NCBI RefSeq assembly: GCF_035917455.1
Contig: NZ_CP109078.1
Span: 2,852,001 to 2,916,000, forward strand
Direction of reading: 5' to 3'
Length of the DNA: 64,000 nucleotides
Origin: Micromonospora sp. NBC_01796
Lineage (GTDB): Bacteria > Actinomycetota > Actinomycetes > Mycobacteriales > Micromonosporaceae
Position numbers and translations under genes: made by a program. Under the pieces are notes generated by a model. The model was given only the letters and a program-made list of their open reading frames with translations. It did not search any database and was not told the DNA's origin. Shown here piece by piece: positions 1 through 64,000 of this stretch; position 1 is the first letter of the stretch, and every line of letters begins with the position of its first letter.

Positions 1-2
1 CC

Positions 3-671
3 TACGCCGATCATGCCCGGGGCGGCTTCTGGCAACTGCTGGCGGTCACGTTGCTGACCCTGATGGTGATCGCCGGGGCGATCCGTTGGGCGCCTCGGGA
101 CACCCCGGCGCAGCGTTGGTTGATCCGGGGCCTGCTTGGCGTACTCGCCCTGTTCAGCCTGGTTGTGGTCGCCTCCGCGCTGTACCGGATGAACGTCTAC
201 ACCCACGCGTACGGCGCGACCCGGCTCCGCCTGCTGGTGGCCGCGTGCGAGCTGTGGCTCGGGGCGATCTTCGTACTCATCCTGGCCGCCGGGGTGCGCC
301 TGCGCGCAACCTGGCTGCCCCGGGTGGTGGTCGGTACGGCGGTGCTGGCGCTGCTCGGCCTTGCCGTGGCGAACCCGGACCGGCTGATCGCCGAACGCAA
401 CGTCGACCGGCACGCCACCAGCGGACGGGTGGACCTCGACTACCTGTCCCGGCTCTCCGCCGACGCCGTCCCGGCACTCGACAAGCTCCCCGGCCCGCTG
501 CGCGACTGCGCGCTCAGGGAGATCGCGCAGAACCTGACGGACCATCCCGACGACTGGCGGGGGGCCAACCTCGGCCGGTCCACCGCGTGGAAACTCCTGC
601 GCGCGGACCCGGTCGTCGGCCCCGGCCAGCAGTACGGCACCTGCTCAGGAGCAAGCCGACCGACCTCCTGA
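3..671 (+). CDS. DUF4153/DUF4173-family membrane protein, C-terminal part
   Basis: This is the C-terminal ~222 residues of a membrane protein whose 5' end lies before the window; the frame is open from base 3. Two or three hydrophobic segments are visible, with the family-like stretches GFWQLLAVT, ALYRMNVYTHAYG and ANPDRLIAERN, then a soluble tail rich in Asp, Leu and Arg (DYLSRLSADAVPALDKLP). This pattern matches the C-terminal half of DUF4153/DUF4173 proteins, whose biochemical role is unknown. The stop codon lies inside a strong hairpin, so transcription probably ends here. The family call rests on recalled motifs and the product function cannot be inferred. Confidence 0.75.
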   Translation, partial: YADHARGGFWQLLAVTLLTLMVIAGAIRWAPRDTPAQRWLIRGLLGVLALFSLVVVASALYRMNVYTHAYGATRLRLLVAACELWLGAIFVLILAAGVRLRATWLPRVVVGTAVLALLGLAVANPDRLIAERNVDRHATSGRVDLDYLSRLSADAVPALDKLPGPLRDCALREIAQNLTDHPDDWRGANLGRSTAWKLLRADPVVGPGQQYGTCSGASRPTS

Positions 672-675
672 GCAG
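641..675 (+). terminator. Hairpin terminator overlapping a stop codon
   Basis: A perfect 11-bp inverted repeat, CTGCTCAGGAG / CTCCTGAGCAG, with a 13-nt loop. The upstream gene's TGA (669-671) lies in the 3' arm. There is no U-tract, which is common for actinobacterial terminators. Confidence 0.6.
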
Positions 676-730
676 TGGGCGGTGGGGGGCGGGCACTTGA
701 CAATCGGCTACGGCGGGTGAGACTGCCGGG

Positions 731-1144
731 GTGGCCGCTCCCATCGATCCGTCCCCCGATCCGGCGGCGCCGACCGTCACGCCTCGGTCCCGGATCGTGC
801 TGGCCGAGGTGTCCCGGCACGGTCACGGGCCGGCGCGTACCCGGACCGAGCTGACCGAGCAGACCCGGGTCGGCGAGGCACTCGTACGCGGACTCGTGCG
901 CGCCCAACTGGCGCTCGCCCTCCGGCTGTCCCTGGTGGTCGCGATCGGGCTCGGCGGCCTGCCGTTGATGTTCGCGCTCGCTCCGGCGGCCGGTGCGGTG
1001 AAGCTGTTCGGGGTGAATTTGCCCTGGCTGCTGCTCGGTGTCGGCGCGTTCCCGTTCCTGGTCGCGGTGGGCTGGGCGTACGTGCACCTGGCGGAACGCA
1101 ACGAGCAGGAGTTCACCAACCTGGTCCAGCGACCGGAGCGCTGA
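731..1144 (+). CDS. Small two-helix membrane protein paired with a symporter
   Basis: A 137-residue protein starting at GTG 731. A charged N-terminus (about residues 1-60) is followed by two hydrophobic segments (about 66-90 and 97-117) and a short charged tail. Its stop is 1 bp before the start of a sodium:solute symporter, so the two are almost certainly co-translated. In actinobacteria, cation/acetate symporters are often preceded by a small DUF485-type two-helix protein, and a clear example occurs in this window at 9696. This protein has the same place and architecture but lacks obvious DUF485 motifs. An accessory role in the symporter complex is inference. Confidence 0.7.
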   Translation: MAAPIDPSPDPAAPTVTPRSRIVLAEVSRHGHGPARTRTELTEQTRVGEALVRGLVRAQLALALRLSLVVAIGLGGLPLMFALAPAAGAVKLFGVNLPWLLLGVGAFPFLVAVGWAYVHLAERNEQEFTNLVQRPER

Positions 1145-1145
1145 G

Positions 1146-2786
1146 GTGGCGAACCCGTACCTGGTGCCGTCGATCGTCGCGGTCACCCTGATCACCGTCG
1201 CGATCGGGTTCTACGGGCTCAAACTGGCCCGGACGACCTCGGACTTCCTGGTCGCGTCGCGTACGGTCAGTCCGAACTGGAACGCGGCGGCGATCGGCGG
1301 CGAGTACCTGTCGGCGGCGTCCTTCCTCGGCATCGCCGGCCTGATCCTGAAGTACGGCGTCGACGTCCTCTGGTACCCGGTCGGCTTCGCCGCCGGCTAC
1401 CTGGCCCTGCTGCTGTTCGTGGCGGCCCCGCTGCGCCGGTCCGGTGCGTTCACCCTGCCGGACTTCTGCGAGGTCCGGCTCGGCTCCCGCTGGCTGCGCA
1501 AACTCGCCACCCTCTTTGTCATCTTCATCGGCTGGCTGTACCTGGTGCCGCAGTTGCAGGGCGCCGGGCTGACCCTGACCACGGTCGCCGGTGGCCCGTA
1601 CGAGCTGGGTGCGCTGCTGGTGGGCGCGGTGGTGACGACAAACGTGGCGCTCGGCGGGATGCGTGCGGTCACCTTCGTGCAGGCCTTCCAGTACTGGCTG
1701 AAGCTGACCGCGCTCGCCGTACCGGTGATCTTCCTGGCGTTGCAGTGGCAGTCCGACGGGCGACCGGCGGTGACCCCACCGGACGGGCCGACCTTCCGGT
1801 CCGCGATCACCGTCGTGGTCGAGGAGCCGGCGACCCTCACCCTGCCCGACGGCGGAACCCGAGCGGTACGCCCCGGCGACGAGCTGACCTTCGACGCCGG
1901 TGACCCGGTGCCGGAGGTGTCGGGCGTGGTCACCGACGGACCGGACTGGCTGCTGCCGAGCGCCGCCGGTAGCGACGACCGGGACCTGTTCGCCACGTAC
2001 TCGCTGATCCTGGCGACGTTCCTGGGCACGATGGGGCTCCCGCACGTACTCGTGCGTTTCTACACGAACCCCGACGGAGCCGCCGCCCGCCGGACCACGC
2101 TGGTGGTCCTCGCCCTGGTCGGCATGTTCTACCTGCTCCCCACCCTGTACGGCGTCCTCGGCCGGATCTACACCCCACAGTTGCTGCTGTCCGGGCAGAC
2201 CGACGCGGTGGTGGTGATGCTGCCCGGTGCGGCCCTCGGTGGCGGCCTGACCGGGCAACTGCTCGCCGCCCTGGTCGCCGCGGGAGCCTTCGCCGCGTTC
2301 CTGTCCACCTCGTCCGGCCTGCTCACCAGCGTGGCCGGCGTCATCTCCACCGACGTCCTCGGCCGAGGCTCCGTACGCGACTTCCGCCTGGCCACCCTGC
2401 TCGCCGGGGTGGTCCCGCTGGTGCTCGCGCTGAACGTGTCGGGGCTGGACGTGTCCCAGGTGGTGGGGCTGGCGTTCGCGGTCGCCGCGTCGAGTTTCTG
2501 CCCACTGCTGGTGCTCGGCATCTGGTGGCGGGGACTGACCGACCTGGGCGCCGCGGCCGGCATCCTCGCCGGTGGCGGCGCCTCGATCCTGGCAGTCCTG
2601 GTCACCGTGGTCGGCCCTGACTTGACCGGCTGGCCGGCAACCCTGATCGCCCAGCCCGCCGCGTGGACCGTACCCCTGGCGTTCACGGTCATGGTCGCCG
2701 TCTCCATGGCCACCCGCCGCCGGACCCCGCTCGACGTCGGCGCGACGATGCTCCGCCTACACGCCCCAGAAGCCCTCCGCCTCTAA
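1146..2786 (+). CDS. Sodium:solute symporter (SSS family, cation/acetate symporter-like)
   Basis: A 546-residue polytopic membrane protein of the SSS family, predicted to couple Na+ entry to uptake of a small organic solute such as a monocarboxylate. Family-like motifs are AAIGGEYLSAASFLGIAG (about residues 40-57), RRSGAFTLPDF near residue 100 and FLGTMGLPHVLVRFYT near residue 300. A polar insertion of about 60 residues (about 205-265, with PATLTLPDGG and GDELTFDAGD) sits between membrane segments. GTG 1146 is chosen because it follows the upstream stop by 1 bp and gives the expected N-terminus; the longer frame extends into the preceding gene. It is a paralogue of the symporter at 10043. Substrate is not determined. 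Confidence 0.85.
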   Translation: MANPYLVPSIVAVTLITVAIGFYGLKLARTTSDFLVASRTVSPNWNAAAIGGEYLSAASFLGIAGLILKYGVDVLWYPVGFAAGYLALLLFVAAPLRRSGAFTLPDFCEVRLGSRWLRKLATLFVIFIGWLYLVPQLQGAGLTLTTVAGGPYELGALLVGAVVTTNVALGGMRAVTFVQAFQYWLKLTALAVPVIFLALQWQSDGRPAVTPPDGPTFRSAITVVVEEPATLTLPDGGTRAVRPGDELTFDAGDPVPEVSGVVTDGPDWLLPSAAGSDDRDLFATYSLILATFLGTMGLPHVLVRFYTNPDGAAARRTTLVVLALVGMFYLLPTLYGVLGRIYTPQLLLSGQTDAVVVMLPGAALGGGLTGQLLAALVAAGAFAAFLSTSSGLLTSVAGVISTDVLGRGSVRDFRLATLLAGVVPLVLALNVSGLDVSQVVGLAFAVAASSFCPLLVLGIWWRGLTDLGAAAGILAGGGASILAVLVTVVGPDLTGWPATLIAQPAAWTVPLAFTVMVAVSMATRRRTPLDVGATMLRLHAPEALRL

Positions 2787-2818
2787 CTCCTCCCCGCCCC
2801 CGCCCCACCCCTGTCCGC

Positions 2819-2892
2819 GCGATCTTGCAGTTGTGGCGGTGTACAAATCGGTCCAATACGTGCAATCCGTGGCACCACAAGTGCAAGATCGA
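2819..2892. repeat. Dispersed hairpin repeat, copy 1
   Basis: Imperfect inverted repeat with arms GATCTTGCAGTTGTGG (2821-2836) and CCACAAGTGCAAGATC (2875-2890), one mismatch between arms. The same element recurs at 4615-4686 in the same orientation. Arms are conserved and the central ~35 bp differs between copies. Confidence 0.8.
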
Positions 2893-2946
2893 CGGCGAAA
2901 GGCGAGGGTCGGGAGGTGTCGTGCGGTCGCTCCCGCTTCGAAGGGG

Positions 2947-3144
2947 TCAGCCGAGATCGGTCTTCACTGCCGCCACGAAGCTGGACCATGCCGCGGGACC
3001 GAAGGCGAGCGCCGGACCGCCCAGGTCCTTCGAATCACGTACGCCCACAGCCGCACCCGCGAACCGCACCTCGACGCAGTTGGCATTGTTGGCACTGCGC
3101 GAGGACTTGAACCAGTCCCGGACGGGGACGGCTTCGGTGCTCAT
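2947..3144 (-). CDS. DUF397 domain protein
   Basis: A 65-residue protein with the DUF397 pattern WFKSSRSANNANCVEV...VRDSKD...AWSSFVAAVK, covering the whole length. ATG 3144 is chosen because it overlaps the stop of the upstream XRE gene by 4 bp (ATGA), implying translational coupling. Small DUF397 proteins are typically encoded next to XRE/DUF5753 regulators in Streptomyces and Micromonospora, and the BldB developmental regulator is a member of the group. Some such pairs have been described as regulator/partner or toxin-antitoxin-like systems. The molecular role of this copy is not known. The longer upstream frame reads through the regulator and is not needed. Confidence 0.9.
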   Translation of the reverse strand: MSTEAVPVRDWFKSSRSANNANCVEVRFAGAAVGVRDSKDLGGPALAFGPAAWSSFVAAVKTDLG

Positions 3145-4052
3145 GTCATCTCCTCGGCGATCCGCTGGATGAGGGTCAGCGACTCTTCCGAGCTTAACGT
3201 CCGTTCCAGCGTCTCCGCGAAGGTCACCACGTAGTCGGTGACCCGAGCGGACTGGTCCATGATGTCGATGAAGGTCAGGATTTCCTGCCACACCAGGTCG
3301 GGCAGTCGTGGCGAGGCGAACGACAGCACCTGGAACGGACCGCCGAACGCCGGGTGCGCACCCGCGCTGAAAGGCATCACCCGGATCTGGATCTGTTCGG
3401 GCCGATCATTGGCCAGCGATACAAGGTGCTCAAGCTGGGCGCGCATCACCGCCGGTCCGCCAACCTGTTGCCGCAGCACACCCTCGCTGAGCACCGTAGT
3501 CAGCCTCAGAGGGCGGTCGCCTGTCAGCCGCGCCTGCCGAGCCATCCGGGCAGCAACCCGCCGATCCACCTCCGTCAACCGAATGGTGGTGGTGCCACCG
3601 CGGATAACCGCTCGGGCATAGTCCTCGGTCTGCAACAACCCGTCGACTACCTCGCTGTGATAGCTGCGTACGTGCTCCGCGCCGGCCTCACAACCAAGGA
3701 AACGGATGAACTCAGCCGGGAGAAGCTGCGAGTATTGCTGCCACCAGCCGCGCCGGGTGGCACCAATCCTCAACTCCTCCAACTCCGCCGCCTCGTCGGC
3801 GTCCAACTCGTAGATCTTCACGAGTTGGGTCAGCCGGTCGGCCGGAAGCTTGACCTTGCCAGCTTCCACACCGGACACGTACGCCTGAATGATCCCGGCA
3901 GCACGGCCAACGGCGGCTGCGGTCAGCCCGATCTCCTCGCGTCGTTGCCGCAGCCGGAGGCCCAGCTCCCACGCCTGGACCGTAGGCGACGCCTCCGATG
4001 TCGGCTGCTCGCGGCGCGAACTCGTCGCCCTGGACTTGGCGGACATCATCAT
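3141..4052 (-). CDS. XRE-family regulator with DUF5753 domain
   Basis: A ~303-residue DNA-binding protein. An N-terminal helix-turn-helix (about residues 25-85, LRQRREEIGLTAAAVGRAAG...VSGVEAGKVKLP) is followed by the long C-terminal DUF5753 region that begins WWQQYSQLLPAEFIRFLGCE and runs to the end. Three ATG codons in a row (4052, 4049, 4046) make the start uncertain; GAGG lies 5 nt before the first and 8 nt before the second. The gene overlaps the DUF397 gene by 4 bp and diverges from a small gene at 4195. The intergenic region contains short palindromes that could be its operator. The pair sits between two hairpin repeats. Ligand and targets are unknown. Confidence 0.9.
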   Translation of the reverse strand: MMMSAKSRATSSRREQPTSEASPTVQAWELGLRLRQRREEIGLTAAAVGRAAGIIQAYVSGVEAGKVKLPADRLTQLVKIYELDADEAAELEELRIGATRRGWWQQYSQLLPAEFIRFLGCEAGAEHVRSYHSEVVDGLLQTEDYARAVIRGGTTTIRLTEVDRRVAARMARQARLTGDRPLRLTTVLSEGVLRQQVGGPAVMRAQLEHLVSLANDRPEQIQIRVMPFSAGAHPAFGGPFQVLSFASPRLPDLVWQEILTFIDIMDQSARVTDYVVTFAETLERTLSSEESLTLIQRIAEEMT

Positions 4053-4105
4053 CACTACCTCGATCTGGTGCACGTGATCGCACCTGAGTAAATCCAAGCA
4101 CATAA

Positions 4106-4136
4106 AACTAGTTAAGGACAAGGTCTTGATATCAAG
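4106..4136. promoter_or_regulatory. AT-rich divergent promoter region with palindromes
   Basis: Between the XRE gene and the gene at 4195 there is an unusually AT-rich stretch with an 8-bp palindrome AACTAGTT (4106-4113) and a perfect 12-bp palindrome CTTGATATCAAG (4125-4136). Their place between divergent genes, one encoding a repressor-like protein, suggests an autoregulatory operator. This is inference. Confidence 0.4.
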
Positions 4137-4194
4137 GATGTGGTGCCAGATGCTGGACTAACCAGGCTTCCAACGGATTGAGCGGAGAACAACA

Positions 4195-4545
4195 ATGCCG
4201 GAGATGGGCAGGTGGGTGTTCCAGACCCCCGAGGTGCGGTACGCGTTCACGCTGTGCCGCGTGGTCGAAGCCGGCACCCTCGACGAGCGTTACGACCTGC
4301 TCGGCACGGTCCAGGTCAACGCGAATCCGCGTGAGCCGGAGGCCCTCCAGGACCGGCTGCACCCCTGGGCGCTGGCCACACTCACCGCCGGGGCATACGG
4401 CTTCGGTCGCTACTACGCCGCTCTCGGCACCCTGGACGAGGCTGGCGAGCCGGACCGGCAGCTAGCCGAATCGCAGATCGACTGGTCCGGCACCGCAATC
4501 CTCGTCCCCGCCGGCGACACCCCTCCACCGATCCTCGGCTGCTGA
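4195..4545 (+). CDS. Hypothetical protein divergent from XRE regulator
   Basis: A 116-residue soluble protein of unknown function. GGAG is 7 nt upstream of ATG 4195, a good ribosome site. The sequence has an acidic, mixed alpha/beta character (FQTPEVRYAFTLCRVVEAGTLDERYDLLGTV, then ALATLTAGAYGFGRYYAALG) with no signal peptide or membrane segment. I recognise no domain. It diverges from the XRE/DUF397 pair and all three lie between the two hairpin repeats, so it may belong to the same cassette and be controlled by that regulator. The stop codon begins a terminator hairpin. Confidence 0.7.
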   Translation: MPEMGRWVFQTPEVRYAFTLCRVVEAGTLDERYDLLGTVQVNANPREPEALQDRLHPWALATLTAGAYGFGRYYAALGTLDEAGEPDRQLAESQIDWSGTAILVPAGDTPPPILGC

Positions 4546-4577
4546 ACCCTGTCGAGGGCGACGCCTAACAGGGTTCA
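4543..4577 (+). terminator. Hairpin terminator
   Basis: Perfect 10-bp inverted repeat TGAACCCTGT / ACAGGGTTCA with a 15-nt loop. The 5' arm starts at the stop codon of the preceding gene. Confidence 0.6.
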
Positions 4578-4614
4578 ACAGCCGACAATCAGCCTCCCCC
4601 ACACCTGCCAGCGC

Positions 4615-4686
4615 GCGATCTTGCAGTTGTGGCTGTGACCAAAGCGCACTAATGCCCCAATTCGTGGCACCACAAGTGCAAGATCG
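4615..4686. repeat. Dispersed hairpin repeat, copy 2
   Basis: Second copy of the element at 2819-2892. Left arm GATCTTGCAGTTGTGG (4617-4632) is identical to copy 1, and the right part GTGGCACCACAAGTGCAAGA is also identical. The centre differs. The two copies bracket the XRE/DUF397 cassette. Confidence 0.8.
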
Positions 4687-4729
4687 TCGACGAGTTGGGG
4701 AGGGCGTCGGGAGGGCCGGAGGTGTTGCA

Positions 4730-5251
4730 CTACTCGGGGGTTGCCGGTGCCTCTTCCAGCGCCTCAGCCGTCGTCCGTACGAAGGCGACGTTGAAGCTTG
4801 CCGGAGTCGCCGCGTTCTCGATCCGCTGTTCCACGTGTTGCAGGAACGCGTCGACCGAGTCGAAACCGGGCGGCGGTTTGAGCAGCCAGATCCGTCCTCT
4901 CGGACGGCCGGCGACTCCAGACTGTGCCAGTAACGAATCGAGGTCCCGCTCGACCACCGCCAACTCCTCCTCCGAGGAAACGGCGGTGAACGTACGCGTC
5001 TCCCCGGTGGCCGGGTTGGTGACGTACCGCTGCTCGTAGTGGGTGGATCGGTCGGGGACCCAGGTGCGCAGCCGGCGGGGCCACACCGCAGGGAGGAATC
5101 CGAGGTGCGGGGCGTTCGGGGCCAACTCCCACCCTTGACCCATCAGCTGCCGTACCTCCGGCAGTTGCGACGCCTCGGCCGCGACCTTGCCCACGTGCTC
5201 GCCGGCCGTCGGATCGGGCGGCTGGTCCGGGCCCCAGTCGATGGTCGCCAT
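4730..5251 (-). CDS. Hypothetical protein
   Basis: A 173-residue soluble protein of unknown function. ATG 5251 is chosen because the open frame upstream is Arg/Pro-rich shadow sequence and MATIDWGPDQ gives a plausible N-terminus. The middle region is aromatic and charged (LRTWVPDRSTHYEQRYVTNPATGETRT) and reads like two beta-strands; the C-terminal half is mixed (GRIWLLKPPPGFDSVDAFLQHV). No signal peptide, membrane helix or known catalytic motif is visible. It is transcribed away from the gene at 5380. No functional assignment is made. Confidence 0.65.
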   Translation of the reverse strand: MATIDWGPDQPPDPTAGEHVGKVAAEASQLPEVRQLMGQGWELAPNAPHLGFLPAVWPRRLRTWVPDRSTHYEQRYVTNPATGETRTFTAVSSEEELAVVERDLDSLLAQSGVAGRPRGRIWLLKPPPGFDSVDAFLQHVEQRIENAATPASFNVAFVRTTAEALEEAPATPE

Positions 5252-5379
5252 GGACGGGACTCTAAACCGCCGAACCGGACGGATCAGGCTCGTACAGCAG
5301 GGCAGGGGTCGCGTCGGGAGCCGCGGACGCTGCAGTAACGTCGCGCTGCACCTCTGCCCCACCGTGCTCGGGAGTCTGC

Positions 5380-6369
5380 ATGTCGGCGTTGCTACGACGG
5401 GCGCTCGGCGTCCACGTCGATCCCACCCAGGGAGACCCTGTCGCCCGCCGCCTGACCGCCGCCGCCGCGCGGGGCGACTGGCCGACGGTACGGGACCTGT
5501 TCGACACCGTCACCGATCTCGACGACAGGTCGTTCTACACCTACGTCGTGTCCTGCGTGCCGGGTGTGGAGAAGTGGCTGGTCGCCGTTATCCGCGACGA
5601 GCCGTACGACGCCACCGCGTTGGTGCTCTACGGGTACCGGATGACGATCCTGGCGTGGAAGGCCAGGACGGGGTACGGCGCCGAGCACGTGACCCGCGAC
5701 CGCTGGAAACTGTTCTTCGAACGCCTCAACATCGCCGAAGAGACCCTCGCCGACGTTGTCCTCAAGGACCCGGACAACGTCACCGCCTGGTACGCCCTGC
5801 TGATCACCAGCCGTGGCCTCCAGTTCGGGGTGGACGAGACCCGTCGCCGGTTCACCGAGGTCGTCTCCCGCCACCCGGGGCATCTGCGCGCCCACCAGCA
5901 AATGCTGCAACAGCTCTGCACCAAGTGGGGCGGCTCGGACGCGGAGATGTTCGCGTTCGCCCGGGAGTCGGCGAGCCGGGCGCCGGCCGGTAGCCCGTTG
6001 GGCAGCCTGGTCGCCATGGCGCACCTCGAATCGTGGATGCGTACCGGCGGAAACCGACGGGTCGATTTCCGCCTCAACACCCACCACTTCCGCAAACCGG
6101 AGGTACGTGCCGAGCTGCGCGAGGTGCTCGACCGCAGCGTCCGGCACCCGGACTACGTACGGCGGCCGGGCTGGGCGCGGGTGCACAACGAGTTCGCGAT
6201 GGCGCTGGTGCTGGCCGGGGAGCGGTCGGCGGCGGCAGACCAGTTCCGGGCGATCGGTGCACACCTGACCGAAATCCCGTGGGCCTATCTTCCCCCGTCG
6301 GGCTTGTGGACCTGGCTTGCGCGTAGCTACCGGGGCAGCTCGTACCTGCGCGCCCGTACCGGGCGTTAG
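5380..6369 (+). CDS. Hypothetical helical-repeat (TPR-like) protein
   Basis: A 329-residue soluble protein starting at ATG 5380. It is largely alpha-helical, with segments resembling tetratricopeptide repeats: EETLADVVLKDPDNVTAWYA (about residues 119-138), FTEVVSRHPGHLRAHQQML, and FAMALVLAGERSAAADQFRAIGAHL near residues 275-299. Such proteins usually act as binding scaffolds, but no partner is apparent. It is divergent from the unknown gene at 4730 and is followed by an ABC exporter with its own promoter. I recognise no named family. Confidence 0.7.
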   Translation: MSALLRRALGVHVDPTQGDPVARRLTAAAARGDWPTVRDLFDTVTDLDDRSFYTYVVSCVPGVEKWLVAVIRDEPYDATALVLYGYRMTILAWKARTGYGAEHVTRDRWKLFFERLNIAEETLADVVLKDPDNVTAWYALLITSRGLQFGVDETRRRFTEVVSRHPGHLRAHQQMLQQLCTKWGGSDAEMFAFARESASRAPAGSPLGSLVAMAHLESWMRTGGNRRVDFRLNTHHFRKPEVRAELREVLDRSVRHPDYVRRPGWARVHNEFAMALVLAGERSAAADQFRAIGAHLTEIPWAYLPPSGLWTWLARSYRGSSYLRARTGR

Positions 6370-6468
6370 CCCCGACCGAACGCCAGCCCGTACCGAGAGT
6401 CAGCCCGGACCGATCGAGCATGGTGACAGATCGGCACGGCACGGGCACGATTCGGCGCTCCGAGCGAC

Positions 6469-6474
6469 TACCGT
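6469..6474 (+). promoter_or_regulatory. Candidate -10 (TACCGT) of a leaderless promoter
   Basis: TACCGT ends 6 bp before ATG 6481. It fits the TANNNT-plus-6-to-8-bp pattern that recurs before many starts in this window. Confidence 0.4.
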
Positions 6475-6480
6475 CAAGGA

Positions 6481-7242
6481 ATGATCGGGGCTGAGCACGC
6501 CGCTCTCGCGCTGCGCGGGCTGGGCAAGCGGTTCGATGCCAAGGTCGCCGTGGCCAGGGTTGATCTCGAAGTGCCGGCCGGGTCGTTCTACGGGCTGCTC
6601 GGCCCGAACGGTGCCGGCAAGACCACCACCCTCTCCATGGCGGTCGGGCTGCTCCGGCCCGACACGGGCGCGGCCTGGGTGCTCGGCCACGACGTCTGGG
6701 CCGATCCGGTACGCGCCAAGCAGCTCCTCGGGGTGCTGCCCGACGGCGTACGGCTGTTCGACCGGCTCAGCGGGGCGGAGCTGCTGGCGTACCACGGGTT
6801 GCTTCGGGGGATGGAGCCCGCGGTGGTCGACCAGCGGGCCGGTGAGCTGTTGGACGTACTCGCGCTGGCGGACGCCGGGCGGACCCTGGTGGTCGACTAC
6901 TCGGCCGGCATGAAGAAGAAGATCGGCCTGGCCTGCGCTCTGCTGCACGGTCCGCGCCTGCTGGTCCTGGACGAGCCGTTCGAGGCGGTCGACCCGGTCT
7001 CCGCCGCCCTGATCCGCGACATCCTCCAGCGGTACGTCGCCGGTGGCGGGACGGTCGTCTTCTCCAGCCACGTGATGGAGGTGGTGGAGCGGCTCTGCAG
7101 CCACGTCGCGATCCTCGCCGACGGCACCATCAAACGGGTCGGCACCCTGGCCCAGGTACGCGGCGACCGCTCCCTGGAGGACGTTTTCGTCGAGGTCGTC
7201 GGCGGGCGTACGGCCACCGGGGAGGAACTGGCGTGGCTCTGA
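6481..7242 (+). CDS. ABC transporter ATP-binding protein
   Basis: A 253-residue cytoplasmic ATPase. Walker A GPNGAGKTT is at 41-49, the ABC signature is degenerate (YSAGMKKK, about 140-147), Walker B LLVLDEPFE is at about 160-168, and the switch histidine is in FSSHVMEV near 200. The SAGMKKK signature and single-domain layout are typical of ATPases of ABC-2 type exporters. The 3' end overlaps the permease gene at 7233 by 10 bp, so the two form one transporter. The substrate is unknown; the family exports drugs, peptides or polysaccharides. A possible leaderless -10 lies just upstream. Confidence 0.92.
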   Translation: MIGAEHAALALRGLGKRFDAKVAVARVDLEVPAGSFYGLLGPNGAGKTTTLSMAVGLLRPDTGAAWVLGHDVWADPVRAKQLLGVLPDGVRLFDRLSGAELLAYHGLLRGMEPAVVDQRAGELLDVLALADAGRTLVVDYSAGMKKKIGLACALLHGPRLLVLDEPFEAVDPVSAALIRDILQRYVAGGGTVVFSSHVMEVVERLCSHVAILADGTIKRVGTLAQVRGDRSLEDVFVEVVGGRTATGEELAWL

Positions 7243-8912
7243 GTGCCGAGGGTGCGGTGACCGGCGTACGTCCCGTCTCGGCCCGGCACTTCGTCCGGTT
7301 GAAGCTGCGGATGATGGCCAACAGCTTCCGGGGGCAGGGCTGGCGGATCGCGATCTTCCTCAGCGGTGTCCTGATCGGCGGCTGGTTCGCCGCGTCCGGT
7401 TTCCTGCTCCTCGCCCTGCCCGGCCTGGTGGAGAACCGGCAGATGGCCGGCATCACCGCCGCCTTCGGCGGCTCCCTGCTGGTGATCGGCTGGCTGCTGC
7501 TGCCGCTGATCTTCTTCGGGGTGGACGAGACCCTCGATCCGGCCCGGTTCGCCCTGCTCCCGCTCTCCCGGCGCACCCTGCTCACCGGTCTGCTCGCCGC
7601 CGCGCTGACCGGGGTGCCGGCGGTGGCGGCCCTGCTCGCCACCGGTGGTGTGGTGCTGACCGGGTGGGCGCTCGGCGGGTGGGGCGCGGGGCTCGTCGCC
7701 GGGCTGGGCGTCCTCGCCGGATTGCTGCTCTGCGTCACCGCCAGCCGCGCGGTGACCAGCGCGTTCGCCAACATGCTCCGGTCACGCAAGGTACGCGACC
7801 TGGCCGCGATCCTGCTCGCGGTCTGCGCCGCCCTGCTCGGGCCGTTGCAGATCGGGTTGCTCAGCGCGGTCGAGGGGGCGGACTGGGATCGGCTGGCGGG
7901 TTTCGCCCGGGTGTTGAGCTGGACCCCGCTGGCGGCGCCGTACACGATCGGTTTGGACGTCGCCGACGGGCGGGCCTGGGCCGTACCGGTGAAGTTGCTG
8001 ATCATCGCCGCGACCGTCGGCGCGCTGCTGCGCTGGTGGTCGGCCTCGCTGGAGGCGGCGATGCTCGGTACGGCCAACGGCGACCGGGCGGCGCAGGGCC
8101 AGCCGGCGGCCGGCGGCGGATCGAGCGCGCAGCTCTTCCCGAGGATTCTCGGCTGGCTTCCACACGACCGGTACGGCGCACTCGTGGCCCGGGAGGCCCG
8201 GTACTGGTGGCGGGACACCCGGCGACGGGCCAGCCTGATCACCTTCGCCGTGGTCGGCATCTTCGTGCCGGTGTCGGTGAACGTGGGCAGCCACGGTCTG
8301 CTCTCCGGGCCGACCGAGTTGAACGCGTCCCCGGTCCTGGTCAGCCTGTCGATGGTCTTCGTCGGCGTGGTCGCGGCGGTCACCCCGGCGAACCAGTTCG
8401 GCTGGGACGGCAGCGCGTACGCGGCGAACGTGATCGCGGGGGTGCCGGGGCGGCTGGAACTGCGGGCGCGGGTGGTCGCGTTCTCGCTCTACGTCGGTCC
8501 GATGCTGCTGGTGATCGCCACCATCCTGGCGTTCTTCCTGCGTGAACCGGAGTGGGTCGGTGTCCTGGCCGGGTCGCTCTTCGCGGCGTACGGGAGCGGC
8601 CTGGCGGTCACCCTGTACGTCTCGATCCTGAGCCCGTACGCCGTGCCGGACAGCACGAACCCGTTCGCGATGAACAGCGGCGCCGGGGTGGCGAAGAGCG
8701 CCCAGGTGCTGCTGGCGATGTTGATCGGGTCGGTCCTCGCCCTGCCGATGGTGCTGGCCACCGCCCTGCTCGGCGGGGTGTGGCTCTGGCTGGCGCTGCC
8801 GGTCGGGCTGGGGTACGGCCTCGGCGCGCTCGCCCTCGGCATCCACCTCGCCGGTGACGTGCTCGACCGGCGGATGCCGGAACTGCTGGTCGCGATCACC
8901 CCGCGCCGGTGA
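7233..8912 (+). CDS. ABC transporter permease (ABC-2 type)
   Basis: A 559-residue polytopic membrane protein starting at GTG 7233, inside the end of the ATPase gene. Hydrophobic segments occur in two groups separated by a polar region near residues 285-325 (ANGDRAAQGQPAAGG, LPHDRYGALVAREARYWWRD). The second half includes TPANQFGWDGSAYAANVI, a motif seen in actinobacterial ABC-2 permeases of this size. It forms the membrane channel for the ATPase at 6481. There is no substrate-binding protein nearby, so export is more likely than import. Substrate unknown. Confidence 0.88.
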   Translation: MALSAEGAVTGVRPVSARHFVRLKLRMMANSFRGQGWRIAIFLSGVLIGGWFAASGFLLLALPGLVENRQMAGITAAFGGSLLVIGWLLLPLIFFGVDETLDPARFALLPLSRRTLLTGLLAAALTGVPAVAALLATGGVVLTGWALGGWGAGLVAGLGVLAGLLLCVTASRAVTSAFANMLRSRKVRDLAAILLAVCAALLGPLQIGLLSAVEGADWDRLAGFARVLSWTPLAAPYTIGLDVADGRAWAVPVKLLIIAATVGALLRWWSASLEAAMLGTANGDRAAQGQPAAGGGSSAQLFPRILGWLPHDRYGALVAREARYWWRDTRRRASLITFAVVGIFVPVSVNVGSHGLLSGPTELNASPVLVSLSMVFVGVVAAVTPANQFGWDGSAYAANVIAGVPGRLELRARVVAFSLYVGPMLLVIATILAFFLREPEWVGVLAGSLFAAYGSGLAVTLYVSILSPYAVPDSTNPFAMNSGAGVAKSAQVLLAMLIGSVLALPMVLATALLGGVWLWLALPVGLGYGLGALALGIHLAGDVLDRRMPELLVAITPRR

Positions 8913-8956
8913 CCGGGGACAATGTGCCGGTGAGCGGACAGGGGACCACTGCGGGG

Positions 8957-8972
8957 TGTTTCACGTGAATCC
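8957..8972. other. parS-like ParB-binding site
   Basis: The 14-mer GTTTCACGTGAATC (8958-8971) differs at one position from the chromosomal parS consensus GTTTCACGTGAAAC. It overlaps the start of the flavin reductase gene. A second, weaker copy is at 36675. Confidence 0.55.
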
Positions 8973-9501
8973 AGAACCGGGTGCCCGGATCCACGACACC
9001 GACCCGTTCGCCACGCCCGAGACCGACCGGTCGCCCGTACGCCGGATGCGTGGCCGGCTGGCCACGGCGGTGACCCTCTGGACGGCCGGTGGTGACCCGG
9101 TCCCGCCGGCCGGTCTGACCGTCTCCTCGACCCTGGTGGCCGACGGCGAGCCGGGCCGGCTGCTCGGCCTGGTAGACGAGGAGTCGGAGTTCTGGACCTC
9201 GGCGTCGGCGACCGGGCGGTTCGCGGTCGCCACCCTCGGCCCGGCGCACCGGCAGCTCGCCGACCGGTTCGCCGGCCTCTTCCCCGCGCCGGGTGGACTC
9301 TTCGCCACCGGTGACTGGACTTCCACCGGGTACGGCCCGGTGCCGGCGGACGCCGGGGCCTTCATGGGGTGCCGCCTGGACGGCTTCCGCGAGTTCGGCT
9401 GGTCCCTGCTGGTGGAGGCCACCATCGAGGTGGTCGAGGTGGTCGGCGAGAGCGTGCCGATGGTGTACCACCGGGGTCGCTACCGGGGCCTGGCCGACTG
9501 A
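8965..9501 (+). CDS. Flavin reductase family protein
   Basis: A 178-residue protein of the flavin reductase/FMN-binding split-barrel group. Features include RMRGRLATAVTLWTAGG, PAGLTVSSTLVADGEPGRLLGLV (the flavin-contacting strand-loop), the central FAVATLGPAHRQLADRFAGLFP and a C-terminal PMVYHRGRYRGLA, which matches the HHxGRY-like ending of these reductases. They reduce FMN with NAD(P)H or bind flavin. The start is uncertain between GTG 8956 and GTG 8965; GCGGGG lies 8 nt before the latter. The 5' end carries a parS-like sequence, so coding and possible chromosome-organising functions overlap. No partner monooxygenase is adjacent. Confidence 0.8.
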   Translation: MNPEPGARIHDTDPFATPETDRSPVRRMRGRLATAVTLWTAGGDPVPPAGLTVSSTLVADGEPGRLLGLVDEESEFWTSASATGRFAVATLGPAHRQLADRFAGLFPAPGGLFATGDWTSTGYGPVPADAGAFMGCRLDGFREFGWSLLVEATIEVVEVVGESVPMVYHRGRYRGLAD

Positions 9502-9695
9502 CGGCACGGGCGGCGCGGACGGCCGACTGCACGGCGACGGGCCCGCCGTTGAGCGACGTGACCGGGGTCACTCGGCGCAGCCAGTAGCCCGTTCGGCGCA
9601 GCCGCCCGCAGGGGCCCTCGCACCGCTTTCCGGCAGGTCGGCCGGGTCCTTACGGTGCGCGCAAATCCCCCACACCTGCGAAGGTGGTGACTCCC

Positions 9696-10043
9696 ATGTC
9701 CACGGATGCTCCCGCACCGGCGAACGCGCCGGATCGGTACATCGCCGTACAACAGTCGGACGAATTCAGCGGGCTCCGCAAGGCGCTGCGCGGCTTCGTC
9801 TTCCCGATGACGGTGGCGTTCTTCCTCTGGTACGCGCTCTACGTGATCCTCTCCGCGTACGCACGCGGCTTCATGAGCACCAAGTTGTTCGGCAGCAACA
9901 TCAACGTGGCGCTCGTCTTCGGGCTGCTCCAGTTCGTCTCCACGTTCCTGATCGCGTGGCTCTACTCGCGCTACGCCGATCGCAAGCTCGACCCGGTAGC
10001 GGACAAGATCCGGGAAGACCTCGACAAGGGGGCCGATTCCTGA
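9696..10043 (+). CDS. DUF485 domain membrane protein
   Basis: A 115-residue membrane protein with the full DUF485 signature: FRGLRK-type lead (FSGLRKALRGFVFPM), FFLWYALYVILSAYARGFM, then FGLLQFVSTFLIAWLYSRYADRKLDP. It has two transmembrane segments (about residues 35-57 and 72-92). ATG 9696 is chosen because AAGGTGG lies 8 nt before it. The stop overlaps the start of the symporter gene by one base. DUF485 proteins accompany acetate permease ActP in many bacteria and are thought to be accessory subunits, with no defined activity. Confidence 0.92.
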   Translation: MSTDAPAPANAPDRYIAVQQSDEFSGLRKALRGFVFPMTVAFFLWYALYVILSAYARGFMSTKLFGSNINVALVFGLLQFVSTFLIAWLYSRYADRKLDPVADKIREDLDKGADS

Positions 10044-11716
10044 TGCCCACCGTGTTCGCCGCTGCGGCCGGGGACAACACCGCCCGTACGCTCACCATCA
10101 CGCTGTTCCTGGTCTTCGTCGCGGCCACCCTCGCCATCACCATCTGGGCCAGCCGGCAGACCAAGACCGCCACCGACTTCTACGCCGGTGGCCGTTCGTT
10201 CACCGGTTTCCAGAACGGCATGGCCATCGGCGGCGACTACATGTCGGCGGCCTCGTTCCTGGGCATCGCCGGCATCATCGCCCTGTACGGCTACGACGGC
10301 TTCCTCTACTCGATCGGTTTCCTGGTCGCGTGGCTGGTCGCGCTGCTGCTGGTGGCCGAGCTGCTGCGTAACTCCGGCCGCTACACGATGGCGGACGTGC
10401 TGGCGTTCCGGATGCGGCAACGGCCGGTCCGTACCGCCGCAGCGGTCTCCACCATCACCGTGTCGATCTTCTACCTGCTGGCCCAGATGGTCGGCGCGGG
10501 TGCACTGGTCGCGCTGCTGCTGGGGATCCGGCCGGGGACGACGTTCCTGGGCATGGACGCCGACGCCGCGAAGATCGCGACCATCATCATGGTCGGCGCC
10601 CTGATGATCATCTACGTGACCGTGGGTGGCATGAAGGGCACCACGTACGTGCAGATCGTCAAGGCGTTCCTGCTGATGAGCGGTGCGCTGGTGATGACCC
10701 TGCTGGTGCTGGCGCACTACAAGTTCAACCTCTCCGCGCTGCTCGGCGACGCGGCGGCGACCTCCGGCAAGGGGGACGCGTTCCTCGAACCGGGACTCCG
10801 GTACGGCGTGGAGGTGGCCGGCAACGCCACCCAGACCTTCTACAACAAGGTCGACCTGCTCTCGCTCGGCATCGCCCTGGTGCTCGGCACCGCCGGCCTG
10901 CCGCACATCCTGATCCGGTTCTACACCGTGCCGACCGCGAAGGCGGCCCGCAAGAGCGTGCTCTGGGCGATCGGCATCATCGGCACCTTCTACCTGTTCA
11001 CCCTGGCCCTCGGCTTCGGCGCGGCGGCCCTGGTGGGCGGGGAGGCGATCACCGCGCAGGACAAGGCCGGCAACACCGCCGCGCCGCAGCTCGCCCAGGC
11101 ACTCGGGGCCGACCTCTTCGGCAGTGACCTCGGCGGGGCCACCCTGCTCGCGATCATCGCCGCGGTCGCCTTCGCCACCATCCTCGCCGTGGTCGCCGGC
11201 CTCACGCTGGCGTCGTCGTCGAGCCTGGCGCACGACTTCTACGCCAACGTGATCAAGCGGGGCGAGGCGTCGGAGCGGCAGGAGGTACGGGTCGCCCGGA
11301 TCTCGGCGTTCGTGATCGGCGCGATCTCCATCGCACTGTCCATCTTCGCGCAGAACCTCAACGTCGCCTTCCTGGTGGCGCTGGCGTTCGCGGTCGCGGC
11401 GTCCGGAAACCTGCCGGCCATCCTCTACAGCCTGTTCTGGAAGAGGTTCAACACGTCCGGTGCGGTCTGGGCGATCTACGGCGGTCTGATCAGCGCCGTG
11501 GTGCTGGTGTTCTTCTCGCCGGTGGTCTCCGGCGCGGCGACCTCGATGTTCCCGGACCACGACTGGCAGTGGTTCCCGCTGTCCAACCCGGGCATCATCT
11601 CGATCCCGCTCGGCTTCCTGGCCGGTTGGATCGGGACGATCGTCTCCAAGGAGACCGACGAGGAGAAGTACGCCGAGCTCGAGGTCCGCGCACTGACCGG
11701 ACACGGGGCGCACTGA
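10043..11716 (+). CDS. Cation/acetate symporter (ActP-like, SSS family)
   Basis: A 557-residue polytopic membrane protein that would take up acetate or similar short carboxylates with Na+. Typical motifs are TDFYAGGRSFTGFQNGMAIG (about residues 40-60), YMSAASFLGIAG, YTMADVLAFRMRQRPVRTAA, and GLPHILIRFYTVPTAKAARKS in the second half. ATG 10043 overlaps the DUF485 stop by one base and gives an N-terminus of normal length. The protein is a paralogue of the symporter at 1146 but lacks that protein's ~60-residue polar insertion. A hairpin terminator follows. Substrate assignment is by family only. Confidence 0.9.
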   Translation: MPTVFAAAAGDNTARTLTITLFLVFVAATLAITIWASRQTKTATDFYAGGRSFTGFQNGMAIGGDYMSAASFLGIAGIIALYGYDGFLYSIGFLVAWLVALLLVAELLRNSGRYTMADVLAFRMRQRPVRTAAAVSTITVSIFYLLAQMVGAGALVALLLGIRPGTTFLGMDADAAKIATIIMVGALMIIYVTVGGMKGTTYVQIVKAFLLMSGALVMTLLVLAHYKFNLSALLGDAAATSGKGDAFLEPGLRYGVEVAGNATQTFYNKVDLLSLGIALVLGTAGLPHILIRFYTVPTAKAARKSVLWAIGIIGTFYLFTLALGFGAAALVGGEAITAQDKAGNTAAPQLAQALGADLFGSDLGGATLLAIIAAVAFATILAVVAGLTLASSSSLAHDFYANVIKRGEASERQEVRVARISAFVIGAISIALSIFAQNLNVAFLVALAFAVAASGNLPAILYSLFWKRFNTSGAVWAIYGGLISAVVLVFFSPVVSGAATSMFPDHDWQWFPLSNPGIISIPLGFLAGWIGTIVSKETDEEKYAELEVRALTGHGAH

Positions 11717-11730
11717 CCCGTACGGCACCA

Positions 11731-11772
11731 GGTTCGGTGCCGGGTGACCCTCGGGTTGCCCGGCACCGAACC
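11731..11772 (+). terminator. Hairpin terminator after symporter
   Basis: Perfect 14-bp inverted repeat, GGTTCGGTGCCGGG / CCCGGCACCGAACC, with a 14-nt loop, followed by GTTTACAAAC. Confidence 0.7.
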
Positions 11773-11877
11773 GTTTACAAACAACCCTGAGCGACCAATC
11801 AATAACACAACGGTACGAGCGGTATCGAGTCGCCATCAGCGCCCCACCCATCACCCGCAGGAGATCGCCGTCCTGGG

Positions 11878-11883
11878 TAGGCT
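11878..11883 (+). promoter_or_regulatory. Candidate -10 (TAGGCT), leaderless
   Basis: TAGGCT ends 6 bp before ATG 11890 and there is no Shine-Dalgarno sequence between. Confidence 0.55.
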
Positions 11884-11889
11884 GGCGGC

Positions 11890-12867
11890 ATGGTGGTAAC
11901 CCAGCGATTCGGACAAGGTCACCGCATTCTCGTCACCGGAGGCGCTGGGTTCGTCCCGTCTCACCTGGTCGACGCGCTGATCGCCCGTGGTTGCACGGTC
12001 GTCGCGGTGGACAACTTCGTCACCGGGTCGAAGGAGAACGTCGCCCACCTGATCGAGCACCCGCGATTCACCCTGGTCGAGGCCGACGTCTCCGAGGGTC
12101 TGCCCCAGCACGAGCCGGCGATCGCCGAGCGGTTCGACGCCATCCTGCACCTGGCGTCCCCGGCGAGCCCGACCGACTTCGCCTCCCTGCCGATCGAGAT
12201 CCTGCGGGTCGGTTCCATCGCCACGCTGCACCTGCTCGACCGGGCGGTCGCCGACGGTGCCCGGTTCGTCATGGCCTCCACCTCCGAGGCGTACGGCGAC
12301 CCCAAGGAGCACCCGCAGCAGGAGACCTACTGGGGCAACGTGAACCCGGTGGGCATCCGCAGCGTCTACGACGAGGCCAAGCGGTTCTCCGAGGCGGCCA
12401 CCATGGCGTACCACCGGTTCCACGGGCTCGACGCGGGCATCGTCCGGATCTTCAACACGTACGGGCCCCGGATGCGGCCGGACGACGGGCGGGCCATCCC
12501 GACCTTCATCACCCAGGCGCTGCGCGGCGAGCCGATCACCGTGCACGGCACCGGCACCCAGACCCGTTCGATCTGCTACGTCGACGACCTGGTCCGGGGC
12601 ATCCTGCTGCTGCTCGACTCGACCGAGACCGGTCCGATCAACTGCGGCACCGAGCACGAGGTCACGATGACCGAGCTGGCCGAGCTGATCGTGAGCCTGA
12701 CCGGGAGCGGTTCCTCGGTGGCGTACGTCAACCGGACCGCTGACGACCCGGAGATGCGCCGGCCGGACCTGACGCTGGCCCGGGAGCGGCTGGGCTACGC
12801 GCCGACCGTCACCCCCACCGAGGGACTCCGTCGTACGATCGAGCACTTCAGCCACCGGTTGGGCTGA
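11890..12867 (+). CDS. NAD-dependent epimerase/dehydratase (UDP-glucuronate decarboxylase-like)
   Basis: A 325-residue extended short-chain dehydrogenase. The Rossmann glycine motif TGGAGFVPSH is at about 16-25, the acidic NAD-binding turn follows (VAVDNFVTGS), and the catalytic YDEAK triad tyrosine/lysine is near residues 160-164 after ASTSEAYGDP. NTYGPRMRPDDGRAIPTFI and RSICYVDDLVRGI are characteristic of UDP-glucuronic acid decarboxylases and dTDP-glucose dehydratases; overall it looks closest to UDP-xylose synthase. It probably makes a nucleotide sugar for the cell envelope, which fits the three LCP ligase genes downstream. The start is leaderless, with TAGGCT 6 bp away. Confidence 0.85.
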   Translation: MVVTQRFGQGHRILVTGGAGFVPSHLVDALIARGCTVVAVDNFVTGSKENVAHLIEHPRFTLVEADVSEGLPQHEPAIAERFDAILHLASPASPTDFASLPIEILRVGSIATLHLLDRAVADGARFVMASTSEAYGDPKEHPQQETYWGNVNPVGIRSVYDEAKRFSEAATMAYHRFHGLDAGIVRIFNTYGPRMRPDDGRAIPTFITQALRGEPITVHGTGTQTRSICYVDDLVRGILLLLDSTETGPINCGTEHEVTMTELAELIVSLTGSGSSVAYVNRTADDPEMRRPDLTLARERLGYAPTVTPTEGLRRTIEHFSHRLG

Positions 12868-12944
12868 TCCGGAGCAGGCGAATTCGTACCGGCCCGGCGG
12901 TTGCTGCCCAGCGCCCCTTGGCATCCCTCCGTACCCTGATGCAC

Positions 12945-14207
12945 ATGTCAGCCAGCGCGTCCGTCGGTCCCCTGCCCGCCACCGCCCGTCTGCGTTCCGG
13001 CGGCGGTAACGCCGGGCGCGCCTCGGCCTCCGGGTCCGACCCCGGTCGCACCGGGCGCACCTACGGCAGACCCCCGCGCCGGCAGGACCCCGAGTACGGC
13101 CCCGGAGCCGGTGGACCCTCCGGACCCGTCGGACCGGGTGGACCCGGCGGACCGTCCGGACCCGGTGGACCGGTGCCGCCCGGTGGGCCGGTACGCCCCG
13201 GCCCGCGTCCGCGCTGGGGCCGGATCGCCCTGGTCGCCGGTGCCGCGGTGCTCGTACTCGCCCTGATCGCGGCCGGCGGAACCTGGATCTACGTACGCGG
13301 GCTGGACAACGACCTGGCCCGGACCGACCCGTTCTCGGCGCTGACCGGCGACCGGCCGAAGTCGGTCAACGGCGCGCTCAACATCCTGCTGGTGGGCAGC
13401 GACTCCCGCGATCCCGACGCGCCGGTGGACGAGTCGAGCGAATGGCGGGCCGACACGATCATCGTGATGCACATACCGGCCAACCACAAAGAGGCCTATC
13501 TCGTCTCCATTCCCCGCGATCTATACGTGCCCATTCCGGACGGGGCCGGGGCGGAGTGCGGTAGCGGTGGGCGAGGGAAAATCAACGGTGCGTTCGCGTT
13601 CGGCGGTCTGCCGCTGGCCGTACGGACCGTCGAGTGTGTCACCGACGTACGGATCAACCACGTGATGGCGATCGACTTCGGCGGCTTCAAGGAGGTCACC
13701 GACGCACTCGGCGGGGTGGACCTGACCGTCGAGCGGACCGTCACCTCGATCCACAAGCCGTTCCGCAAGTTCAACAAGGGCGTCAACCACATGAACGGCA
13801 CCGAGGCCCTCGACTGGATCCGGCAGCGCAAGCAGTTCCCGGACGGCGACTTCGCCCGGATGCGCCACCAGCAGGAGTTCCTGAAGGCGCTGCTGGACAA
13901 GGCGGCCAGTTCCGGGACGCTGACCAACCCGGCGAAGCTGAACGGGTTCCTCAAGTCGGTCACCGCCTCGGTCACCGTGGACGAGGGTTTCTCCCTGGTG
14001 GACATGGCGGTCGAGTTCCGCAACCTGCGCGGCGAGAACCTGCGCTTCTTCACCAGTCCGAACGTCGGTAGCGACACCATCGACGGAGAGTCGGTGGTGG
14101 TCTCCGACCGGGAGAAGGCACTGGCGATGTACCAGGCGATGGCGGCCGACAAGATGGCCGAGTGGGCACAGGCAAACGGCGCTCCGGCAACCCCGGACAG
14201 TAACTGA
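12945..14207 (+). CDS. LCP-family cell-wall ligase 1, with collagen-like N-terminal tract
   Basis: A ~420-residue LytR-CpsA-Psr protein. These membrane-anchored enzymes transfer anionic polymers from lipid carriers to peptidoglycan. The N-terminal cytoplasmic part (about 1-85) is basic and then has a Gly-Pro-X tract (GPSGPVGPGGPGGPSGPGG) before a single transmembrane helix (about 92-114). The extracellular LCP domain has SDSRD, WRADTIIVMHI, YLVSIPRDLYVPIP, FGGFKEVTDALGGV and DWIRQRKQFPDGDFARMRHQ, including the conserved Arg and Asp residues. The start could be TTG 12918, ATG 12939 or ATG 12945; none has a clear ribosome site. It is the first of three tandem LCP genes. Confidence 0.88.
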   Translation: MSASASVGPLPATARLRSGGGNAGRASASGSDPGRTGRTYGRPPRRQDPEYGPGAGGPSGPVGPGGPGGPSGPGGPVPPGGPVRPGPRPRWGRIALVAGAAVLVLALIAAGGTWIYVRGLDNDLARTDPFSALTGDRPKSVNGALNILLVGSDSRDPDAPVDESSEWRADTIIVMHIPANHKEAYLVSIPRDLYVPIPDGAGAECGSGGRGKINGAFAFGGLPLAVRTVECVTDVRINHVMAIDFGGFKEVTDALGGVDLTVERTVTSIHKPFRKFNKGVNHMNGTEALDWIRQRKQFPDGDFARMRHQQEFLKALLDKAASSGTLTNPAKLNGFLKSVTASVTVDEGFSLVDMAVEFRNLRGENLRFFTSPNVGSDTIDGESVVVSDREKALAMYQAMAADKMAEWAQANGAPATPDSN

Positions 14208-14350
14208 TTCGGAACGGAAATGCGGGAATCGAGCCATCGACGAGTATGACGATGGACACGACACGGGTTTGAAACGTACAAGACTCGCGCAATTGGGGTT
14301 CTTGTCCGTACAGTGGGCTCGCCCCCATCGATCCGCGAACTGGAGCGAGT

Positions 14351-15550
14351 ATGCCGGTTCAGACCCGCCGACGGCCCTCGTCGCCGGACCAGACCGAGAA
14401 GCCGATTCGCAGCGGGACCGTAGTCGGGAAGTCCGGCAGGCCGGGCAAGCGCGCCCGCCGCAAGGACCCGCTCTGGGCCCGGCTCGCGTTGGTGATGGGT
14501 GCGGTCCTGGTGGTGAGCAGCGGCGTCGCGATCATCGGCAGCAAGGTCGTGATCAACCAGGCGACCAGCACCATCGACCAGGAGAACCTGCTCGGCGACG
14601 CCGGCAAGAGCGACGCCGAGGGCGGCAAGGACCTCGAGGGACCGATCGACCTGCTGCTGCTCGGGGTGGACGTGCGCGGGTCGTGGGACCCGGAGAACGT
14701 GCGGGCCGACACGATCATCGTGCTGCACATCCCGGCCAGCCACGACCAGGCGTACCTGATCTCGATCCCCCGGGACACCGAGGTGCAGGTGCCGGCGTCG
14801 AAGAAGAGCGGCTACTCGGGCGGTACGGCGAAGATCAACAGCGCGTTCGAGATCGGCGCCAAGAACGGTGCCGGTTGGACCGGCGGAGCACAGCTCACGG
14901 CGGCCACCATCAAGAACCTGACCGGCATCGGCTTCGACGGTGCCGCGATCATCGACTTCGGCGGGTTCCGCAAGGTCATCGACGCGCTCGGCTCGGTGCA
15001 CCTCTGCGTCGACCAGGAGGTCGAGTCGTACCACATGAAGTTGGTCGACGGTAAGCCGATGTGGAACGCGGACGCCAAGAAGACCGGCAAGCCGATGAAG
15101 CCGGTGGTGCACAAGAAGGGCTGCCGCGAGATGGAGGGCTGGGAGGCGCTGGACTATTCCCGCCAGCGCTACGGCCTGAAGAACGGCGACTACGACCGGC
15201 AGCAGCACCAGCAGCAGCTCATCAAGGCGATGGCGAAGAAGGCGATGGACGGCGGGGTGATGACCAACCCGCTCAAGCTCAACGACCTGGTCAAGTCCGC
15301 CGGTGAGGCGTTCGTGCTCGACACCGGCGGCACGGAGATCGGCGACTTCGTCTTCACCCTGCGCGGGGTGGCCGCCAACGACATGGTCATGCTCCGCACC
15401 AACGACGGCGCGTTCAACTCGGTCAAGGAGGGTGCGGAGGAGCGCGAGGTGCTCAAGCCGATCAGCCTCGAGATGTTCAAGGCGGTCAAGGACGACAAGC
15501 TCGCCGAGTTCATCGCGGCCAACCCCAGCGTGATCTCCACCAAGAAGTGA
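14351..15550 (+). CDS. LCP-family cell-wall ligase 2
   Basis: A 399-residue LCP protein. A basic cytoplasmic N-terminus (about 1-50, ending KRARRKDPLW) leads into one membrane helix (about 52-76) and an extracellular LCP domain with LLLLGVDVRGS, VRADTIIVLHIPASHDQAYL, SIPRDTEVQVP, DFGGFRKVIDALGSV and DYSRQRYGLKNGDYDRQQHQ. These carry the conserved Arg/Asp residues that bind the polyprenyl pyrophosphate. GGAG sits 6 nt before ATG 14351. It lies between two paralogues in the same orientation, with 143- and 109-bp gaps, so separate promoters are possible. Substrate specificity cannot be read from sequence. Confidence 0.9.
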   Translation: MPVQTRRRPSSPDQTEKPIRSGTVVGKSGRPGKRARRKDPLWARLALVMGAVLVVSSGVAIIGSKVVINQATSTIDQENLLGDAGKSDAEGGKDLEGPIDLLLLGVDVRGSWDPENVRADTIIVLHIPASHDQAYLISIPRDTEVQVPASKKSGYSGGTAKINSAFEIGAKNGAGWTGGAQLTAATIKNLTGIGFDGAAIIDFGGFRKVIDALGSVHLCVDQEVESYHMKLVDGKPMWNADAKKTGKPMKPVVHKKGCREMEGWEALDYSRQRYGLKNGDYDRQQHQQQLIKAMAKKAMDGGVMTNPLKLNDLVKSAGEAFVLDTGGTEIGDFVFTLRGVAANDMVMLRTNDGAFNSVKEGAEEREVLKPISLEMFKAVKDDKLAEFIAANPSVISTKK

Positions 15551-15659
15551 CCGGGGCGACGCTACAAACGCCCCTGGACGGGTAGCCCGGATTCAGGCCG
15601 GACGTGGGAGATGCCCACGCGGCAGGGTCCGGGAGGCTGCCACGAACAGATCCGAACGA

Positions 15660-16742
15660 GTGGGTCGGGAGCAGCCGGAACACTCGGATCGCAAGGCCGA
15701 TTCGTCGTCTTCCGGCGGATCGGGACGAGGACGCGCGAAACGGGTACGCCGTACCGCCCGTTGGCCCAAGGTCCTGCTCGGCATCGGGATCGGCCTGGTG
15801 CTGATCGCCGTCGTCGCCGGCCTCGGCCTGCGCGGGGTGACCCAGCGGTACGACAACAGCGTGGCCAAGGAGCTGCTGCTCGACCCCGCCGCCCGGCGGG
15901 ACCGGGCCGCGGGCAACGGCCCGCTCAACTACCTCCTGGTCGGCTCGGACCGGCGGGCCGCCACCGCACAGTCGGACCAGCGCGCGGACACGATCCTGAT
16001 CGTGCACATTCCGGCCGGGCTGAACCGGGCCTACCTGATCTCCGTACCCCGGGACCTGCTGGTCGAGATCCCGCCCTCGCCGGCGAACGCCTATCCCGGC
16101 GGGTCCGACAAGATCAATTCCGCGTTCCACTACGGCGGCGGCGGGCAGCCCGGCGCCCGGCTGCTCTCGGCGACCCTGACCCAGATCACCGGGCTCCGGT
16201 TCGACGGCGCGGCGCTGATCGACTTCTCCGGCTTCCGCAAGGTGATCGACCTGCTCGGCGGGGTGAAGATGTGCGTCGACACCCCGGTACGGTCGATCCA
16301 CACCAACGTCCAGTTCAACCCCGGCTGCCAGGACATGAACGGGGCGACGGCGCTGGACTACGCCCGCCAGCGCTACGACCTGCCGGCCGGCGACTTCGAC
16401 CGGCAGCGGCACCAGCAGCAGTTGCTCCGGGCGATCATGGACAAGGCCAGCGCGAGCGACCTGCGTACCAACCCGCTGAAGCTCGACCAGGTGATCCGGG
16501 CGGTCGGCGCCTCGCTGACCGTGGACACCAACGGCAAACCGACCCAGGACATCCTGTTCGACCTGCGCGGGCTGCGCCCCGAGGCGATGAGGGGCATCCA
16601 GGTCCCGTCCCGCTCCGAGATGATCGGCGACACGTCGTACGTGGTGCTGGACGACAGCGCGACCGGGCTGTTCCAGGCCCTGCGGGGGCCCGATCTGGAC
16701 GGCTGGGCACAAGCCAACCCAAAATGGGTGAACAAGCTGTAG
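15660..16742 (+). CDS. LCP-family cell-wall ligase 3
   Basis: A 360-residue LCP protein, the shortest of the three paralogues. A basic N-terminus (about 1-35, GRGRAKRVRRTARWPK) precedes one membrane helix (about 37-58). The extracellular domain has YLLVGSDRRA, RADTILIVHIPAGLNRAYL, SVPRDLLVEIP, DFSGFRKVIDLLGGV and DYARQRYDLPAGDFDRQRHQ, matching the catalytic pattern of the family. The only in-frame start after the last stop is GTG 15660, without a good ribosome site. It closes the LCP cluster; the next gene (rhodanese) has its own leaderless promoter. Confidence 0.9.
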   Translation: MGREQPEHSDRKADSSSSGGSGRGRAKRVRRTARWPKVLLGIGIGLVLIAVVAGLGLRGVTQRYDNSVAKELLLDPAARRDRAAGNGPLNYLLVGSDRRAATAQSDQRADTILIVHIPAGLNRAYLISVPRDLLVEIPPSPANAYPGGSDKINSAFHYGGGGQPGARLLSATLTQITGLRFDGAALIDFSGFRKVIDLLGGVKMCVDTPVRSIHTNVQFNPGCQDMNGATALDYARQRYDLPAGDFDRQRHQQQLLRAIMDKASASDLRTNPLKLDQVIRAVGASLTVDTNGKPTQDILFDLRGLRPEAMRGIQVPSRSEMIGDTSYVVLDDSATGLFQALRGPDLDGWAQANPKWVNKL

Positions 16743-16785
16743 CGGCGCGGCACCGCCCGGCCGCACCGGCCCGACCGTCCGGCTC

Positions 16786-16791
16786 TAGGCT
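16786..16791 (+). promoter_or_regulatory. Candidate -10 (TAGGCT), leaderless
   Basis: TAGGCT ends 7 bp before GTG 16799, with no Shine-Dalgarno sequence in between. The distance supports that start codon. Confidence 0.55.
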
Positions 16792-16798
16792 GGACGCC

Positions 16799-17134
16799 GT
16801 GAACGGATCGAGAATTCCCACCGTGACGGTGTCCGAGGTCGACGACGAGGCGTACCTGCTCGACGTGCGCGAGCCCGACGAGTGGGAGGCCGGCCACGCG
16901 CCCGGCGCCCACCACCTGCCGATGATGGAGGTGCCGGCCCGCCTCGCCGAGCTCCCCACCGACCAGGACGTGGTCGTGGTCTGCCGGTCCGGGGGCCGCT
17001 CCGGCCAGGTGGTCTCCTACCTGCTCGGCAACGGCTGGGACAACGTACGCAACCTCGAGGGTGGGATGCAGGAGTGGGCCGCGTCCGGCCGACCGGTGCA
17101 GAGCGAGAACGGGCAGCCCGCCCGAGTGATCTGA
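16799..17134 (+). CDS. Rhodanese-like domain protein
   Basis: A 111-residue single-domain rhodanese. Family motifs are YLLDVREPDEWEAGHAPGAH near residues 20-40, the active-site loop VVCRSGGRSG with the catalytic Cys at 62, and the terminal VRNLEGGMQEWAASGRPV. Such proteins carry sulfur as a cysteine persulfide. GTG 16799 is chosen from the leaderless TAGGCT 7 bp upstream and the expected N-terminus. The stop is 2 bp before the ATG of the glycerophosphodiesterase gene, so the two are an operon, although no metabolic link between them is known. The physiological sulfur acceptor is unknown. Confidence 0.9.
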   Translation: MNGSRIPTVTVSEVDDEAYLLDVREPDEWEAGHAPGAHHLPMMEVPARLAELPTDQDVVVVCRSGGRSGQVVSYLLGNGWDNVRNLEGGMQEWAASGRPVQSENGQPARVI

Positions 17135-17136
17135 GC

Positions 17137-17934
17137 ATGACCGGTCCACTGGTGTTCGCACACCGCGGTTCGTCCGCGGTGCTGCCCGAGCACACCCTGG
17201 CCGCGTACCTGCGGGCGCTGGACGAGGGCGCGGACGGGTTGGAGTGCGACGTCCGGCTGACCCGCGACGGGCACCTGGTCTGCGTACACGACCGGCGGCT
17301 GGACCGGACCAGCAACGGCACCGGGCTGGTCAGCACCCGTACCCTCGCCGAGCTGGACCAGCTCGACTTCGGCTCGTGGCACAGTGCCATGGCCGGCGAG
17401 GACCTGCCGACCGACGTACCGGCGGACCCGTCCCGGACCCGGTTGCTCACCCTCGACGGGCTGCTGCGCGCGGTCCGCGCCGCCGGCCGCCCGGTCGAGC
17501 TGCTGATCGAGACCAAACACCCCACCCGGTACGGGGCCGACGTCGAGCGCCGGCTGGTCGACCTGCTCCGCCAGCACGGGCTGGTCGACCGGAACCCGGA
17601 CGAAACCGTACGGGTCACCGTCATGTCGTTCTCGCCCCTGGCCGTACGCCGGATCCGCGAACTGGCCCCGCAACTGCCGACCGTGCTCCTGCTCGAGGTG
17701 TTGCCGCCCTGGATGCGCGTGGGCCGGCTGCCGTTCGGCGCCCAGATCGCCGGCCCCGGCATCGGGCTGCTCCGGGCCCGTCCCCGGCTGGTGCCGGCGT
17801 TACGCGCCGCCGGCAACCGCGTCTACGTCTGGACGGTCAACGAACCCGACGACCTGGATCTGGTCCTCGACTCCGGGGTGGACGGCATCATCACCGACCG
17901 TCCGGCGCTCATCCTCGACCGGCTGGGTCGCTGA
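17137..17934 (+). CDS. Glycerophosphodiester phosphodiesterase
   Basis: A 265-residue TIM-barrel GDPD enzyme that hydrolyses glycerophosphodiesters to glycerol-3-phosphate and an alcohol. The signature is complete: AHRGSS (H9, R10), LECDV (E36, D38), VHDRRLDRTSNG with the second catalytic His at 51, and LLIETKHP for the metal-binding Glu. The C-terminal VYVWTVNEPDDLDLVLDSGVDGIITDRP is also typical. No signal peptide is present, so the enzyme is cytoplasmic. ATG 17137 is 2 bp after the rhodanese stop. It likely recycles phospholipid head groups. Confidence 0.93.
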   Translation: MTGPLVFAHRGSSAVLPEHTLAAYLRALDEGADGLECDVRLTRDGHLVCVHDRRLDRTSNGTGLVSTRTLAELDQLDFGSWHSAMAGEDLPTDVPADPSRTRLLTLDGLLRAVRAAGRPVELLIETKHPTRYGADVERRLVDLLRQHGLVDRNPDETVRVTVMSFSPLAVRRIRELAPQLPTVLLLEVLPPWMRVGRLPFGAQIAGPGIGLLRARPRLVPALRAAGNRVYVWTVNEPDDLDLVLDSGVDGIITDRPALILDRLGR

Positions 17935-17984
17935 CCGGCCGACCGGGACTGCCCAAAGCCGACCGGAGAAGGCAGACTCGGGGC

Positions 17985-19445
17985 ATGCCGGACCGCCCCG
18001 ATTACCCCGCTCTCGTCGCCGGCCACACCGTCGTCATCGAAATGATCAATTCCGGTGACGCCGCGCTGCCGGTCCTCGGTCACCTGCTCCGGGTCGCCCA
18101 GCGGACGGTCGGCGCGGCCGGCATGGCCTTTGTGGAGTACGGCCCCACCCGGGGCAGGATCATCGCCGCCACCGGGGCCGCGGAGTGGGCCCTCGGCCGA
18201 CCGGTGCCGCTCGGCGACCCGGCCACCGAACGGCTGCGGTCCGGTGCCCGGGTGCAGGACATGCGGGTCGACGCGCTCTCCTGGGAACTGGCCCACCAAC
18301 CCGACCGGTCGGACCTGCGCCGGATGGTGGTGGCGCGGGCGGAGATCGGCGGGGTGATGATCGGGAGCCTGCACGCCCTCTATCCCGACGGTGACGACGA
18401 CTGCGGCCCGGAACACCGCACCGTCCTGACGTACGTCGCCTCCTGCGTCGCGCACATGTACGGCGACCAGGCGGGTCTGCCCGTACACGGGGACGGGCCG
18501 GTGGTCGCCGCGCTCGCCGACGGGCTCGCCATCGCCGACCGGGACGGCTTCGTCCGGCTCTGGAACCCGGCGGCGGAACAGATCGTCGGGCGGACCGCGG
18601 CCCAGGCGCTCAACCACCCGCTGCCCTTCCCCCTGCCGCCGCCGGGGCAGGTCCTCGACCACCGGCTGCCGGACGGACGGTGGATCAAGATCACTTCGGG
18701 GGAGCTGCCCGGCACGGTCGCCTCCCGGGTGGTCACCTTCCGCGACGTCACCGACCAGTTCCGGCAGGACCACGACACCGACCTGTTCGTCGCCGTCACC
18801 AGCCACGAACTCCGTACGCCGGTGACGGTCATCAAGGGGTACGCCGACACCCTCACCGACCACTGGGACTCGCTCTCCGAACCGGACCGACGCCAGGCGG
18901 CACGGGTGATCGGGCAACGGGCCGGCGAACTCGCCCGCCTGGTCGACCGGCTCCTCTCGGCGGCCAACGACGCGGGTCCGGTGGGCGGCGCTTCCCCCGT
19001 ACCGTTCGACCTGGTCGAGGCGCTGCGCGCCGCGGTCGCCGACCTGCCCGCGCACCTGCGCCGCCGACTGGTCCTCGCGCTCCCGGTGGACCTGCCCAAG
19101 GCGCTCGGCGACCGGGCCAGCCTGGCGACCGTGCTGACCGAACTGGCCACCAACGCGGACAAGTACTCACCCGCCGACTCCCCGGTGGAGTTGCGCGCCG
19201 AGGCCGACGGGCACACGGTGGCGTTCCGGGTCAGCGATCGTGGCGTAGGCATCCGACCCGAGCATGTGGAGCGTGCGTTCGACCGGTTCTGGCAGGGCGA
19301 GTCCGGCGACCGCCGGCAGTACCCCGGGGCCGGGCTCGGCCTCTACCTGGTCCGCCGGATCGTCGAACGACAGAATGGATGGGTTTCCCTGCGACCTCGG
19401 GCCGGGGGCGGTACGGTCGCAGAGGTGCGGCTGCCCAGAGGGTGA
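17985..19445 (+). CDS. GAF/PAS sensor histidine kinase (orphan)
   Basis: A 486-residue soluble kinase with no membrane segments. An N-terminal GAF-like domain (about 10-165) is followed by a PAS domain (about 175-260; ADGLAIADRDGFVRLWNPAAEQIVG), a HisKA dimerisation domain with VTSHELRTPV and the phospho-acceptor His at about 274, and an HATPase domain with TELATNADKYSP (N box), DRGVGIRPEH (G1) and PGAGLGLYLVRRI (G2). It should sense a cytoplasmic signal and phosphorylate a response regulator, but none is encoded nearby. The following gene is an RsbW-like ATPase, so it may feed a sigma-factor pathway; that link is inference. Confidence 0.9.
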   Translation: MPDRPDYPALVAGHTVVIEMINSGDAALPVLGHLLRVAQRTVGAAGMAFVEYGPTRGRIIAATGAAEWALGRPVPLGDPATERLRSGARVQDMRVDALSWELAHQPDRSDLRRMVVARAEIGGVMIGSLHALYPDGDDDCGPEHRTVLTYVASCVAHMYGDQAGLPVHGDGPVVAALADGLAIADRDGFVRLWNPAAEQIVGRTAAQALNHPLPFPLPPPGQVLDHRLPDGRWIKITSGELPGTVASRVVTFRDVTDQFRQDHDTDLFVAVTSHELRTPVTVIKGYADTLTDHWDSLSEPDRRQAARVIGQRAGELARLVDRLLSAANDAGPVGGASPVPFDLVEALRAAVADLPAHLRRRLVLALPVDLPKALGDRASLATVLTELATNADKYSPADSPVELRAEADGHTVAFRVSDRGVGIRPEHVERAFDRFWQGESGDRRQYPGAGLGLYLVRRIVERQNGWVSLRPRAGGGTVAEVRLPRG

Positions 19446-19488
19446 TCCGCACCGATGGATTCCGGCGGTGCTCCGAGGAGGCACGTCC

Positions 19489-19932
19489 GTGGTTACGGGG
19501 ATCGCTGAACGCTCGTGGTGCGTGGTCGTGCCGCACCAGGCGAGCGGAGCACGGACGGCCCGGCAACGGCTGGCGACCGAGCTGTCCGGGGTCATCCCGG
19601 CGGAGCTGCTCGCCGACGTCGTCGCCGTCCTGGCCGAACTCGTCGGCAACGCGGTCCGGCACGCCGAGCCGCTGCCCGGCGGGGTGGTCCGGGTGGCCTG
19701 GCGCCTGCGTCACGGTCCCGGCACCGACGTGGTCGGGATCCGGGTCACCGACGGCGGCGCGAACACCTCCCCCCGGATCCGTACGCTGGGGCTGGAGGCG
19801 ATCGACGGCCGTGGGCTGCACATCGTGACCGCCCTCACCACCCAGTGGGGCGTCGAACGGGACGGCCTCGGGCAGAGCGTCTGGGCCGAACTCGCCGCCC
19901 CCGCCGCGGACCGCCTCGTCGCGCTGTACTGA
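19489..19932 (+). CDS. RsbW-like ATP-binding protein (anti-sigma kinase type)
   Basis: A 147-residue protein made only of a GHKL ATPase fold. AVLAELVGNAVRHAEPLPGG holds the N-box Asn, VTDGGANTSP is the G1-like box, and GRGLHIVTALTTQWGVERD is the G2 region. Such single-domain ATPases are abundant in actinobacteria and resemble RsbW/SpoIIAB anti-sigma kinases, though the substrate is usually unknown. GTG 19489 is supported by GAGGAGG 7 nt upstream. It lies 43 bp after the sensor kinase gene in the same orientation and may be co-transcribed. No sigma factor or anti-anti-sigma factor gene is in the window. Confidence 0.85.
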   Translation: MVTGIAERSWCVVVPHQASGARTARQRLATELSGVIPAELLADVVAVLAELVGNAVRHAEPLPGGVVRVAWRLRHGPGTDVVGIRVTDGGANTSPRIRTLGLEAIDGRGLHIVTALTTQWGVERDGLGQSVWAELAAPAADRLVALY

Positions 19933-20019
19933 CCGCCCCGTCGCCCTGTCCTGACCGTGCCCGGGACCGTCGACCGGCCGGTGGGGCACCGAGCGACCCG
20001 GAGTCCGGCCCCGATCCTC

Positions 20020-20025
20020 TAGGCT
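20020..20025 (+). promoter_or_regulatory. Candidate -10 (TAGGCT), leaderless
   Basis: TAGGCT ends 8 bp before GTG 20034, with no Shine-Dalgarno sequence in between. Confidence 0.55.
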
Positions 20026-20033
20026 GTCTCGCC

Positions 20034-20960
20034 GTGAGCAAGCGTCGAAAGCAAACCCGGTCCTCGGCCGTTGCCGGTTCGAACAGCACGCCGGACGGCG
20101 GCCAGCGGCCGGCGAAGGAGAAGCGGGAGAAGGTCCGCGACGTCTTCGTCCCCCGGCCGTTCGAGGGACTCGCCGACGAGGCGGAGTGGATCGCCCTGCG
20201 CGAACTCGTACCGGCCGCGTCGGCCCCGCTCCAGCTCACCCCCGACCTCGTCGAGCAGTACGGCGACCGGCCGGTGATGCTCTCCACCGTGCTGCCGATG
20301 GCGTGGCCGGCGATGACCAAGCCGGACGGGCGGGTCTTCATCGGCCTCCAGCGCCACGACCAGTCCGGTGACGTCTCCCGGGACCTCGCCGTCGCACTGC
20401 TCGCCGCCCTGGACGCCGAACCCGGACAGCAGGTGTCGGTGCCGCCGCTGCCCGGCGTCGGTCCCCGGCTGCAGGACCTGCTGGTCACCGACCGGCTCGA
20501 CATCACCATGCACGAGGGCTTCGACTTCTGGCTGGACCCCGACGCCGCCGACGACCCGACCGTGCAGGCGTCGCTGGAGCGGGCCAACGCGTCGATCTAC
20601 CCGACCGTACGGCTCGCCGCCGCTCCGGCCGCGTACTGGTGCCGGGTGCCGGAGAAGAGCCACGTGCGCTGGGTGCTGCCCGACGACGAGGACGCCGCGC
20701 TCGACGCGCTGTCCCGCCTGGGCGCCGCCGGTGAGCTGACGCTCGGCGAGGGCACCCGGTTCGCCGGGATGTTCCGGGCCCACGGGCGGCTCGTACCGGT
20801 CTGGGACCTGCCCCGCGATCCCGAGGCGGACGAGTGGGAGACCCCGCTGGCCGACTTCGCCAAGCGGTACGCGGCGGCGCTCGCGGATTCGTCGCCGCTC
20901 GACGGTGCCGCCCGCCGCGCCCGCCAGGGCCTGGTCGGCCGCCAACTGACCCTGCGCTGA
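20034..20960 (+). CDS. DUF5926 family protein
   Basis: A 308-residue soluble protein conserved in actinobacteria. The basic N-terminus (SKRRKQTRSS...KEKREKVRDVFVPRPFEGL) precedes a conserved body with EWIALRELVPAASAPL, DRPVMLSTVLPMAWPAMTKPDG and a C-terminal DEWETPLADFAKRYAAALADSSPL. This pattern corresponds to DUF5926, which has no assigned function. GTG 20034 is chosen because a leaderless TAGGCT lies 8 bp upstream; the open frame further upstream overlaps the RsbW-like gene. It converges on arginine deiminase with a 39-bp gap. Confidence 0.85.
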   Translation: MSKRRKQTRSSAVAGSNSTPDGGQRPAKEKREKVRDVFVPRPFEGLADEAEWIALRELVPAASAPLQLTPDLVEQYGDRPVMLSTVLPMAWPAMTKPDGRVFIGLQRHDQSGDVSRDLAVALLAALDAEPGQQVSVPPLPGVGPRLQDLLVTDRLDITMHEGFDFWLDPDAADDPTVQASLERANASIYPTVRLAAAPAAYWCRVPEKSHVRWVLPDDEDAALDALSRLGAAGELTLGEGTRFAGMFRAHGRLVPVWDLPRDPEADEWETPLADFAKRYAAALADSSPLDGAARRARQGLVGRQLTLR

Positions 20961-20999
20961 CCCTGGCCCCAGCGCTCGCCGAATCTCGCCCCGCCGCTG

Positions 21000-22208
21000 T
21001 CAGCGGGGTGAGTCGCGGACCAGGGGGCAGGACATGCACCGCGGGCCGCCTCGCCCCGAGCCGAGTTCGGAGCCGGCGATCCGGATCACCTCGATCCCGG
21101 CCCGTTCCAACTGGGCGTTCGTCTCCACGTTGCGTTCGTACGCGACGCAGAGCCGGGGGGCCAGGGCGAGGGTGTTGTTGCCGTCGTCCCACTGTTCCCG
21201 TTCGGCGGTGACCGGGTCGAGGCCGGTGTCGATGACCCGCAGCGTGTCCAGGTCCATCGCGTCGGCCGCCGCCCGCAGGAACGGCGCCGGCCCGTCGACC
21301 TGCGGCTCGCCGTCGGGGCCGTTGACCACGGTGTACGCCGTCAGGGTGTCGGCGACGTTGGCGTACATCAGGACCGTGTCGACGTCGACCATCGTGCAGA
21401 CGGTGTCGAGGTGCATGGTGGCGCGTTCCTGCGCGATCGGCACCACCAGGATGGTGTGCGCCAGGTCGGCGGCGAAGACCCGGCGGGCCAGCCGTTCGGC
21501 ACCGGCCGGTGTGGTCCGTTCACCGACGCCGACCGCGATCACCCCCGGGGCGAGCAGCAGCACGTCGCCGCCCTCGATCCGTTCCAGGCCCGGGTGGTAG
21601 ACGAACGGCGTACCGCCGAACCGGGGGTGGTGCCGGTAGATCGCGTCGGTCAGCGAGGTCTCCCGCTGACGGGCGGGCATAGTGAGACTCGTCACTGCGG
21701 CGTGGTCTCGGATCCAGGTGGATGAATCTCTGGTGAAGAGAAGATTGGGCAACGGGTCGATGACGAAGTCGTGTCGGTCGAGCAAGGTGTAGACCAACCC
21801 GCCGGGCCGGTCCCAACTCGTACGGAGTTCCTCGTGCGCGAGCCCGGCGATGAGCACGGTGGCGAGCGCGGCCGGGTCGAGGTAGGTCAGATGGTCCGCC
21901 ACCCGCCGCCGCAGCGTCTCACCGAGCCGGGGGTCGCCGAGCACCTGCTCGGTCACCTCGGCCCTGGCGTCGGGCAGGGCCAGCGTCTCGGCCAGCAGGT
22001 TTCCCAGGTAGAGGACCTCGACGCCACGGGACGCGAGGGCGGCGGCGAAGGCGTCGTGCTCCTCCTGGGCCCGTCCGACCCATGGGATGGCATCGAAGAG
22101 CAGCGAGCCGTTGTTGCGCGGGGTGAGCCGGGCGAGTTCGCCGCCGGGCCGGTGCAGGAGCACCGTACGAAGACGACCTACCTCACTGTCGACGTAGTGT
22201 GTCACCAT
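21000..22208 (-). CDS. arcA: Arginine deiminase
   Basis: A 402-residue enzyme converting L-arginine to L-citrulline and ammonia, the first step of the arginine deiminase pathway. Active-site motifs are all present: [22 protein letters not shown] (catalytic Glu/Asp), [12 protein letters not shown] (catalytic His) and the nucleophilic Cys in [14 protein letters not shown] at the C-terminus. Length matches the family. No arcB, arcC or arginine/ornithine antiporter gene is adjacent, so the pathway is completed elsewhere or the enzyme works alone. An ARG-box-like palindrome lies ~50 bp before the start, suggesting ArgR-type control (inference). Confidence 0.95.
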
Positions 22209-22256
22209 CGAAGCGTAGGGCAGGACTTGTCACCATCCGGGAAAACGGGCTGGGGG

Positions 22257-22271
22257 TGAATATGGCATTCA
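22257..22271. promoter_or_regulatory. ARG-box-like palindrome upstream of arcA
   Basis: TGAATATGGCATTCA has TGAAT/ATTCA arms as in ArgR boxes, but a 5-bp rather than a 4-bp centre. It lies in an AT-rich patch ~50 bp upstream of arcA. Confidence 0.35.
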
Positions 22272-22367
22272 TCCATACTCACTCAGCGGTTCGTCTTGCA
22301 GAACCACCGGTGTGGCCACGTACGGTAGTGAAGACATAACCCGAGGGACCTTTTGCCGGAGGTCACG

Positions 22368-23108
22368 ATGACTGTGTTTCCTGCGCGCCGAGCGGTACCC
22401 ACCGCCCGAGCCCTACCCGCCCCGCCGCCGACCGGGCCGTCCGGGACGCTCGAAGCCGTTCGTCCCACCCCATTGGACTGGGCCCGCCGTCGCCGCGCCG
22501 AACGTGAAGCCCGCCGGGTCGAGGGAGCTGCCGCACGCGCACTCCACCAGCTCGACCACCTCGGTCCCTCCTGGCACGTGATCGACGTTCCGCGCGCGGA
22601 GCTGGCCGGTGGCCACCCGATCGCCCTCGACCGTGGCGCCCGTGACGAGCGGGCCAGCTTCCTCGCGATCGGACCCAGCGGCCTGTTCGCGGTCACCATC
22701 GCCGACCACGGCCGGGCCCGCGTCATGATCGCCGGTGACGTGGTCCAGATCAACGGCAAGCGCCCGAACTACGTCGCCGAGGCACGCCGGGACGCCAAGC
22801 GGGCGAGCAAGGCGCTCTCCACCGCGGTCGGCCTGAACGTACCCGTCACCCCGGTCCTCACCTTCGTCGGTTCCGGCGTGATCAGTGTCTACGGCCTGCC
22901 GAAGGAGTGTCTGGTCGCGACCCACCGCGAACTGGACCGCCTCCTGGTGGCCGGCGGCACCCGGATCAGCGCCGCCACCGCGGAAAAACTCTCCCGGGTC
23001 GCACAGGCGCCTTCCACCTGGTTGAACGGCCCCTACCGGTCCGCTGCGGACTACCGTTGGTACGAGGACGGCCGAACGGCCGCTGACAAGCGGGCCAGCC
23101 ACCGGTAA
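22368..23108 (+). CDS. NERD-like (nuclease-related) domain protein
   Basis: A 246-residue soluble protein. After a Pro/Ala/Arg-rich N-terminus (about 1-65, with ARRRRAEREARRVEGAAARAL) there is a domain resembling NERD proteins: LDHLGPSWHVIDVPRAEL, FLAIGPSGLFAVTIADHGRARVMIAGDVVQINGK, and VTPVLTFVGSGVISVYGLPK. NERD domains are distantly related to nuclease folds, but activity is rarely shown and the catalytic residues are not obvious here. ATG 22368 is supported by GGAGG 5 nt upstream. It is divergent from arcA. The assignment is moderate; an unknown actinobacterial family is the alternative. Confidence 0.7.
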   Translation: MTVFPARRAVPTARALPAPPPTGPSGTLEAVRPTPLDWARRRRAEREARRVEGAAARALHQLDHLGPSWHVIDVPRAELAGGHPIALDRGARDERASFLAIGPSGLFAVTIADHGRARVMIAGDVVQINGKRPNYVAEARRDAKRASKALSTAVGLNVPVTPVLTFVGSGVISVYGLPKECLVATHRELDRLLVAGGTRISAATAEKLSRVAQAPSTWLNGPYRSAADYRWYEDGRTAADKRASHR

Positions 23109-23291
23109 CGTCACCAGCCAACGTCACCTATCGGGGCGGGAGTCCGCTTTCGCCCCCGTGGCATCGCTCGGCCCTGCCCTGGACCGTGCGCTGTCATGGC
23201 TCGCCGTCGCGACGGCCCCACCGGGGGTAAGCACCGAACCGTCGCGGTCGGCTAGCGTGGGTCCGACTGGTGAAGTTGCATAGGAGGCGCG

Positions 23292-23753
23292 GTGGCCCAC
23301 GTCGAACTCTCACTCACCGAGGCGTTCGTGCCACCCTCCACCGGGACCTCGGCGGATCACGAGTCCGACAGCTTCGCCAACTGGTCCGCCAGCGTCTCCC
23401 TGGCCGCCGAGGCATGTCTCCTCATCGACCTGCGTACGACGATCACCGCCATCTCCGACTCGTGCTGCACCCTGCTCGGCCTCAGCGCCCCGGCGAAGGT
23501 GGTCGGCCACCCGCTGCTCGACGGCGAACTGCGGTTGCTCGACTTCACCGCCGCCCGGGGCGAGTTGAACGAGCAGGAGGTCGACAAGATCCCGCCGCTG
23601 CTCGCGCTCAGCTCCGGCCGGCTCACCCGTGGCCTGCTCCGGGTCCAGGCCGGCACCAGTCCGACAACCGACGCGACGGTGGACGCGATCTCGACGCCGC
23701 TGCTGGTCGCAGGGGCGGTCGCCGGCTCCCTCACCTTCTTCGCTCCGGTCTGA
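23292..23753 (+). CDS. PAS-like domain protein of unknown function
   Basis: A 153-residue soluble protein. Residues about 35-100 resemble a PAS fold (LAAEACLLIDLRTTITAISDSCCTLLGL), with the remainder forming a conserved-looking tail (STPLLVAGAVAGSLTFFAPV). There is no output domain, so it could be a stand-alone sensor or binding module. GTG 23292 has AGGAGG just upstream (23282-23287). It lies between the NERD-like gene and a small ACT-domain gene, all in the same direction. The PAS call is based on pattern only. Confidence 0.7.
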   Translation: MAHVELSLTEAFVPPSTGTSADHESDSFANWSASVSLAAEACLLIDLRTTITAISDSCCTLLGLSAPAKVVGHPLLDGELRLLDFTAARGELNEQEVDKIPPLLALSSGRLTRGLLRVQAGTSPTTDATVDAISTPLLVAGAVAGSLTFFAPV

Positions 23754-23816
23754 CCGGCCGACCCACTGTGTCGCTCGCCGCACAGTAAGGAGTTGGGCGG
23801 TCGACCGGGCTCACCG

Positions 23817-23822
23817 TAAGGT
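23817..23822 (+). promoter_or_regulatory. Candidate -10 (TAAGGT), leaderless
   Basis: TAAGGT ends 6 bp before ATG 23829. Confidence 0.4.
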
Positions 23823-23828
23823 GCCCTC

Positions 23829-24218
23829 ATGTTGGATATCGCTCTGCTTCCGGAGGAGTACGCGGTGTGCCGGCTGCCGGCCGGCTCGTCGCTGCCCGCC
23901 GGCCTGCTGGGCGGTACGGCGGAGTCCGGCGTCCTGTCGGTGACCTGGACCGCCGACGAGGTGTCGATCATCTGTCGGGCCGACCGGGCACCGGTCGAGG
24001 CCACCGTCGAAACCCCGTGGCGCTGCCTACAGGTCGCCGGACCGCTGGACATGGCCCTGACCGGGATCCTGGCCTCGCTGGTCGTACCGCTCGCCGACGC
24101 GCGGGTCAACATCTTCGCGTTCTCCACCTACGACACCGACTACCTGATGGTGCCGGCGGTCCGACTCGCCGAGGCGCTGGCCACCCTGACCCACGCCGGT
24201 CACCGCGTCTCCGGCTGA
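23829..24218 (+). CDS. ACT domain-containing protein
   Basis: A 129-residue protein that looks like two ACT-type modules, as in the small CASTOR-like ACT family. The first half has EEYAVCRLPAGSSLP and LSVTWTADEVSIICR; the second has WRCLQVAGPLDMALTGILASLVVPLADARVNIFAFSTYDTDYLMV, the conserved core of that family. These proteins bind amino acids and are thought to be regulatory. There is no catalytic domain. A leaderless TAAGGT precedes ATG 23829. It lies about 700 bp upstream of pheA, which also has an ACT domain, but a functional link is only suggestive. Confidence 0.8.
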   Translation: MLDIALLPEEYAVCRLPAGSSLPAGLLGGTAESGVLSVTWTADEVSIICRADRAPVEATVETPWRCLQVAGPLDMALTGILASLVVPLADARVNIFAFSTYDTDYLMVPAVRLAEALATLTHAGHRVSG

Positions 24219-24304
24219 GCATCTATCTAGCGGCCGGTCCACAGGAATACCATGGGGCCCGGTCAACTGATCGGCTTCTCCGCCCCGGCGCAAGGAATCG
24301 GCCC

Positions 24305-24892
24305 GTGCTCCGCGCACCATCCTCACGTACCACCGTGGCCCGCCGGCTCGTCGCCAGCGGTCTGCTCGTCGGTGGCCTCGCCCTGGCCGGCTGTGGCACC
24401 CCGCCGGAGTTGCGGAAACCGCCCGGCAGCGAACTGCCCTCGCCGGCCACCGCACATCCCACCCCGACCGGCACCCCGGTCACGCCGGGCACCCGCACCC
24501 AGACCCCCGGCACCTGGCCGACCCCCACGCCGCTGTTCGGCGAGAACACCGCCGTCGCATGCCAGGGCAAACCAACCGCCGACCAGGTGGTCGCCCTGCT
24601 CCGCCGCTCGTCCAGCGGGATCCCGCGCGGGGTCCAGTTGACCGTGCCGGCCCCCGGCCCGCTCTGCGCCGGCGACTGGCAGTACACCGTGGTCCAGGTC
24701 GGTGACCGGGGCCCGTGGCAGGTGGTGTCGAAAGGACCGGCGACCGCACTGACCCTGGTCACCGCCGGGACCGACGTGTGCAGCATCCCGGTCCGTACCG
24801 GCGCACCCGCCGGCATCAAGACCGCTGCCTGCGAAACCCCGCCCCAGGTTGCCGGCGGGTACACCACGCCCCCGCCCACCACCGGTGCGTAG
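24305..24892 (+). CDS. Putative lipoprotein
   Basis: A 195-residue secreted lipoprotein. The N-terminus has basic residues (RTTVARR), a hydrophobic stretch (LVASGLLVGGLALAGCG) and a lipobox LALAGC, so Cys at about residue 28 would be lipidated. A Pro/Thr-rich spacer (about 30-80) leads to a small extracellular domain with several cysteines (TAVACQGKPTADQVVALLR, GPLCAGDWQYTVVQV, TDVCSIPV, KTAACETP) that may form two disulfides. GTG 24305 has AAGGA 8 nt upstream. The function is unknown. The stop overlaps the leaderless promoter of pheA. Confidence 0.75.
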   Translation: MLRAPSSRTTVARRLVASGLLVGGLALAGCGTPPELRKPPGSELPSPATAHPTPTGTPVTPGTRTQTPGTWPTPTPLFGENTAVACQGKPTADQVVALLRRSSSGIPRGVQLTVPAPGPLCAGDWQYTVVQVGDRGPWQVVSKGPATALTLVTAGTDVCSIPVRTGAPAGIKTAACETPPQVAGGYTTPPPTTGA

Positions 24893-24895
24893 GCT
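24890..24895 (+). promoter_or_regulatory. Candidate -10 (TAGGCT), leaderless
   Basis: TAGGCT ends 7 bp before ATG 24903 and overlaps the stop codon of the preceding lipoprotein gene. Confidence 0.55.
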
Positions 24896-24902
24896 GGACC
24901 GC

Positions 24903-25859
24903 ATGCCCGGTGTACCACCGACCCGGTTCGTCTACCTCGGTCCCGAAGGAACCTTCGCCGAGCAGGCACTGCGTACCCTGCCGGCGGCCGTAAGCGGCAG
25001 CCGTACCCCGGCGCGCAGCGTGCCGGAGGCCCTCGACGCGGTCCGGCTCGACGACGCCGACGCGGCGCTGGTGCCCCTGGAGAACTCGATCGGCGGCGCG
25101 GTCGGGGTGACCTTCGACGAGATCGTCGACGGCGACCCCCTGATGATCGCCCGTGAGGTGGTGCTGCCGGTCGAGTTCGTGCTGGCCGCCCGGCCGGGCC
25201 GGTCGCTGGACGAGATCCGTACGGTCGCCGCCCACCCGCAGGCGTCGACCCAGTGCCGTGGCTGGCTCCGGGAGCAGTTGCCGAACGCCACGGTGGTCGA
25301 CGTGCTCTCCAACGGAGCTGCCGCCGCGGCCGCCGCAGCCGGTGAACAGGACGCCGCCATCTGCGCGCCGATCGGGGTGACCCGGCAACGGTTGGCCGTA
25401 CTGGCCGAGAAGATCGCCGACCACGGCGACGCCGTCACCCGGTTCGTGCTGGTCACCCGGCCGAGCGCACCTCCGCCGCCGACCGGCGACGATGTGACGT
25501 CGTTGGCGGTCTTCATCGCCCACGACCGGGTCGGTGCGCTGCTCGCGGTGCTGATGGAACTCGCCGTACGCGGGGTGAACCTGACCCGGATCGAGTCCCG
25601 CCCGACCGGCGAGGCCCTGGGGCGCTACGTCTTCTTCCTCGACTGCACCGGGCACGTCGCCGACGACCGGGTCGGCGAGGCGCTGCGGGGACTGCGTCGG
25701 GTCTGCGCCGACGTACGGTTCCTCGGCTCGTACCCCCGGCACCGGTGGGGGGTGGCGCCGCACGAACCCCCGGTGCCGGCGCCGCCGGGCCTCAGCGATG
25801 CCGACTACGCCGACGCGACCGCGTGGCTGACCCGGCTCCGGGCCGGCGAACTCGGCTGA
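24903..25859 (+). CDS. pheA: Prephenate dehydratase
   Basis: A 318-residue monofunctional prephenate dehydratase, which makes phenylpyruvate for phenylalanine synthesis. The catalytic PDT domain (about 8-185) has FVYLGPEGTFAEQAL, LVPLENSIGGAVGVTFDEI and TRFVLVTR with the essential Thr-Arg-Phe. The C-terminal ACT domain (about 198-280) has VGALLAVLMELAVRGVNLTRIESRP and GRYVFFLDCTGH, the GALL and ESRP motifs for feedback inhibition by Phe. There is no chorismate mutase domain, as usual in actinobacteria. ATG 24903 follows a leaderless TAGGCT. In streptomycetes pheA and serS are neighbours near oriC; here five genes separate them. Confidence 0.96.
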   Translation: MPGVPPTRFVYLGPEGTFAEQALRTLPAAVSGSRTPARSVPEALDAVRLDDADAALVPLENSIGGAVGVTFDEIVDGDPLMIAREVVLPVEFVLAARPGRSLDEIRTVAAHPQASTQCRGWLREQLPNATVVDVLSNGAAAAAAAAGEQDAAICAPIGVTRQRLAVLAEKIADHGDAVTRFVLVTRPSAPPPPTGDDVTSLAVFIAHDRVGALLAVLMELAVRGVNLTRIESRPTGEALGRYVFFLDCTGHVADDRVGEALRGLRRVCADVRFLGSYPRHRWGVAPHEPPVPAPPGLSDADYADATAWLTRLRAGELG

Positions 25860-25912
25860 TCCCCGTGGCGGGGTGACCCGTACGGCCACCCCGCGCGCTC
25901 GTGCCGCCCGGT

Positions 25913-26635
25913 TCAGCTCAGCAGACCGCCGAGCAGGCCGCCCTGCTGTTCCTGCTGGCCACTGCCCTGCACCGGCGGCTCCTCCGACGGCTGCACGACC
26001 ACGAAGCCCTGTCCGGCGAAGCTCATCGTGAACGCCTCCCCGGTACGCCGCCCGAGCAGGGTGCCGAGCCCGAGCTGCTCGGCCCGGTGGTAGCCGGTCT
26101 GCAGGCTCGCCGACCAGCAGACGGCCGCCTGGGGGTCGACGAAGGTCGGCCCGTCCACGTTCAGCACCACCGGGGTGCCCTTGGTGGTGATCGCGATCCG
26201 GCCGTAGCCGGTGAACACACAGTTGAACAGGCCGGACGACGAGGCCATCCCGGCGCCGCCGACCATCCTGATGTCGTACTGGAGGGTGGAGTCGAAGGCC
26301 AGGACGCTGGATCCGTTGATCGACAACGCGTCGCCGGGCTCGAGGTCGATCAGGTGTACGTCACTGGCGTAGTCGGCGAGGAAAACATCGCCCCGGCCGG
26401 TGACCTTCATCAGCGGCACACCCTCGCCGGTGAGCTTCTGCTTGAGGAACTTGCCGAGGCCGCCGGAGCCGAGTGCCTGGAACTGCACCTGTCCCTGGTA
26501 GGCGACCATCGAGCCGACGCGGGCCATCGCCTCGCCGTTCAGCTCGATCTTCAGCATCTTGGAGTTCTGCAGCCGCAGGCCGGGCTGGTCGGACTCCTTC
26601 TCCAGGTTCTCCGCGGAGAACAGCGCGCTGCGCAT
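25913..26635 (-). CDS. AIM24 family protein
   Basis: A 240-residue soluble protein of the AIM24/TerB-associated beta-sandwich family. Family features include MLKIELNGEAMARVGSMVAYQG, GVPLMKVTGRGDVFLADYASDVHLIDL, LSINGSSVLAFDSTLQYDI and a glycine/glutamine-rich tail (SGQQEQQGGLLGGLLS). ATG 26635 is supported by AGGAGG 7 nt upstream; the longer frame into 26797 is an artefact. The role of the family is unclear: the yeast member affects mitochondrial membrane organisation, and bacterial ones are linked to stress responses. It is followed on the opposite side by a metallopeptidase gene in the same orientation. Confidence 0.88.
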   Translation of the reverse strand: MRSALFSAENLEKESDQPGLRLQNSKMLKIELNGEAMARVGSMVAYQGQVQFQALGSGGLGKFLKQKLTGEGVPLMKVTGRGDVFLADYASDVHLIDLEPGDALSINGSSVLAFDSTLQYDIRMVGGAGMASSSGLFNCVFTGYGRIAITTKGTPVVLNVDGPTFVDPQAAVCWSASLQTGYHRAEQLGLGTLLGRRTGEAFTMSFAGQGFVVVQPSEEPPVQGSGQQEQQGGLLGGLLS

Positions 26636-26711
26636 GGGTGTTCCTCCTGCTAGGGGTTGTTGCCCGAGGGTAGGCACCGGATGCAAACGGGCCTGGACGC
26701 GGGGGCGAGGG

Positions 26712-27074
26712 TCAGCCCCAGCCGAGGGCGTGCAGGCGCTCGTCGTCGATGCCGAAGTGGTGTGCGATCTCGTGTACGACGGTGACCGCGATCTCATCGA
26801 TCACCTCGTCGTCGTCCTGGCAGATGCGCAGGATCGGATAACGGTAGATGAAGATCCGGTCGGGCAGGACGCCCGCGTAGTCCCAACCCCGGCTGGTCAG
26901 CGCGTGGCCCTCGTAGAGCCCGAGCAGCTCGGGCCCACCCTCGGGCGAGTAGTCCTCGACCAGGATCACCACGTTGCTCATCAGGCGGAGCAGCTCCGCG
27001 GGCACCTCATCGAGTGCCTCGCCGACCAGCTCTTCGAAACGCTCGCGGCTCATCTCGACCGGCACGCTCACCAT
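26712..27074 (-). CDS. Metallopeptidase family protein (minimal zincin)
   Basis: A 120-residue single-domain zincin. The zinc motif HEIAHHFG is at 101-108 (His101, Glu102, His105), followed by GIDDERLHALGW, which contributes the third ligand in this family (DUF1025-type). The rest has the conserved DRIFIYRYPILRIC strand-turn. Such small proteins are widespread in actinobacteria, with unknown peptide substrates; there is no signal peptide, so it is cytoplasmic. It is probably co-transcribed with the AIM24 gene 76 bp downstream. Confidence 0.88.
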   Translation of the reverse strand: MVSVPVEMSRERFEELVGEALDEVPAELLRLMSNVVILVEDYSPEGGPELLGLYEGHALTSRGWDYAGVLPDRIFIYRYPILRICQDDDEVIDEIAVTVVHEIAHHFGIDDERLHALGWG

Positions 27075-27219
27075 TGTGCCCGATCAACGCGGTACCCACC
27101 GGGCGTCGAACACCGGATACGGGTGAGCGCGGTGCCCCGGCAGCCGTACCCGTTCGGTCTGCCGACGCGTACGGGCGTGCCGTGAACACCGCGCTCGGCG
27201 GCTCGGATCAGGTGCCGGG

Positions 27220-27651
27220 TCAGGCGGAGAGGCGGGCGACCAGGGAGATCTCGGCGCCCGGGGAGAGCAGCCGGGAGATCGGGCAGTTGGCCTTCGCGCT
27301 CTCGGCCTGCTTCTGGAACTCGGCCTCGTCGATGCCCGGCACGTCCCCGACGGTTTCGAGGTCGATCCGGGTGACGGAGAACCCGCCGTCGGTCTTGTCC
27401 AGGTGGACCTTTGCCGTGGTCTCGACCGAGGTCGGGGTGAACCCGGCGTCGGCCAGGCCCTTGGAGAAGGCCATCGAGAAGCAGCCGGCGTGAGCGGCGC
27501 CGATCAGCTCCTCGGGGTTGGTCCCCTCGCCCTCCTGGAACCGGGACTTGAATGAGTAGTTCCCCTCGATCCCGCCGTTGCCGGTGCGGATCGTGCCGGA
27601 ACCTTCGGTCAGGTTGCCCTGCCAGCGGGCGGACGCAGTACGGATAGGCAT
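27220..27651 (-). CDS. OsmC family peroxidase
   Basis: A 143-residue OsmC-type thiol peroxidase that reduces organic hydroperoxides. The two redox cysteines are present: Cys57 in GAAHAGCFSMAFS and Cys123 in KANCPISRLLS. EGTNPEELIGAAHAGC is the family signature. ATG 27651 is chosen over GTG 27657 because it gives the standard MPIRTASARW N-terminus. It likely defends against oxidative stress. It is in the same orientation as the metallopeptidase and AIM24 genes, but 145 bp separate it from them. Confidence 0.93.
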   Translation of the reverse strand: MPIRTASARWQGNLTEGSGTIRTGNGGIEGNYSFKSRFQEGEGTNPEELIGAAHAGCFSMAFSKGLADAGFTPTSVETTAKVHLDKTDGGFSVTRIDLETVGDVPGIDEAEFQKQAESAKANCPISRLLSPGAEISLVARLSA

Positions 27652-27795
27652 GACCACGACGCTAGTGCAAACCGGCCGGCGATGCGACGAACCGGGGCGG
27701 GACCATGGACACAGCGTCGGCGGCGTTCCGGGGTGCGGTCAGGAAGCTGTGTCATGATGCGGCGAGGACCGCGCTTACCCGGAAAGGGCACGGCC

Positions 27796-28569
27796 ATGTC
27801 CCAGGAGTACCCGATTCCCCGGCAGGATGTCCGGTCGGAAGGCGTCGCCATGGTGGAGTGGGGCGACCAGGACGAACCACGCCGACCCCGCCGCCGTGGC
27901 GACCTGATGACCCGCCTCGCTCGGGACCCCCGGCTGGTGCCGGTGGTCGCCGGGATCGGGGCGGTCGCGGTCTTCGCCTCGCTGGTCGGTGAGTGGACGA
28001 TCATGCGGGTGCCGAACTTCGGGCCGGAGGGTGTCGGGACGGTCGGCCGTACTCCGGTCGGGGTCTCCGACTCGACCAACTTCGGGGCCGCGTACCTGTT
28101 CGGGGTCTTCGGCATCGTCTGCTGCCTGGCGCTGGTCATCTTCGGCACGACCGCCGTACGGCGCAACGTCCGGGTGGTCGGCCTGGCCATCACCGGTACG
28201 GTGCTCGGCGTACTCGTCGCCGCGTCGCTGACCCTGGACAACATCTCCCGGCTCGGGATCGGTGAGGACACCGGCCTGCGGATCGAGTACGGCCGTGGGC
28301 TGGTGATGGCGTACGTCGGCACGGCGCTGCTCGGGCTCGCCCTGTATCTCGCCGGTCGGCTGCTCGGCCCCGACCCGACGCCGGCCGCGCCACCGGCCGC
28401 CGGGGCGGAGCGCCCCGAACAGGCGGATCCGGACCCCGATCCCGTCTTCTCCTGGCGCCGCCAGACGAGCACGGGAACACCCGACGACGAGTTGGACGAC
28501 GTGCCCCGGGACCTGACCGTCGGCCCGACCACCCCGTTCGCCTCGCCCGAGCCACCGGAAGCCCGCTGA
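27796..28569 (+). CDS. Hypothetical membrane protein
   Basis: A 257-residue protein. An N-terminal cytoplasmic region (about 1-45, acidic then RRPRRRGD) precedes about four hydrophobic segments: VPVVAGIGAVAVFASLVGEW, AAYLFGVFGIVCCLALVIFG, VVGLAITGTVLGVLVAASLTL and VMAYVGTALLGLALYLAGRLL. A Pro/Asp-rich C-terminal tail (about 195-257) is probably cytoplasmic and disordered. ATG 27796 has a GGAAAGGG motif 7 nt upstream. I recognise no family. It lies just before serS but is separated from it by 141 bp and a leaderless promoter. Confidence 0.75.
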   Translation: MSQEYPIPRQDVRSEGVAMVEWGDQDEPRRPRRRGDLMTRLARDPRLVPVVAGIGAVAVFASLVGEWTIMRVPNFGPEGVGTVGRTPVGVSDSTNFGAAYLFGVFGIVCCLALVIFGTTAVRRNVRVVGLAITGTVLGVLVAASLTLDNISRLGIGEDTGLRIEYGRGLVMAYVGTALLGLALYLAGRLLGPDPTPAAPPAAGAERPEQADPDPDPVFSWRRQTSTGTPDDELDDVPRDLTVGPTTPFASPEPPEAR

Positions 28570-28696
28570 GGCCGGTCGTCACGGCCCGCCGAGGCCGGAC
28601 GCCGCAGCCGGGCCGGCCGCCGGGCGGCCACGTGCGGGATCACGCCGCCGACCGCGCCGGGCAGATATCGCGGTGAAGGTTGGCGGCCCTTCCCGG

Positions 28697-28702
28697 TAGG
28701 CT
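28697..28702 (+). promoter_or_regulatory. Candidate -10 (TAGGCT), leaderless
   Basis: TAGGCT ends 8 bp before GTG 28711. No T-box element is visible. Confidence 0.5.
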
Positions 28703-28710
28703 CACTTCCC

Positions 28711-29970
28711 GTGATTGACCTGCGTCTGCTTCGCGACGAACCGGAAACCGTCCGTGCCAGCCAGCGTGCCCGTGGCGAGTCCGAGTCGGTCGTCGACGAC
28801 CTGCTCGGGGCCGACGAGCAGCGCCGAGCCGCAGTCGGGCGGTTCGAGGCACTCCGGGCCGAGCAGAAACAGCTCGGCAAGCAGATGCCCAGGGCCACCG
28901 GGGACGAGCGGACCGCACTGCTGGCGCGTACGAAGGAGCTCTCGGGTGAGGTGAAGGCGGCCGAGGCCGCCACCACCGAGGCCGACGCGGCGCTGCGCCG
29001 GGCCCAGCTCGCGGTTCCGAACGTGGTCGAGCCGGGCGCCCCGGCCGGCGGCGAGGACGACTACGTCGTGCTGCGCGAGGTCGGCCAGCTACCGGTGATC
29101 GACAACCCGAAGGACCACCTCGAAATCGGCGAGGCGCTGCGGGCGATCGACATGGAACGCGGCGCCAAGGTCTCGGGCAGCCGGTTCTACTTCCTGACCG
29201 GGGTGGGCGCGCTGCTCCAACTCGGCCTGCTCCAGCTCGCCATCGCCCAGGCCGTCGAGTACGGCTTCACCCCGGCCATCACCCCGGCGTTGGTCAAGCC
29301 GGAGTCGATGGAGGGGACCGGTTTCCTCGGCGCGCATGCGAGCGAGGTCTACCGGCTGGACGCGGACGACATCTTCCTGGTCGGCACCAGCGAGGTGCCG
29401 CTGGCCGCGTACCACTCGGAGGAGATCCTCAAGCTGGACGACGAGCCGCAGCGCTACGCCGGCTGGTCGTCGTGTTTCCGCCGCGAGGCCGGCTCGTACG
29501 GCAAGGACACCCGGGGGATCATGCGGGTGCACCAGTTCGACAAGGTGGAGATGTTCTCCTACTGCCGCCCCGAGCAGGCGCACGAGGAGCACCTGCGACT
29601 GCTGGCCTGGGAAGAGGAGATGCTGGCCAAGGTCGAGATCCCGTACCGGGTGATCGACGTGGCGGCCGGCGACCTCGGGTCGAGCGCGGCCCGCAAGTAC
29701 GACTGCGAGGCGTGGGTGCCGTCGCAGGGGCGCTACCGGGAGGTCACCTCGACCTCGAACTGCACCACCTTCCAGGCCCGGCGGCTGAACATCCGCTACC
29801 GGGACGCGGACGGCAAGCCGCAGTTCGCCGCCACGCTCAACGGCACCCTCGCGACCACCCGGTGGCTGGTGCCGATCCTGGAGAACCACCAGCAACCGGA
29901 CGGTTCGGTACGGGTCCCCAAGGCGCTCCAGCCGTACCTCGGTGGACGGGACGTCCTCGAACCGCGCTGA
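28711..29970 (+). CDS. serS: Seryl-tRNA synthetase
   Basis: A 419-residue class II synthetase that charges tRNA-Ser. The N-terminal coiled coil (about 30-100, [21 protein letters not shown]...EQKQLGKQM) binds the long variable arm of the tRNA. The catalytic core has [15 protein letters not shown], motif 2 [20 protein letters not shown] starting at about 256, [20 protein letters not shown] at about 346 and motif 3 [16 protein letters not shown] at about 377. The length is normal for a bacterial enzyme. GTG 28711 is consistent with the leaderless promoter. A hairpin follows the gene. Confidence 0.98.
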
Positions 29971-29985
29971 TCCGGGCGGACACCC

Positions 29986-30020
29986 GGTGTGTCGATGGCC
30001 GGCCCGGCCATCGGCACACC
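29986..30020 (+). terminator. Palindromic terminator after serS
   Basis: GGTGTG and CGATGGCCGG pair with CCGGCCATCG and CACACC around a single mismatch, forming a near-complete 35-bp palindrome without a U-tract. It starts 15 bp after the serS stop. Confidence 0.65.
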
Positions 30021-30174
30021 AGCCGCTGGTACGTGAGTATTAGCGCGGAAGTCATGGGCGCGTAGCACACCGCGAGATACGGTTGCTCCCCCGTCGCCAC
30101 GGACAGACCCGTGGAACTGGACAAACAGCACCAGTTTCACCGGGCCGGCGGAGGAGGCGGGGCGAGGAGGAGTC

Positions 30175-30996
30175 ATGCCGCGACCCGGACTACCCAAGCT
30201 GGTGGCCACCGACCTGGACGGCACCCTGGTGCGCAGCGACGACACCGTGTCGGCCTTCACCCACGAGGTGCTCGATCGGGTACGCGCCGCCGGCATCCCG
30301 GTGGTCGGCGCGACCGGACGTGGACCGCGCCTGGCCGAGTTGACCCGAAACGACATCCGGGCCGCCGACTTCCTGGTGATGGCCGGTGGCGGTTGGGTGG
30401 TCGACCAGACCGATCCGCTCGGGCCGGTGGTGCTCCGCGACGAACGGCTCTCCGGTGGTGTGCTGGCCGCCCTGCTCGCCACGCTGGAGGCCGAGGTCGG
30501 CCCGCTCACCGTGATGGTGGAGGCGCTGGACGCCACCGACGCGCCGCTCTGGGGCGACTACGACCCCACCTGGCCGTACCCGGAGCGGTTCGAGGCCCGG
30601 TCCCGGCTCGACTGCTGCGCCAGCGACGTCATCAAGGCCTTCGCCCGTACGCCGGGGCACGACGTGGACGCGCTGCTCGATGCGGCCCGACGGATCGTCC
30701 CGCCGGAACAGGCCGCGATCACCCAGGCCGGGCAGGGCTTCATCGAGATCAGCCCGCCCGGGGTGGACAAGGCCACCGGGCTGGCCGTGGTGGCCGAGTC
30801 GCTCGGGGTCGACCCGGCCGACGTCCTGGTCTTCGGCGACATGCCCAACGACCTGCCGATGTTCGAGTGGGCCGGCTGGGGCCGGGTGGCGGTCTCCAAC
30901 GCCCACCCGACCGTCCGGTCGACCGCTGACGAGATCACCCTGCGCAACGACGAGGACGGGGTCGCGGTCTACCTCGACCGCCTACTGTCGCACTGA
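30175..30996 (+). CDS. HAD-superfamily hydrolase (Cof type), copy 1
   Basis: A 273-residue haloacid dehalogenase-like phosphatase of the Cof/YidA type. Motif I DLDGTLV holds both catalytic Asp residues (about 13-19); motif II is VVGATGRG; motif III Lys is in SPPGVDKATGLAVV; motif IV is VLVFGDMPNDLPMF. The C2-type cap domain lies between. Such enzymes dephosphorylate sugar phosphates, PLP or flavin precursors. ATG 30175 has GGAGG upstream. The stop overlaps the ATG of a paralogue by one base, so the two form a tandem pair from duplication. Substrates are unknown. Confidence 0.92.
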   Translation: MPRPGLPKLVATDLDGTLVRSDDTVSAFTHEVLDRVRAAGIPVVGATGRGPRLAELTRNDIRAADFLVMAGGGWVVDQTDPLGPVVLRDERLSGGVLAALLATLEAEVGPLTVMVEALDATDAPLWGDYDPTWPYPERFEARSRLDCCASDVIKAFARTPGHDVDALLDAARRIVPPEQAAITQAGQGFIEISPPGVDKATGLAVVAESLGVDPADVLVFGDMPNDLPMFEWAGWGRVAVSNAHPTVRSTADEITLRNDEDGVAVYLDRLLSH

Positions 30997-31802
30997 TGGA
31001 TCAACCGCCCCGACTGATCGCCACCGACCTGGACGGCACCCTGCTCCGGGGGGACCGGACGGTCAGCGTACGGACCGCCGACGCGTTGGAGCTCGCGGCA
31101 GGGGCGGGAGCCCGGATCGTACTGGTCACCGGTCGACCGATCCGCTGGCTGCAAGGGGTGTACGACCAGTTGCGGGAGGCCGTACCGGCGATCTGCGCGA
31201 ACGGGGCCGTGGTGTACGACCCGGTCGAGGACCTGGTGCTGCGGGCCGACCCGCTCGCCCCGGACCTGCTCGCCGAGGTGGCTCGCCGGCTCCGGGCGGA
31301 GGTGCCCGGCGTACGCCTCGCGGTCGAGATCACCGACGGCCGGCAGATGCGGCACGAGGTCGACTGGCCGCTGCGGTGGGACGGCGACATGAGGGAGATC
31401 CGGAGCATCGAGTCGCCGGAGGAACTCTTCTCGGTGCCGGCGGTGAAGCTGCTCGCCCGCGCCGGCACCCAGGATCCGGACGTCTTCGTCAAGGTGGTGG
31501 CGGGGGCCGTGGCGGGGCTGGCCGAGGCGACCCATTCGTCGTCGTCCGGGCTGGTGGAGATCTCGGCCGCCGGGGTGACCAAGGCGGCGGGTCTGGCCTG
31601 GTTCTGCGCCCGGCACGGGGTCACCGCCGATCAGGTGGTGGCGTTCGGTGACATGCCGAACGATCTGCCGATGCTGGCCTGGGCGGGGCGGGCGGTGGCG
31701 GTGGCTAACGGGCATCCTTCTGTGTTGGCGGTTGCTGACGTGGTTGTGGGGTCGAACGATTCCGATGGGGTTGCTGTTTACCTGGAGTCGTTGTTTCGGT
31801 AG
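30996..31802 (+). CDS. HAD-superfamily hydrolase (Cof type), copy 2
   Basis: A 268-residue paralogue of the preceding gene. Motif I is DLDGTLL (about 8-14), motif II is VLVTGRPI, the Lys is in AAGVTKAAGLAWFC, and motif IV is VVAFGDMPNDLPML. The cap differs from copy 1, which may reflect a different substrate. ATG 30996 overlaps the stop of copy 1 by one base (TGATG), so translation is coupled. The last ~100 bp has visibly lower GC at third positions than its neighbours. A very strong hairpin terminator separates it from the convergent bpa gene. Confidence 0.92.
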   Translation: MDQPPRLIATDLDGTLLRGDRTVSVRTADALELAAGAGARIVLVTGRPIRWLQGVYDQLREAVPAICANGAVVYDPVEDLVLRADPLAPDLLAEVARRLRAEVPGVRLAVEITDGRQMRHEVDWPLRWDGDMREIRSIESPEELFSVPAVKLLARAGTQDPDVFVKVVAGAVAGLAEATHSSSSGLVEISAAGVTKAAGLAWFCARHGVTADQVVAFGDMPNDLPMLAWAGRAVAVANGHPSVLAVADVVVGSNDSDGVAVYLESLFR

Positions 31803-31813
31803 TGGGCGCGGTG

Positions 31814-31887
31814 GGGGTTGGGGGCGGCGTGCCCCACTCTGGGCGGTCACGCTTGATCCCGACGTGGGGCACGCCGCCCCCAACCCC
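31814..31887. terminator. Bidirectional terminator, 24-bp perfect inverted repeat
   Basis: Arms at 31814-31837 and 31864-31887 are perfect reverse complements (24 bp) around a 26-nt loop. The element lies between convergent genes and can terminate both. Confidence 0.8.
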
Positions 31888-31941
31888 TCGGTGGTCGCTC
31901 CGACCGAGCTGGTGGCGCGACGCGCGGGGTACAGCGGGTGG

Positions 31942-32535
31942 CTAGAGGTACTGGCCGGTGTTGGGGGTGTCGCCGGGTTGGCCGGGGGTGCCGGGGATGA
32001 GGCCGGTGGGCTGGGCGCCGCTCGGCAGGGCCGGGCGACCGCCGCGCATCTGTTCGAGTTGGAGCCGGGCGGCCATCTGCTGGGCCACCAGGGCGGCCTG
32101 GATGCCGTGGAAGAGTCCTTCGAGCCAGCCGACCAACTGGGCCTGGGCGACCCGCAGCTCGCCCTCGCTGGGCGTGGTGCCCTCCTCGAACGGGAGGGAG
32201 AGGCGTTCCAGTTCGTCCCGGAGTTCGGGGGCGAGACCGTCCTCGAGTTCGACGATCGACCGCTGGTGGATCTCGCGGAGGCGCTGCCGGCTCGCCTCGT
32301 CCAGCGGGGCGGCCTTGACCTCCTCCAGCAACTGCTTGATCATGCTGCCGATCCGCATCACCTTGGCCGGCTGCTCGATCAGGCTGCCCGGATCCTCGCC
32401 CTGCGCGTTCCCGCCGACCGGTACGGTGCCGACCGGCTGGCCGTCCGGCCCGACCACCACCACGGTGCCGGGGCGGCCGGCCTCGGGGCGACTCGACTCG
32501 TCATTCTCGTTCGCGGAGCGCGCGGCATCGGTCAT
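31942..32535 (-). CDS. bpa: Bacterial proteasome activator Bpa
   Basis: A 197-residue protein matching Bpa (DUF2587), the ATP-independent ring-shaped activator of the actinobacterial 20S proteasome. The middle region (about 50-170) is helical, with IEQPAKVMRIGSMIKQLLEEV, EIHQRSIVELEDGLAPELRDEL and RVAQAQLVGWLEGLFHGIQAAL. The last four residues are GQYL, the motif that docks into the alpha-ring pocket of the proteasome. ATG 32535 is chosen over the longer frame because the upstream part is compositionally a shadow. It implies that the organism carries a 20S proteasome; no proteasome gene is in the window. Confidence 0.93.
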   Translation of the reverse strand: MTDAARSANENDESSRPEAGRPGTVVVVGPDGQPVGTVPVGGNAQGEDPGSLIEQPAKVMRIGSMIKQLLEEVKAAPLDEASRQRLREIHQRSIVELEDGLAPELRDELERLSLPFEEGTTPSEGELRVAQAQLVGWLEGLFHGIQAALVAQQMAARLQLEQMRGGRPALPSGAQPTGLIPGTPGQPGDTPNTGQYL

Positions 32536-32584
32536 GGACCCATTTTCGCGCAGTGCGGGCACCGCCCGCTCGCGGGGACCGGGA

Positions 32585-32590
32585 TACGGT
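32585..32590 (+). promoter_or_regulatory. Candidate -10 (TACGGT), leaderless
   Basis: TACGGT ends 6 bp before GTG 32597 and decides that start. Confidence 0.45.
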
Positions 32591-32596
32591 CTGGCC

Positions 32597-33391
32597 GTGC
32601 TTCCCGACCCCCGCTCGGTGCTCACCCGGGCCGCCCCCGTACCCGATGCCACGGTTCGCTACGGCGACGGGCCTGATCAGCTCGCCGACGTACGCCTGCC
32701 GGCTGTGCTCGGTGGCCCGGCCCGGCCACTGGTGGTGGTGATCCACGGTGGGTTCTGGCGGGACGAGTACGACCGGGCGCACGTCTCGCCGCTGGCCGCG
32801 GACCTGGCCGCTCGGGGGTACCCGGTGGCGCAACTGGAGTTCCGGCGTACCGGGCAGGCGGGTGGCGGTTGGCCGGGCACCCTCGACGACGTGTCGGCGG
32901 GCGTGTCGGCGCTGCCGGGGCTGGTGGGCGAGGTGCTGGCGGCAGCCGGTCGGGAGGCGGCGGTGGGGGCGCCGATCCTGCTGGGGCACTCGGCCGGGGG
33001 GCATCTCGCCCTGTACTGCGCCCGGAGGGTGCCGGAGCGGGTGGGGGGCGTACTGGCGTTGGCGCCGGTGAGCGACCTGGCCGAGGCGTACCGTCTCGAT
33101 CTTGACGGGGGTGCGGTGGCGGCGCTGCTCGGCGGCGGCCCGGAGGAGTTCCCGGACCGGTACGCGGCCGCCGACCCACACCAGCACGTACCGCTTCAGT
33201 CACCTACCGTGGTCATCCATGGTGGGCTCGACCGACAGGTTCCGCCCCCGATGAGTCGGCGGTACGCGGCGGCGGCCGGGGCGAATTGCCAGTTGATCGA
33301 GCTTCCTGATTGCGAGCATTTCGGTCTCATCGATCCCGAATCGGCCGCCTGGCCGACCGTGACGGCGGCACTGCGCTCTCTCCACCGATGA
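32597..33391 (+). CDS. Alpha/beta hydrolase
   Basis: A 264-residue serine hydrolase. The oxyanion-hole HGG is in VVVIHGGFWRDEYD (about 50-63), the nucleophile elbow is LLGHSAGGHLALY near residues 130-142, and the acid and His are in VIHGGLDRQVP and DCEHFGLIDP near the C-terminus. The HGGFWR signature is typical of the BD-FAE/kynurenine formamidase-like group of cytoplasmic esterases. GTG 32597 is chosen because a leaderless TACGGT lies 6 bp upstream. It is divergent from bpa with a 61-bp gap. The substrate is unknown. Confidence 0.88.
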   Translation: MLPDPRSVLTRAAPVPDATVRYGDGPDQLADVRLPAVLGGPARPLVVVIHGGFWRDEYDRAHVSPLAADLAARGYPVAQLEFRRTGQAGGGWPGTLDDVSAGVSALPGLVGEVLAAAGREAAVGAPILLGHSAGGHLALYCARRVPERVGGVLALAPVSDLAEAYRLDLDGGAVAALLGGGPEEFPDRYAAADPHQHVPLQSPTVVIHGGLDRQVPPPMSRRYAAAAGANCQLIELPDCEHFGLIDPESAAWPTVTAALRSLHR

Positions 33392-33498
33392 CGTCCCATT
33401 CCCTGAACAGATGATCGAGCGGCATTGACGCAGCGTCGCCAAACCGGTAGAACGCGGAGGGGCTTCGCCCGCCCATTCATGTTCGGGAGGAACGATCT

Positions 33499-34701
33499 GT
33501 GTCGCAAATGGACCGCAGGCAGGCACTCAAGCTCTTCGCCGCATTGGGCGGCACCGGGCTGGCCGCCGCGTGCAGCACCGACACCGGAACTGAGGCGGCG
33601 GACGGTCCGGTGAGCGACCAACCGGTCCGGATCGGCCTGATCGCCCCGCAGACCGGTGGCTACAAGCCCATTGGTGACGAGATCGCGAAGGGGTTCCAGC
33701 TCTTCCTCGAACTCAACGAGGGCCGGCTCGGCGGGCACCCGGTGGAGCTGATCCAGGCCGACGAGGGCGAGTCGGCGCAGACCGGCAAGGCCGCCCTGGA
33801 CGGGTTGCTCAAGCAGAACGTGCTCGCCCTGACCGGGGTGGTGAACTCGTCGGTCATGCTCGGCATCCGGGACGCGGTCGAGCAGGCCAAAGTGCCGCTG
33901 GTCGGCTCGAACGCCTCGCCGGCCACCCTGCAGAGCGTCGTCTACATCTGGCGCACGTCGTACGTGAACGACGAGCCCGGACGCGCGCTGGCCCCGTACG
34001 TGGCGCAGCAGGTGCCGCGCGGGAAGAAGATCGTGATCATCGCGCCGGACGGACAGAGCGGCCGGGACGCGGTGGCCGGCTTCCAGCAGGGGTTCGGTGC
34101 CGCCGACCCGCGGATCTCCGGTTCGGTGCTCTGGACGGAGTTCTCCACCAACCCCGGCAAGGGCGCCTTCTCGGCCAAGATCGAACAACTGCGGGACCGC
34201 AATCCGGACGCAATCTTCTGCTTCTATGCCGGAGCCGCCGCGGTCGAGTTCCTCCGGCAGTTGCGCGGATCCGGCTACCGGAACCCGATCTACGCGCCGG
34301 GCTTCCTCACCGAGGGATCCGTACTCAGTGAGCTGAAGGCGGACGAGGCGGAGGGAATCGTCACCGCCCTGAACTACTCGGCGGACCTCAACAACTCGGC
34401 CAATCGACGGTTCGCGTCAGCGTTCCGCAAGGCGCACGGTGCCTCCCCGACCACGTACGCGATGGCCTCCTACGACGCCGCCCAGGTGTTGAACAAGGCG
34501 ATCCGGATCGCCGGGGTGAAGCCGACGCCACAGCAGGTCAACCTGGCGCTGGGCAATGTCGGTCAGATCGACAGCCCGCGCGGGCCGTGGCAGTTCAACC
34601 AGCCCCGTACGCCGCAGCAGAAGTGGTACCTGCGCAAGGTCCAGCGGGACGGGCAGTTGCTCTCGAACGTCCTGATCAACGAGCTGGCCACCCTGGGCTA
34701 G
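33499..34701 (+). CDS. ABC transporter substrate-binding lipoprotein (Leu/Ile/Val-type), orphan
   Basis: A 400-residue periplasmic-binding-type protein of the branched-chain amino acid family. The N-terminus combines a twin-arginine-like start (DRRQALKLFAALGG) and a lipobox ending AAACS, so it is probably a Tat-exported lipoprotein. The body has IGLIAPQTGGYKPIGDEIAKGFQLFLELN, LTGVVNSSVMLGIRDAVEQAKVPLVG and AMASYDAAQVLNKAI, typical of type I binding proteins. GTG 33499 has GGGAGG upstream. No permease or ATPase genes are near, so it is either a subunit of a transporter encoded elsewhere or a sensor. It converges on ddaH. Confidence 0.88.
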   Translation: MSQMDRRQALKLFAALGGTGLAAACSTDTGTEAADGPVSDQPVRIGLIAPQTGGYKPIGDEIAKGFQLFLELNEGRLGGHPVELIQADEGESAQTGKAALDGLLKQNVLALTGVVNSSVMLGIRDAVEQAKVPLVGSNASPATLQSVVYIWRTSYVNDEPGRALAPYVAQQVPRGKKIVIIAPDGQSGRDAVAGFQQGFGAADPRISGSVLWTEFSTNPGKGAFSAKIEQLRDRNPDAIFCFYAGAAAVEFLRQLRGSGYRNPIYAPGFLTEGSVLSELKADEAEGIVTALNYSADLNNSANRRFASAFRKAHGASPTTYAMASYDAAQVLNKAIRIAGVKPTPQQVNLALGNVGQIDSPRGPWQFNQPRTPQQKWYLRKVQRDGQLLSNVLINELATLG

Positions 34702-34714
34702 CCGGACCGACCAG

Positions 34715-34755
34715 CGGTCGGGTGGGGGCGCGCGGGATCAACCCCCACCCGACCG
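34715..34755. terminator. Bidirectional hairpin terminator
   Basis: Perfect 14-bp inverted repeat CGGTCGGGTGGGGG / CCCCCACCCGACCG with a 13-nt loop, between convergent genes. Confidence 0.75.
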
Positions 34756-34762
34756 GTCCCGG

Positions 34763-35587
34763 TCAGTGGCGCAGTTCGGCGATGCAGCACTTGACGCTGC
34801 CGCCGCCCTTCTTCAGCTCACCCAGCTCGACCGGCACCGGGACGTACCCGGCCGCGGCGATCTTGCTGGCCAGGCCGGTCGCCTCGCTGTTCAGGATCAC
34901 GTGCCGGCCGTCGCCGACCAGGTTGAGCCCGAAGGCCAGGGCGTCGGTCTCGTCGGCGAGCACCGCGTCGGGGAAGAGCTGGGCGAGGACCTGCTGGGTG
35001 GCGGTGGAGAACGCCCCCGGAAAGTAGGCCACGTTCCGGTCGTCGAGCGCGGCCAGCGCGGTGTCCAGGTGGTAGAACCGGGGGTCGACCAGGCGCAACG
35101 AAACGACGGGTCGGCCCAGCACCTCCTGCGCCTCGGTGTGCGCGGCGACCTCGGTACGGAAGCCGTACCCGGCGAGGATCGTGCCCCCGTACGCCTCCGG
35201 CAGGTACGCGAAGTCGCCCTCGCCCTCGTTCGTCACGGTCGGCGCCACGTACCGCCAGCCCTGGGCCTGGTAGAACGCCCGGTGGGAGACGGCCTCGGCG
35301 GTCCGCTGCTCGTACCTGAACCGGGCCCCGTAGGCGGTGCCGTCGACCACGAACGCCCCGTTGGCCGCGAAGACCATGTCCGGCAGGCCGGGCTCGGGGT
35401 CGAGTACGTGGACCGTGTGACCGAGGCCGACCAGGGTCTCCCGCATCCGCTCCCACTGCTTGACCGCCAACTCGACGTCGACCGGCGCGGTGGGATCCAT
35501 CCACGGGTTGATCACGTACTGCACCGCGAAGTACTCCGGTGCACACAAGAGATATGTCCGCTTTCGCGGGATCCGCCGCTGGTTCAC
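34763..35587 (-). CDS. ddaH: Dimethylarginine dimethylaminohydrolase (dimethylargininase)
   Basis: A ~274-residue member of the amidinotransferase superfamily, predicted to hydrolyse N-omega-methylated arginines to citrulline. Motifs are YLLCAPEYFAVQYVINPWMD, GLPDMVFAANGAFVVDG, ARFRYEQRTAEA, the catalytic His in DPRFYHLDTAL, and the C-terminal Cys in GGGSVKCCIAELR. GTG 35587 is preferred because a TACTCT hexamer lies 8 bp upstream; TTG 35596 is the alternative. The gene is divergent from an Lrp/AsnC regulator, a common arrangement in actinobacteria where the regulator controls arginine or ornithine catabolism. Arginine deiminase with related chemistry is encoded at 21000. Confidence 0.88.
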   Translation of the reverse strand: MNQRRIPRKRTYLLCAPEYFAVQYVINPWMDPTAPVDVELAVKQWERMRETLVGLGHTVHVLDPEPGLPDMVFAANGAFVVDGTAYGARFRYEQRTAEAVSHRAFYQAQGWRYVAPTVTNEGEGDFAYLPEAYGGTILAGYGFRTEVAAHTEAQEVLGRPVVSLRLVDPRFYHLDTALAALDDRNVAYFPGAFSTATQQVLAQLFPDAVLADETDALAFGLNLVGDGRHVILNSEATGLASKIAAAGYVPVPVELGELKKGGGSVKCCIAELRH

Positions 35588-35595
35588 GGATACCA

Positions 35596-35601
35596 AGAGT
35601 A
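35596..35601 (-). promoter_or_regulatory. Candidate -10 (TACTCT on minus strand), leaderless
   Basis: The hexamer ends 8 bp before GTG 35587 on the minus strand and lies in the short ddaH/lrp intergenic region, where an Lrp site is expected. Confidence 0.4.
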
Positions 35602-35655
35602 GGTACGCTTGAGCAGCGTAAACAGCCGGATTTGTTGCTTCTCAGAGGCGGAACG

Positions 35656-36120
35656 TTGCAGATAGACGAGATAGATCAGCGAATCATTGCGTCCCTGGTC
35701 GCGGACGCGCGCCAGTCGTACGCGGAGATCGGTAGCCGGGTGTCACTCTCCGCACCGGCGGTCAAGCGTCGGGTGGACCGGTTGCGCGCCGGTGGGGTCA
35801 TCCGGGCATTCACCACCGTCGTGGACCCGGCGGCCGTCGGGTGGACCACCGAGGCCTTCGTCGAGCTGTTCTGCACCGGCCGGACCACCCCGGCGCAGCT
35901 CACCGTCGCCACCCGGCGGCACCCCGAGGTGGTCGGCGCGTACACCGTGTCGGGTGAGGCGGACGCGCTGGTCCACCTGCGCGCCGCCGACATCACCCAC
36001 CTGGAGCAGGCGCTCGAACGGCTGCGGGCGGAACCGTTCGTGACCTCGACCCGGAGCATGATCGTCCTGTCCCGCCTGGTCGACTCGCCGACCGTGGTCC
36101 CCGCCCCGGCCGCCGGCTGA
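35656..36120 (+). CDS. Lrp/AsnC family transcriptional regulator
   Basis: A 154-residue regulator. The N-terminal winged helix (about 1-60) has IDEIDQRIIASLVADARQSYAEIGSRVSLSAPAVKRRVDRL, and the C-terminal RAM/ACT-like effector domain (about 65-140) has RAFTTVVDPAAVGW, VVGAYTVSGEADALVHL and LERLRAEPFVTSTRSMIVLS. TTG 35656 is chosen because MQIDEIDQR is the standard N-terminus and GGCGGAACG precedes it; a longer frame would overlap ddaH. It probably binds an amino acid and controls the divergent ddaH gene and itself. Confidence 0.9.
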   Translation: MQIDEIDQRIIASLVADARQSYAEIGSRVSLSAPAVKRRVDRLRAGGVIRAFTTVVDPAAVGWTTEAFVELFCTGRTTPAQLTVATRRHPEVVGAYTVSGEADALVHLRAADITHLEQALERLRAEPFVTSTRSMIVLSRLVDSPTVVPAPAAG

Positions 36121-36152
36121 CCGGGGCAGCGCCGGACAGGGCCGGGCCCGGA

Positions 36153-36635
36153 TCAGCGCAGACCGGGGCCGGCGTCACTGCCACCCCAGCTCAGACCCCC
36201 GAGACCGGCCGCGCGATGGAAGCCGGGATGTTCGCGTACGTCCGCACAGACCTCCTCGTCCGGGCCGACGGCGCCGCAGAAGAGCGGTTCGATGTGGTTC
36301 CAGGTGTCGGCCCGGGAGAGCAGCGGCGCGTGTACGCCCACCTCGGGACGGAGCACGCTGAGCCCCTCGGCGTAGCTGACCGCGTGCGCTCGGGCCTCGT
36401 CCAGGGTTGCCGCGGGGAAGGTGAGATGCAGCGTGTACCGGGTGTGCATGGCCTGCTCGGGCCAGCTCGGACCGGACTGCCGGGGAAACTGTGGAGGGCG
36501 CTTGAGCGCGTGGGCCACCGCCGCCCGCACCGGCTCGGAGACGTCCGCCCCGTCAAGTACGGCAAACAGGTCCGCCTCACGCTCCGGTTGGGCATAGTGG
36601 GGCTTGTGCCAGTGTGGCGAGCGGTTGTCAATCAC
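36153..36635 (-). CDS. Hypothetical protein
   Basis: A 160-residue soluble protein of unknown function. It starts MIDNRSPHWHKPHYAQPEREADLFAVLDGADVSEPV and has a central ARYTLHLTF-like strand (HTRYTLHLTFPAATLDEARAH). The C-terminus (DTWNHIEPLFCGAVGPDEEV) is rich in aromatic and acidic residues. GTG 36635 is chosen because GGAGG is 5 nt upstream; TTG 36638 is too close to it. It converges on the lrp gene, with 32 bp between stops. No family is recognised. Confidence 0.65.
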   Translation of the reverse strand: MIDNRSPHWHKPHYAQPEREADLFAVLDGADVSEPVRAAVAHALKRPPQFPRQSGPSWPEQAMHTRYTLHLTFPAATLDEARAHAVSYAEGLSVLRPEVGVHAPLLSRADTWNHIEPLFCGAVGPDEEVCADVREHPGFHRAAGLGGLSWGGSDAGPGLR

Positions 36636-36674
36636 CAATACCTCCCGTACGCGCGCCTTAGCGTCCTTTGTCGA

Positions 36675-36690
36675 TATTTCTCGTGAAACA
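36675..36690. other. Degenerate parS-like site
   Basis: TATTTCTCGTGAAACA matches 14 of 16 positions of TGTTTCACGTGAAACA. It is intergenic, between the genes at 36635 and 36842. Confidence 0.4.
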
Positions 36691-36841
36691 CAGTGACGAA
36701 GCAGTCACGAAGAGCATGCATGGGATTTCTCTCGGATGCAACGCCGCAAATCGGGCCAGGCCGGTGAGCCCTCCCTGATCACCTCCGGGCAATCGCCGGC
36801 CGGAGCGGAACGCAAGCGGCGCTCGCTACGTCGTACCGGCC

Positions 36842-38881
36842 ATGACCCGAAGGCGTTTCGTTCGTCCCACCACCGTCATCGCCGGCTGTGCGCTGGTCGG
36901 CACGCTCGCACTGGTCGCCGCGAGCGGAACGACTCCCACCGCCCGTACCCTCACCCGCGACCCCGGGGTGCCGGCCGCCGGCTGGCAGCTCGTCGCCTTC
37001 GACTCCTGTGCGGACGCGCTGACCCGGCTCAAGTCGGCCGCAAAGGCGTACGTCGGGCCGTGGGGCTTCGGTGGCGGTGCCGTGTCGCTCTCCGACGCGG
37101 TGGCCGCCGGTAGCGCGCAGCGGGCAGCTGCCCCGGGCGCCGCGCCGCCTGCCGGGGCCGGTGCACCGGGCCCCGGCACCGCGAGCGACACCGCGTCGGG
37201 CTACTCCGGCACCAACACCCACGAGGTCGGCGTCGACGAACCCGACCTGGTCAAGACCGACGGCCGACGGATCGTCACGGTCTCCGGCGGGGTGCTGTAC
37301 GTGGTCGACCCGGCCACCCGGCAGCGGACCGGACGGCTGGAACTGTTCACAGGGGACGATCCCGGCCGGTGGAGCGAGAGCAACCTGCTGCTGCACGGAG
37401 ACCGGGCCCTGGTCCTGGTCCGCGACGGTTGGGGTGGCGGGATGCCGGCCATCCGGCGCCCCGGCAGCGTGCCCGGACCGGACGGGATGCCGCCGGCATC
37501 GGACGCGGTCGCCGGACCACGGTTGATCCTGGTCGACCTGGCCGGACCACCCCGGGTTCTCGCCCAGTACCACACCGACGGGAGCCTGGTCGACGCGCGG
37601 CAGGTCGGTGCCACGGTCCGGATCGTGGTGCGGTCCGCACCGCGCCTGAGCTTCCCGTACAAGGAGTCCGACACCGACGCGCAACGCATCGAAACCAACC
37701 AGGACATCATCGACGCCTCGACCGCGCAGTCCTGGCTGCCCCGGTACGAGATCACCACCGGCGGGACCACCCGCGCCGGTCAGGTCGGCTGCGAACGGCT
37801 GGTCCGACCGGCCAGCTACTCCGGTACGTCGATGGTGACCCTGCTCAGCTTCGACCTCGGCGCGGCCACCCTCAACGAGGGCGACCCGCTGACCGTGGTC
37901 GCCGACGGCGACACCGTCTACAGCACCGGCGCCCGGCTCTACCTCACGAACGACCAGCGGTGGCAGATGCCTGGCGGATGGTCCGACAGGGGTTTCGCCC
38001 CCCAACCCCGGGACGAGACGACCGAGATCTACCAGTTCGACACCAGCGGAACCGGCACCCCCCGGTACCTCGCCGCCACCACCGTTCCCGGCTGGCTGAT
38101 CAATCAGTACGCACTGTCCGAGTGGGACGGTCACCTCCGGGTCGCCACCACCACCGGCCAGTCCAGGGGTACGGACGCACAGTCCAGCTCGGCGGTGTAC
38201 GTACTCCGTGCGGACGGTAGGGCGCTGACCGAAACCGGCCGGGTGACCGGGCTGGGCAAGGGCGAACGGATATATGCCGTACGGTTCGTCGCCGGCACCG
38301 GATACGTGGTCACGTTCCGCCAGACCGATCCGCTCTACACAGTGGACCTGACCCGTCCGGCCGCCCCCCGGGTGGTCGGTGAGTTGAAGATCAGCGGGTA
38401 CTCGGCGTACCTGCATCCGGTGGACGGGAACCGGCTGCTCGGCATCGGCCAGGAGGCCACCGACCAGGGCCGTACGCAGGGCACCCAGCTCTCCCTCTTC
38501 GACGTCTCCGATCCGGCCCGGCCGAACCGGCTCGCCCAGCACCACGTCCGGCAGGGCAACTCGGAGGCCGAACACGACCCGCACGCGTTCCTCTACTGGC
38601 CGGCGGACCGCCTGGTCGTGGTCCCGCTGACCGCGTACGAGAGCACCCGGGCCGAGGTCGGCAGATCGCCGACCCAGGGTGCGCTGGCCCTGCGGGTGAC
38701 CGAGGGCGGGTTCACCCAGCTCGGGCTGGTCGAGCACACCCGTGAGGCAGGGTCGGAGAAGACCGGGATGATCCGGCGGTCGCTGGTGGTGAACGGGGTG
38801 CTCTGGACCGTCTCGGACGTCGGCCTGAAGGCCAACCAACTGTCCACGATGGACGCGGCAGGCTGGGTGGAGCTGTCGTAG
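36842..38881 (+). CDS. Secreted beta-propeller domain protein
   Basis: A 679-residue exported protein. The N-terminus (TRRRFVRPTTVIAGCALVGTLALVAASG) is a signal peptide or anchor. After a Gly/Ala/Pro-rich linker (about 90-120) comes THEVGVDEPDLVKTDGRRIVTVSGGVLYVVD, the hallmark of the C-terminal beta-propeller family (Beta_propel), and repeated blades such as LILVDLAGPPRVLAQY, LSLFDVSDPARPNRLAQ and HAFLYWPADRLVVVPLTAY. These proteins are extracellular or cell-wall-associated with no known catalytic activity. The gene is monocistronic, ending in a bidirectional hairpin. Confidence 0.88.
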   Translation: MTRRRFVRPTTVIAGCALVGTLALVAASGTTPTARTLTRDPGVPAAGWQLVAFDSCADALTRLKSAAKAYVGPWGFGGGAVSLSDAVAAGSAQRAAAPGAAPPAGAGAPGPGTASDTASGYSGTNTHEVGVDEPDLVKTDGRRIVTVSGGVLYVVDPATRQRTGRLELFTGDDPGRWSESNLLLHGDRALVLVRDGWGGGMPAIRRPGSVPGPDGMPPASDAVAGPRLILVDLAGPPRVLAQYHTDGSLVDARQVGATVRIVVRSAPRLSFPYKESDTDAQRIETNQDIIDASTAQSWLPRYEITTGGTTRAGQVGCERLVRPASYSGTSMVTLLSFDLGAATLNEGDPLTVVADGDTVYSTGARLYLTNDQRWQMPGGWSDRGFAPQPRDETTEIYQFDTSGTGTPRYLAATTVPGWLINQYALSEWDGHLRVATTTGQSRGTDAQSSSAVYVLRADGRALTETGRVTGLGKGERIYAVRFVAGTGYVVTFRQTDPLYTVDLTRPAAPRVVGELKISGYSAYLHPVDGNRLLGIGQEATDQGRTQGTQLSLFDVSDPARPNRLAQHHVRQGNSEAEHDPHAFLYWPADRLVVVPLTAYESTRAEVGRSPTQGALALRVTEGGFTQLGLVEHTREAGSEKTGMIRRSLVVNGVLWTVSDVGLKANQLSTMDAAGWVELS

Positions 38882-38906
38882 CCGGGTTCGGGTTGCCGTG
38901 GCGGCG

Positions 38907-38938
38907 CCGGTCGACCGTCGGGTACGGCGGTCGACCGG
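38907..38938. terminator. Bidirectional hairpin terminator
   Basis: Perfect 11-bp arms CCGGTCGACCG / CGGTCGACCGG with a 10-nt loop, between convergent genes. Confidence 0.7.
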
Positions 38939-38956
38939 TGTGTCACCGTGCCGGGG

Positions 38957-40135
38957 TCAGAGGTACATCCCGGTACGGTGCTCGCCCGTCGCCCGGTTCG
39001 TCGGCTTGTCGCCCTCACCGAAGAAGCGCTTGCCGCCGAACTCGCCGTGCAGCCGGTCGTCGAGTTCGTCCGCGAGCCCGGTCATCACCTGTACGGCGAG
39101 CATCAGGTGGGTCGCCTGGAAGTTGCGCCCGAAGACCGGGATGGAGGCCCAGACCGTCTCGTTGGCGCAGTAGAGCCGACCGATCGGCATCCGGTTGGTC
39201 AGCTCAGAGAGCTTCACGTAGAGCTGCTCGGTCGGCTCGATCTCGGTCAGGATCGGGGAGAAGACGTCGACCAGCGGCGGGTTGTCCCGTACCCGGACGA
39301 ACACCATGGCCGACCCGGCCCGGATGTTGATGTCGCCGTCGGAGTCGACCTGGAGCTGTTCGGCGTTCGACTTCATCATCGCGGAGACCACGGTGCGGAC
39401 CCGCTCCTCGAGCGGGATGACCTCGTCGCCGACCGCCTGGGCGGCCCGTGCGGCGGCGAGCGCCTCGTCCAGGTCCGCCTCGGTGCCTTCGCCGGACTCG
39501 GTGTCGTCGTCGGCGTCCGGGGTGAGCGCGGCACGGGCCGTACCGAGCGGTTGGACCGGGAGCGGCTCGTCGTCGGCGTCCTGGGCCAGGTAGACGAGGA
39601 ACGCCGGGTGCGGGGCACCGTAGACGTCGCGCAGCGTGCGGACCACGGTGGTGGCCAGGCGGCTCGCCTCCGCCGTACCGCTGCGCAGGCCGAAGTGCGG
39701 GCCGGAACCCTCGATCACGCCGGGGGGCGACCAGCCGAGCGCGACCATCTCCGCGACCGCACCCCGGTTGAGCCGGAAGCCCTCCGGCAGGGCCGCGTTG
39801 CCGACCGCGCGGGCGCCGATCCGGCCCTCGGCACCGGCCTCGATGCTGACCGAGTAGATGGCGTCACCGGTACCGGAGGCGGTGGGGTCGAGGGTGACCT
39901 CGATCCGGGCGCCGGACGGCAGTTCACGCAGGGCGACCGCGAGCGCGCGGGCGAACTCCTGCCAGGCCTCGGTCACCTTCGCCTGCAAGTCCGCGGTGCT
40001 GGGCTCGTCGAGCAGGATGGAATCGTGGTGAGCGGGCCAGGCGTTGCCGGCCAGGGCAGGCTCGGCCGCAGCAGGCTCGATCGCCTCGGACCCGGTCGCC
40101 TCGGACCCGGTCGCCGAGGGGTGCTCCGCGTTCAT
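38957..40135 (-). CDS. TY-Chap/YbjN-type peptide-binding chaperone-like protein
   Basis: A 392-residue soluble protein with two alpha/beta modules related to the type III secretion chaperone/YbjN fold. The first (about 40-190) has LQAKVTEAWQEFARALAVALRELPSGARIEVTLDP; an acidic linker follows (DDDTESGEGTEADLDEAL, about 205-225). The second (about 240-380) has EERVRTVVSAMMKSN, DGDINIRAGSAMVFVRV, PTEQLYVKLSELTNRMPIG and ATHLMLAVQVMTGLADELDDRL. Actinobacterial proteins with this pattern are annotated as TY-Chap peptide-binding chaperones. No client is known. It converges on the beta-propeller gene. Confidence 0.8.
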   Translation of the reverse strand: MNAEHPSATGSEATGSEAIEPAAAEPALAGNAWPAHHDSILLDEPSTADLQAKVTEAWQEFARALAVALRELPSGARIEVTLDPTASGTGDAIYSVSIEAGAEGRIGARAVGNAALPEGFRLNRGAVAEMVALGWSPPGVIEGSGPHFGLRSGTAEASRLATTVVRTLRDVYGAPHPAFLVYLAQDADDEPLPVQPLGTARAALTPDADDDTESGEGTEADLDEALAAARAAQAVGDEVIPLEERVRTVVSAMMKSNAEQLQVDSDGDINIRAGSAMVFVRVRDNPPLVDVFSPILTEIEPTEQLYVKLSELTNRMPIGRLYCANETVWASIPVFGRNFQATHLMLAVQVMTGLADELDDRLHGEFGGKRFFGEGDKPTNRATGEHRTGMYL

Positions 40136-40241
40136 GATCGCCTCCGTCCGTCAGGCACACACCCTACCCAGCGCGACGGTCGGTGGGCACGGCGCCGACC
40201 CGGATCGGACACTCTCCGGAGCTGAGCCGGGACTCATGCCC

Positions 40242-40505
40242 TCAGGCGGCGTTGTCCGATGCGGCGGGGCCGTCCGGCGGAGGCCAGGAACGGGCCAGCA
40301 CAGCCAGCCGTTCGGCCGCCTCCGCCGGGTCCGCACCACGCCCGACCGCGATCCCCAACAGGTACGCGGTGACCGGCGCACCCGGACGCAACACCTGGTG
40401 GGCGACGTCCCGGGCCAGGTCGAGCACCACCGGGACGTCCGCCACGCTCGGATCCAGCCCCAGTTCGGCGCAGGCCGTGGCCACCCAGTCGTCGAGCGTT
40501 CCCAT
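40242..40505 (-). CDS. DUF6457 domain protein
   Basis: An 87-residue all-helical protein matching DUF6457: LDDWVATACAELGLDP, VVLDLARDVAHQVLRPGAPVTAYLLGIAVGRG and AAERLAVLARSW. In many actinobacteria this small protein is encoded next to mobA or other molybdenum-cofactor genes; here mobA is directly upstream with a 49-bp gap. A role in molybdenum-cofactor handling is therefore likely but not demonstrated. Confidence 0.85.
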   Translation of the reverse strand: MGTLDDWVATACAELGLDPSVADVPVVLDLARDVAHQVLRPGAPVTAYLLGIAVGRGADPAEAAERLAVLARSWPPPDGPAASDNAA

Positions 40506-40554
40506 CAGCCCACCGCCAGGATCCGGTGCGGCGGACTGGTCTGTTCGAGCACCG

Positions 40555-41181
40555 TCATCGTGTCCACTCCTCGGCCCGGCGTACGTCGTCGTCAGTGTCG
40601 CAGTCGAACCAGGGCGGCGGCCCCGATCCGGTCCACGAAATCTCGATCACGGTCAGCTCGGCCACCAGCGCCCGGATCGAGGCACCCGCCAGCGTCCCGC
40701 CGCGCTGCTGTGCGAGCCGGTCCAGGGCAACGGCCAGTGCGGTCGTACGCCACACCCCGCACAACAGTTGCCGCCGGCCGGTGTCGTCGGTGTAGAGCAC
40801 CCCGTCGGCGGTCGATCCGGCCAACCGTTCGACCAGCAGGGCGACCGCCTCGGCGGTCAGCAACGGCAGGTCGGCGGCGAGCAGCGCGACGTACTCCGGT
40901 GAAGTTGGGGCGCTGTCCTGACCGGTGTCACCGGTGAGCGCGGCCAGTCCGGCTGCGGTCGCGGCGACCGGGCCGCCACCGGGCGGGTCCTCGCGGGTGA
41001 CGAGGACTCCGGGCGGCAGGTCGACGGCCGGGCCGACCACCACCCGTGGCGCTGCCGTGGCGACCGCCGCGAGCACCCGGTCCCGCATCGACCGACCGTT
41101 GACCGGCACGGCCGGTTTGTCGACCCCGCCCATCCGCCGGGCCGCGCCACCGGTGAGCACCACCGCCGCCAATCCCACCAT
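40555..41181 (-). CDS. mobA: Molybdenum cofactor guanylyltransferase
   Basis: A 208-residue nucleotidyltransferase that joins GMP to molybdopterin to make the bis-MGD or MGD form of the cofactor. The GTP-binding motif LTGGAARRMGGVDKP is at about 10-24, the metal-binding Asp is in LLAADLPLLTAEAV, and a C-terminal WFDCDTDDDVRRAEEW motif matches DIDTPEDL-type ends. ATG 41181 is chosen because TACGGT lies 6 bp upstream on the minus strand; the longer frame would read through a tandem repeat. DUF6457 lies downstream. Confidence 0.92.
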   Translation of the reverse strand: MVGLAAVVLTGGAARRMGGVDKPAVPVNGRSMRDRVLAAVATAAPRVVVGPAVDLPPGVLVTREDPPGGGPVAATAAGLAALTGDTGQDSAPTSPEYVALLAADLPLLTAEAVALLVERLAGSTADGVLYTDDTGRRQLLCGVWRTTALAVALDRLAQQRGGTLAGASIRALVAELTVIEISWTGSGPPPWFDCDTDDDVRRAEEWTR

Positions 41182-41187
41182 CGGCCC

Positions 41188-41193
41188 ACCGTA
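41188..41193 (-). promoter_or_regulatory. Candidate -10 (TACGGT on minus strand), leaderless
   Basis: The hexamer ends 6 bp before ATG 41181 of mobA and sits just beyond a tandem repeat. Confidence 0.45.
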
Positions 41194-41220
41194 ACCGCAT
41201 CCGCTCGGGTCGGCTCGCCA

Positions 41221-41312
41221 TGCCGCGCCCTGCCGAGCCGAGCCACGCCGTGCCGCGCCGTGCCCTGCCGTGCCCTGCCGTGCCCTGCCGTGCTGTGCCC
41301 TGCCGTGCTGCG
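41221..41312. repeat. Pentamer/decamer tandem repeat
   Basis: Imperfect 5-bp TGCCN units make up this tract. Three exact copies of TGCCCTGCCG lie at 41261-41290. It lies between the 3' end of the DUF4192 gene and the mobA promoter. Confidence 0.8.
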
Positions 41313-41332
41313 CCGGTTGCGAGCCGTACCGG

Positions 41333-42472
41333 TCACTCGGCGTTGCGGCGGGACGGTCGCCAGTCCCTGCGTCGCACCCTGGACCGGCTCGGGCGGACGG
41401 CCCGTTCGGCGAGTCCGGCCGTACCGGGTCGGCGGGGTTTTCCCGTCCTGCCGCCACGCCGCCCGCGACGGGCCGGCGACACCCAGCTCTCGTCCAGTGC
41501 GGACGGTGGCAGGCCGCCGTTGAGTACGTCGGCCATCAGCTGTGCCATCGAGTAACCGGGATCGTCGGCCAGTGCCCGCTCCACCGCCGCCGAGGCGAGT
41601 GCCCCGTTCCCGACCCGCCAGGCGGCGAAGGCGAGCAGCCCGCCCGGTGCCGCCGCGAGACCCGGCTCGGCCCGACGAAGTACGTCACTCCAGAGCGCCA
41701 CCTCCCAGTCCTGCGCCCCGATCCGCTCCCACGCGCGGTCGCGTACGTCGAGGTGGGTCAAGAGCAGGGTGAGCCAGGCGAGTTCGTCGTCGGGGAGGGT
41801 GCTCCCGGTCCGGTACCGGTCCTCGGCCAGCCGTACCGCCGCCATACCGGCCGTGCGGATGGCCGCCATCCCGGTCGGATCGCCGTCCGGGGCAGCGGAG
41901 AGCAGGTCGAGCAGCCGCTCCCGGGCGCGTACGGTGGCCCGGCTCATCGACTCGCGTGCCGCACCCTCGACCGGGGCGACCTGACCCGTCAGCGCGGCCC
42001 GGTCGGGGAGTGCCACGTGGCCGGCGAAGGTGGCGGCAGCGGCAACTGCACTGGTGGCCGGATCGAACGCGGTGCCCTCCGGCGGGCAGCACCTCGGTTC
42101 GTCGCACCGGTACGACCAGTAGCGGCCGTCGGTGACCCGGAGGGCGTCGAAAATCATCAGCCCGGCCCGCTGAACCGCCGCCTCCAACTCGTCCACGGCC
42201 GGGGTGACCCGCTGCGGCGGGCCGTACCCGATGATGGTGACCGCGTGGGCGCCCTGCCGGCGGATCACCGCGGCCAGGTATTCGGCGGCCTGACGCAGTT
42301 CGGGGCCGCCCGGGTCGGGCAGGTCACCACGGGCGACGAAGACGATCCGGGTGTCCCGCATGGCGAGCAGCACGAGGCTGTCGGCGGGATGGAACCCGAG
42401 CAGGTAGGGAACCGCAGAGATCAGATCGGCGGTCGAGCGTACGGTGAGCCGCGGTGGATCGGTCGAGGTCAT
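41333..42472 (-). CDS. DUF4192 domain protein
   Basis: A 379-residue soluble protein typical of DUF4192: LTVRSTADLISAVPYLLGFHPADSLVLLAMRD at the N-terminus, ELRQAAEYLAAVIRRQGAHAVTIIGYG, CDEPRCCPPEGTAFDP (a Cys-rich conserved patch near residue 125) and LALASAAVERALADDPGYSMAQLM-like helical C-terminal part. The last ~40 residues are Arg-rich and low complexity. The family is restricted to actinobacteria and its function is unknown. ATG 42472 gives the standard N-terminus. The tandem repeat 3' of this gene could act as a spacer or terminator. Confidence 0.87.
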   Translation of the reverse strand: MTSTDPPRLTVRSTADLISAVPYLLGFHPADSLVLLAMRDTRIVFVARGDLPDPGGPELRQAAEYLAAVIRRQGAHAVTIIGYGPPQRVTPAVDELEAAVQRAGLMIFDALRVTDGRYWSYRCDEPRCCPPEGTAFDPATSAVAAAATFAGHVALPDRAALTGQVAPVEGAARESMSRATVRARERLLDLLSAAPDGDPTGMAAIRTAGMAAVRLAEDRYRTGSTLPDDELAWLTLLLTHLDVRDRAWERIGAQDWEVALWSDVLRRAEPGLAAAPGGLLAFAAWRVGNGALASAAVERALADDPGYSMAQLMADVLNGGLPPSALDESWVSPARRGRRGGRTGKPRRPGTAGLAERAVRPSRSRVRRRDWRPSRRNAE

Positions 42473-42619
42473 GCCGGCAGCCTCGCGCGGGTGCCGGAGT
42501 GATCGGAAGACCCCGGTTCCGGGCTGTGGACGACACGCGGGTTATCCACAGGGACGTTCCGTAGTTCCCCTGCTCAACCCGGATGTTCGACCCGTGGCGG
42601 TCAACCTCCCGCCGGGCGG

Positions 42620-42625
42620 TACGTT
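42620..42625 (+). promoter_or_regulatory. Candidate -10 (TACGTT), leaderless
   Basis: TACGTT ends 6 bp before ATG 42632. Confidence 0.4.
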
Positions 42626-42631
42626 TCGCGG

Positions 42632-43522
42632 ATGGACCTGGTCTACCTCCGGGCGCACCCGCAGCACCTGCCCACCTTCCTGACCCACCAACGGATCAGG
42701 GAGACACCGGTCGCCGGTGGTGACATCTGCGATGCCCGGCGACTCACCCTCGACGACGGTAACTCGGTCTTCGCCAAGAGCTGGCCCGAGAGCCGCGCGA
42801 CGCCCGTACCCGATGGGTTCTTCGCCGCCGAGGCGGCCGGGCTGCGCTGGTTGCGGGCGGCCGGCGCGGTCCCGGTGCCCGAGGTGATCGCCGAGCTGCC
42901 GGACCTGCTCGCGCTGGAGTGGGTCGAGCCCGGACCGCCGACCCCGGCGGCGGCCACCCGGTTCGGCCGGGAACTGGCCGCCCTGCACCGGGCCGGTGCG
43001 CCCGCCTTCGGCGCCGAATGGAGCGGTTTCATCGGTGCGCTGCCGCAGTCGAACACCCCGTCGTCCGGGCCGTGGCCGACCTGGTTCGCCGAGCACCGGC
43101 TGGCGCCGTACCTGCGCCTGTCGGTCGACAACGGCGCCCTCGGACCGGCCGAGGTCGCGCTGGTCGAGCGGGTGATGAAAAACATCAACGGGTACGGCGG
43201 CGCCGAACCACCCGCCCGGATCCACGGTGACCTGTGGCCCGGCAACCTGCTCTGGGGTGCCGACGGGCGGGCCTGGCTGGTCGACCCGGCGGCGCACGGC
43301 GGGCACCGGGAAACCGACCTGGCCCAGCTCGCGCTCTTCGGCGGTGCCCCCGAACTCCCCCTGATCCTCGACGGTTACCAGGAGATCTGGCCGCTGTCCG
43401 ACGGTTGGCGGGAGCGGGTGCCGGTGCACCAACTGCACCTGCTGCTGGTCCACACCGCGCTGTTCGGTGCCGGTTACCGTACGGCGGTAAGCGCGGCGGC
43501 TGGCTCCGCGCTACATGGTTGA
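42632..43522 (+). CDS. Fructosamine kinase family protein
   Basis: A 296-residue kinase-fold protein. The catalytic loop HGDLWPGNLLWG (about 197-208) and the metal-binding Asp in WLVDPAAHGGHRETDLAQLAL (about 213-234) are the signature of fructosamine-3-kinase-like enzymes. These phosphorylate ketoamines so that glycated proteins or metabolites are repaired. The N-terminal lobe has GDICDARRLTLDDGNSVFAKSWP with the ATP-binding Lys. ATG 42632 is supported by TACGTT 6 bp upstream. The final codons lie immediately before the moaA promoter. Aminoglycoside phosphotransferase is a less likely alternative. Confidence 0.88.
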   Translation: MDLVYLRAHPQHLPTFLTHQRIRETPVAGGDICDARRLTLDDGNSVFAKSWPESRATPVPDGFFAAEAAGLRWLRAAGAVPVPEVIAELPDLLALEWVEPGPPTPAAATRFGRELAALHRAGAPAFGAEWSGFIGALPQSNTPSSGPWPTWFAEHRLAPYLRLSVDNGALGPAEVALVERVMKNINGYGGAEPPARIHGDLWPGNLLWGADGRAWLVDPAAHGGHRETDLAQLALFGGAPELPLILDGYQEIWPLSDGWRERVPVHQLHLLLVHTALFGAGYRTAVSAAAGSALHG

Positions 43523-43527
43523 CGGTA

Positions 43528-43533
43528 TACCGT
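43528..43533 (+). promoter_or_regulatory. Candidate -10 (TACCGT), leaderless
   Basis: TACCGT ends 6 bp before ATG 43540 of moaA, immediately after the kinase gene. Confidence 0.45.
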
Positions 43534-43539
43534 CGAACG

Positions 43540-44649
43540 ATGGGCATCCCGGTTATCCAATCGACCGCCGTCGGCCCGGCGACCGGATCCGGACCGGAGA
43601 CACCGACCGGACCGGAGACCTCGTCCGTACGGCCACCGCTGCGCACCCTCGTCGACCGGTACCAACGGGTCGCCACCGACCTGCGCGTCTCCCTGACCGA
43701 CCGGTGCAACCTGCGCTGCACCTACTGCATGCCGGAGGAGGGGCTGCCCTGGCTCCCGCAGAGCCGGCTGCTCACCGACGACGAGATCAGTCGACTGGTC
43801 CGGGTCGCGGTCCAGCTTCTCGGCGTGACCGAGGTCCGGTTCACCGGCGGTGAACCGCTGATCCGTCCCGGACTGCCCGCCATCGTCGCCGCCGCCGCCC
43901 GCCTGGAGCCACGGCCGACGCTGTCGCTGACCACGAACGGGATCGGGCTGGAACGGCTCGCCGACCCGTTGCGTACGGCCGGGTTGGACCGGGTGAACGT
44001 GTCGCTGGACACGATCGACGCCGAGCGGTTCCACGCCCTGACCCGGCGCAACCGGCTGCCGGACGTGGTGGCCGGGCTGGCCGCCGCAGCGACGGCCGGA
44101 CTGACCCCGGTGAAAATCAACTCGGTGCTGATGCGCGGCGTCAACGACCGGGACGCGCCCGCCCTGCTGCGCTTCGCCCTCGACCACGGCTACGAGCTGC
44201 GGTTCATCGAGCAGATGCCGTTGGACGCCCAGCACGGCTGGGACCGCTCGGAGATGGTGACCGCGGCAGAGATCCTGACCGCGCTGAAGGCCGAGTTCAC
44301 CCTGCTCCCCGATCCGGTCGAGCGGGGTGGGGCGCCGGCGGAGACCTGGCTGGTCGACGGGTTCACCGGGCTGGACGGGCGCCCGGCACGGGTCGGTGTC
44401 ATCGGCAGCGTGACCCGACCGTTCTGCGGCGACTGCGACCGGACCCGACTCACCGCCGACGGCCAGGTACGCGCCTGCCTCTTCGCCACCGAGGAGTCCG
44501 ACCTGCGCGAGGCCCTGCGGGGCGGGGCGGACGACGAGGAGATCGCCCGACGGTGGCGTACGGCCATGTGGGGCAAACGGGCCGGGCACGACATCGACGA
44601 CCCGTCCTTCCTCCAACCGGCCCGACCGATGTCCGCGATCGGAGGATGA
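43540..44649 (+). CDS. moaA: GTP 3',8-cyclase
   Basis: A 369-residue radical-SAM enzyme that starts molybdenum-cofactor synthesis by cyclising GTP. The N-terminal 4Fe-4S cluster motif CNLRCTYC has Cys56, Cys60 and Cys63. The C-terminal cluster is formed by CGDCDRTRL (Cys296, Cys299) and RACLF (Cys313). The protein ends in GG, needed for activity. ATG 43540 is supported by a leaderless TACCGT and gives a normal length; a longer frame overlaps the upstream kinase gene. The stop overlaps an ATG, and moaD follows at once. Confidence 0.96.
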   Translation: MGIPVIQSTAVGPATGSGPETPTGPETSSVRPPLRTLVDRYQRVATDLRVSLTDRCNLRCTYCMPEEGLPWLPQSRLLTDDEISRLVRVAVQLLGVTEVRFTGGEPLIRPGLPAIVAAAARLEPRPTLSLTTNGIGLERLADPLRTAGLDRVNVSLDTIDAERFHALTRRNRLPDVVAGLAAAATAGLTPVKINSVLMRGVNDRDAPALLRFALDHGYELRFIEQMPLDAQHGWDRSEMVTAAEILTALKAEFTLLPDPVERGGAPAETWLVDGFTGLDGRPARVGVIGSVTRPFCGDCDRTRLTADGQVRACLFATEESDLREALRGGADDEEIARRWRTAMWGKRAGHDIDDPSFLQPARPMSAIGG

Positions 44650-44651
44650 CC

Positions 44652-44918
44652 ATGACGACTTCCGAGATCTCCCCGACCATCACGGTTCGCTACTTCGCGG
44701 CGGCACGGGCGGCGGCCGGAGTCAGCGAGGAGCCCGCCCCGGGCGGGCTCACCCTCGACGCCCTGGCCGACACGCTGGGCATCCGGCACGGCGAGCGGCT
44801 GGCGAGCGTACTGAAGGTGGCCAGCTTCCTGGTCGACGGTGTGGTCCAACGCGACCGGGAGCAGCCGCTGCCGGCGACCGGCACGGTCGACGTACTGCCG
44901 CCGTTCGCGGGCGGCTGA
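44652..44918 (+). CDS. moaD: MoaD/ThiS-family sulfur carrier
   Basis: An 88-residue ubiquitin-fold protein, predicted small subunit of molybdopterin synthase. ITVRYFAAARAAAGVSEEP is the MoaD N-terminus and it ends PPFAGG, with the terminal Gly-Gly that is adenylated and thiocarboxylated. ATG 44652 is preferred because GGAGG lies 6 nt upstream; ATG 44646 overlaps the moaA stop (ATGA) but is right next to that GGAGG. Its catalytic partner MoaE is encoded 14 kb away at 59304. No MoeB/MoeZ activating enzyme gene is in the window. Confidence 0.9.
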   Translation: MTTSEISPTITVRYFAAARAAAGVSEEPAPGGLTLDALADTLGIRHGERLASVLKVASFLVDGVVQRDREQPLPATGTVDVLPPFAGG

Positions 44919-44995
44919 GGGTCCTCCCCCGCGTCGGTGCCCGCCGTCACTCGTTCGTCAGCACGTGGGGGGCGGGCTACGGGAGGTGACGGTGG

Positions 44996-46198
44996 GTGAT
45001 GGCGACTGACCGCGCCGCCGACCTTGTACGGGAGCCGGACGAGCCGCAACGCGCCACGTTCATCGAACTCCTCTTCGACGTGGTGTTCGCGTTCGCGCTG
45101 ACCCGGGTGTCCCAGCAACTGTTGGACAGCATCGACGCGGGTCGCCGGATCGAGTGGCTCCCCGTCGCCGAGACCCTGGTGCTGTCGCTGGCGGTATGGA
45201 ACGTCTGGGTCTTCACCTGCTGGATCACCAGCAGGTTCAACCGGCTCTCCGCGACGATTCACGTCACCATCTCCGCGCTGATCCTCGGCAGCCTGCTGAT
45301 GGCGGTCGGCCTGCCCGGGGCGTTCGACGACCGGGGCCTGTTGTTCGCCGGGGCGTACGTGGGGTCGCAGCTCGGTCGGCCGCTGATCATTATCCTCGCG
45401 CTGGGTAACCATCCGAGGCGGCGCAACCAGGTCCGGATCCTGTGCTGGGCGGTCGGATCCGGGGTGTTCTGGATCGTCGGGGCGCTGCTACCGGCTCCGT
45501 TCCGGCTGCTCCTCTGGACGGTCGGCATCGGAATCGACTTCCTGGGCGTCCTGCTCGGCTGGCCGGTGCCGGGGCTCGGTCGTGAGCACAACGCCTGGTG
45601 GCGATTTGCCGGCGAACACCTCGCCGAGCGGTACCAGCAGTTCTTCATCCTGGCGCTCGGCGAGTCGATCCTGTTCACCGGGCTGACGTACGGCGACGGC
45701 CAGCTCACCTTCGGCCGTACGCTCGCGTTCCTGTTCGCACTCGGCAGCACCCTGCTGCTCTGGCACATCTACTTCTACCAGGCAGGAAAGGCCCTGCCCG
45801 ACGCGATGGGCCGGGCCGACCACCCCGGTCGACTCGGCCGATCGTCCAACTTCACCCAGTACGCGCTCGTGGCCGCCGTGCTCGTCACCGCGGTTGCCAA
45901 CGAGCTGGCCATCAACGACCCGTTCGGTGATCCCCGCCTCGCCTTTGTCGCCGTCACCCTGGGTGGACCGGCGGTCTTCCTGGCCGCACGGCTGCGCTTC
46001 GAGTGGGAGGTGTTCGGGCAGCGCAGTCTCGCCCTGGTCATCGGACCGGTGCTGCTCTGTGCGCTGATCCCGGTGATGCTCCACCCGCCGAAACTGGTCG
46101 CGAGCATCGTCGCCGCCGGGGTCCTGGCCTCGGTGGCCGCCGTCGAACTGGTACGCCGCAAGCGGGCCGGCCGCGCCGAACCGGCCCCACCGTTCTAG
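44996..46198 (+). CDS. Low temperature requirement protein A (LtrA family)
   Basis: A 400-residue polytopic membrane protein of the LtrA family. The N-terminal signature EPQRATFIELLFDVVFAFALTRVSQQL is complete, and further conserved parts are EHLAERYQQFFILALGESI and LLLWHIYFYQAGKALPDAM. The family is found in many bacteria; one Listeria member is needed for growth at low temperature, but its molecular function is unknown. GTG 44996 (9 nt after GGAGG) or ATG 44999 is the start. It converges on the zinc-ribbon gene at 46224 with a 25-bp gap. Confidence 0.88.
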   Translation: MMATDRAADLVREPDEPQRATFIELLFDVVFAFALTRVSQQLLDSIDAGRRIEWLPVAETLVLSLAVWNVWVFTCWITSRFNRLSATIHVTISALILGSLLMAVGLPGAFDDRGLLFAGAYVGSQLGRPLIIILALGNHPRRRNQVRILCWAVGSGVFWIVGALLPAPFRLLLWTVGIGIDFLGVLLGWPVPGLGREHNAWWRFAGEHLAERYQQFFILALGESILFTGLTYGDGQLTFGRTLAFLFALGSTLLLWHIYFYQAGKALPDAMGRADHPGRLGRSSNFTQYALVAAVLVTAVANELAINDPFGDPRLAFVAVTLGGPAVFLAARLRFEWEVFGQRSLALVIGPVLLCALIPVMLHPPKLVASIVAAGVLASVAAVELVRRKRAGRAEPAPPF

Positions 46199-46223
46199 CC
46201 GCGACGGGACCGCCCGGTACGGA

Positions 46224-48209
46224 TCAGCGCGGCTCGTCCCGTGCGGGCAGTCCGAGCGCGGCGGCTGCGGCGGACAGGGTCGGCGCCTTTGCCAACACCC
46301 GGTCGACGCCGTATTCGTGCAGGTGGACGGTGCAGCCAGCGCGATCGAAGCGTACGGTGACCGGCTTGCCGGGGTGGTGCTGCCCGAGCTGCGCGATGAG
46401 CCGGTCGGGGTGCTCGACCAGGCATGGTTGCGGCGTCTGGGGCACGGGGATCGGCTGGTGCGGGTCGGCGGGCACGGTCGCGGCGAGGGCCACTTCGAGG
46501 TACGTCACACAGTCGGCGACCGCCGCCGGCAGGCTCCGGTGCAGGGGCAGGTCGGTGAGCGGGGCGGCCGGGTCCGCAGCGGTGATCTGCACGTCCCAGC
46601 TTTCGCCGTGCACCCGCAGGGGGTCCCCGGCGTGCGATCGGTGGTCCTGCACGGTGATCGCGATGGCCAGGTGCAGTCCGAGGGCGATCCCGGTCAGCTC
46701 GGCCAGTGGTGGTGCGTCCGGCGGCCGGGCCGACAGCAGTAGCCGGCCGCCGGGGCGTCCTCGGGTGGCGCGGGCGATCTGTTCGGCGAGCGGGTCGTCG
46801 CCGGGTTGGTGCACGGTGACGATGCCGTCGCGAAGATCCTGGCTGAGCTGGTGACCGCCGTCGAGTTCGGTGAGGTCGTCCGGCCGCTGGTCGAAGCGAC
46901 CGGCCAGCCGGGCCAGCCGGTGCCGCTCGGGGGGTTGGACAACGGGTTTCCCGCCGGGCTGGGTGGCGACCTGCGGCGCGTCCACGGGCTGACGGGACCA
47001 GTTCGCGTGGGTCACCCGGTCGCCGAGGTCGGTGACGGTGACGACCGCCCCGTGGTAGACCCGACGGCTGTCGCGGCAGGTGTGGCAGGCACGGAGGCTG
47101 CTGCCCGGGTCGCAGTCGGGGCAGTCGTGGTACGGGATCGGCTCACCGAGCCAGTTCGGCGCGGGCGGTTCCCAGGCACGTACGAGTTCGGTGGTGATCT
47201 GGCGGCTCACCTGCCCGGTCGGTTGCTCGGTGAGGGTCTCGACGACGCGGCTGGGGCGCAGGGTGGTGTGCCACCACCGGCCGTTACGCCAGATCGCCTG
47301 CGCACCGGGCCAGCCCTCACAGTCCCGGATCATCCGCCGCTCGACCTGGTCGAGGTCGACGGGGTCGGGAAGGTCGGGTGGGGCGGCACCGGCCCGGAGG
47401 TAGTGCGCGGGGGCATCGTGGCCGCGCAGGTCGAACCCGTCGAAGACGTCAGCGATCGAGGCGGTGCCGTACCTGCTGGTAAGGGCGGTGGGCAGGTCGT
47501 CGGCGCGTACCCGAGGGGTGGCCGGGACGCCCCCGCCGGGCGTCTCGTAGCGGATGTCCCAGGTCGGTACACCGTTCCCCGGATTTCGCGCCTCGATGAC
47601 CAGGTCGAGAAAGAGTATGTCCGCGAGGCGGCAGAGCTGGGCGAGTCGACCGTTTGGGTCGGGGGTCGGCGCGGCGATGCTACGGCCGTGGAAGACCCGC
47701 CACGGGTTGTGTGAACAGTCGGCGAGGGCTGCCGCGACCAGCGCGTCACGCCGCTCGGCGGGCAGGTCGGGGCGCCACTCGCGGGGTAGCGCGACGTACT
47801 CGTGGCCGAGCGGGCGCCACCCGGTGGAGATGTCGGAGAGCGCGGTCGCGCCGACAACGGCGGCGAGTTCGGATATCAGCGGGGTGAGCGGCAGCTCCCA
47901 ACGCTTGTCCGCCGCCTGTCGTGGCTCGATTCCGCCGGCCGTGACATTGGCCGACGCGACCGCGCCGGTATCGGCGTTGACCACGGTGAGCACGAGCTGC
48001 GACCGGCGTTCGCCGCGCTGGCCACACTCGCGACAGGGGCGGGCGACGGCGCCGTCGCCCCGGCAGAGCAGGCAATCCCGGTACGGCTGACCGCCCGACC
48101 GCTGTTCGTCGACGAGGAACCGGTCACCGCCCCAGGTGCACTGGCAGGGGTCGAGGGTGAAGGTCAGCCCGACGCAGGCGGAGCAGGCGGCGACCGTCCC
48201 GCCGCTCAT
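46224..48209 (-). CDS. Large zinc-ribbon protein of unknown function
   Basis: A 661-residue soluble protein that I cannot assign to a known family. It has three cysteine clusters: CSACVG...CQCTW at the N-terminus (about 9-24), CLLCRGDG...CRECGQRG at about 48-65, which resembles the DnaJ CxxCxGxG zinc finger, and CPDCDPG...CHTCRDSRRV at about 368-386. Between them are aromatic-rich segments (DCSHNPWRVFHGRS, DCEGWPGAQAIWRNGRWWH). The C-terminal third is Asp/Leu/His-rich with no catalytic motif. ATG 48209 overlaps the stop of the 86-residue gene by 4 bp, so it is the last gene of a coupled operon. The GntR regulator at 49180 is divergent. Confidence 0.75.
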   Translation of the reverse strand: MSGGTVAACSACVGLTFTLDPCQCTWGGDRFLVDEQRSGGQPYRDCLLCRGDGAVARPCRECGQRGERRSQLVLTVVNADTGAVASANVTAGGIEPRQAADKRWELPLTPLISELAAVVGATALSDISTGWRPLGHEYVALPREWRPDLPAERRDALVAAALADCSHNPWRVFHGRSIAAPTPDPNGRLAQLCRLADILFLDLVIEARNPGNGVPTWDIRYETPGGGVPATPRVRADDLPTALTSRYGTASIADVFDGFDLRGHDAPAHYLRAGAAPPDLPDPVDLDQVERRMIRDCEGWPGAQAIWRNGRWWHTTLRPSRVVETLTEQPTGQVSRQITTELVRAWEPPAPNWLGEPIPYHDCPDCDPGSSLRACHTCRDSRRVYHGAVVTVTDLGDRVTHANWSRQPVDAPQVATQPGGKPVVQPPERHRLARLAGRFDQRPDDLTELDGGHQLSQDLRDGIVTVHQPGDDPLAEQIARATRGRPGGRLLLSARPPDAPPLAELTGIALGLHLAIAITVQDHRSHAGDPLRVHGESWDVQITAADPAAPLTDLPLHRSLPAAVADCVTYLEVALAATVPADPHQPIPVPQTPQPCLVEHPDRLIAQLGQHHPGKPVTVRFDRAGCTVHLHEYGVDRVLAKAPTLSAAAAALGLPARDEPR

Positions 48210-48466
48210 CGCGGCACCCGTGGGGCGCAGGGTGTTTCGTGCTCGGCCCTGAGCACGCACCGCCGGCCGTCGTCCAGCAACCGATCACAGAACACCCGAT
48301 GATGTACGCCCTGGTTGTCCTCCTCCGACACGGTGGTTTCCCGGGCGTCGACGGCGAGGAAGGACAGCGAACGAGCGGCGGTGCGGGCCAGAATGCGGGC
48401 GCGGGGCAGGTCGGGTGCGGAGATCGGCAGGTGGATGACGTACCTGGTCGGTTCGTCGGCGGTCAC
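48206..48466 (-). CDS. Small Cys-containing hypothetical protein
   Basis: An 86-residue protein of unknown function. The N-terminal half looks like one alpha/beta unit (TRYVIHLPISAPDLPRARILARTAARSLSFLAV); the C-terminal half has VFCDRLLDDGRRCVLRAEHETPC, a Cys/His cluster (CxxxxxxxxCxxxxxHxxxC) that could bind zinc. GTG 48466 overlaps the upstream stop by 4 bp (GTGA), and its own stop overlaps the ATG of the large zinc-ribbon gene by 4 bp. These overlaps show that all three genes are translated together. No family is recognised. Confidence 0.72.
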   Translation of the reverse strand: MTADEPTRYVIHLPISAPDLPRARILARTAARSLSFLAVDARETTVSEEDNQGVHHRVFCDRLLDDGRRCVLRAEHETPCAPRVPR

Positions 48467-48785
48467 CGCCGGCGGGCCAGTTCGCGCATGCTCGGCACCT
48501 GGTTGGACTGCCAGCGGCGCAGCGCGTCCTTGACCCGCGCCGTCTCCTCCCGGCTGCGGGCAAGCTCGGCGTAGACGCTGCCGAGGTCGTCGGCGACCCG
48601 GTCCAGGAAGGTGGCCACCTCATCGGGGTCCAGCCACGCCAGCTTGTCGCGAACTGCCGGCGCCGCACCTGCCAGGGCCGGATCGGGAGGTACGACGTGG
48701 AGCGGTATTCACCGCCCGCCGAGTGCCGTGGCTGGGGCTTGGGCTCTTCCGATCTCGTCAGGATGCGCCGAAGGAGTCGTCGCAC
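48463..48785 (-). CDS. Small helical protein with apparent frameshift
   Basis: First gene of the zinc-ribbon operon, apparently broken. A GTG at 48785 with GAGAGGAG 7 nt upstream starts MRRLLRRILTRSEEPKPQ in one frame. From about 48708 the likely coding signal moves to another frame, reading HVVPPDPALAGAAPAVRDK, then LAWLDPDEVATFLDRVADD and LGSVYAELARSREETARVK to the stop at 48463. That second part is a plausible coiled coil and its stop overlaps the next GTG by 4 bp. It has no start of its own other than GTG 48618, which would give 51 residues. A one-base indel, real or from sequencing, near 48705-48712 is the simplest explanation. Confidence 0.5.
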
Positions 48786-49179
48786 GTCAAGGCTCCTCTC
48801 ACTGGGGTGTCTCGGGTTCCGGTGGAAGAGGTGGCCCCGCCGTTTCGGGTCCGGCGGGACCACCCCACCCCGCCGCCGCAGCCCTGATCGGCGGTACAGC
48901 AGCGGGGTTGCTGTTGGGAACACGGGGCGGAACCGGCCGTTGGTGGACGGAGGGACGCCCACCAACGCCCGTCCCGGTGCTCCAGCGGATGCCCTGACCT
49001 GCGAAGGCGCCAACCGACCGCAAAGTCCCCGCAACCCGCCGTCCGCGACGTTAGCCGTCAGATTTCACCTATGTCAAGGTTCTCAGGTTAGCCAAAGTTG
49101 CCAATGCTGGTACCTGCGTTGCCTACGTCGAGCTTCACGATCAATACTGGGATGGCCAACCGACCCCAAGGGGCAAGCT
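48786..49179. promoter_or_regulatory. Divergent intergenic region of the GntR/zinc-ribbon locus
   Basis: About 390 bp between the divergent genes. The half near 49180 is AT-richer than the surroundings and has repeated short words (GTTAGCC at 49051 and 49088, AAGTTGCC, TCAAGGTTCTCAGG), as expected for a promoter and operator zone. The other half is GC-rich. I see no supported gene here. Confidence 0.4.
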
Positions 49180-49407
49180 GTGCCTATCCCGCCAACCATG
49201 GACGAGCTGATCGAGGACCTCGTGAGGCGCATCGAGCAGGGCGTCTTCCCACCCGGCACCAAGATCCCCTCCGGCCGCGAACTGGCCGATCACTACGACG
49301 TTTCCCCGTCGACCATCGCTCGCGCCATCGCCACCCTGCGGCAACGTGGAGTGCTGGTAGGCCGACCGGGTCGCGGGGTGTTCGTCGCCGAAAGGCAGCG
49401 GCGTTAG
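49180..49407 (+). CDS. Minimal GntR-family winged-helix regulator
   Basis: A 75-residue protein consisting only of a GntR-type winged helix: MDELIEDLVRRIEQGVFPPG, KIPSGRELADHYDVSPSTIA and RAIATLRQRGVLVGRPGRGV followed by FVAERQRR. There is no effector domain, so it either binds DNA without a ligand or needs a partner. GTG 49180 is chosen because AAGGGG lies 6 nt upstream; ATG 49198 is the alternative. It diverges from the zinc-ribbon operon and likely regulates it. Small GntR proteins of this kind occur on actinobacterial integrative elements and in chromosomal islands. Confidence 0.82.
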   Translation: MPIPPTMDELIEDLVRRIEQGVFPPGTKIPSGRELADHYDVSPSTIARAIATLRQRGVLVGRPGRGVFVAERQRR

Positions 49408-49435
49408 CGGGTGCGGCTCAGTTTCCGTTCGGGAC

Positions 49436-49475
49436 GTACACCATCTTTGATGTGAATACATCGAAGATGGTGTAC
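49436..49475. repeat. 40-bp palindrome after GntR gene
   Basis: Arms GTACACCATCTTTGATGT (49436-49453) and ACATCGAAGATGGTGTAC (49458-49475) match at 17 of 18 positions around a 4-nt loop. Outer TCGGGACGTA (49429-49438) and TACGTCCCGG form a further nested inverted pair. It may be a terminator for the GntR gene or a protein-binding site. The rest of 49408-49651 shows nothing else. Confidence 0.7.
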
Positions 49476-49651
49476 GAGATTGCCGCGTTATACGTCCCGG
49501 ACGGAGAGACAGCGGGCGTCAGCCTTCCTGGCTCGCGACGCGCCACCAACGGCATCGCACGACATCCGCCGATCACATCGCCCGGCACCCTGCTGGTCTG
49601 CCGGCGAGAAATCACACTCGCGCGTGGCGACACGCGCCCGCGCGACGGCCC

Positions 49652-52600
49652 ATGACAGGATGCGGCGTGCTTCCGTTCAGCGCTGCACCTTCCGGCGGCC
49701 CCGCCTCGACCGCCGGCTCCTTCGTCGCGGACCTGCACATCCACTCGAAATACTCGCGCGCCTGTAGCCGGGACCTGACGCTGCCGAACCTGGGCTGGTG
49801 GGCCAAGCGCAAGGGCATCAGCGTGCTCGGCACCGGCGACTTCACCCACCCCGCCTGGTACGACCACCTGCGCGAGACGCTGCGCCCGGCCGAACCGGGG
49901 CTCTACCGGCTCAGCCCGGACGCGGAACGGGACATCGCCCGCCGCCTGCCGCCCCGGCTGTCCAGCGTGGCCGAGGCGAACCCGGTCCGCTACCAGCTCA
50001 GCGTCGAGATCTCCACGATCTACAAGCGTGACGACCGGACCCGGAAGGTGCACCACCTGATCTACCTGCCGGACCTGGACGCGGTCGCGCGGTTCAACAC
50101 CGTACTGGGGCGGATCGGGAACATCGGGTCCGACGGGCGGCCGATCCTCGGGCTCGACTCCCGCGACCTGCTGGAGATCGTGCTCGAGGCGAGCCCCGAC
50201 GGTTACCTCGTCCCGGCGCACATCTGGACGCCGTGGTTCTCCGCGCTCGGCTCCAAGTCCGGCTTCGACGCGATCGCCGACTGCTACGCCGACCTGGCCG
50301 AACACATCTTCGCGGTGGAGACCGGCCTCTCCTCCGACCCGGCGATGAACTGGCGGGTCTCCAGCCTCGACCGCTACCGCCTGGTCTCGAACTCGGACGC
50401 GCACTCCCCGGCGGCCCTGGCCCGCGAGGCCACCGTCTTCACCACCGACGTGGACTACTACGCGATCCGGTCGGCGATGCGTACCGGCGACGGGCTGGCG
50501 GGGACCATCGAGTTCTTCCCCGAGGAGGGGAAGTACCACGCGGACGGACACCGGCTCTGCGGTGTCAACTGGGCACCCGAGCGGACCCGGCAGGCGGGCG
50601 GCCTCTGCCCGGAGTGCGGCAAGCCCCTCACCGTCGGGGTGCTGAGCCGGGTCGAGGACCTCGCCGACCGGCCGGAGGGACACGTACCGGCGGGCGCGCC
50701 ACGGGTGAACCACCTGGTCCAGCTCGCCGAGATCCTGGGCGAGATCAACGGGGTGGGCCCGAAGTCGAAGACGGTCGAGGGGCAGCTCAACAACCTGGTC
50801 GCCGCGCTCGGCGCCGAACTCGACATCCTCACCGCCGTACCCCTGGACGACCTGCGGCAGGCCGGTGGGGAACGGATCGCCGAGGCGATCGACCGGCTGC
50901 GCCGGGGCGAGGTACGCCGGATCCCCGGCTACGACGGCGAGTACGGCGTGATCAGCCTCTTCGAACCGGGCGAACTACGCGGCGCGGGTGCGGCCGGCGA
51001 ACCGGAGGCGCTCTTCGACGTACCCGTGTCGGTGCCCCGGCCCCGACCGGCGGCGGAGTCGGCGCCGAAGCCACGGGCCAAGCCCGCCGCGAAGGCCGCC
51101 GCCGAGCCGAAACGCCGACCGGCCCGGACCGTGCCCGCCCCGGCCCCGCCGATCGCCCCGCCGCCCTCACCGCACGAACCGTTCGAGCCGATGCTCGCCG
51201 GGATGGAGGAGGTCGGCACCGGGCTGCTCGACCGCCTCGACGCGATGCAGCGGGTGGCCGCCTCGGCACCCGGCGGGCCGCTGCTCATCGTCGCCGGTCC
51301 GGGCACCGGTAAGACCCGTACGCTGACCCACCGGATCGCGTACCTCTGCGCGGAGCTGAACGTCTTCCCGGAGCACTGCCTGGCGATCACCTTCACCCGG
51401 CGGTCCGCCGAGGAGTTGCAGGCCCGGCTCGACGGCCTGCTCGGCCCGGTGGCCGAGGACATCACCGTCGGCACGTTCCACTCGCTCGGCCTGTCGATCC
51501 TGCGGGAGCACCCGGCCGCCGCCGGCCTGCCGGAGAACTTCCGGATCGCCGACGACACCGAGCGGACCGCCGCGCGGGCCGAGGCCGGCGAGGACGAGGC
51601 GACGTACGTCAAGCTGCTGCGCGGCCAGGACCTGGTCGACCTGGACGAGCTGGTGACCCTGCCGGTACGGCTGCTGCGCGACGATCCGGAGCTGGTCCGG
51701 GAGTACCGGGACCGCTGGCGGTGGATCTTCGTCGACGAGTACCAGGACGTCGACGAGGTCCAGTACGAGCTGCTCCGGCTGCTCGCACCGCCGGACGGCA
51801 ACCTCTGCGCGATCGGCGACCCGGACCAGGCGATCTACTCGTTCCGGGGCGCGGACGTGGCGTACTTCCTGCGGTTCTCGGAGGATTTCGTCGACGCCCG
51901 GCTGGTCCGGCTCACCCGCAACTACCGCTCGTCGGCGCCGATCCTGGCCGCCGCCGTCCAGGCCATCGCACCGACGTCGCTGGTCCGGGGCCGACGGCTG
52001 GATCCGGCCCGGCTGGACCCGGAGGCACCGCTGGTCGGCCGCTATCCGGCCGCCTCGATCGCGGACGAGGCGAACTTCGTCGTACGGACCGTCGACGACC
52101 TGGTCGGTGGGCTGTCGCACCGGTCGTTGGACTCGGGCCGGATCGACGGTCGCAACTCGACCGTCTCCTTCTCCGACATCGCGGTCCTCTACCGCACCGA
52201 CGCCCAGGCCGCGACGATCGTGGACGCGCTGGTCCGGGCCGGGGTGCCGGTGCAGAAGCGCTCGCACAACCGGCTGCGCGACCGGCCCGGGGTGGCGGTG
52301 ATCGCCCGCGAGCTGCGGCACGCCGACGGGCTCGGCGGCTCCCTGGCGGCCCGGGTACGGCTCGCCGGGCAGGTACTCGCCGAGCGGTTCGCGATGCCCA
52401 CCCTGGACGCGCCCGGCGGCATCGGCCCGGAGGAGATCCGCAACGCGGTCGACCTGCTCACCCCGCTGGCCCAGCGGTGCGGCGACGACCTGCCGCTGTT
52501 CCTGTCGCAGCTCGCCACCGGTGCCGAGGTCGACGCCCTGGACCCGCGCGCCGAGGCGGTCACCCTGCTCACCCTGCACGCCGCCAAGGGGCTGGAGTTC

Positions 52601-52888
52601 CCGGTGGTGTTCCTGGTCGGCTGCGAGGACGGGCTGCTCCCGCTGCGTTTCCCCGGCCGCCCGCCGACCGACGACGACGTGGCCGAGGAGCGCCGGTTGT
52701 TCTTCGTCGGGCTCACCCGCGCCCAGGACCGGCTCTACGTCAGCCACGCGGCCCGACGGGTACGGCACGGTCAGGAGCGGGACTGCGTACCGACCCCGTT
52801 CCTGGACGCGATCGACCCGGGCCTGTTCGAGCGCTTCGGCGACACCGAGCCGCGCCGCCCCAAGGACCGCCAACTCCGCCTCCTCTGA
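49652..52888 (+). CDS. EndoQ-like PHP nuclease fused to UvrD-family helicase
   Basis: A 1078-residue DNA-repair-type protein. Residues about 20-450 resemble endonuclease Q: a PHP metal site with DLHIHSKYS (His29, His31), GTGDFTHP (Asp63, His66), AHIWTPW and SNSDAHSP (Asp249, His251), a zinc knuckle HRLC...CPEC (His300, Cys303, Cys319, Cys322) and a helix-hairpin-helix GEINGVGPKSKTV. A Lys/Ala/Pro linker (about 455-510) leads to an SF1A helicase (about 520-1060): Walker A GPGTGKT (Lys554), TFTRRSAEELQARL, VDEYQDVDE (Asp695, Glu696), GDPDQAIYSFRG, TRNYRS, TLHAAKGLEFPVV and GLTRAQDRLYVSHA. The fusion would unwind and nick damaged DNA. ATG 49652 or GTG 49667 is the start. It is monocistronic. Confidence 0.92.
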   Translation: MTGCGVLPFSAAPSGGPASTAGSFVADLHIHSKYSRACSRDLTLPNLGWWAKRKGISVLGTGDFTHPAWYDHLRETLRPAEPGLYRLSPDAERDIARRLPPRLSSVAEANPVRYQLSVEISTIYKRDDRTRKVHHLIYLPDLDAVARFNTVLGRIGNIGSDGRPILGLDSRDLLEIVLEASPDGYLVPAHIWTPWFSALGSKSGFDAIADCYADLAEHIFAVETGLSSDPAMNWRVSSLDRYRLVSNSDAHSPAALAREATVFTTDVDYYAIRSAMRTGDGLAGTIEFFPEEGKYHADGHRLCGVNWAPERTRQAGGLCPECGKPLTVGVLSRVEDLADRPEGHVPAGAPRVNHLVQLAEILGEINGVGPKSKTVEGQLNNLVAALGAELDILTAVPLDDLRQAGGERIAEAIDRLRRGEVRRIPGYDGEYGVISLFEPGELRGAGAAGEPEALFDVPVSVPRPRPAAESAPKPRAKPAAKAAAEPKRRPARTVPAPAPPIAPPPSPHEPFEPMLAGMEEVGTGLLDRLDAMQRVAASAPGGPLLIVAGPGTGKTRTLTHRIAYLCAELNVFPEHCLAITFTRRSAEELQARLDGLLGPVAEDITVGTFHSLGLSILREHPAAAGLPENFRIADDTERTAARAEAGEDEATYVKLLRGQDLVDLDELVTLPVRLLRDDPELVREYRDRWRWIFVDEYQDVDEVQYELLRLLAPPDGNLCAIGDPDQAIYSFRGADVAYFLRFSEDFVDARLVRLTRNYRSSAPILAAAVQAIAPTSLVRGRRLDPARLDPEAPLVGRYPAASIADEANFVVRTVDDLVGGLSHRSLDSGRIDGRNSTVSFSDIAVLYRTDAQAATIVDALVRAGVPVQKRSHNRLRDRPGVAVIARELRHADGLGGSLAARVRLAGQVLAERFAMPTLDAPGGIGPEEIRNAVDLLTPLAQRCGDDLPLFLSQLATGAEVDALDPRAEAVTLLTLHAAKGLEFPVVFLVGCEDGLLPLRFPGRPPTDDDVAEERRLFFVGLTRAQDRLYVSHAARRVRHGQERDCVPTPFLDAIDPGLFERFGDTEPRRPKDRQLRLL

Positions 52889-52925
52889 GCCGCCGCCCCC
52901 GTCGAGCCTCCGGGCGGGCCCGTCG

Positions 52926-53663
52926 TCAGCCTTCGAGGAGGATGGCGAGCAGGGCGCCGGTGAGCAGGGCGGGGCCGAAGGGGAGCGGTGTGCTCCGGTC
53001 GGCGCGCCGGCCCAGTAGCAGGACGAGCGCCACGGTGCCGTTGATCAGGTGCGGTAGGACCAGCCCGAGCAGGAGCGCCGGCCAGCCGTACCAGCCCAGC
53101 GGCAGGCCGAGTACGGCAGCCAGTTTCACGTCGCCGAAGCCGAGCCGGGCGCCGGGCAGGAGCGCGAGCAGCACGTAGACCACGCCGCTGGCGAGCCCGG
53201 CGACCAGGGCGCGTACGAGTGGGTCGGGGGTGCCGAGGACCAGCGCGGCGCCGGCGAGGCCGAGCAGGGCGGCCACCGCACCGAGCGCCACCAGTGGGTC
53301 GGGCAGCCGCAGGCAGGCCAGGTCGACGAAGGCCAGCGGCAGGCCGACCGCGGCCACCGCCAGCACCGCCGGCAGCGCCGGGTCGATCCCGGTGTCGGTG
53401 GCGAGAGCGGCGGTGAGCAGGCCGAACACGGCCGCGCCGAGGGCGGCCGGAGATCCGGTACGGGAACCCAGACGCGCGCCGCAGCCCGGGCAGCGCGCGT
53501 CGGGGCGTATCCAGCCGGGCAGGCCACGCGGGAACGGGCGGGTGCACACCGCGCAGGCCGACCGCGGCGGCGATCCCGACTCGACGGCGAGCCGATGGAC
53601 CAGCCACGGTGTGCTCGCCCCGACCACCGCCCCGAGGGTGACGGCGGCGAGCACGGCGAACAT
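52926..53663 (-). CDS. Prepilin peptidase (A24 family)
   Basis: A 245-residue polytopic aspartic protease that cleaves type IV prepilin or Flp-pilin leaders. The N-terminal zinc motif CAVCTRPF...CPGCGA (about 37-60), the first catalytic Asp in FVDLACLRLPD and the second in LGFGDVKLAAVLG are all present. Seven or eight hydrophobic segments fit the family. ATG 53663 gives the expected MFAVLAAVTLGAVVGAS first helix; the long upstream frame is a shadow. It suggests that the organism makes Tad/Flp pili or a related system, although no pilin gene is in the window. Confidence 0.9.
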   Translation of the reverse strand: MFAVLAAVTLGAVVGASTPWLVHRLAVESGSPPRSACAVCTRPFPRGLPGWIRPDARCPGCGARLGSRTGSPAALGAAVFGLLTAALATDTGIDPALPAVLAVAAVGLPLAFVDLACLRLPDPLVALGAVAALLGLAGAALVLGTPDPLVRALVAGLASGVVYVLLALLPGARLGFGDVKLAAVLGLPLGWYGWPALLLGLVLPHLINGTVALVLLLGRRADRSTPLPFGPALLTGALLAILLEG

Positions 53664-53897
53664 GCGCTCGGATGTTAACGCCGGACCACCACGCCGGGCG
53701 ACCCCCGAGTCGACTGGGTGACACTCCCCCGCTGTCGACCGCTTCCGGGAAGGTACGGATCCGGCAAAGCCGACCGACTCGGCGAGTTGGCGCGGTTGGG
53801 GGAGGTGAGCCGGTCGGGGCGTCGCGATACGGTGACCTGAGCATCGCCGTCGCCCGCGGGTGGCCAGCCTCTTTCTCTCGTGCCAGGAGGACCGTCC

Positions 53898-54917
53898 ATG
53901 TCTAACTACGGACCGCCCGGCGGGCCGTACCCGGGCCAGCCGCCGTACCCCGGCCAGGAGCCGGAGCCATGGCCCGGTCAGCAGCAGGGCCCGCGAGGCC
54001 AGCAGAGGCCCGGACAGCCGCACCCCGACCAGCAGGGTCCGTATCCGGGTCAGCAGGAGCCGTATCCGGGGCAACAGGAGCCGTGGCCGGGGCAGCAGCA
54101 GGACGACCCGTACCGCCGGCCGCAGGCCGAGCCGTACCGGCAGCCGGGAGGCCAGCAGCCGGGTCCCGGGTATCCGCAGGAGCCGTACCGGCAGCCGCAG
54201 GACCCGTACCGGCAGCCACGCGACCCGTACGCCCAGCCGCGCGACCCGTACGCCCAGCCGGCCGATCCGTGGGGCGGCGGCCAGGAGCAGTGGGGTGGCG
54301 GTCCGACCTCGGTCCCGCCGGGCGGCCCCGGCTCGCCGAGCGGCTACCAGGACTACCGCGACCAGGGCTACCGCGACCAGGGCTACCCGCCGGGTTATCC
54401 CGCGCCGGGACCGGATCCCGAGTGGACCACGGCCAGCCCGGTGCCGCCGAAGCGGGGCAACCGGGGGATGACCGCGGTCCTGGTCACGCTGGTGGTGCTG
54501 GTCCTCGGCGTCGGCGGGGCGGCCTTCTGGTGGCTCGGGCGCGACAGCGGCGGGTCGGACCCGGTGCCGAACGCGGGCGCGACCACCCCCGCCACGGACC
54601 CGAGCGCCCAGGCGCCGGCCGAGCCGAGTGCCGACCCGGCGCAGGGCGCCCCGGCACCGGAGTCGTCGACCGACGCGCGGCTGGTCAAGGAGGGCCAGTG
54701 CGTGAAGAACGAGGGCGACGCGAGCGGCAAGCCGAAGCTGGCCATCACCCAGTGCGCGCCGAAGACGTACGAGGTGCTGCGGCGCTTCGACGGGGCCACC
54801 GACGGTGAGAACGACGCGAAGACGAAGTGCGCCCCGGTCGAGGGCTACACCGAGTGGTACTTCTTCAACAGCGAACTCGACGTCCTCGACTTCGTGCTCT
54901 GCCTCAAGTCACGCTGA
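53898..54917 (+). CDS. LppU/SCO3897-type membrane protein with disordered N-terminus
   Basis: A 339-residue single-pass membrane protein. Residues 1-185 are low complexity, rich in Pro, Gly, Gln and Tyr with repeated words (PYPGQQEP, DPYRQP, DPYAQPRD, DYRDQGY). One hydrophobic helix follows (TAVLVTLVVLVLGVGGAAFWWLG, about 195-217), then a Pro/Ala/Ser spacer and a small extracellular domain with four cysteines (GQCVKNEGD, ITQCAPKTY, TKCAPVEG, FVLCLKSR), matching the LppU/SCO3897 domain from memory. ATG 53898 has GGAGG 8 nt upstream. The function is unknown; SCO3897 lies near oriC in Streptomyces. Confidence 0.85.
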   Translation: MSNYGPPGGPYPGQPPYPGQEPEPWPGQQQGPRGQQRPGQPHPDQQGPYPGQQEPYPGQQEPWPGQQQDDPYRRPQAEPYRQPGGQQPGPGYPQEPYRQPQDPYRQPRDPYAQPRDPYAQPADPWGGGQEQWGGGPTSVPPGGPGSPSGYQDYRDQGYRDQGYPPGYPAPGPDPEWTTASPVPPKRGNRGMTAVLVTLVVLVLGVGGAAFWWLGRDSGGSDPVPNAGATTPATDPSAQAPAEPSADPAQGAPAPESSTDARLVKEGQCVKNEGDASGKPKLAITQCAPKTYEVLRRFDGATDGENDAKTKCAPVEGYTEWYFFNSELDVLDFVLCLKSR

Positions 54918-54945
54918 CCCGGGCCGGGGTCACACCCGATTGTGG

Positions 54946-54987
54946 AAACTAGGACTGTCTAGCGGAATTGCTAGACAGTCCTAGTTT
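54946..54987. terminator. Hairpin terminator, 18-bp perfect inverted repeat
   Basis: AAACTAGGACTGTCTAGC pairs with GCTAGACAGTCCTAGTTT around the 6-nt loop GGAATT. The T-rich end suits termination of the upstream gene. The inner part is also copy 1 of the paired palindrome described next. Confidence 0.7.
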
Positions 54988-55043
54988 ATTCACGAGACGA
55001 CACGCCGTAGCGGGATCTACCTGTTTCTAGCCCAGTGGCTAGA
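54958..55043. promoter_or_regulatory. Two TCTAGC-N6-GCTAGA palindromes (candidate operators)
   Basis: TCTAGC-GGAATT-GCTAGA (54958-54975) and TCTAGC-CCAGTG-GCTAGA (55026-55043) are 18-bp palindromes with identical arms and different centres, 68 bp apart. The second ends 8 bp before the likely -10 of the ATPase gene. The arrangement suggests a dimeric repressor binding at two sites. Confidence 0.6.
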
Positions 55044-55051
55044 CGTGCCGA

Positions 55052-55057
55052 TACGGT
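55052..55057 (+). promoter_or_regulatory. Candidate -10 (TACGGT), leaderless
   Basis: TACGGT ends 7 bp before GTG 55065 and decides that start. Confidence 0.5.
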
Positions 55058-55064
55058 GCAATGC

Positions 55065-56315
55065 GTGGATCCGGTCCGCAACCCGTACGCCCCCGGCGCC
55101 GGCCAGCGCCCGCCCGAACTCGCCGGCCGGGGGCGGGAACTCGACGTCTTCGACATCGTCCTCGAACGGGTCGCCCGAGGGCGCCCGGAACGCAGCCTGA
55201 TGCTCACCGGCCTGCGCGGCGTCGGCAAGACCGTACTGCTCAACACGCTGCGGTCACAGGCCATCGGGCGACTCTGGGGCACCGGCAAGATCGAGGCCCG
55301 GCCGGACCAGTCGCTGCGCCGCCCGGTGGCCGCCGCCCTGCACATGGCCGTACGCGAACTCGCCCCGCACCACCGGGCACCGGACCGGATCGACGGCTTC
55401 CTCGGCGTACTCAAAGCGTTTGCCCTGCGGGGCGGACCGGCCGCCGGCAGCGGTCGGGGGGCCGCCGCAACCAAGCTGCGCGACCGCTGGCAGCCCGGCA
55501 TCGACGTGCCCGCCGCCAGCGGTCGGGCCGACTCCGGCGACATCGAGATCGACCTGGTCGAACTCCTCACCGACGCGGCCAGCGTGGCCACCGACGTCGG
55601 CACCGGCATCGCCGTCTTCATCGACGAGATGCAGGACGTGAACCCCGAGGACGTCTCCGCCCTCTGCGCCGCCTGCCACGAGCTGTCCCAGCTCGGCGCA
55701 CCGCTGATCGTGGTCGGTGCCGGGCTCCCGCACCTGCCCGCCGTGCTGTCGGCGGCCAAGTCCTACTCGGAGCGACTGTTCCGCTACCAGCGCATCGACC
55801 GGCTCGACCGGATCGCCGCCGACCAGGCCCTCTGCGCCCCCGCCGAACGGGAGGACGTCGAGTACGAGCAGAAGGCGCTCGACCTGCTCTACGAGAAGTC
55901 CGGCGGTTACCCCTACTTCGTCCAGGCGTACGGGAAGGCGACCTGGGACCACGCGCCCCGCTCCCCGGTCACCGCCGCCGACGTACGGGTCGCCGCACCG
56001 GAGGCGGAGGCGGAGCTGGCGGTCGGCTTCTTCGGCTCCCGGTTCGAACGGGCTACCCCGGCCGAACGCGAGTACATGCGGGCGATGGCCACGTTGTCCC
56101 TGGTCGCCGGGGAGGAAACCGGCGTCGAGCGCGACGACATGGACGCGGCCGTACCGACCGCAGAGATCGCCCGAGCGCTCGGTCGGAAACCGGCGAGCCT
56201 CTCCCCGGCCCGGGATGCGCTGATCAAGAAGGGGCTCATCTACTCGGGTGAGCGGGGCACGGTGGCGTTCACCGTGCCGCACTTCGGTCGCTACCTGCGT
56301 ACGCAACCGGCCTGA
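55065..56315 (+). CDS. AAA/STAND-type ATPase with C-terminal winged helix
   Basis: A 416-residue soluble ATPase. Walker A GLRGVGKT is at 49-56 after LAGRGRELDVFDIVLERV; Walker B VFIDEMQD has Asp187 and Glu188; sensor-like VVGAGLPHLP follows. The C-terminal part (about 330-416) resembles a winged helix: TAEIARALGRKPASLSPARDALIKKGLIYSG. This is the layout of orc1/cdc6-like or STAND regulatory ATPases, which switch state with nucleotide and bind DNA or a partner. GTG 55065 is preferred because TACGGT is 7 bp upstream; GTG 55035 is unlikely. Two identical-arm palindromes lie upstream. The partner and signal are unknown. Confidence 0.85.
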   Translation: MDPVRNPYAPGAGQRPPELAGRGRELDVFDIVLERVARGRPERSLMLTGLRGVGKTVLLNTLRSQAIGRLWGTGKIEARPDQSLRRPVAAALHMAVRELAPHHRAPDRIDGFLGVLKAFALRGGPAAGSGRGAAATKLRDRWQPGIDVPAASGRADSGDIEIDLVELLTDAASVATDVGTGIAVFIDEMQDVNPEDVSALCAACHELSQLGAPLIVVGAGLPHLPAVLSAAKSYSERLFRYQRIDRLDRIAADQALCAPAEREDVEYEQKALDLLYEKSGGYPYFVQAYGKATWDHAPRSPVTAADVRVAAPEAEAELAVGFFGSRFERATPAEREYMRAMATLSLVAGEETGVERDDMDAAVPTAEIARALGRKPASLSPARDALIKKGLIYSGERGTVAFTVPHFGRYLRTQPA

Positions 56316-56339
56316 ACGCCCACTGTCGGCCCGGCGTGA

Positions 56340-56879
56340 TCAGACCCGGGACCACGGCAGGGGGTAGTTGACCTCGCCGCTGAGCACCGCGCCGTCACCG
56401 CTGACCGACGGCGGCAACAGCAACGCCTGCCAGGGCGCACCCAGCCCCGACCAGGGACTGGTCAGCTCGTATCTCGCCGCCGGCACGAACCCGAACCGGC
56501 GGTAGTACGCCGGATCGCCGAGCACCACCACCAGCCGCTCACCCAGCTCGGTCGCGGCGGCGAGCGCGGCCTGCACCACGTCGGTGCCGTACCCCACCCC
56601 GCGCCGCTTCGGCAGCACCGCCACCGGCCCCAGCGCCAACGCCGGCACCGCACCCGGCTGCACCATCACCCGGGTGAGCAGGGCGTACCCGACCACGTCG
56701 CCATCGACCTCGGCCACCATGGACAGCTCCGGCAGCCACGCGTCACTGTCCCGGAGCGCCTCGACCAGTCGCACCTCGGCCGGCACCGGCCGGTCCGGGG
56801 CGGCGAAGGCGGCAGCCACCACCCGACGGATCGCCGGTTCGTCGGCGGGCCCCTCGGGTCGCAGCCGTACAGTCGTCAC
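56340..56879 (-). CDS. GNAT family N-acetyltransferase
   Basis: A 179-residue acetyltransferase. The acetyl-CoA pyrophosphate loop is LPKRRGVGYGTDVVQAAL (the RxxGxG/A-type motif, about 91-108) after LALGPVAVLP; the C-terminal region has VVLGDPAYYRRFGFVPA, typical of the YhbS-like subgroup. VEALRDSDAWLPELSMVAEVDGDVVGYALL gives the conserved first strands. The acceptor is unknown. GTG 56879 is supported by TAGCGT 8 bp upstream. It converges on the ATPase gene, 24 bp from its stop. Confidence 0.9.
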   Translation of the reverse strand: MTTVRLRPEGPADEPAIRRVVAAAFAAPDRPVPAEVRLVEALRDSDAWLPELSMVAEVDGDVVGYALLTRVMVQPGAVPALALGPVAVLPKRRGVGYGTDVVQAALAAATELGERLVVVLGDPAYYRRFGFVPAARYELTSPWSGLGAPWQALLLPPSVSGDGAVLSGEVNYPLPWSRV

Positions 56880-56887
56880 GCCTGGCG

Positions 56888-56893
56888 ACGCTA
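56888..56893 (-). promoter_or_regulatory. Candidate -10 (TAGCGT on minus strand), leaderless
   Basis: The hexamer ends 8 bp before GTG 56879 of the GNAT gene. Confidence 0.4.
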
Positions 56894-57042
56894 CCGGTAC
56901 GCAGACCCCGTCTGCATTACGATTCGCCGACCAAATACCTGATCAAGGCTGGTCACAGCCCTGTCGGGCAGTCGCGGGCGGCGTACGGCCAGTCCGGCAG
57001 TTGCGGGGGTAAAGGGGGCGCCGAGCGGGTAAGACTGGACCC

Positions 57043-57588
57043 ATGAGACCCGTACGTACCGTCGCCCGGACCCTGCTGAGCGGCATCTTCGTGGTCAGCG
57101 GCGCACAGGCGGTCGCCACCCCCAAGCCGTTCATGGCTCGGGCACAGCGGGTGACGGACCGGGTCGCCCCGCTCGTGGCCCGTACCAGCCCCCGACTGCC
57201 GACCGACCCGGAGACGCTGGTCCGGGTCAACGGGACGGTCCAGCTCGTCGGCGGGCTGATGCTCGCCACCGGTTACTTTCCCCGTACGGCCGCGGCCGTG
57301 CTCGCCGGCACCCTCGTACCGACCACGCTGGCCGGGCACGCGTACTGGCAGGAGGACGATCCCGCGCAGCGGCGCCGCCAGCGGACCGAGCTGCTGAAGA
57401 ACCTGGGGCTGTTCGGCGGTCTGCTGCTCGCCGCGGTCGACAACGAGGGCAGGCCCGGTTTGCGTTGGCGCGCCGGACACGCGATCGTCGACAGCCGGCG
57501 GTCGGTGAGTCGTACCGTGCGACACGCCCGACGGGGTACACGGATCGCGGCGACCTCCGCGCGGGCCGCGCGCCGGCTGCCGGGGTGA
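57043..57588 (+). CDS. DoxX family membrane protein
   Basis: A 181-residue membrane protein of the DoxX/SURF4 type. The N-terminal segment RTVARTLLSGIFVVSGAQAV is the family start; ETLVRVNGTVQLVGGLMLATGYFPR and AAAVLAGTLVPTTLAGHAYWQEDD follow, then KNLGLFGGLLLAAVDNEG. There are four hydrophobic segments. The ~45-residue C-terminus is very Arg-rich and cytoplasmic. Family members have been linked to thiosulfate:quinone oxidoreductase and redox stress, but most are uncharacterised. A weak TAAGAC lies 7 bp before ATG 57043. Confidence 0.88.
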   Translation: MRPVRTVARTLLSGIFVVSGAQAVATPKPFMARAQRVTDRVAPLVARTSPRLPTDPETLVRVNGTVQLVGGLMLATGYFPRTAAAVLAGTLVPTTLAGHAYWQEDDPAQRRRQRTELLKNLGLFGGLLLAAVDNEGRPGLRWRAGHAIVDSRRSVSRTVRHARRGTRIAATSARAARRLPG

Positions 57589-57762
57589 CCTGCGGCAACC
57601 GTTTGAGCTGCGTCGATATCGGGGCGTGTCCCCTCCGGTACGGCGGAAACGGCGAATCACCTGAAACAGTCGCCCTGCGTTAACGTGGTGGAAATGTCGC
57701 GAACTAGTGTGGGATCGGACACGGTCGGATAACGCAGTAGGCAATCACATGGTGCTCCGCTC

Positions 57763-57768
57763 TAGGCT
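57763..57768 (+). promoter_or_regulatory. Candidate -10 (TAGGCT) with leader
   Basis: TAGGCT lies ~60 bp before ATG 57830. Unlike the others it would give an mRNA with a leader and a GGGGTGG ribosome site. Confidence 0.3.
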
Positions 57769-57829
57769 CCCATCAGGACCTGGGCGCGATTTCGGAAAGT
57801 TCGACAACTTGTACGGGGGTGGCCACACC

Positions 57830-59281
57830 ATGCCGGCGACCGTCGGGAGACGGCTGGACCGACTTGCCCCAGTCCGCCGTGTCACACGTGGGATCGACCG
57901 TCGAACCGTCGCTCGGCTCGGCCTCATAGCCGCGACCTGGTACGCCGCCTGGCTGTCCATTGACGCGTTCGGACGCCCGTACAACTTCTTCGACATGAAG
58001 ATCTACCACGGTGCGATCGTCTGGTGGGCCAGCGGCAACGACCTCTACGGCTTCATCGCGCCGATGACCACGCTCGGCTTCACCTATCCACCGTTCGCGG
58101 CCCTGATCATGCTGCCGATGGCCTGGTTCCCGGTCGGCGCCGCCGGTTGGCTCAACGTGTTCGCCAGCCTCGCCGCGCTCACGGTTGTCCTCACCGCACT
58201 GTTGCGACCGACCGTCGAACGCCTCGGCTGGTCGCTCTGGTTCGTCGTCGGCATCGCCGTACCGCTCGCGGTGGCGATCGAACCGGTACGGGAGACCCTC
58301 GGCTACGGCCAGGTCAACCTGCTCCTGTTCGGCCTCATCATGGCCGATCTGGTGGCCCTGCGGTGGCGGGCCCGGCGCGGGATCCGTACCGGCTGGACGG
58401 ACCGGCCGCTGCGCCGGTTCTTCTTCAGCGGTGCCTGGGCCGGTGTCGGCATCGGACTGGCCACCTCGGTCAAGCTCACCCCGGCGCTGTTCATCCTGTA
58501 CTTCCTGCTGACCCGGCAGTGGCGCGCCGCGATGACCGCGATCGGCACCACCATCGGCGTGATCCTGGCGACCTTCGCGATCGCCGGCCGCGAGTCGATG
58601 ACCTACTTCACCAGCGTGATCTGGCAGACCGAGCGGGTCGGTGCGGCGGACATGACGCCGAACCAGTCGCTGGCCGGGGTTCTCGCCCGCCTCTACGACT
58701 CGATCGAGACCCCGGGCCTGCTCTGGCTCTCGTTCGCCCTGGTCATCCTCGCGATCGGACTCTCCCGGGCGGGCAACGCGCACGCCGACGGCGACGAGTT
58801 GACCGCGTTCACCCTGGTCGGGCTGACCGCCAACGTGATCAGCCCGGTCTCCTGGTCGCACCACCTCGTCTGGGTGGTCCCGGCGGTCATCGTGCTCGCG
58901 GACAACGCCCTGCGCCGCCGACGCGCCAGCCGTGGCCTGCTGCACCGGATCGGCCCACCACCGTCCCAGAACAACCTGATCGGCGTCGCCGGTCTGCGCT
59001 CACCGATCTGGTTCCCGACCCTGACCGGGCTCCGGCACGGGGTCGCCGCTGTCGGCCTCTACCTGCTGTTCCTGATCTCGCCGATCTGGCCGTACGAGCA
59101 CAAGCTGCCCGAGGTGTCGCACTACCAGGACGGCCTCTTCGGGGCGCTGATGGAGAACTCGCTCGCGTTGGCGCTGATCGTGCTGGTCGCGACGCTGCCC
59201 TGGCGTCCCGGCGCCGAACCCGCGTTCTACACCGAGCGGCGCCGACCGGGATCCGTCCCGCTGCACCACGGCCAGCACTGA
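57830..59281 (+). CDS. GT87 family glycosyltransferase (polyprenyl-P-mannose type)
   Basis: A 483-residue polytopic membrane protein of the GT-C fold, DUF2029/GT87 group. The first loop has GRPYNFFDMKIYHGAIVWWASGNDLYGF with the conserved catalytic Asp. Then come TLGFTYPPFAALIMLPMAWF, ETLGYGQVNLLLFGLIMAD and TSVKLTPALFILYFLL, all typical of actinobacterial alpha-mannosyltransferases such as PimE and MptB relatives. About ten hydrophobic segments are visible. It would add mannose from polyprenyl-phosphomannose to envelope glycolipids outside the membrane. ATG 57830 has GGGGTGG 8 nt upstream. The acceptor is not determined. Confidence 0.88.
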   Translation: MPATVGRRLDRLAPVRRVTRGIDRRTVARLGLIAATWYAAWLSIDAFGRPYNFFDMKIYHGAIVWWASGNDLYGFIAPMTTLGFTYPPFAALIMLPMAWFPVGAAGWLNVFASLAALTVVLTALLRPTVERLGWSLWFVVGIAVPLAVAIEPVRETLGYGQVNLLLFGLIMADLVALRWRARRGIRTGWTDRPLRRFFFSGAWAGVGIGLATSVKLTPALFILYFLLTRQWRAAMTAIGTTIGVILATFAIAGRESMTYFTSVIWQTERVGAADMTPNQSLAGVLARLYDSIETPGLLWLSFALVILAIGLSRAGNAHADGDELTAFTLVGLTANVISPVSWSHHLVWVVPAVIVLADNALRRRRASRGLLHRIGPPPSQNNLIGVAGLRSPIWFPTLTGLRHGVAAVGLYLLFLISPIWPYEHKLPEVSHYQDGLFGALMENSLALALIVLVATLPWRPGAEPAFYTERRRPGSVPLHHGQH

Positions 59282-59303
59282 CCGCCGCAGCGGTTACGAC
59301 CCC

Positions 59304-59741
59304 TCAGGGGCAGTTGACCCACTCTTCGGTGCCGTCGGCGAACACCTGCCGCTTCCAGACCGGCAACTGCGCCTTGACCTCGTCGACCAGCCGGGCGCAG
59401 GCGGCGAACGCGGCGGCCCGGTGCGCGGTGCTCACCGCCGCGACCAACGCCACGTCGCCGATCTCGAGCGGTCCGACCCGGTGGGAGACGGCAACCGCGT
59501 GTACGTCGGGGTCGGCGGCGATCTCGGCGGCCACCGCCCGCAGCACGTCGATCGCACTGGGGTGGCCCTCGTACTCCAGGCGGGTCACCGCGCGACCGTG
59601 ATCGTGGTCGCGGACCACGCCCTGGAAGGAGACCACCGCACCGGCCCGACGGTCCGCGACCGCGGCCTCGTGCGCGGCCAGGTCGAGCGGTTCGGTGGTG
59701 ACCGCCACCTCGGTGACGCCCTCGGCAGTCGGCGCGCTCAC
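59304..59741 (-). CDS. moaE: Molybdopterin synthase catalytic subunit
   Basis: A 145-residue protein that transfers sulfur from MoaD thiocarboxylate to precursor Z. The family motifs are GAVVSFQGVVRDHDHGRAVTRLEYEGH, VAVSHRVGPLEIGDVALVAAVS and the active-site lysine region VKAQLPVWKRQVFADGTEEWV at the C-terminus. GTG 59741 is chosen because GGAAGGTGG lies directly upstream; GTG 59750 is the alternative. It is the last gene of the moaC-mogA-moeA-moaE operon, 37 bp after moeA. Confidence 0.95.
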   Translation of the reverse strand: MSAPTAEGVTEVAVTTEPLDLAAHEAAVADRRAGAVVSFQGVVRDHDHGRAVTRLEYEGHPSAIDVLRAVAAEIAADPDVHAVAVSHRVGPLEIGDVALVAAVSTAHRAAAFAACARLVDEVKAQLPVWKRQVFADGTEEWVNCP

Positions 59742-59778
59742 GGAACCCACCTTCCGTTTCCGGCCAACGGGCCGGTGG

Positions 59779-61035
59779 TCATGATCTCACTCCGGACAGC
59801 AACGGCAACGGTACAACCGGAACCCGCGTACCCGCCTCGCCGTTGCCGCCCGGTTCGATCACCGCGAAGCCGTCCGCCTGCGCCAGCCCGCGCAGCATCG
59901 CCGATCCGACGTGCCGGACCGGGGTGGCGGTGCCGAGCACCGGATCGATCCGGACCAGGGCCAGGTGGGTGTAGTCCCCCCGACCGGCGATCGGTTCGGC
60001 CAGCGTGACGTACGGCAGCAGCGGCATCGGTCGCCCCTGCAAACCGGCCAACAGGGGTGCGACCAGCGAGACCAGGGCGACGACGGCGGACTGCGGATTG
60101 CCGGGGAGCCCGGCGACGTACCGCTTGCGGCCGTCCGGGCCGGTGACCCGGGCCAGCAGCATCGGGAATCCGGGGCGTACCGCCACGGTGTTGACCACGT
60201 ACTCGGCGCCGAGTTCGGCCAGCGCCGGGTGCAGGTGGTCGACCGGCCCGTGCATGGTTCCGCCGGTGGTGCAGATCAGGTCGACGCCGGCCAGCGCCTG
60301 CCGCAGCGCGGCCACGTGTGCCGGCAGGGTGTCCGCGACCGGCCCGATCACCGCCGCCGGTGCGACCGTGGCGCCGTACCGCCGCAGCCAGGCCGGTACG
60401 GCCGGACCGAGGCTGTCGCGTACGCGGCCGGCCTCGGGTGGGCCGGCGGTGAGCAGTTCGTCGCCGAAGACCAGAACGGCGGCCCGGGGCGCGGGATGCA
60501 CCCGCAGCCGGTCGTAGCCACAGGAGGCGGCCAGCCCGACCACACCCGGTCCGACCGGGCTCCCGGCCGGGAGCAGTTCCTCCCCGGCGTACGCCTCCTC
60601 GCCCGGCGCCCGCCACTCCGGTCCCGTACGCGGTGTGCCCGCGACCCGGCCGTCGGCGGTCCGGGTGGACTCCTCGATCCGCAGCACCTCGTTCGCACCG
60701 GCCGGCAGCATGGCCCCGGTCGCGATCTCCACGGTGGTGCCGTCCTCGGTCAGCGGCGGCGGGGTGCCGCCGGCCAGGACCCGCCCGACGACCCGCCAGG
60801 GTCCGTCGCCCCGGACCGCCCAGCCATCCACGCTGGAGGTGGGGAACGCGGGCAGGTCGGTCAGCGTGGTGAGGGGTTCGGCCAGGGTCAGCCCGTCGGC
60901 CTCGACCAGCGGGACGTCGACGGGCGCCACGGCGTCGGCCCGGCCGGCCGCGTAGACCCGGGCGCGGGCCTCGGCCCAGCCGACCGGTGGGCGGTCGGCG
61001 CCCCGATCCGTGGCGACAGCGGGTTCGACGCTCAT
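59779..61035 (-). CDS. moeA: Molybdopterin molybdotransferase
   Basis: A 418-residue enzyme that inserts molybdate into adenylated molybdopterin. Domain order is normal: the N-terminal region with FPTSSVDGWAVRGDG (about 72-86), the middle with EIATGAMLPAGANEVLRIEE, the MogA-like domain with VLVFGDELL and ICTTGGTMHGPVDHL, and VAGLPGNPQSAVVAL before the C-terminal barrel. ATG 61035 gives the standard length; the longer frame is a shadow of mogA. A 113-bp gap separates it from mogA upstream. Confidence 0.95.
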   Translation of the reverse strand: MSVEPAVATDRGADRPPVGWAEARARVYAAGRADAVAPVDVPLVEADGLTLAEPLTTLTDLPAFPTSSVDGWAVRGDGPWRVVGRVLAGGTPPPLTEDGTTVEIATGAMLPAGANEVLRIEESTRTADGRVAGTPRTGPEWRAPGEEAYAGEELLPAGSPVGPGVVGLAASCGYDRLRVHPAPRAAVLVFGDELLTAGPPEAGRVRDSLGPAVPAWLRRYGATVAPAAVIGPVADTLPAHVAALRQALAGVDLICTTGGTMHGPVDHLHPALAELGAEYVVNTVAVRPGFPMLLARVTGPDGRKRYVAGLPGNPQSAVVALVSLVAPLLAGLQGRPMPLLPYVTLAEPIAGRGDYTHLALVRIDPVLGTATPVRHVGSAMLRGLAQADGFAVIEPGGNGEAGTRVPVVPLPLLSGVRS

Positions 61036-61148
61036 CGGGCCGGCCTCGACCGGTGGAATCTCGCACTCACCGATCGAGCCTATCGTCGTACGCGCCCGGC
61101 TTGGTCCGGGTCCTGAGTCCGGGGCGGTCCGGACGGCACCCGCCCGAC

Positions 61149-61631
61149 TCAGGCCGGCTGCGGGTGGTCGCCGCCGCGTAGCTGGTCGACGGTGTGGGCG
61201 AGGATCGGCCCGAGTACGGCGAGCCCGTCCTTGGCGCCGCCGGTGGATCCGGGCAGGTTCACGACCAGCATCCGCCCGGCCACCCCGGCCAGTCCCCGGG
61301 ACAGCGCTGCGGTCGGCACGGCCGCCCGGCTGTGTGCCCGGATCGCCTCGGCGATGCCGGGGATCTCGTAGTCGAGCACCGCCCGGGTGACCTCGGGTGT
61401 CCGGTCGGTCGGTGTGACCCCGGTGCCCCCGCTGGTGAGGACGACGTCGACCCCGTCGGCGAGGGCCTGGCGCAGGGCCGCGCCGACCGGTTCGCCGTCG
61501 GGGACGACCACCGGCTCGTCCACCTCGCACCCGAGTTCGCGCAGTCCGGCGACCAGGCGGGGGCCGCTGGTGTCGGCGTAGACGCCGGCGGCGGCCCGGT
61601 TGGAGGCGACCACCACCCGTGCCCGGATCAC
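61149..61631 (-). CDS. mogA: Molybdopterin adenylyltransferase (MogA/MoaB family)
   Basis: A 160-residue enzyme that adenylates molybdopterin before molybdenum insertion. The motif VVLTSGGTGVTPTDRTPEVT (about 83-102) has the conserved Asp/Thr residues, and VNLPGSTGGAKDGLAVLGPIL follows. GTG 61631 overlaps the moaC stop by 4 bp (GTGA), so translation is coupled. MogA and MoaB are similar in sequence; the name mogA is a best guess given that no other copy is present. Confidence 0.92.
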   Translation of the reverse strand: MIRARVVVASNRAAAGVYADTSGPRLVAGLRELGCEVDEPVVVPDGEPVGAALRQALADGVDVVLTSGGTGVTPTDRTPEVTRAVLDYEIPGIAEAIRAHSRAAVPTAALSRGLAGVAGRMLVVNLPGSTGGAKDGLAVLGPILAHTVDQLRGGDHPQPA

Positions 61632-62119
61632 GGCCGGTCCGCCGGTCGGTCCCAGTCCCCGGTCTTGCCACCCTCTTTGCGCAGCACCCGTACGTGTTCG
61701 AGGGATGCGGCGGGGTCGACGGCCTTGACCATGTCGATCAGGGCGAGCCCGGCGGTGGCGACCGCGGTCAGCGCCTCCATCTCCACCCCGGTCCGGTCGG
61801 CGGTCCGTACGGTCGCGGTGATCTCGACGGTCGAGCCCTCCGGCGTGAGGTCGACGATCACCCCGTGCAGTGCGATCGGGTGGCAGAGCGGGATCAGGTC
61901 GGGGGTCCGCTTGGCGCCCATGATCCCGGCCAGCCGCCCGACCGCCAGGGCGTCTCCCTTCGGCAGCCCGTCCTGGCGCAGCAACCGGACAACCTCGTCG
62001 GTGGTCTGGAGTCGGCCGGCGGCAATGGCCCGGCGTCCGGTCACCGGTTTGCCGGACACGTCGACCATCCGGGCCGCGCCGGCCCGGTCGACGTGGGTGA
62101 GGTGTTCCGAGGTGGTCAC
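61628..62119 (-). CDS. moaC: Cyclic pyranopterin monophosphate synthase
   Basis: A 163-residue enzyme that converts 3',8-cyclo-GTP, the MoaA product, to precursor Z. Family motifs include LTHVDRAGAARMVDVSGKPVT, KGDALAVGRLAGIMGAKRTPDLIPLCHPI (the LCHP active-site loop), RTGVEMEALTAVATAGLALIDMVKAVD and a C-terminal VRVLRKEGGKTGDW. GTG 62119 is decided by a leaderless TAGGCT 7 bp upstream and by the standard N-terminus. It is the first gene of the four-gene operon; the substrate-producing moaA is 17.5 kb away. Confidence 0.96.
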   Translation of the reverse strand: MTTSEHLTHVDRAGAARMVDVSGKPVTGRRAIAAGRLQTTDEVVRLLRQDGLPKGDALAVGRLAGIMGAKRTPDLIPLCHPIALHGVIVDLTPEGSTVEITATVRTADRTGVEMEALTAVATAGLALIDMVKAVDPAASLEHVRVLRKEGGKTGDWDRPADRP

Positions 62120-62126
62120 GTACGCG

Positions 62127-62132
62127 AGCCTA
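62127..62132 (-). promoter_or_regulatory. Candidate -10 (TAGGCT on minus strand), leaderless
   Basis: TAGGCT ends 7 bp before GTG 62119 and would drive the moaC-mogA-moeA-moaE operon. Confidence 0.55.
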
Positions 62133-62821
62133 TCGACCGTCGCCGTCCATTCGCGAGGACCGCGCCGCCCACCCCGGTCTCGATGATCGGGTACGGCGAT
62201 CGAAGCTGATCGACCGCTACTACCCGCGTTCCCGATCGCGCCGATCGTGGTCGTCCCGGGGTTGGAATTGACTAGTCCGTCGAATCGAGAGAACATCCGC
62301 CGATGGCACCCGCGCGGGGATGTCCGGGGCGGTACGGCGGTCGACCGGGGGACGGATCGGCGCCGGTCGGAGCAGGTCTGATCTACCTGGCCACAGCGAG
62401 GTGGCAGGCGAATGCGGTCAGTGGGCCCGCATCAGCACCGGGGTGTCAACGGGTGTGCGGAGTCACGATTCCGGGGTCCCAATCCACAAATAGGAAATAT
62501 GACGCCGATCAGGCAGTCGCATAAGCATTCAGTTTCCATATCGGGACGCAAAGTAGCAAACTAGGTGAGGATTAGCGGATACTGCGCATATCGACACCTA
62601 ACGGTATATAACTGACGCCTCATCTCATACGATTCTCACGTCGAACAACAGCGATCGAAGCGCCGGACCCCCTCCCGCTTCATCGGTACGACAAGAGAGG
62701 ACGTGCGGAGATGCGCAGCACCGACTGGCTCTGAGCAGAGGTATCCGACAACCACTACGAGTCGTAGGCTGGCGAGACATACCGTCACGAGAGAAACACC
62801 GAGTGGCGACAAAGGACTGGT
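62133..62821. other. Long divergent intergenic region, AT-rich in part
   Basis: About 690 bp between moaC and the GGDEF gene. The part from about 62470 to 62640 is clearly AT-richer than the genome. A 7-codon frame, MRSTDWL, starts at 62711 and lies ~90 bp before the GGDEF start; it may be a leader peptide but is too short to support. AAGGA (62810-62814) precedes ATG 62822. I see no RNA gene or riboswitch that I can support. Confidence 0.4.
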
Positions 62822-64000
62822 ATGACTCGGACTGATCAGGACGACACTGGGACCGATCGGCGGCTGGTGCTGCTTGTCGGTCTCGTCGTCATTTGTGCGG
62901 GTATAGCCGCAGCGATCAGCATCCGCGAGATACTCGGTCACGGCCTTCCGACACTCAACGACCTCGGCACCGCCGCCAAACTGACCTTCCTGGTTGTCGT
63001 CGGCGCAACGGTCAGCGTCCGGATTCGGATCCGGTCGACCCCGCACGGCATCTCCTGGACCGAGGTCGCGATCCTCACCGGTCTCGCGCTCGCACCCGTC
63101 CCCTGGGTCATCCTCTGCGCCGGACTCGGCGTGGGCATCGCGCGGGCGATCGTCCGACTGGCCCCGTTGAAGCTCGCCTTCGGCGTGGCGAAGGACATGC
63201 TCCTCGCGACCGCTGCCGGGGTGGTCTTCCTGCTCCTCGACTGGTCCTGGTCAGCCGACCGCCCGCTGCAAGAGCGGATCGTGCCGCTGGTCGCCGCCTA
63301 CCTCGTGGTCGTGGTGCTCGACGAGGCGTTGACGCTGCCCGTCATCTCGCTCGCCAGCCGGGTCAGCCTCCGCAGGCTCTTCTCCGGCCACTGGGACCTC
63401 AGGTTGGCCAGCGTCGTCGCCCGCCTGCTGGTGATCCTGGCCATCATGCTGATCCTGCAGGCCGACACGAGCCTGCTGCTGATCATCCCGCCACTCGTAC
63501 TCAGCCTGCACCTGGCGTACTCGTCCCGCCTGCGCAGCCGGGACGAACGGCACGCCTGGCAGCGGTTGGCCCGGGCCACCGACGCGCTCAACGACGTCGA
63601 CCTCGGACAGGTGCTCCGGACCGCCGTCGACGGTGCGGCAGAACTGTTCGGCGCCGACCGGGTGGAGGTCGTACGCGACGACGGCGGGCGGACCGTACGG
63701 GGCGACGGCGGCACGATCACCTCCGACGGCAACGGCGGCGAACCGCTGCCCACCGGCGGCACCACCATCACCACTCCGCTGCAGGGCCACGACGGCATCG
63801 AGATCGGACTGCTCCGCCTCTGGTTCCCCGGCCCGGTCCAACTCTCCGAACGCGAGTGGTACACGCTGCGCACGTTCGCCTCCGCGCTCTGCACCGCGAT
63901 CCGCAACGCCTCCGCGTACGCGGAGCTGACCCGGGTCGCCGACGAACACGCACACGCGGCGTCACACGACGTACTCACCGGCCTGGCGAACCGGCGCCAC
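62822..64000 (+). CDS. Membrane-bound GAF-GGDEF protein, N-terminal part
   Basis: A partial protein, open for 393 codons to the window end. About six hydrophobic segments (residues 14-220; LVLLVGLVVICAGIAAAIS, FLVVVGATVSV, PVPWVILCAGLGVGIARAIV, KDMLLATAAGVVFLLLDW) form a membrane sensor region. A GAF-like domain follows (about 240-375; LGQVLRTAVDGAAELFGADRVEVV). The last residues HDVLTGLANRRH are the start of a GGDEF domain, so it is probably a diguanylate cyclase; an EAL domain may follow outside the window. ATG 62822 has AAGGA upstream. The signal is unknown. Confidence 0.85.
   Translation, partial: MTRTDQDDTGTDRRLVLLVGLVVICAGIAAAISIREILGHGLPTLNDLGTAAKLTFLVVVGATVSVRIRIRSTPHGISWTEVAILTGLALAPVPWVILCAGLGVGIARAIVRLAPLKLAFGVAKDMLLATAAGVVFLLLDWSWSADRPLQERIVPLVAAYLVVVVLDEALTLPVISLASRVSLRRLFSGHWDLRLASVVARLLVILAIMLILQADTSLLLIIPPLVLSLHLAYSSRLRSRDERHAWQRLARATDALNDVDLGQVLRTAVDGAAELFGADRVEVVRDDGGRTVRGDGGTITSDGNGGEPLPTGGTTITTPLQGHDGIEIGLLRLWFPGPVQLSEREWYTLRTFASALCTAIRNASAYAELTRVADEHAHAASHDVLTGLANRRH

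Follow-up and report, generated by a model that had tools for sequence, protein, structure and literature searches.

RecB(CD), AddAB and AdnAB carry a nuclease of the RecB type and act on double-strand ends. RepD is a nickase, and the pairs RepD-PcrA and MutL-UvrD are directed to origins or to mismatches, not to base lesions. Lhr belongs to a helicase superfamily different from that of the protein described here. In E. coli, Lhr is reported to be a helicase and also a uracil-DNA glycosylase (PMC10953399), and RecB is reported to bind the beta clamp (PMC13254535). The 2B subdomain is described as autoinhibitory, UvrD and PcrA being activated by their partners MutL and RepD (PMC13238157). Endonuclease Q (EndoQ) appears in the published accounts drawn on here as mainly archaeal, with a few bacterial genera (PMC4357722, PMC4858679). 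The archaeal enzyme is reported to be stimulated by PCNA, which it binds via its C-terminal motif (PMC4858679), and for a route combining EndoQ and EndoV it was proposed that the lesion is removed “by helicase activity” (PMC4357722). In the P. furiosus enzyme (Pfu), E76, H84 and H139 are reported as metal ligands, while G169, S171 and H139 are lesion pocket residues discriminating U/Hx from T/A, with G169 and S171 reported to exclude T and A from the pocket (PMC8307549).

The protein analysed here carries an EndoQ-like nuclease and a UvrD-type helicase in one polypeptide, as the earlier note had proposed. The open reading frame at 49652..52888 of the window (the whole stretch of 64,000 nucleotides that was analysed) starts with ATG and runs in a single frame over 1078 amino acids. 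Its N-terminal part matches the EndoQ chains 5zb8 and 7k30-7k33 (phmmer, best E 4.6e-46) and the model TIGR00375 (2e-44, under the model's own cut-off), while in the C-terminal part the similarity is to PcrA/UvrD/Rep chains (best E 1.5e-81). Pfam named the helicase part alone (UvrD-helicase and UvrD_C), in line with the claim that such proteins are annotated as UvrD helicases only; such annotation hides the nuclease, and a likely repair gene is thus uncovered behind it. Both domains were found in one frame in 25/25 loci read from the window's family (Micromonosporaceae), which places the fusion far beyond chance. The features are the following:

49652..52888, + strand: whole fused gene, 1078 aa (EndoQ domain, linker, SF1A helicase, C-terminal clamp motif)
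49730..50971, + strand: EndoQ domain, aa 27-440, with PHP metal centre, Zn knuckle and C-terminal helical part (phmmer, VIA, alignment A1)
49730..49747, + strand: PHP motif I, DLHIHS; H29 and H31 correspond to Pfu H8 and H10 (alignment)
50006..50008, + strand: E119, at the expected place of the metal ligand Pfu E76 (by position and total conservation only)
50051..50053, + strand: H134, corresponding to Pfu H84, metal ligand (alignment)
50219..50221, + strand: H190, corresponding to Pfu H139, metal ligand and pocket wall (alignment)
50324..50332, + strand: G225-x-S227, corresponding to the pocket residues Pfu G169 and S171 (alignment)
50390..50404, + strand: NSDAH, aa 247-251; D249 and H251 correspond to Pfu D193 and H195 (alignment)
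50549..50617, + strand: Zn knuckle HxxC...CxxC, aa 300-322 (cysteines conserved across loci)
50987..51217, + strand: disordered Pro/Ala-rich linker (pLDDT < 50, model residues 422-498)
51215..52849, + strand: SF1A (UvrD/PcrA/Rep-type) helicase core (Pfam, chain matches, fold Z 33.2)
51293..51316, + strand: Walker A, AGPGTGKT (sequence, alignment A2)
51734..51748, + strand: motif II, DEYQD (sequence, alignment A2)
52274..52558, + strand: shortened 2B region, motifs IV-V (ends estimated from the model)
52871..52885, + strand: predicted sliding-clamp-binding motif QLRLL, the last five residues, aa 1074-1078 (consensus match)

Residue n of the structure model corresponds to aa n+24. The motifs DLHIHS, GTGDFTHP, SNSDAHSP, HxxC...CxxC, Walker A GPGTGKT, DEYQD, GDPDQAIYSFRGA and LLTLHAAKGLEF are all present, so that the PHP metal-site, zinc-knuckle and SF1A helicase motifs pointed out previously were all recovered. 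For the helix-hairpin-helix that had also been named, the model has two helices with a turn near GVGPKSK, although at E 0.001 there was no match to an HhH profile. A helicase and a nuclease are likewise joined in RecB(CD), AddAB and AdnAB, which have no EndoQ domain. RepD-PcrA and MutL-UvrD likewise pair a nicking or repair protein with a UvrD-type helicase, reported to be activated by its partner (PMC13238157), but as separate proteins. E. coli Lhr also joins a helicase to a repair domain acting on uracil, in its case a glycosylase and not a nicking endonuclease.

The modelled fold, the metal ligands and the three pocket residues that were checked identify the N-terminal domain as a genuine EndoQ. 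It is 34% identical to P. furiosus EndoQ, and its predicted fold aligns to 5zb8_B with Z 44.0 (rmsd 2.5, 380/398 residues) and to the dU-DNA complex 7k30 with Z 43.2 (VIA), with a Foldseek TM by target of 0.87. The equivalents of Pfu H8, H10, E76, H84, H139, D193 and H195 are all in the window protein; H8, H10, D193 and H195 are presumably metal ligands, as in the PHP family. Conservation was counted over 112 loci; the window is one of them, two end before the helicase is reached, and some are near copies, whose removal leaves 86. The H8 equivalent is kept in 111/112 (one H8-to-Q case), the other PHP metal ligands (E76 by position only) and the equivalents of G169, S171 and H139 in 112/112, and the zinc cysteines in 112/112 (C303 and C319) or 111/112 (C322). 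The structural comparison called for in the earlier note therefore places the domain with EndoQ, and neither of the findings that it had said would count against it, a missing base pocket or loss of metal residues across orthologues, was seen, save for the single H8-to-Q. From alignment A2 (68 rows), L115 and L141 were excluded by a DLHxHS filter; L062, L076, truncated loci and near-identical rows from Micromonospora were dropped as well. Its “invariant” H5/H7 is consequently partly by construction, and the 112-locus count, which includes L115 and L141, is the fair one. Some loci are apparently the same genome twice (for example L053/L094, L064/L101 and L136/L272), since their contigs are equal in length.

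Compared with endonuclease Q (PfuEndoQ, TkoEndoQ, TIGR00375 and the bacterial standalone proteins), the fold, PHP ligands, Zn knuckle and checked pocket residues are the same, and both have a C-terminal clamp motif, a PIP box in the archaeal form. The fused protein adds a helicase behind the nuclease, has His instead of the Cys of Pfu as first Zn-knuckle residue, and carries a clamp motif of the bacterial type, placed after the helicase. Against TIGR00375 it scores 152.5 bits for a cut-off of 326.6, which is reached in 0/300 genomes of the family and in 2/3 matching control genomes. We therefore place the protein on a separate branch of those with an EndoQ domain and do not count it as a TIGR00375 member.

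The helicase half has the motor motifs and motor fold of UvrD/PcrA/Rep (Z 33.2 against D. radiodurans UvrD, predicted fold), and Walker A, DExQD and the other motor motifs are invariant in the preselected rows of A2. It differs in having shortened 1B and 2B subdomains and a short C-terminal part, as well as a clamp motif at its end and a nuclease in front. Compared with the PcrA-like protein of the same genome, motifs IV and V are spaced by 132 aa instead of 226, TFH and motif II by 86 instead of 131, and 103 aa follow motif V instead of at least 194. With 1B and 2B below full length and a PcrA profile score of 366 bits for a cut-off of 911, the protein has an SF1A motor without being a PcrA/UvrD equivalog. 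By analogy with its family it would unwind 3'-to-5'.

The C-terminal QLRLL fits the clamp-binding consensus Q-phi-x-[L/M]-[F/L], derived from published descriptions (PMC4549789, PMC13254535), and lies in a tail that is disordered in the model (pLDDT < 50). The earlier note had not mentioned this motif. Variants such as QLSLF and QLDLF end other fused proteins, and the pattern, written after inspection of the tails, occurs within the last 14 residues of 94/103 complete fused proteins (70/77 without near copies; truncated ORFs were left out) and in 6/6 examined later. It occurs in 18/4309 six-frame open stretches, which are non-genes, in 154/28400 shuffled tails, and in 16/1209 called neighbour genes, a control added besides; among these 16 matches, five are fragments of the fused or operon proteins and eight stem from a single gene family in relatives. 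The pattern fails in 9/103: a frame change in L062 (late, so that the tail falls in another frame) and L076 leaves the motif in another frame, QLSLL lies twelve residues before the end in L096, and the remaining tails are QPRLL (twice, one genome), QPKLI, QQRLF, QMSFDF and QRTLF. Standalone EndoQs have the motif in 12/27 and 10/30 cases (18/30 with a looser pattern), and four split gastranaerophilal genes have it on the helicase only. Judging from the motif, QLRLL probably ties the fused protein to the sliding clamp and the replication machinery.

TIGR00375 matched in 272/300 genomes of the window's family, in which the fused gene is core, and the gene was found in 9/396 genomes elsewhere in the phylum Actinomycetota and also in other phyla; the actinobacterial survey suggested previously thus gives a gene that is core in one family and narrow outside it. 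In two bacterial phyla, 81/118 and 91/145 sampled genomes matched TIGR00375, so the description of EndoQ as known mainly from archaea and a few bacteria understated its range: EndoQ occurs commonly in several bacterial phyla, linked to a helicase by fusion or gene adjacency and, judging from the motif, to the sliding clamp as well. The 80 kept loci are the top matches of an alignment dominated by fused proteins and so lean towards fused forms, which the phylum genome samples do not. In 10/36 Omnitrophota loci read, plus L150, nuclease and helicase are adjacent separate genes, with the clamp motif on most of both kinds of protein; this two-gene form was likewise absent from the earlier note. 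The helicase-linked EndoQs form one clade (SH-aLRT 99) and the EndoQ-linked helicases another (SH-aLRT 98), which suggests that the pair travels together. Fused or adjacent, these helicases stand apart from the genome's PcrA-, UvrD2- and AdnA/B-like proteins (names assigned by size and rank), with an outgroup of four rows, all from one genome. The trees are quick searches with SH-aLRT support only, and the root of the EndoQ tree is unsure since its Pfu row is partial and very long. No mention of the fusion was seen in the open PMC literature searched, and a widespread fused EndoQ-helicase has apparently gone undescribed so far.

Taken together, the fused protein is rather probably a lesion nickase-helicase tethered to the sliding clamp and serving incision repair. 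Domain identity, fold, catalytic and pocket conservation, the clamp motif, the shortened 1B/2B and the two-gene form were computed here; the substrate range, the polarity, the strand on which the helicase loads, the binding to the clamp and everything that follows are inferred, and any activity of the protein is presumptive. Uracil, hypoxanthine or an abasic site would be flipped into the pocket of the EndoQ half, which would cut the backbone 5' of the dU, dI or AP site, leaving a 3'-OH and a lesion-bearing 5'-phosphate end. The 3'-to-5' helicase could then load at the nick on the intact strand and, running 3' to 5' and hence away from the 3'-OH, displace the damaged strand as a 5' flap with its shortened 1B/2B, although the shortened 2B might alter what it can unwind. 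A clamp-bound polymerase would extend the 3'-OH behind it, flap removal and ligation would complete the repair, and QLRLL would tether the protein to the clamp in the way that archaeal EndoQ is held on PCNA by its PIP box. Nicking and unwinding by one polypeptide is thus still the best reading, but the route cannot be called self-contained, as the earlier note had it, because polymerase, flap nuclease and ligase are still needed. For lesion removal downstream of the EndoQ nick, the fused helicase is a concrete candidate. In a wider reading, which we hold as possible but just short of probable, the clamp-bound polypeptide or operon pair would represent an undescribed, widespread bacterial excision pathway, in which a deaminated or lost base is recognised, nicked 5', and the damaged strand peeled ahead of the polymerase. 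Such lesion-directed strand-displacement repair would merge the roles of glycosylase/AP-endonuclease and UvrD, and possibly patrol newly replicated DNA behind the fork.

It is unlikely that the nuclease half acts mainly on abasic sites or blocked ends, like an AP endonuclease, and serves with the helicase in long-patch base excision downstream of glycosylases. On double-stranded DNA, P. furiosus EndoQ is reported to prefer an abasic analogue as substrate over Hx or U (PMC11354406). UDG-family genes (PF03167) were found in 54/54 genomes tested (24 family genomes that have EndoQ, 20 that lack it, and 10 others), so AP sites are made anyway. Against this, the U/Hx-discriminating G169, S171 and H139 are kept in 112/112 loci, for which an AP-only enzyme has no obvious need, unless they are kept for structure. 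A fusion for co-regulation only, with nuclease and helicase acting independently (for example in lesion nicking and in clearing stalled forks or R-loops at the clamp), appears improbable. With a long disordered linker and a pTM of 0.51, nuclease and helicase may not work together as a single concerted complex, and the operon forms mostly have a clamp motif on each protein; but the EndoQ-linked helicases, fused or adjacent, form their own clade (small outgroup) and the fused ones are shortened at the same places, which suggests specialisation of the helicase for EndoQ.

A Gabija gene (GajB) is typically adjacent to a gene for the OLD/TOPRIM nuclease GajA. An antiviral or anti-mobile-element role, in which the protein would target uracil-rich or base-modified foreign DNA, is very improbable, even though a possible antiviral role was raised for Bacillus EndoQ (PMC8307549) and PADLOC GajB models match the helicase half. 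The best of these matches (229 bits) is below that to PcrA (366 bits), and no GajA is found among the window neighbours scanned (two frames each side), which sets the gene apart from Gabija. The gene is also core in the family, with moaA mostly kept in its flanks, and the 25 commonest of the 213 Pfam families matched by 118 neighbours include no defence family. Pattern scans of viral contigs gave no close relative, and tblastn no match in phages or plasmids. A defence or mobile origin was rejected on these empty scans, the PADLOC matches being attributed to generic UvrD similarity.

To return to the proposed lesion nickase-helicase: with UDG-family genes in every genome tested, replacement of uracil glycosylase by the fused protein was rejected, and the suggested co-occurrence check shows no stand-in. 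Fusion genomes carry several UDG-family matches and mostly EndoV, which makes the need for the fused protein uncertain. EndoV (PF04493) is in 43/53 genomes (the UDG set without G399), with no clear pattern of co-occurrence with EndoQ among the 53: six fusion-bearing family genomes have weak or partial matches only and one has none, as do 3/19 family genomes lacking EndoQ. The rationale that such a protein suits high-GC genomes fails, since 14/109 fused loci are under 45% G+C (locus, not whole genome), and a link of the fusion to high-GC genomes was rejected on this count. Of the patterns for SOS/PafBC boxes looked for upstream of the gene (350 bases), GAACN4GTTC occurs in 2/78 loci (5/1560 random stretches) and the other three in 0/78. 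The window gene has as neighbours (two frames each side) GntR, a sub-threshold zinc-finger match, a prepilin peptidase, or frames without Pfam match. The wider survey, with codon-bias gene calls, covered the 118 neighbour proteins (90-1000 aa) at 43 loci outside the window's family; no recurring repair neighbour is among the 25 commonest Pfam families, and the commonest are methyltransferases, with 5 members. Two neighbour proteins match cytidine/deoxycytidylate-deaminase families.

The genome carrying the window is a single contig of 8.56 Mb, in which the fused gene lies among molybdenum-cofactor genes (window positions 43540-61631):

49652-52888, (+) strand: fused EndoQ-helicase gene, a single frame of 1078 aa
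upstream of the fused gene, within 43540-61631: moaA and a ThiS-family gene
downstream of the fused gene, within 43540-61631: moaE, moeA and a MoCF-domain gene

Residues 1-440 match the EndoQ of P. furiosus, with 34% identity to its partial row in our EndoQ-domain alignment (A1), and from about residue 520 onward the protein matches PcrA/UvrD in sequence searches. Pfam detects the helicase part alone here, as anticipated by the earlier note, according to which such fusions are annotated only as UvrD helicases. Among the matches listed, the closest named relatives at the fused gene are Micromonosporaceae, with Plantactinospora endophytica on top (EndoQ domain 89% identical). An AlphaFold2 model was built from 68 fused homologues (mean pLDDT 83.4, pTM 0.51), and both the linker and the tail are disordered in it. 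The predicted fold supports the proposed EndoQ identity of the N-terminal half: model residues 1-421 align with the solved EndoQ 5zb8_B at Z 44.0 (rmsd 2.5, 380 residues aligned) and with the dU-DNA complex 7k30 at Z 43.2.

The reported metal ligands of EndoQ include E76, H84 and H139 (P. furiosus numbering), while its base pocket is reported to have a steric gate formed by H139, G169 and S171 (PMC8307549). The window protein keeps the equivalents of all five, that of E76 being assigned by alignment position only. Together with D193 and H195, they are retained in 112/112 fused-class loci, a set that counts the window's own locus, near copies and two loci truncated ahead of the helicase; 86 loci are left once near copies are removed. 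The loss of pocket or metal residues which the earlier note saw as fatal to its reading is thus, at the positions checked, confined to a single change, at H8, which is kept in 111 of the 112 loci and is Q in L115 (an alphaproteobacterial MAG). The EndoQ domain of L115 starts with DVQIHS instead of DLHIHS, its first metal His being replaced by Gln, with the other checked ligands retained.

Model residues 498-1042 group with UvrD, PcrA and Rep (Foldseek, VIA), with a Z of 33.2 to D. radiodurans UvrD. Judged by motif spacing, the motor is pared down relative to the genome's own PcrA-like protein: 132 versus 226 residues separate motifs IV and V, 86 versus 131 separate TFH from motif II, and 103 versus at least 194 follow motif V (medians across fused loci: 129, 86 and 103, respectively). 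A review describes the 2B subdomain as autoinhibitory, with Rep activated by 2B deletion, and lists MutL, PriC and RepD as activators of UvrD, Rep and PcrA, respectively (PMC13238157). Since the host genome also has separate PcrA-, UvrD2- and AdnA/B-like frames (profile and sequence matches, named by us), the fused protein is an additional helicase.

The final five residues of the window protein are QLRLL, and the equivalent position across phyla is occupied by QLSLF, QLDLF, QLELF, QMSLF and similar. The bacterial sliding-clamp-binding motif is given as QLxLF (PMC4549789), with the consensus Q-phi-x-[L/M]-[F/L] (PMC13254535), and the tail is a motif of this kind. The pattern Q[LMIF]x[LMIF][FLIVMY] within the last 14 residues, devised after the tails had been inspected, occurs in 94/103 complete fused proteins (70/77 without near copies) and in 6/6 fetched afterwards; in the controls it occurs in 16/1209 called neighbour genes, 18/4309 six-frame open stretches and 154/28400 shuffled tails. 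Of the nine fused proteins missing it, two change frame and carry the motif in a different frame. It was not found in the four own-genome UvrD-type paralogue frames with an available C-terminus, a set outside which the PcrA- and AdnA/B-like frames fall. Archaeal EndoQ carries a C-terminal PIP box through which PCNA stimulates the enzyme, and the study describing this also points out clamp motifs in bacterial EndoQs that stand alone (PMC4858679). Compared with archaeal EndoQ, the fused form retains the putative clamp tether, but positions it behind the helicase. Standalone EndoQs have the motif less frequently than fused ones (12/27 and 10/30 in two samples).

The two halves also occur as separate genes. 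The 36 Omnitrophota loci read comprise 5 fusions, 10 cases in which a helicase frame of its own (496-696 aa) lies within about 700 bases downstream of EndoQ, and 21 with no helicase in the stretch read; locus L150 is an eleventh two-gene case. When the split gastranaerophilal locus L136 is included, the clamp motif ends 10/12 EndoQs and 11/12 helicases of the two-gene cases. In the EndoQ tree, one branch (SH-aLRT 99) unites the sequences linked to a helicase, namely 84 fused, 12 from operons and 2 truncated at contig ends, with 6 of the 28 standalone sequences; the other 22 lie outside it. The helicase tree separates all 53 helicases linked to EndoQ from four paralogues of the window's own genome (SH-aLRT 98), which with so small an outgroup indicates kinship rather than an absence of closer outside relatives. 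Several Gastranaerophilales have a run of 8-10 A at the domain boundary. At the split loci, where the run is 10 A long in L268, L271 and L272 but 9 A long in L269, EndoQ is read as a separate protein of about 420-450 aa and the helicase lies in a different frame. The intact loci code for a single fused protein, with 9 A in L122 and L131 but 8 A in L132. The junction of L125 has 6 A, and those of L127 and L142 have no A run. The run could reflect slippage or a phase-variable switch between free EndoQ and the fusion, or else an assembly error.

EndoQ nicks DNA 5' of a lesion. In the most likely mechanism, the EndoQ half of the fused protein would do likewise, and a motor of 3'-to-5' polarity would start at the nick on the intact strand and travel in the direction of synthesis, displacing the strand with the lesion into a 5' flap. 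The clamp, through the motif observed, would keep the enzyme and the polymerase at one site, and a flap nuclease and ligase would finish the repair. The original EndoQ paper suggested removal "by helicase activity" for one route, with EndoV (PMC4357722); the fused protein brings its own helicase. Partner-driven UvrD-type helicases have precedents in RepD-PcrA and MutL-UvrD (PMC13238157). The constituent parts (EndoQ, helicase and clamp motif) are already known, and no description of a joined, clamp-tagged, widespread EndoQ-helicase was found in the portions of the open-access PMC literature searched.

The damage recognised could be AP sites instead of deaminated bases. With deaminated bases as the substrate, the earlier note considered the fusion suited to high-GC genomes and called for a survey of co-occurring uracil-DNA glycosylases. 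The former rationale did not hold, as the fused gene is not tied to high G+C of the loci; the survey found the UDG family in 54/54 genomes, which rules out the fused protein as its replacement. Nor does it replace EndoV as a rule, EndoV being present in 43/53 genomes. Within the family, UDG-superfamily matches number 2-6 per genome in 24 genomes with the fusion and 1-4 in 20 without, as raw counts ignoring kinship among genomes.

A broad scan confirmed at least 585 relatives, 80 of which were kept. The NCBIfam EndoQ model TIGR00375 matches 9/396 genomes of Actinomycetota (two of these weakly) and 272/300 of Micromonosporaceae. With 25/25 family loci read being fused and moaA within flanks of about 9 kb in 20/25, the gene belongs to the core of this family and is mostly inherited vertically within it. 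In the other phylum samples, matches were obtained in 91/145 Omnitrophota genomes and in 47/194, 81/118 and 5/201 genomes of the phyla of a Gastranaerophilales bin, a Binatia genome and an Anaerolineae bin, with a few weak ones in the latter three phyla; frames of at least 900 aa, in themselves no proof of fusion (12/12 long frames read from phylum samples were fused), were present in 5, 35, 32 and 2 of these, respectively. No repair family is among the commonest Pfam families of the fused gene's neighbours, and SOS-type boxes occur in 2/78 upstream stretches. For the AAA_16 ATPase at 55065-56312 (+), identity in the two genomes closest to this one (L041 and L042) is 99.5%, exceeding that of the other neighbours compared.
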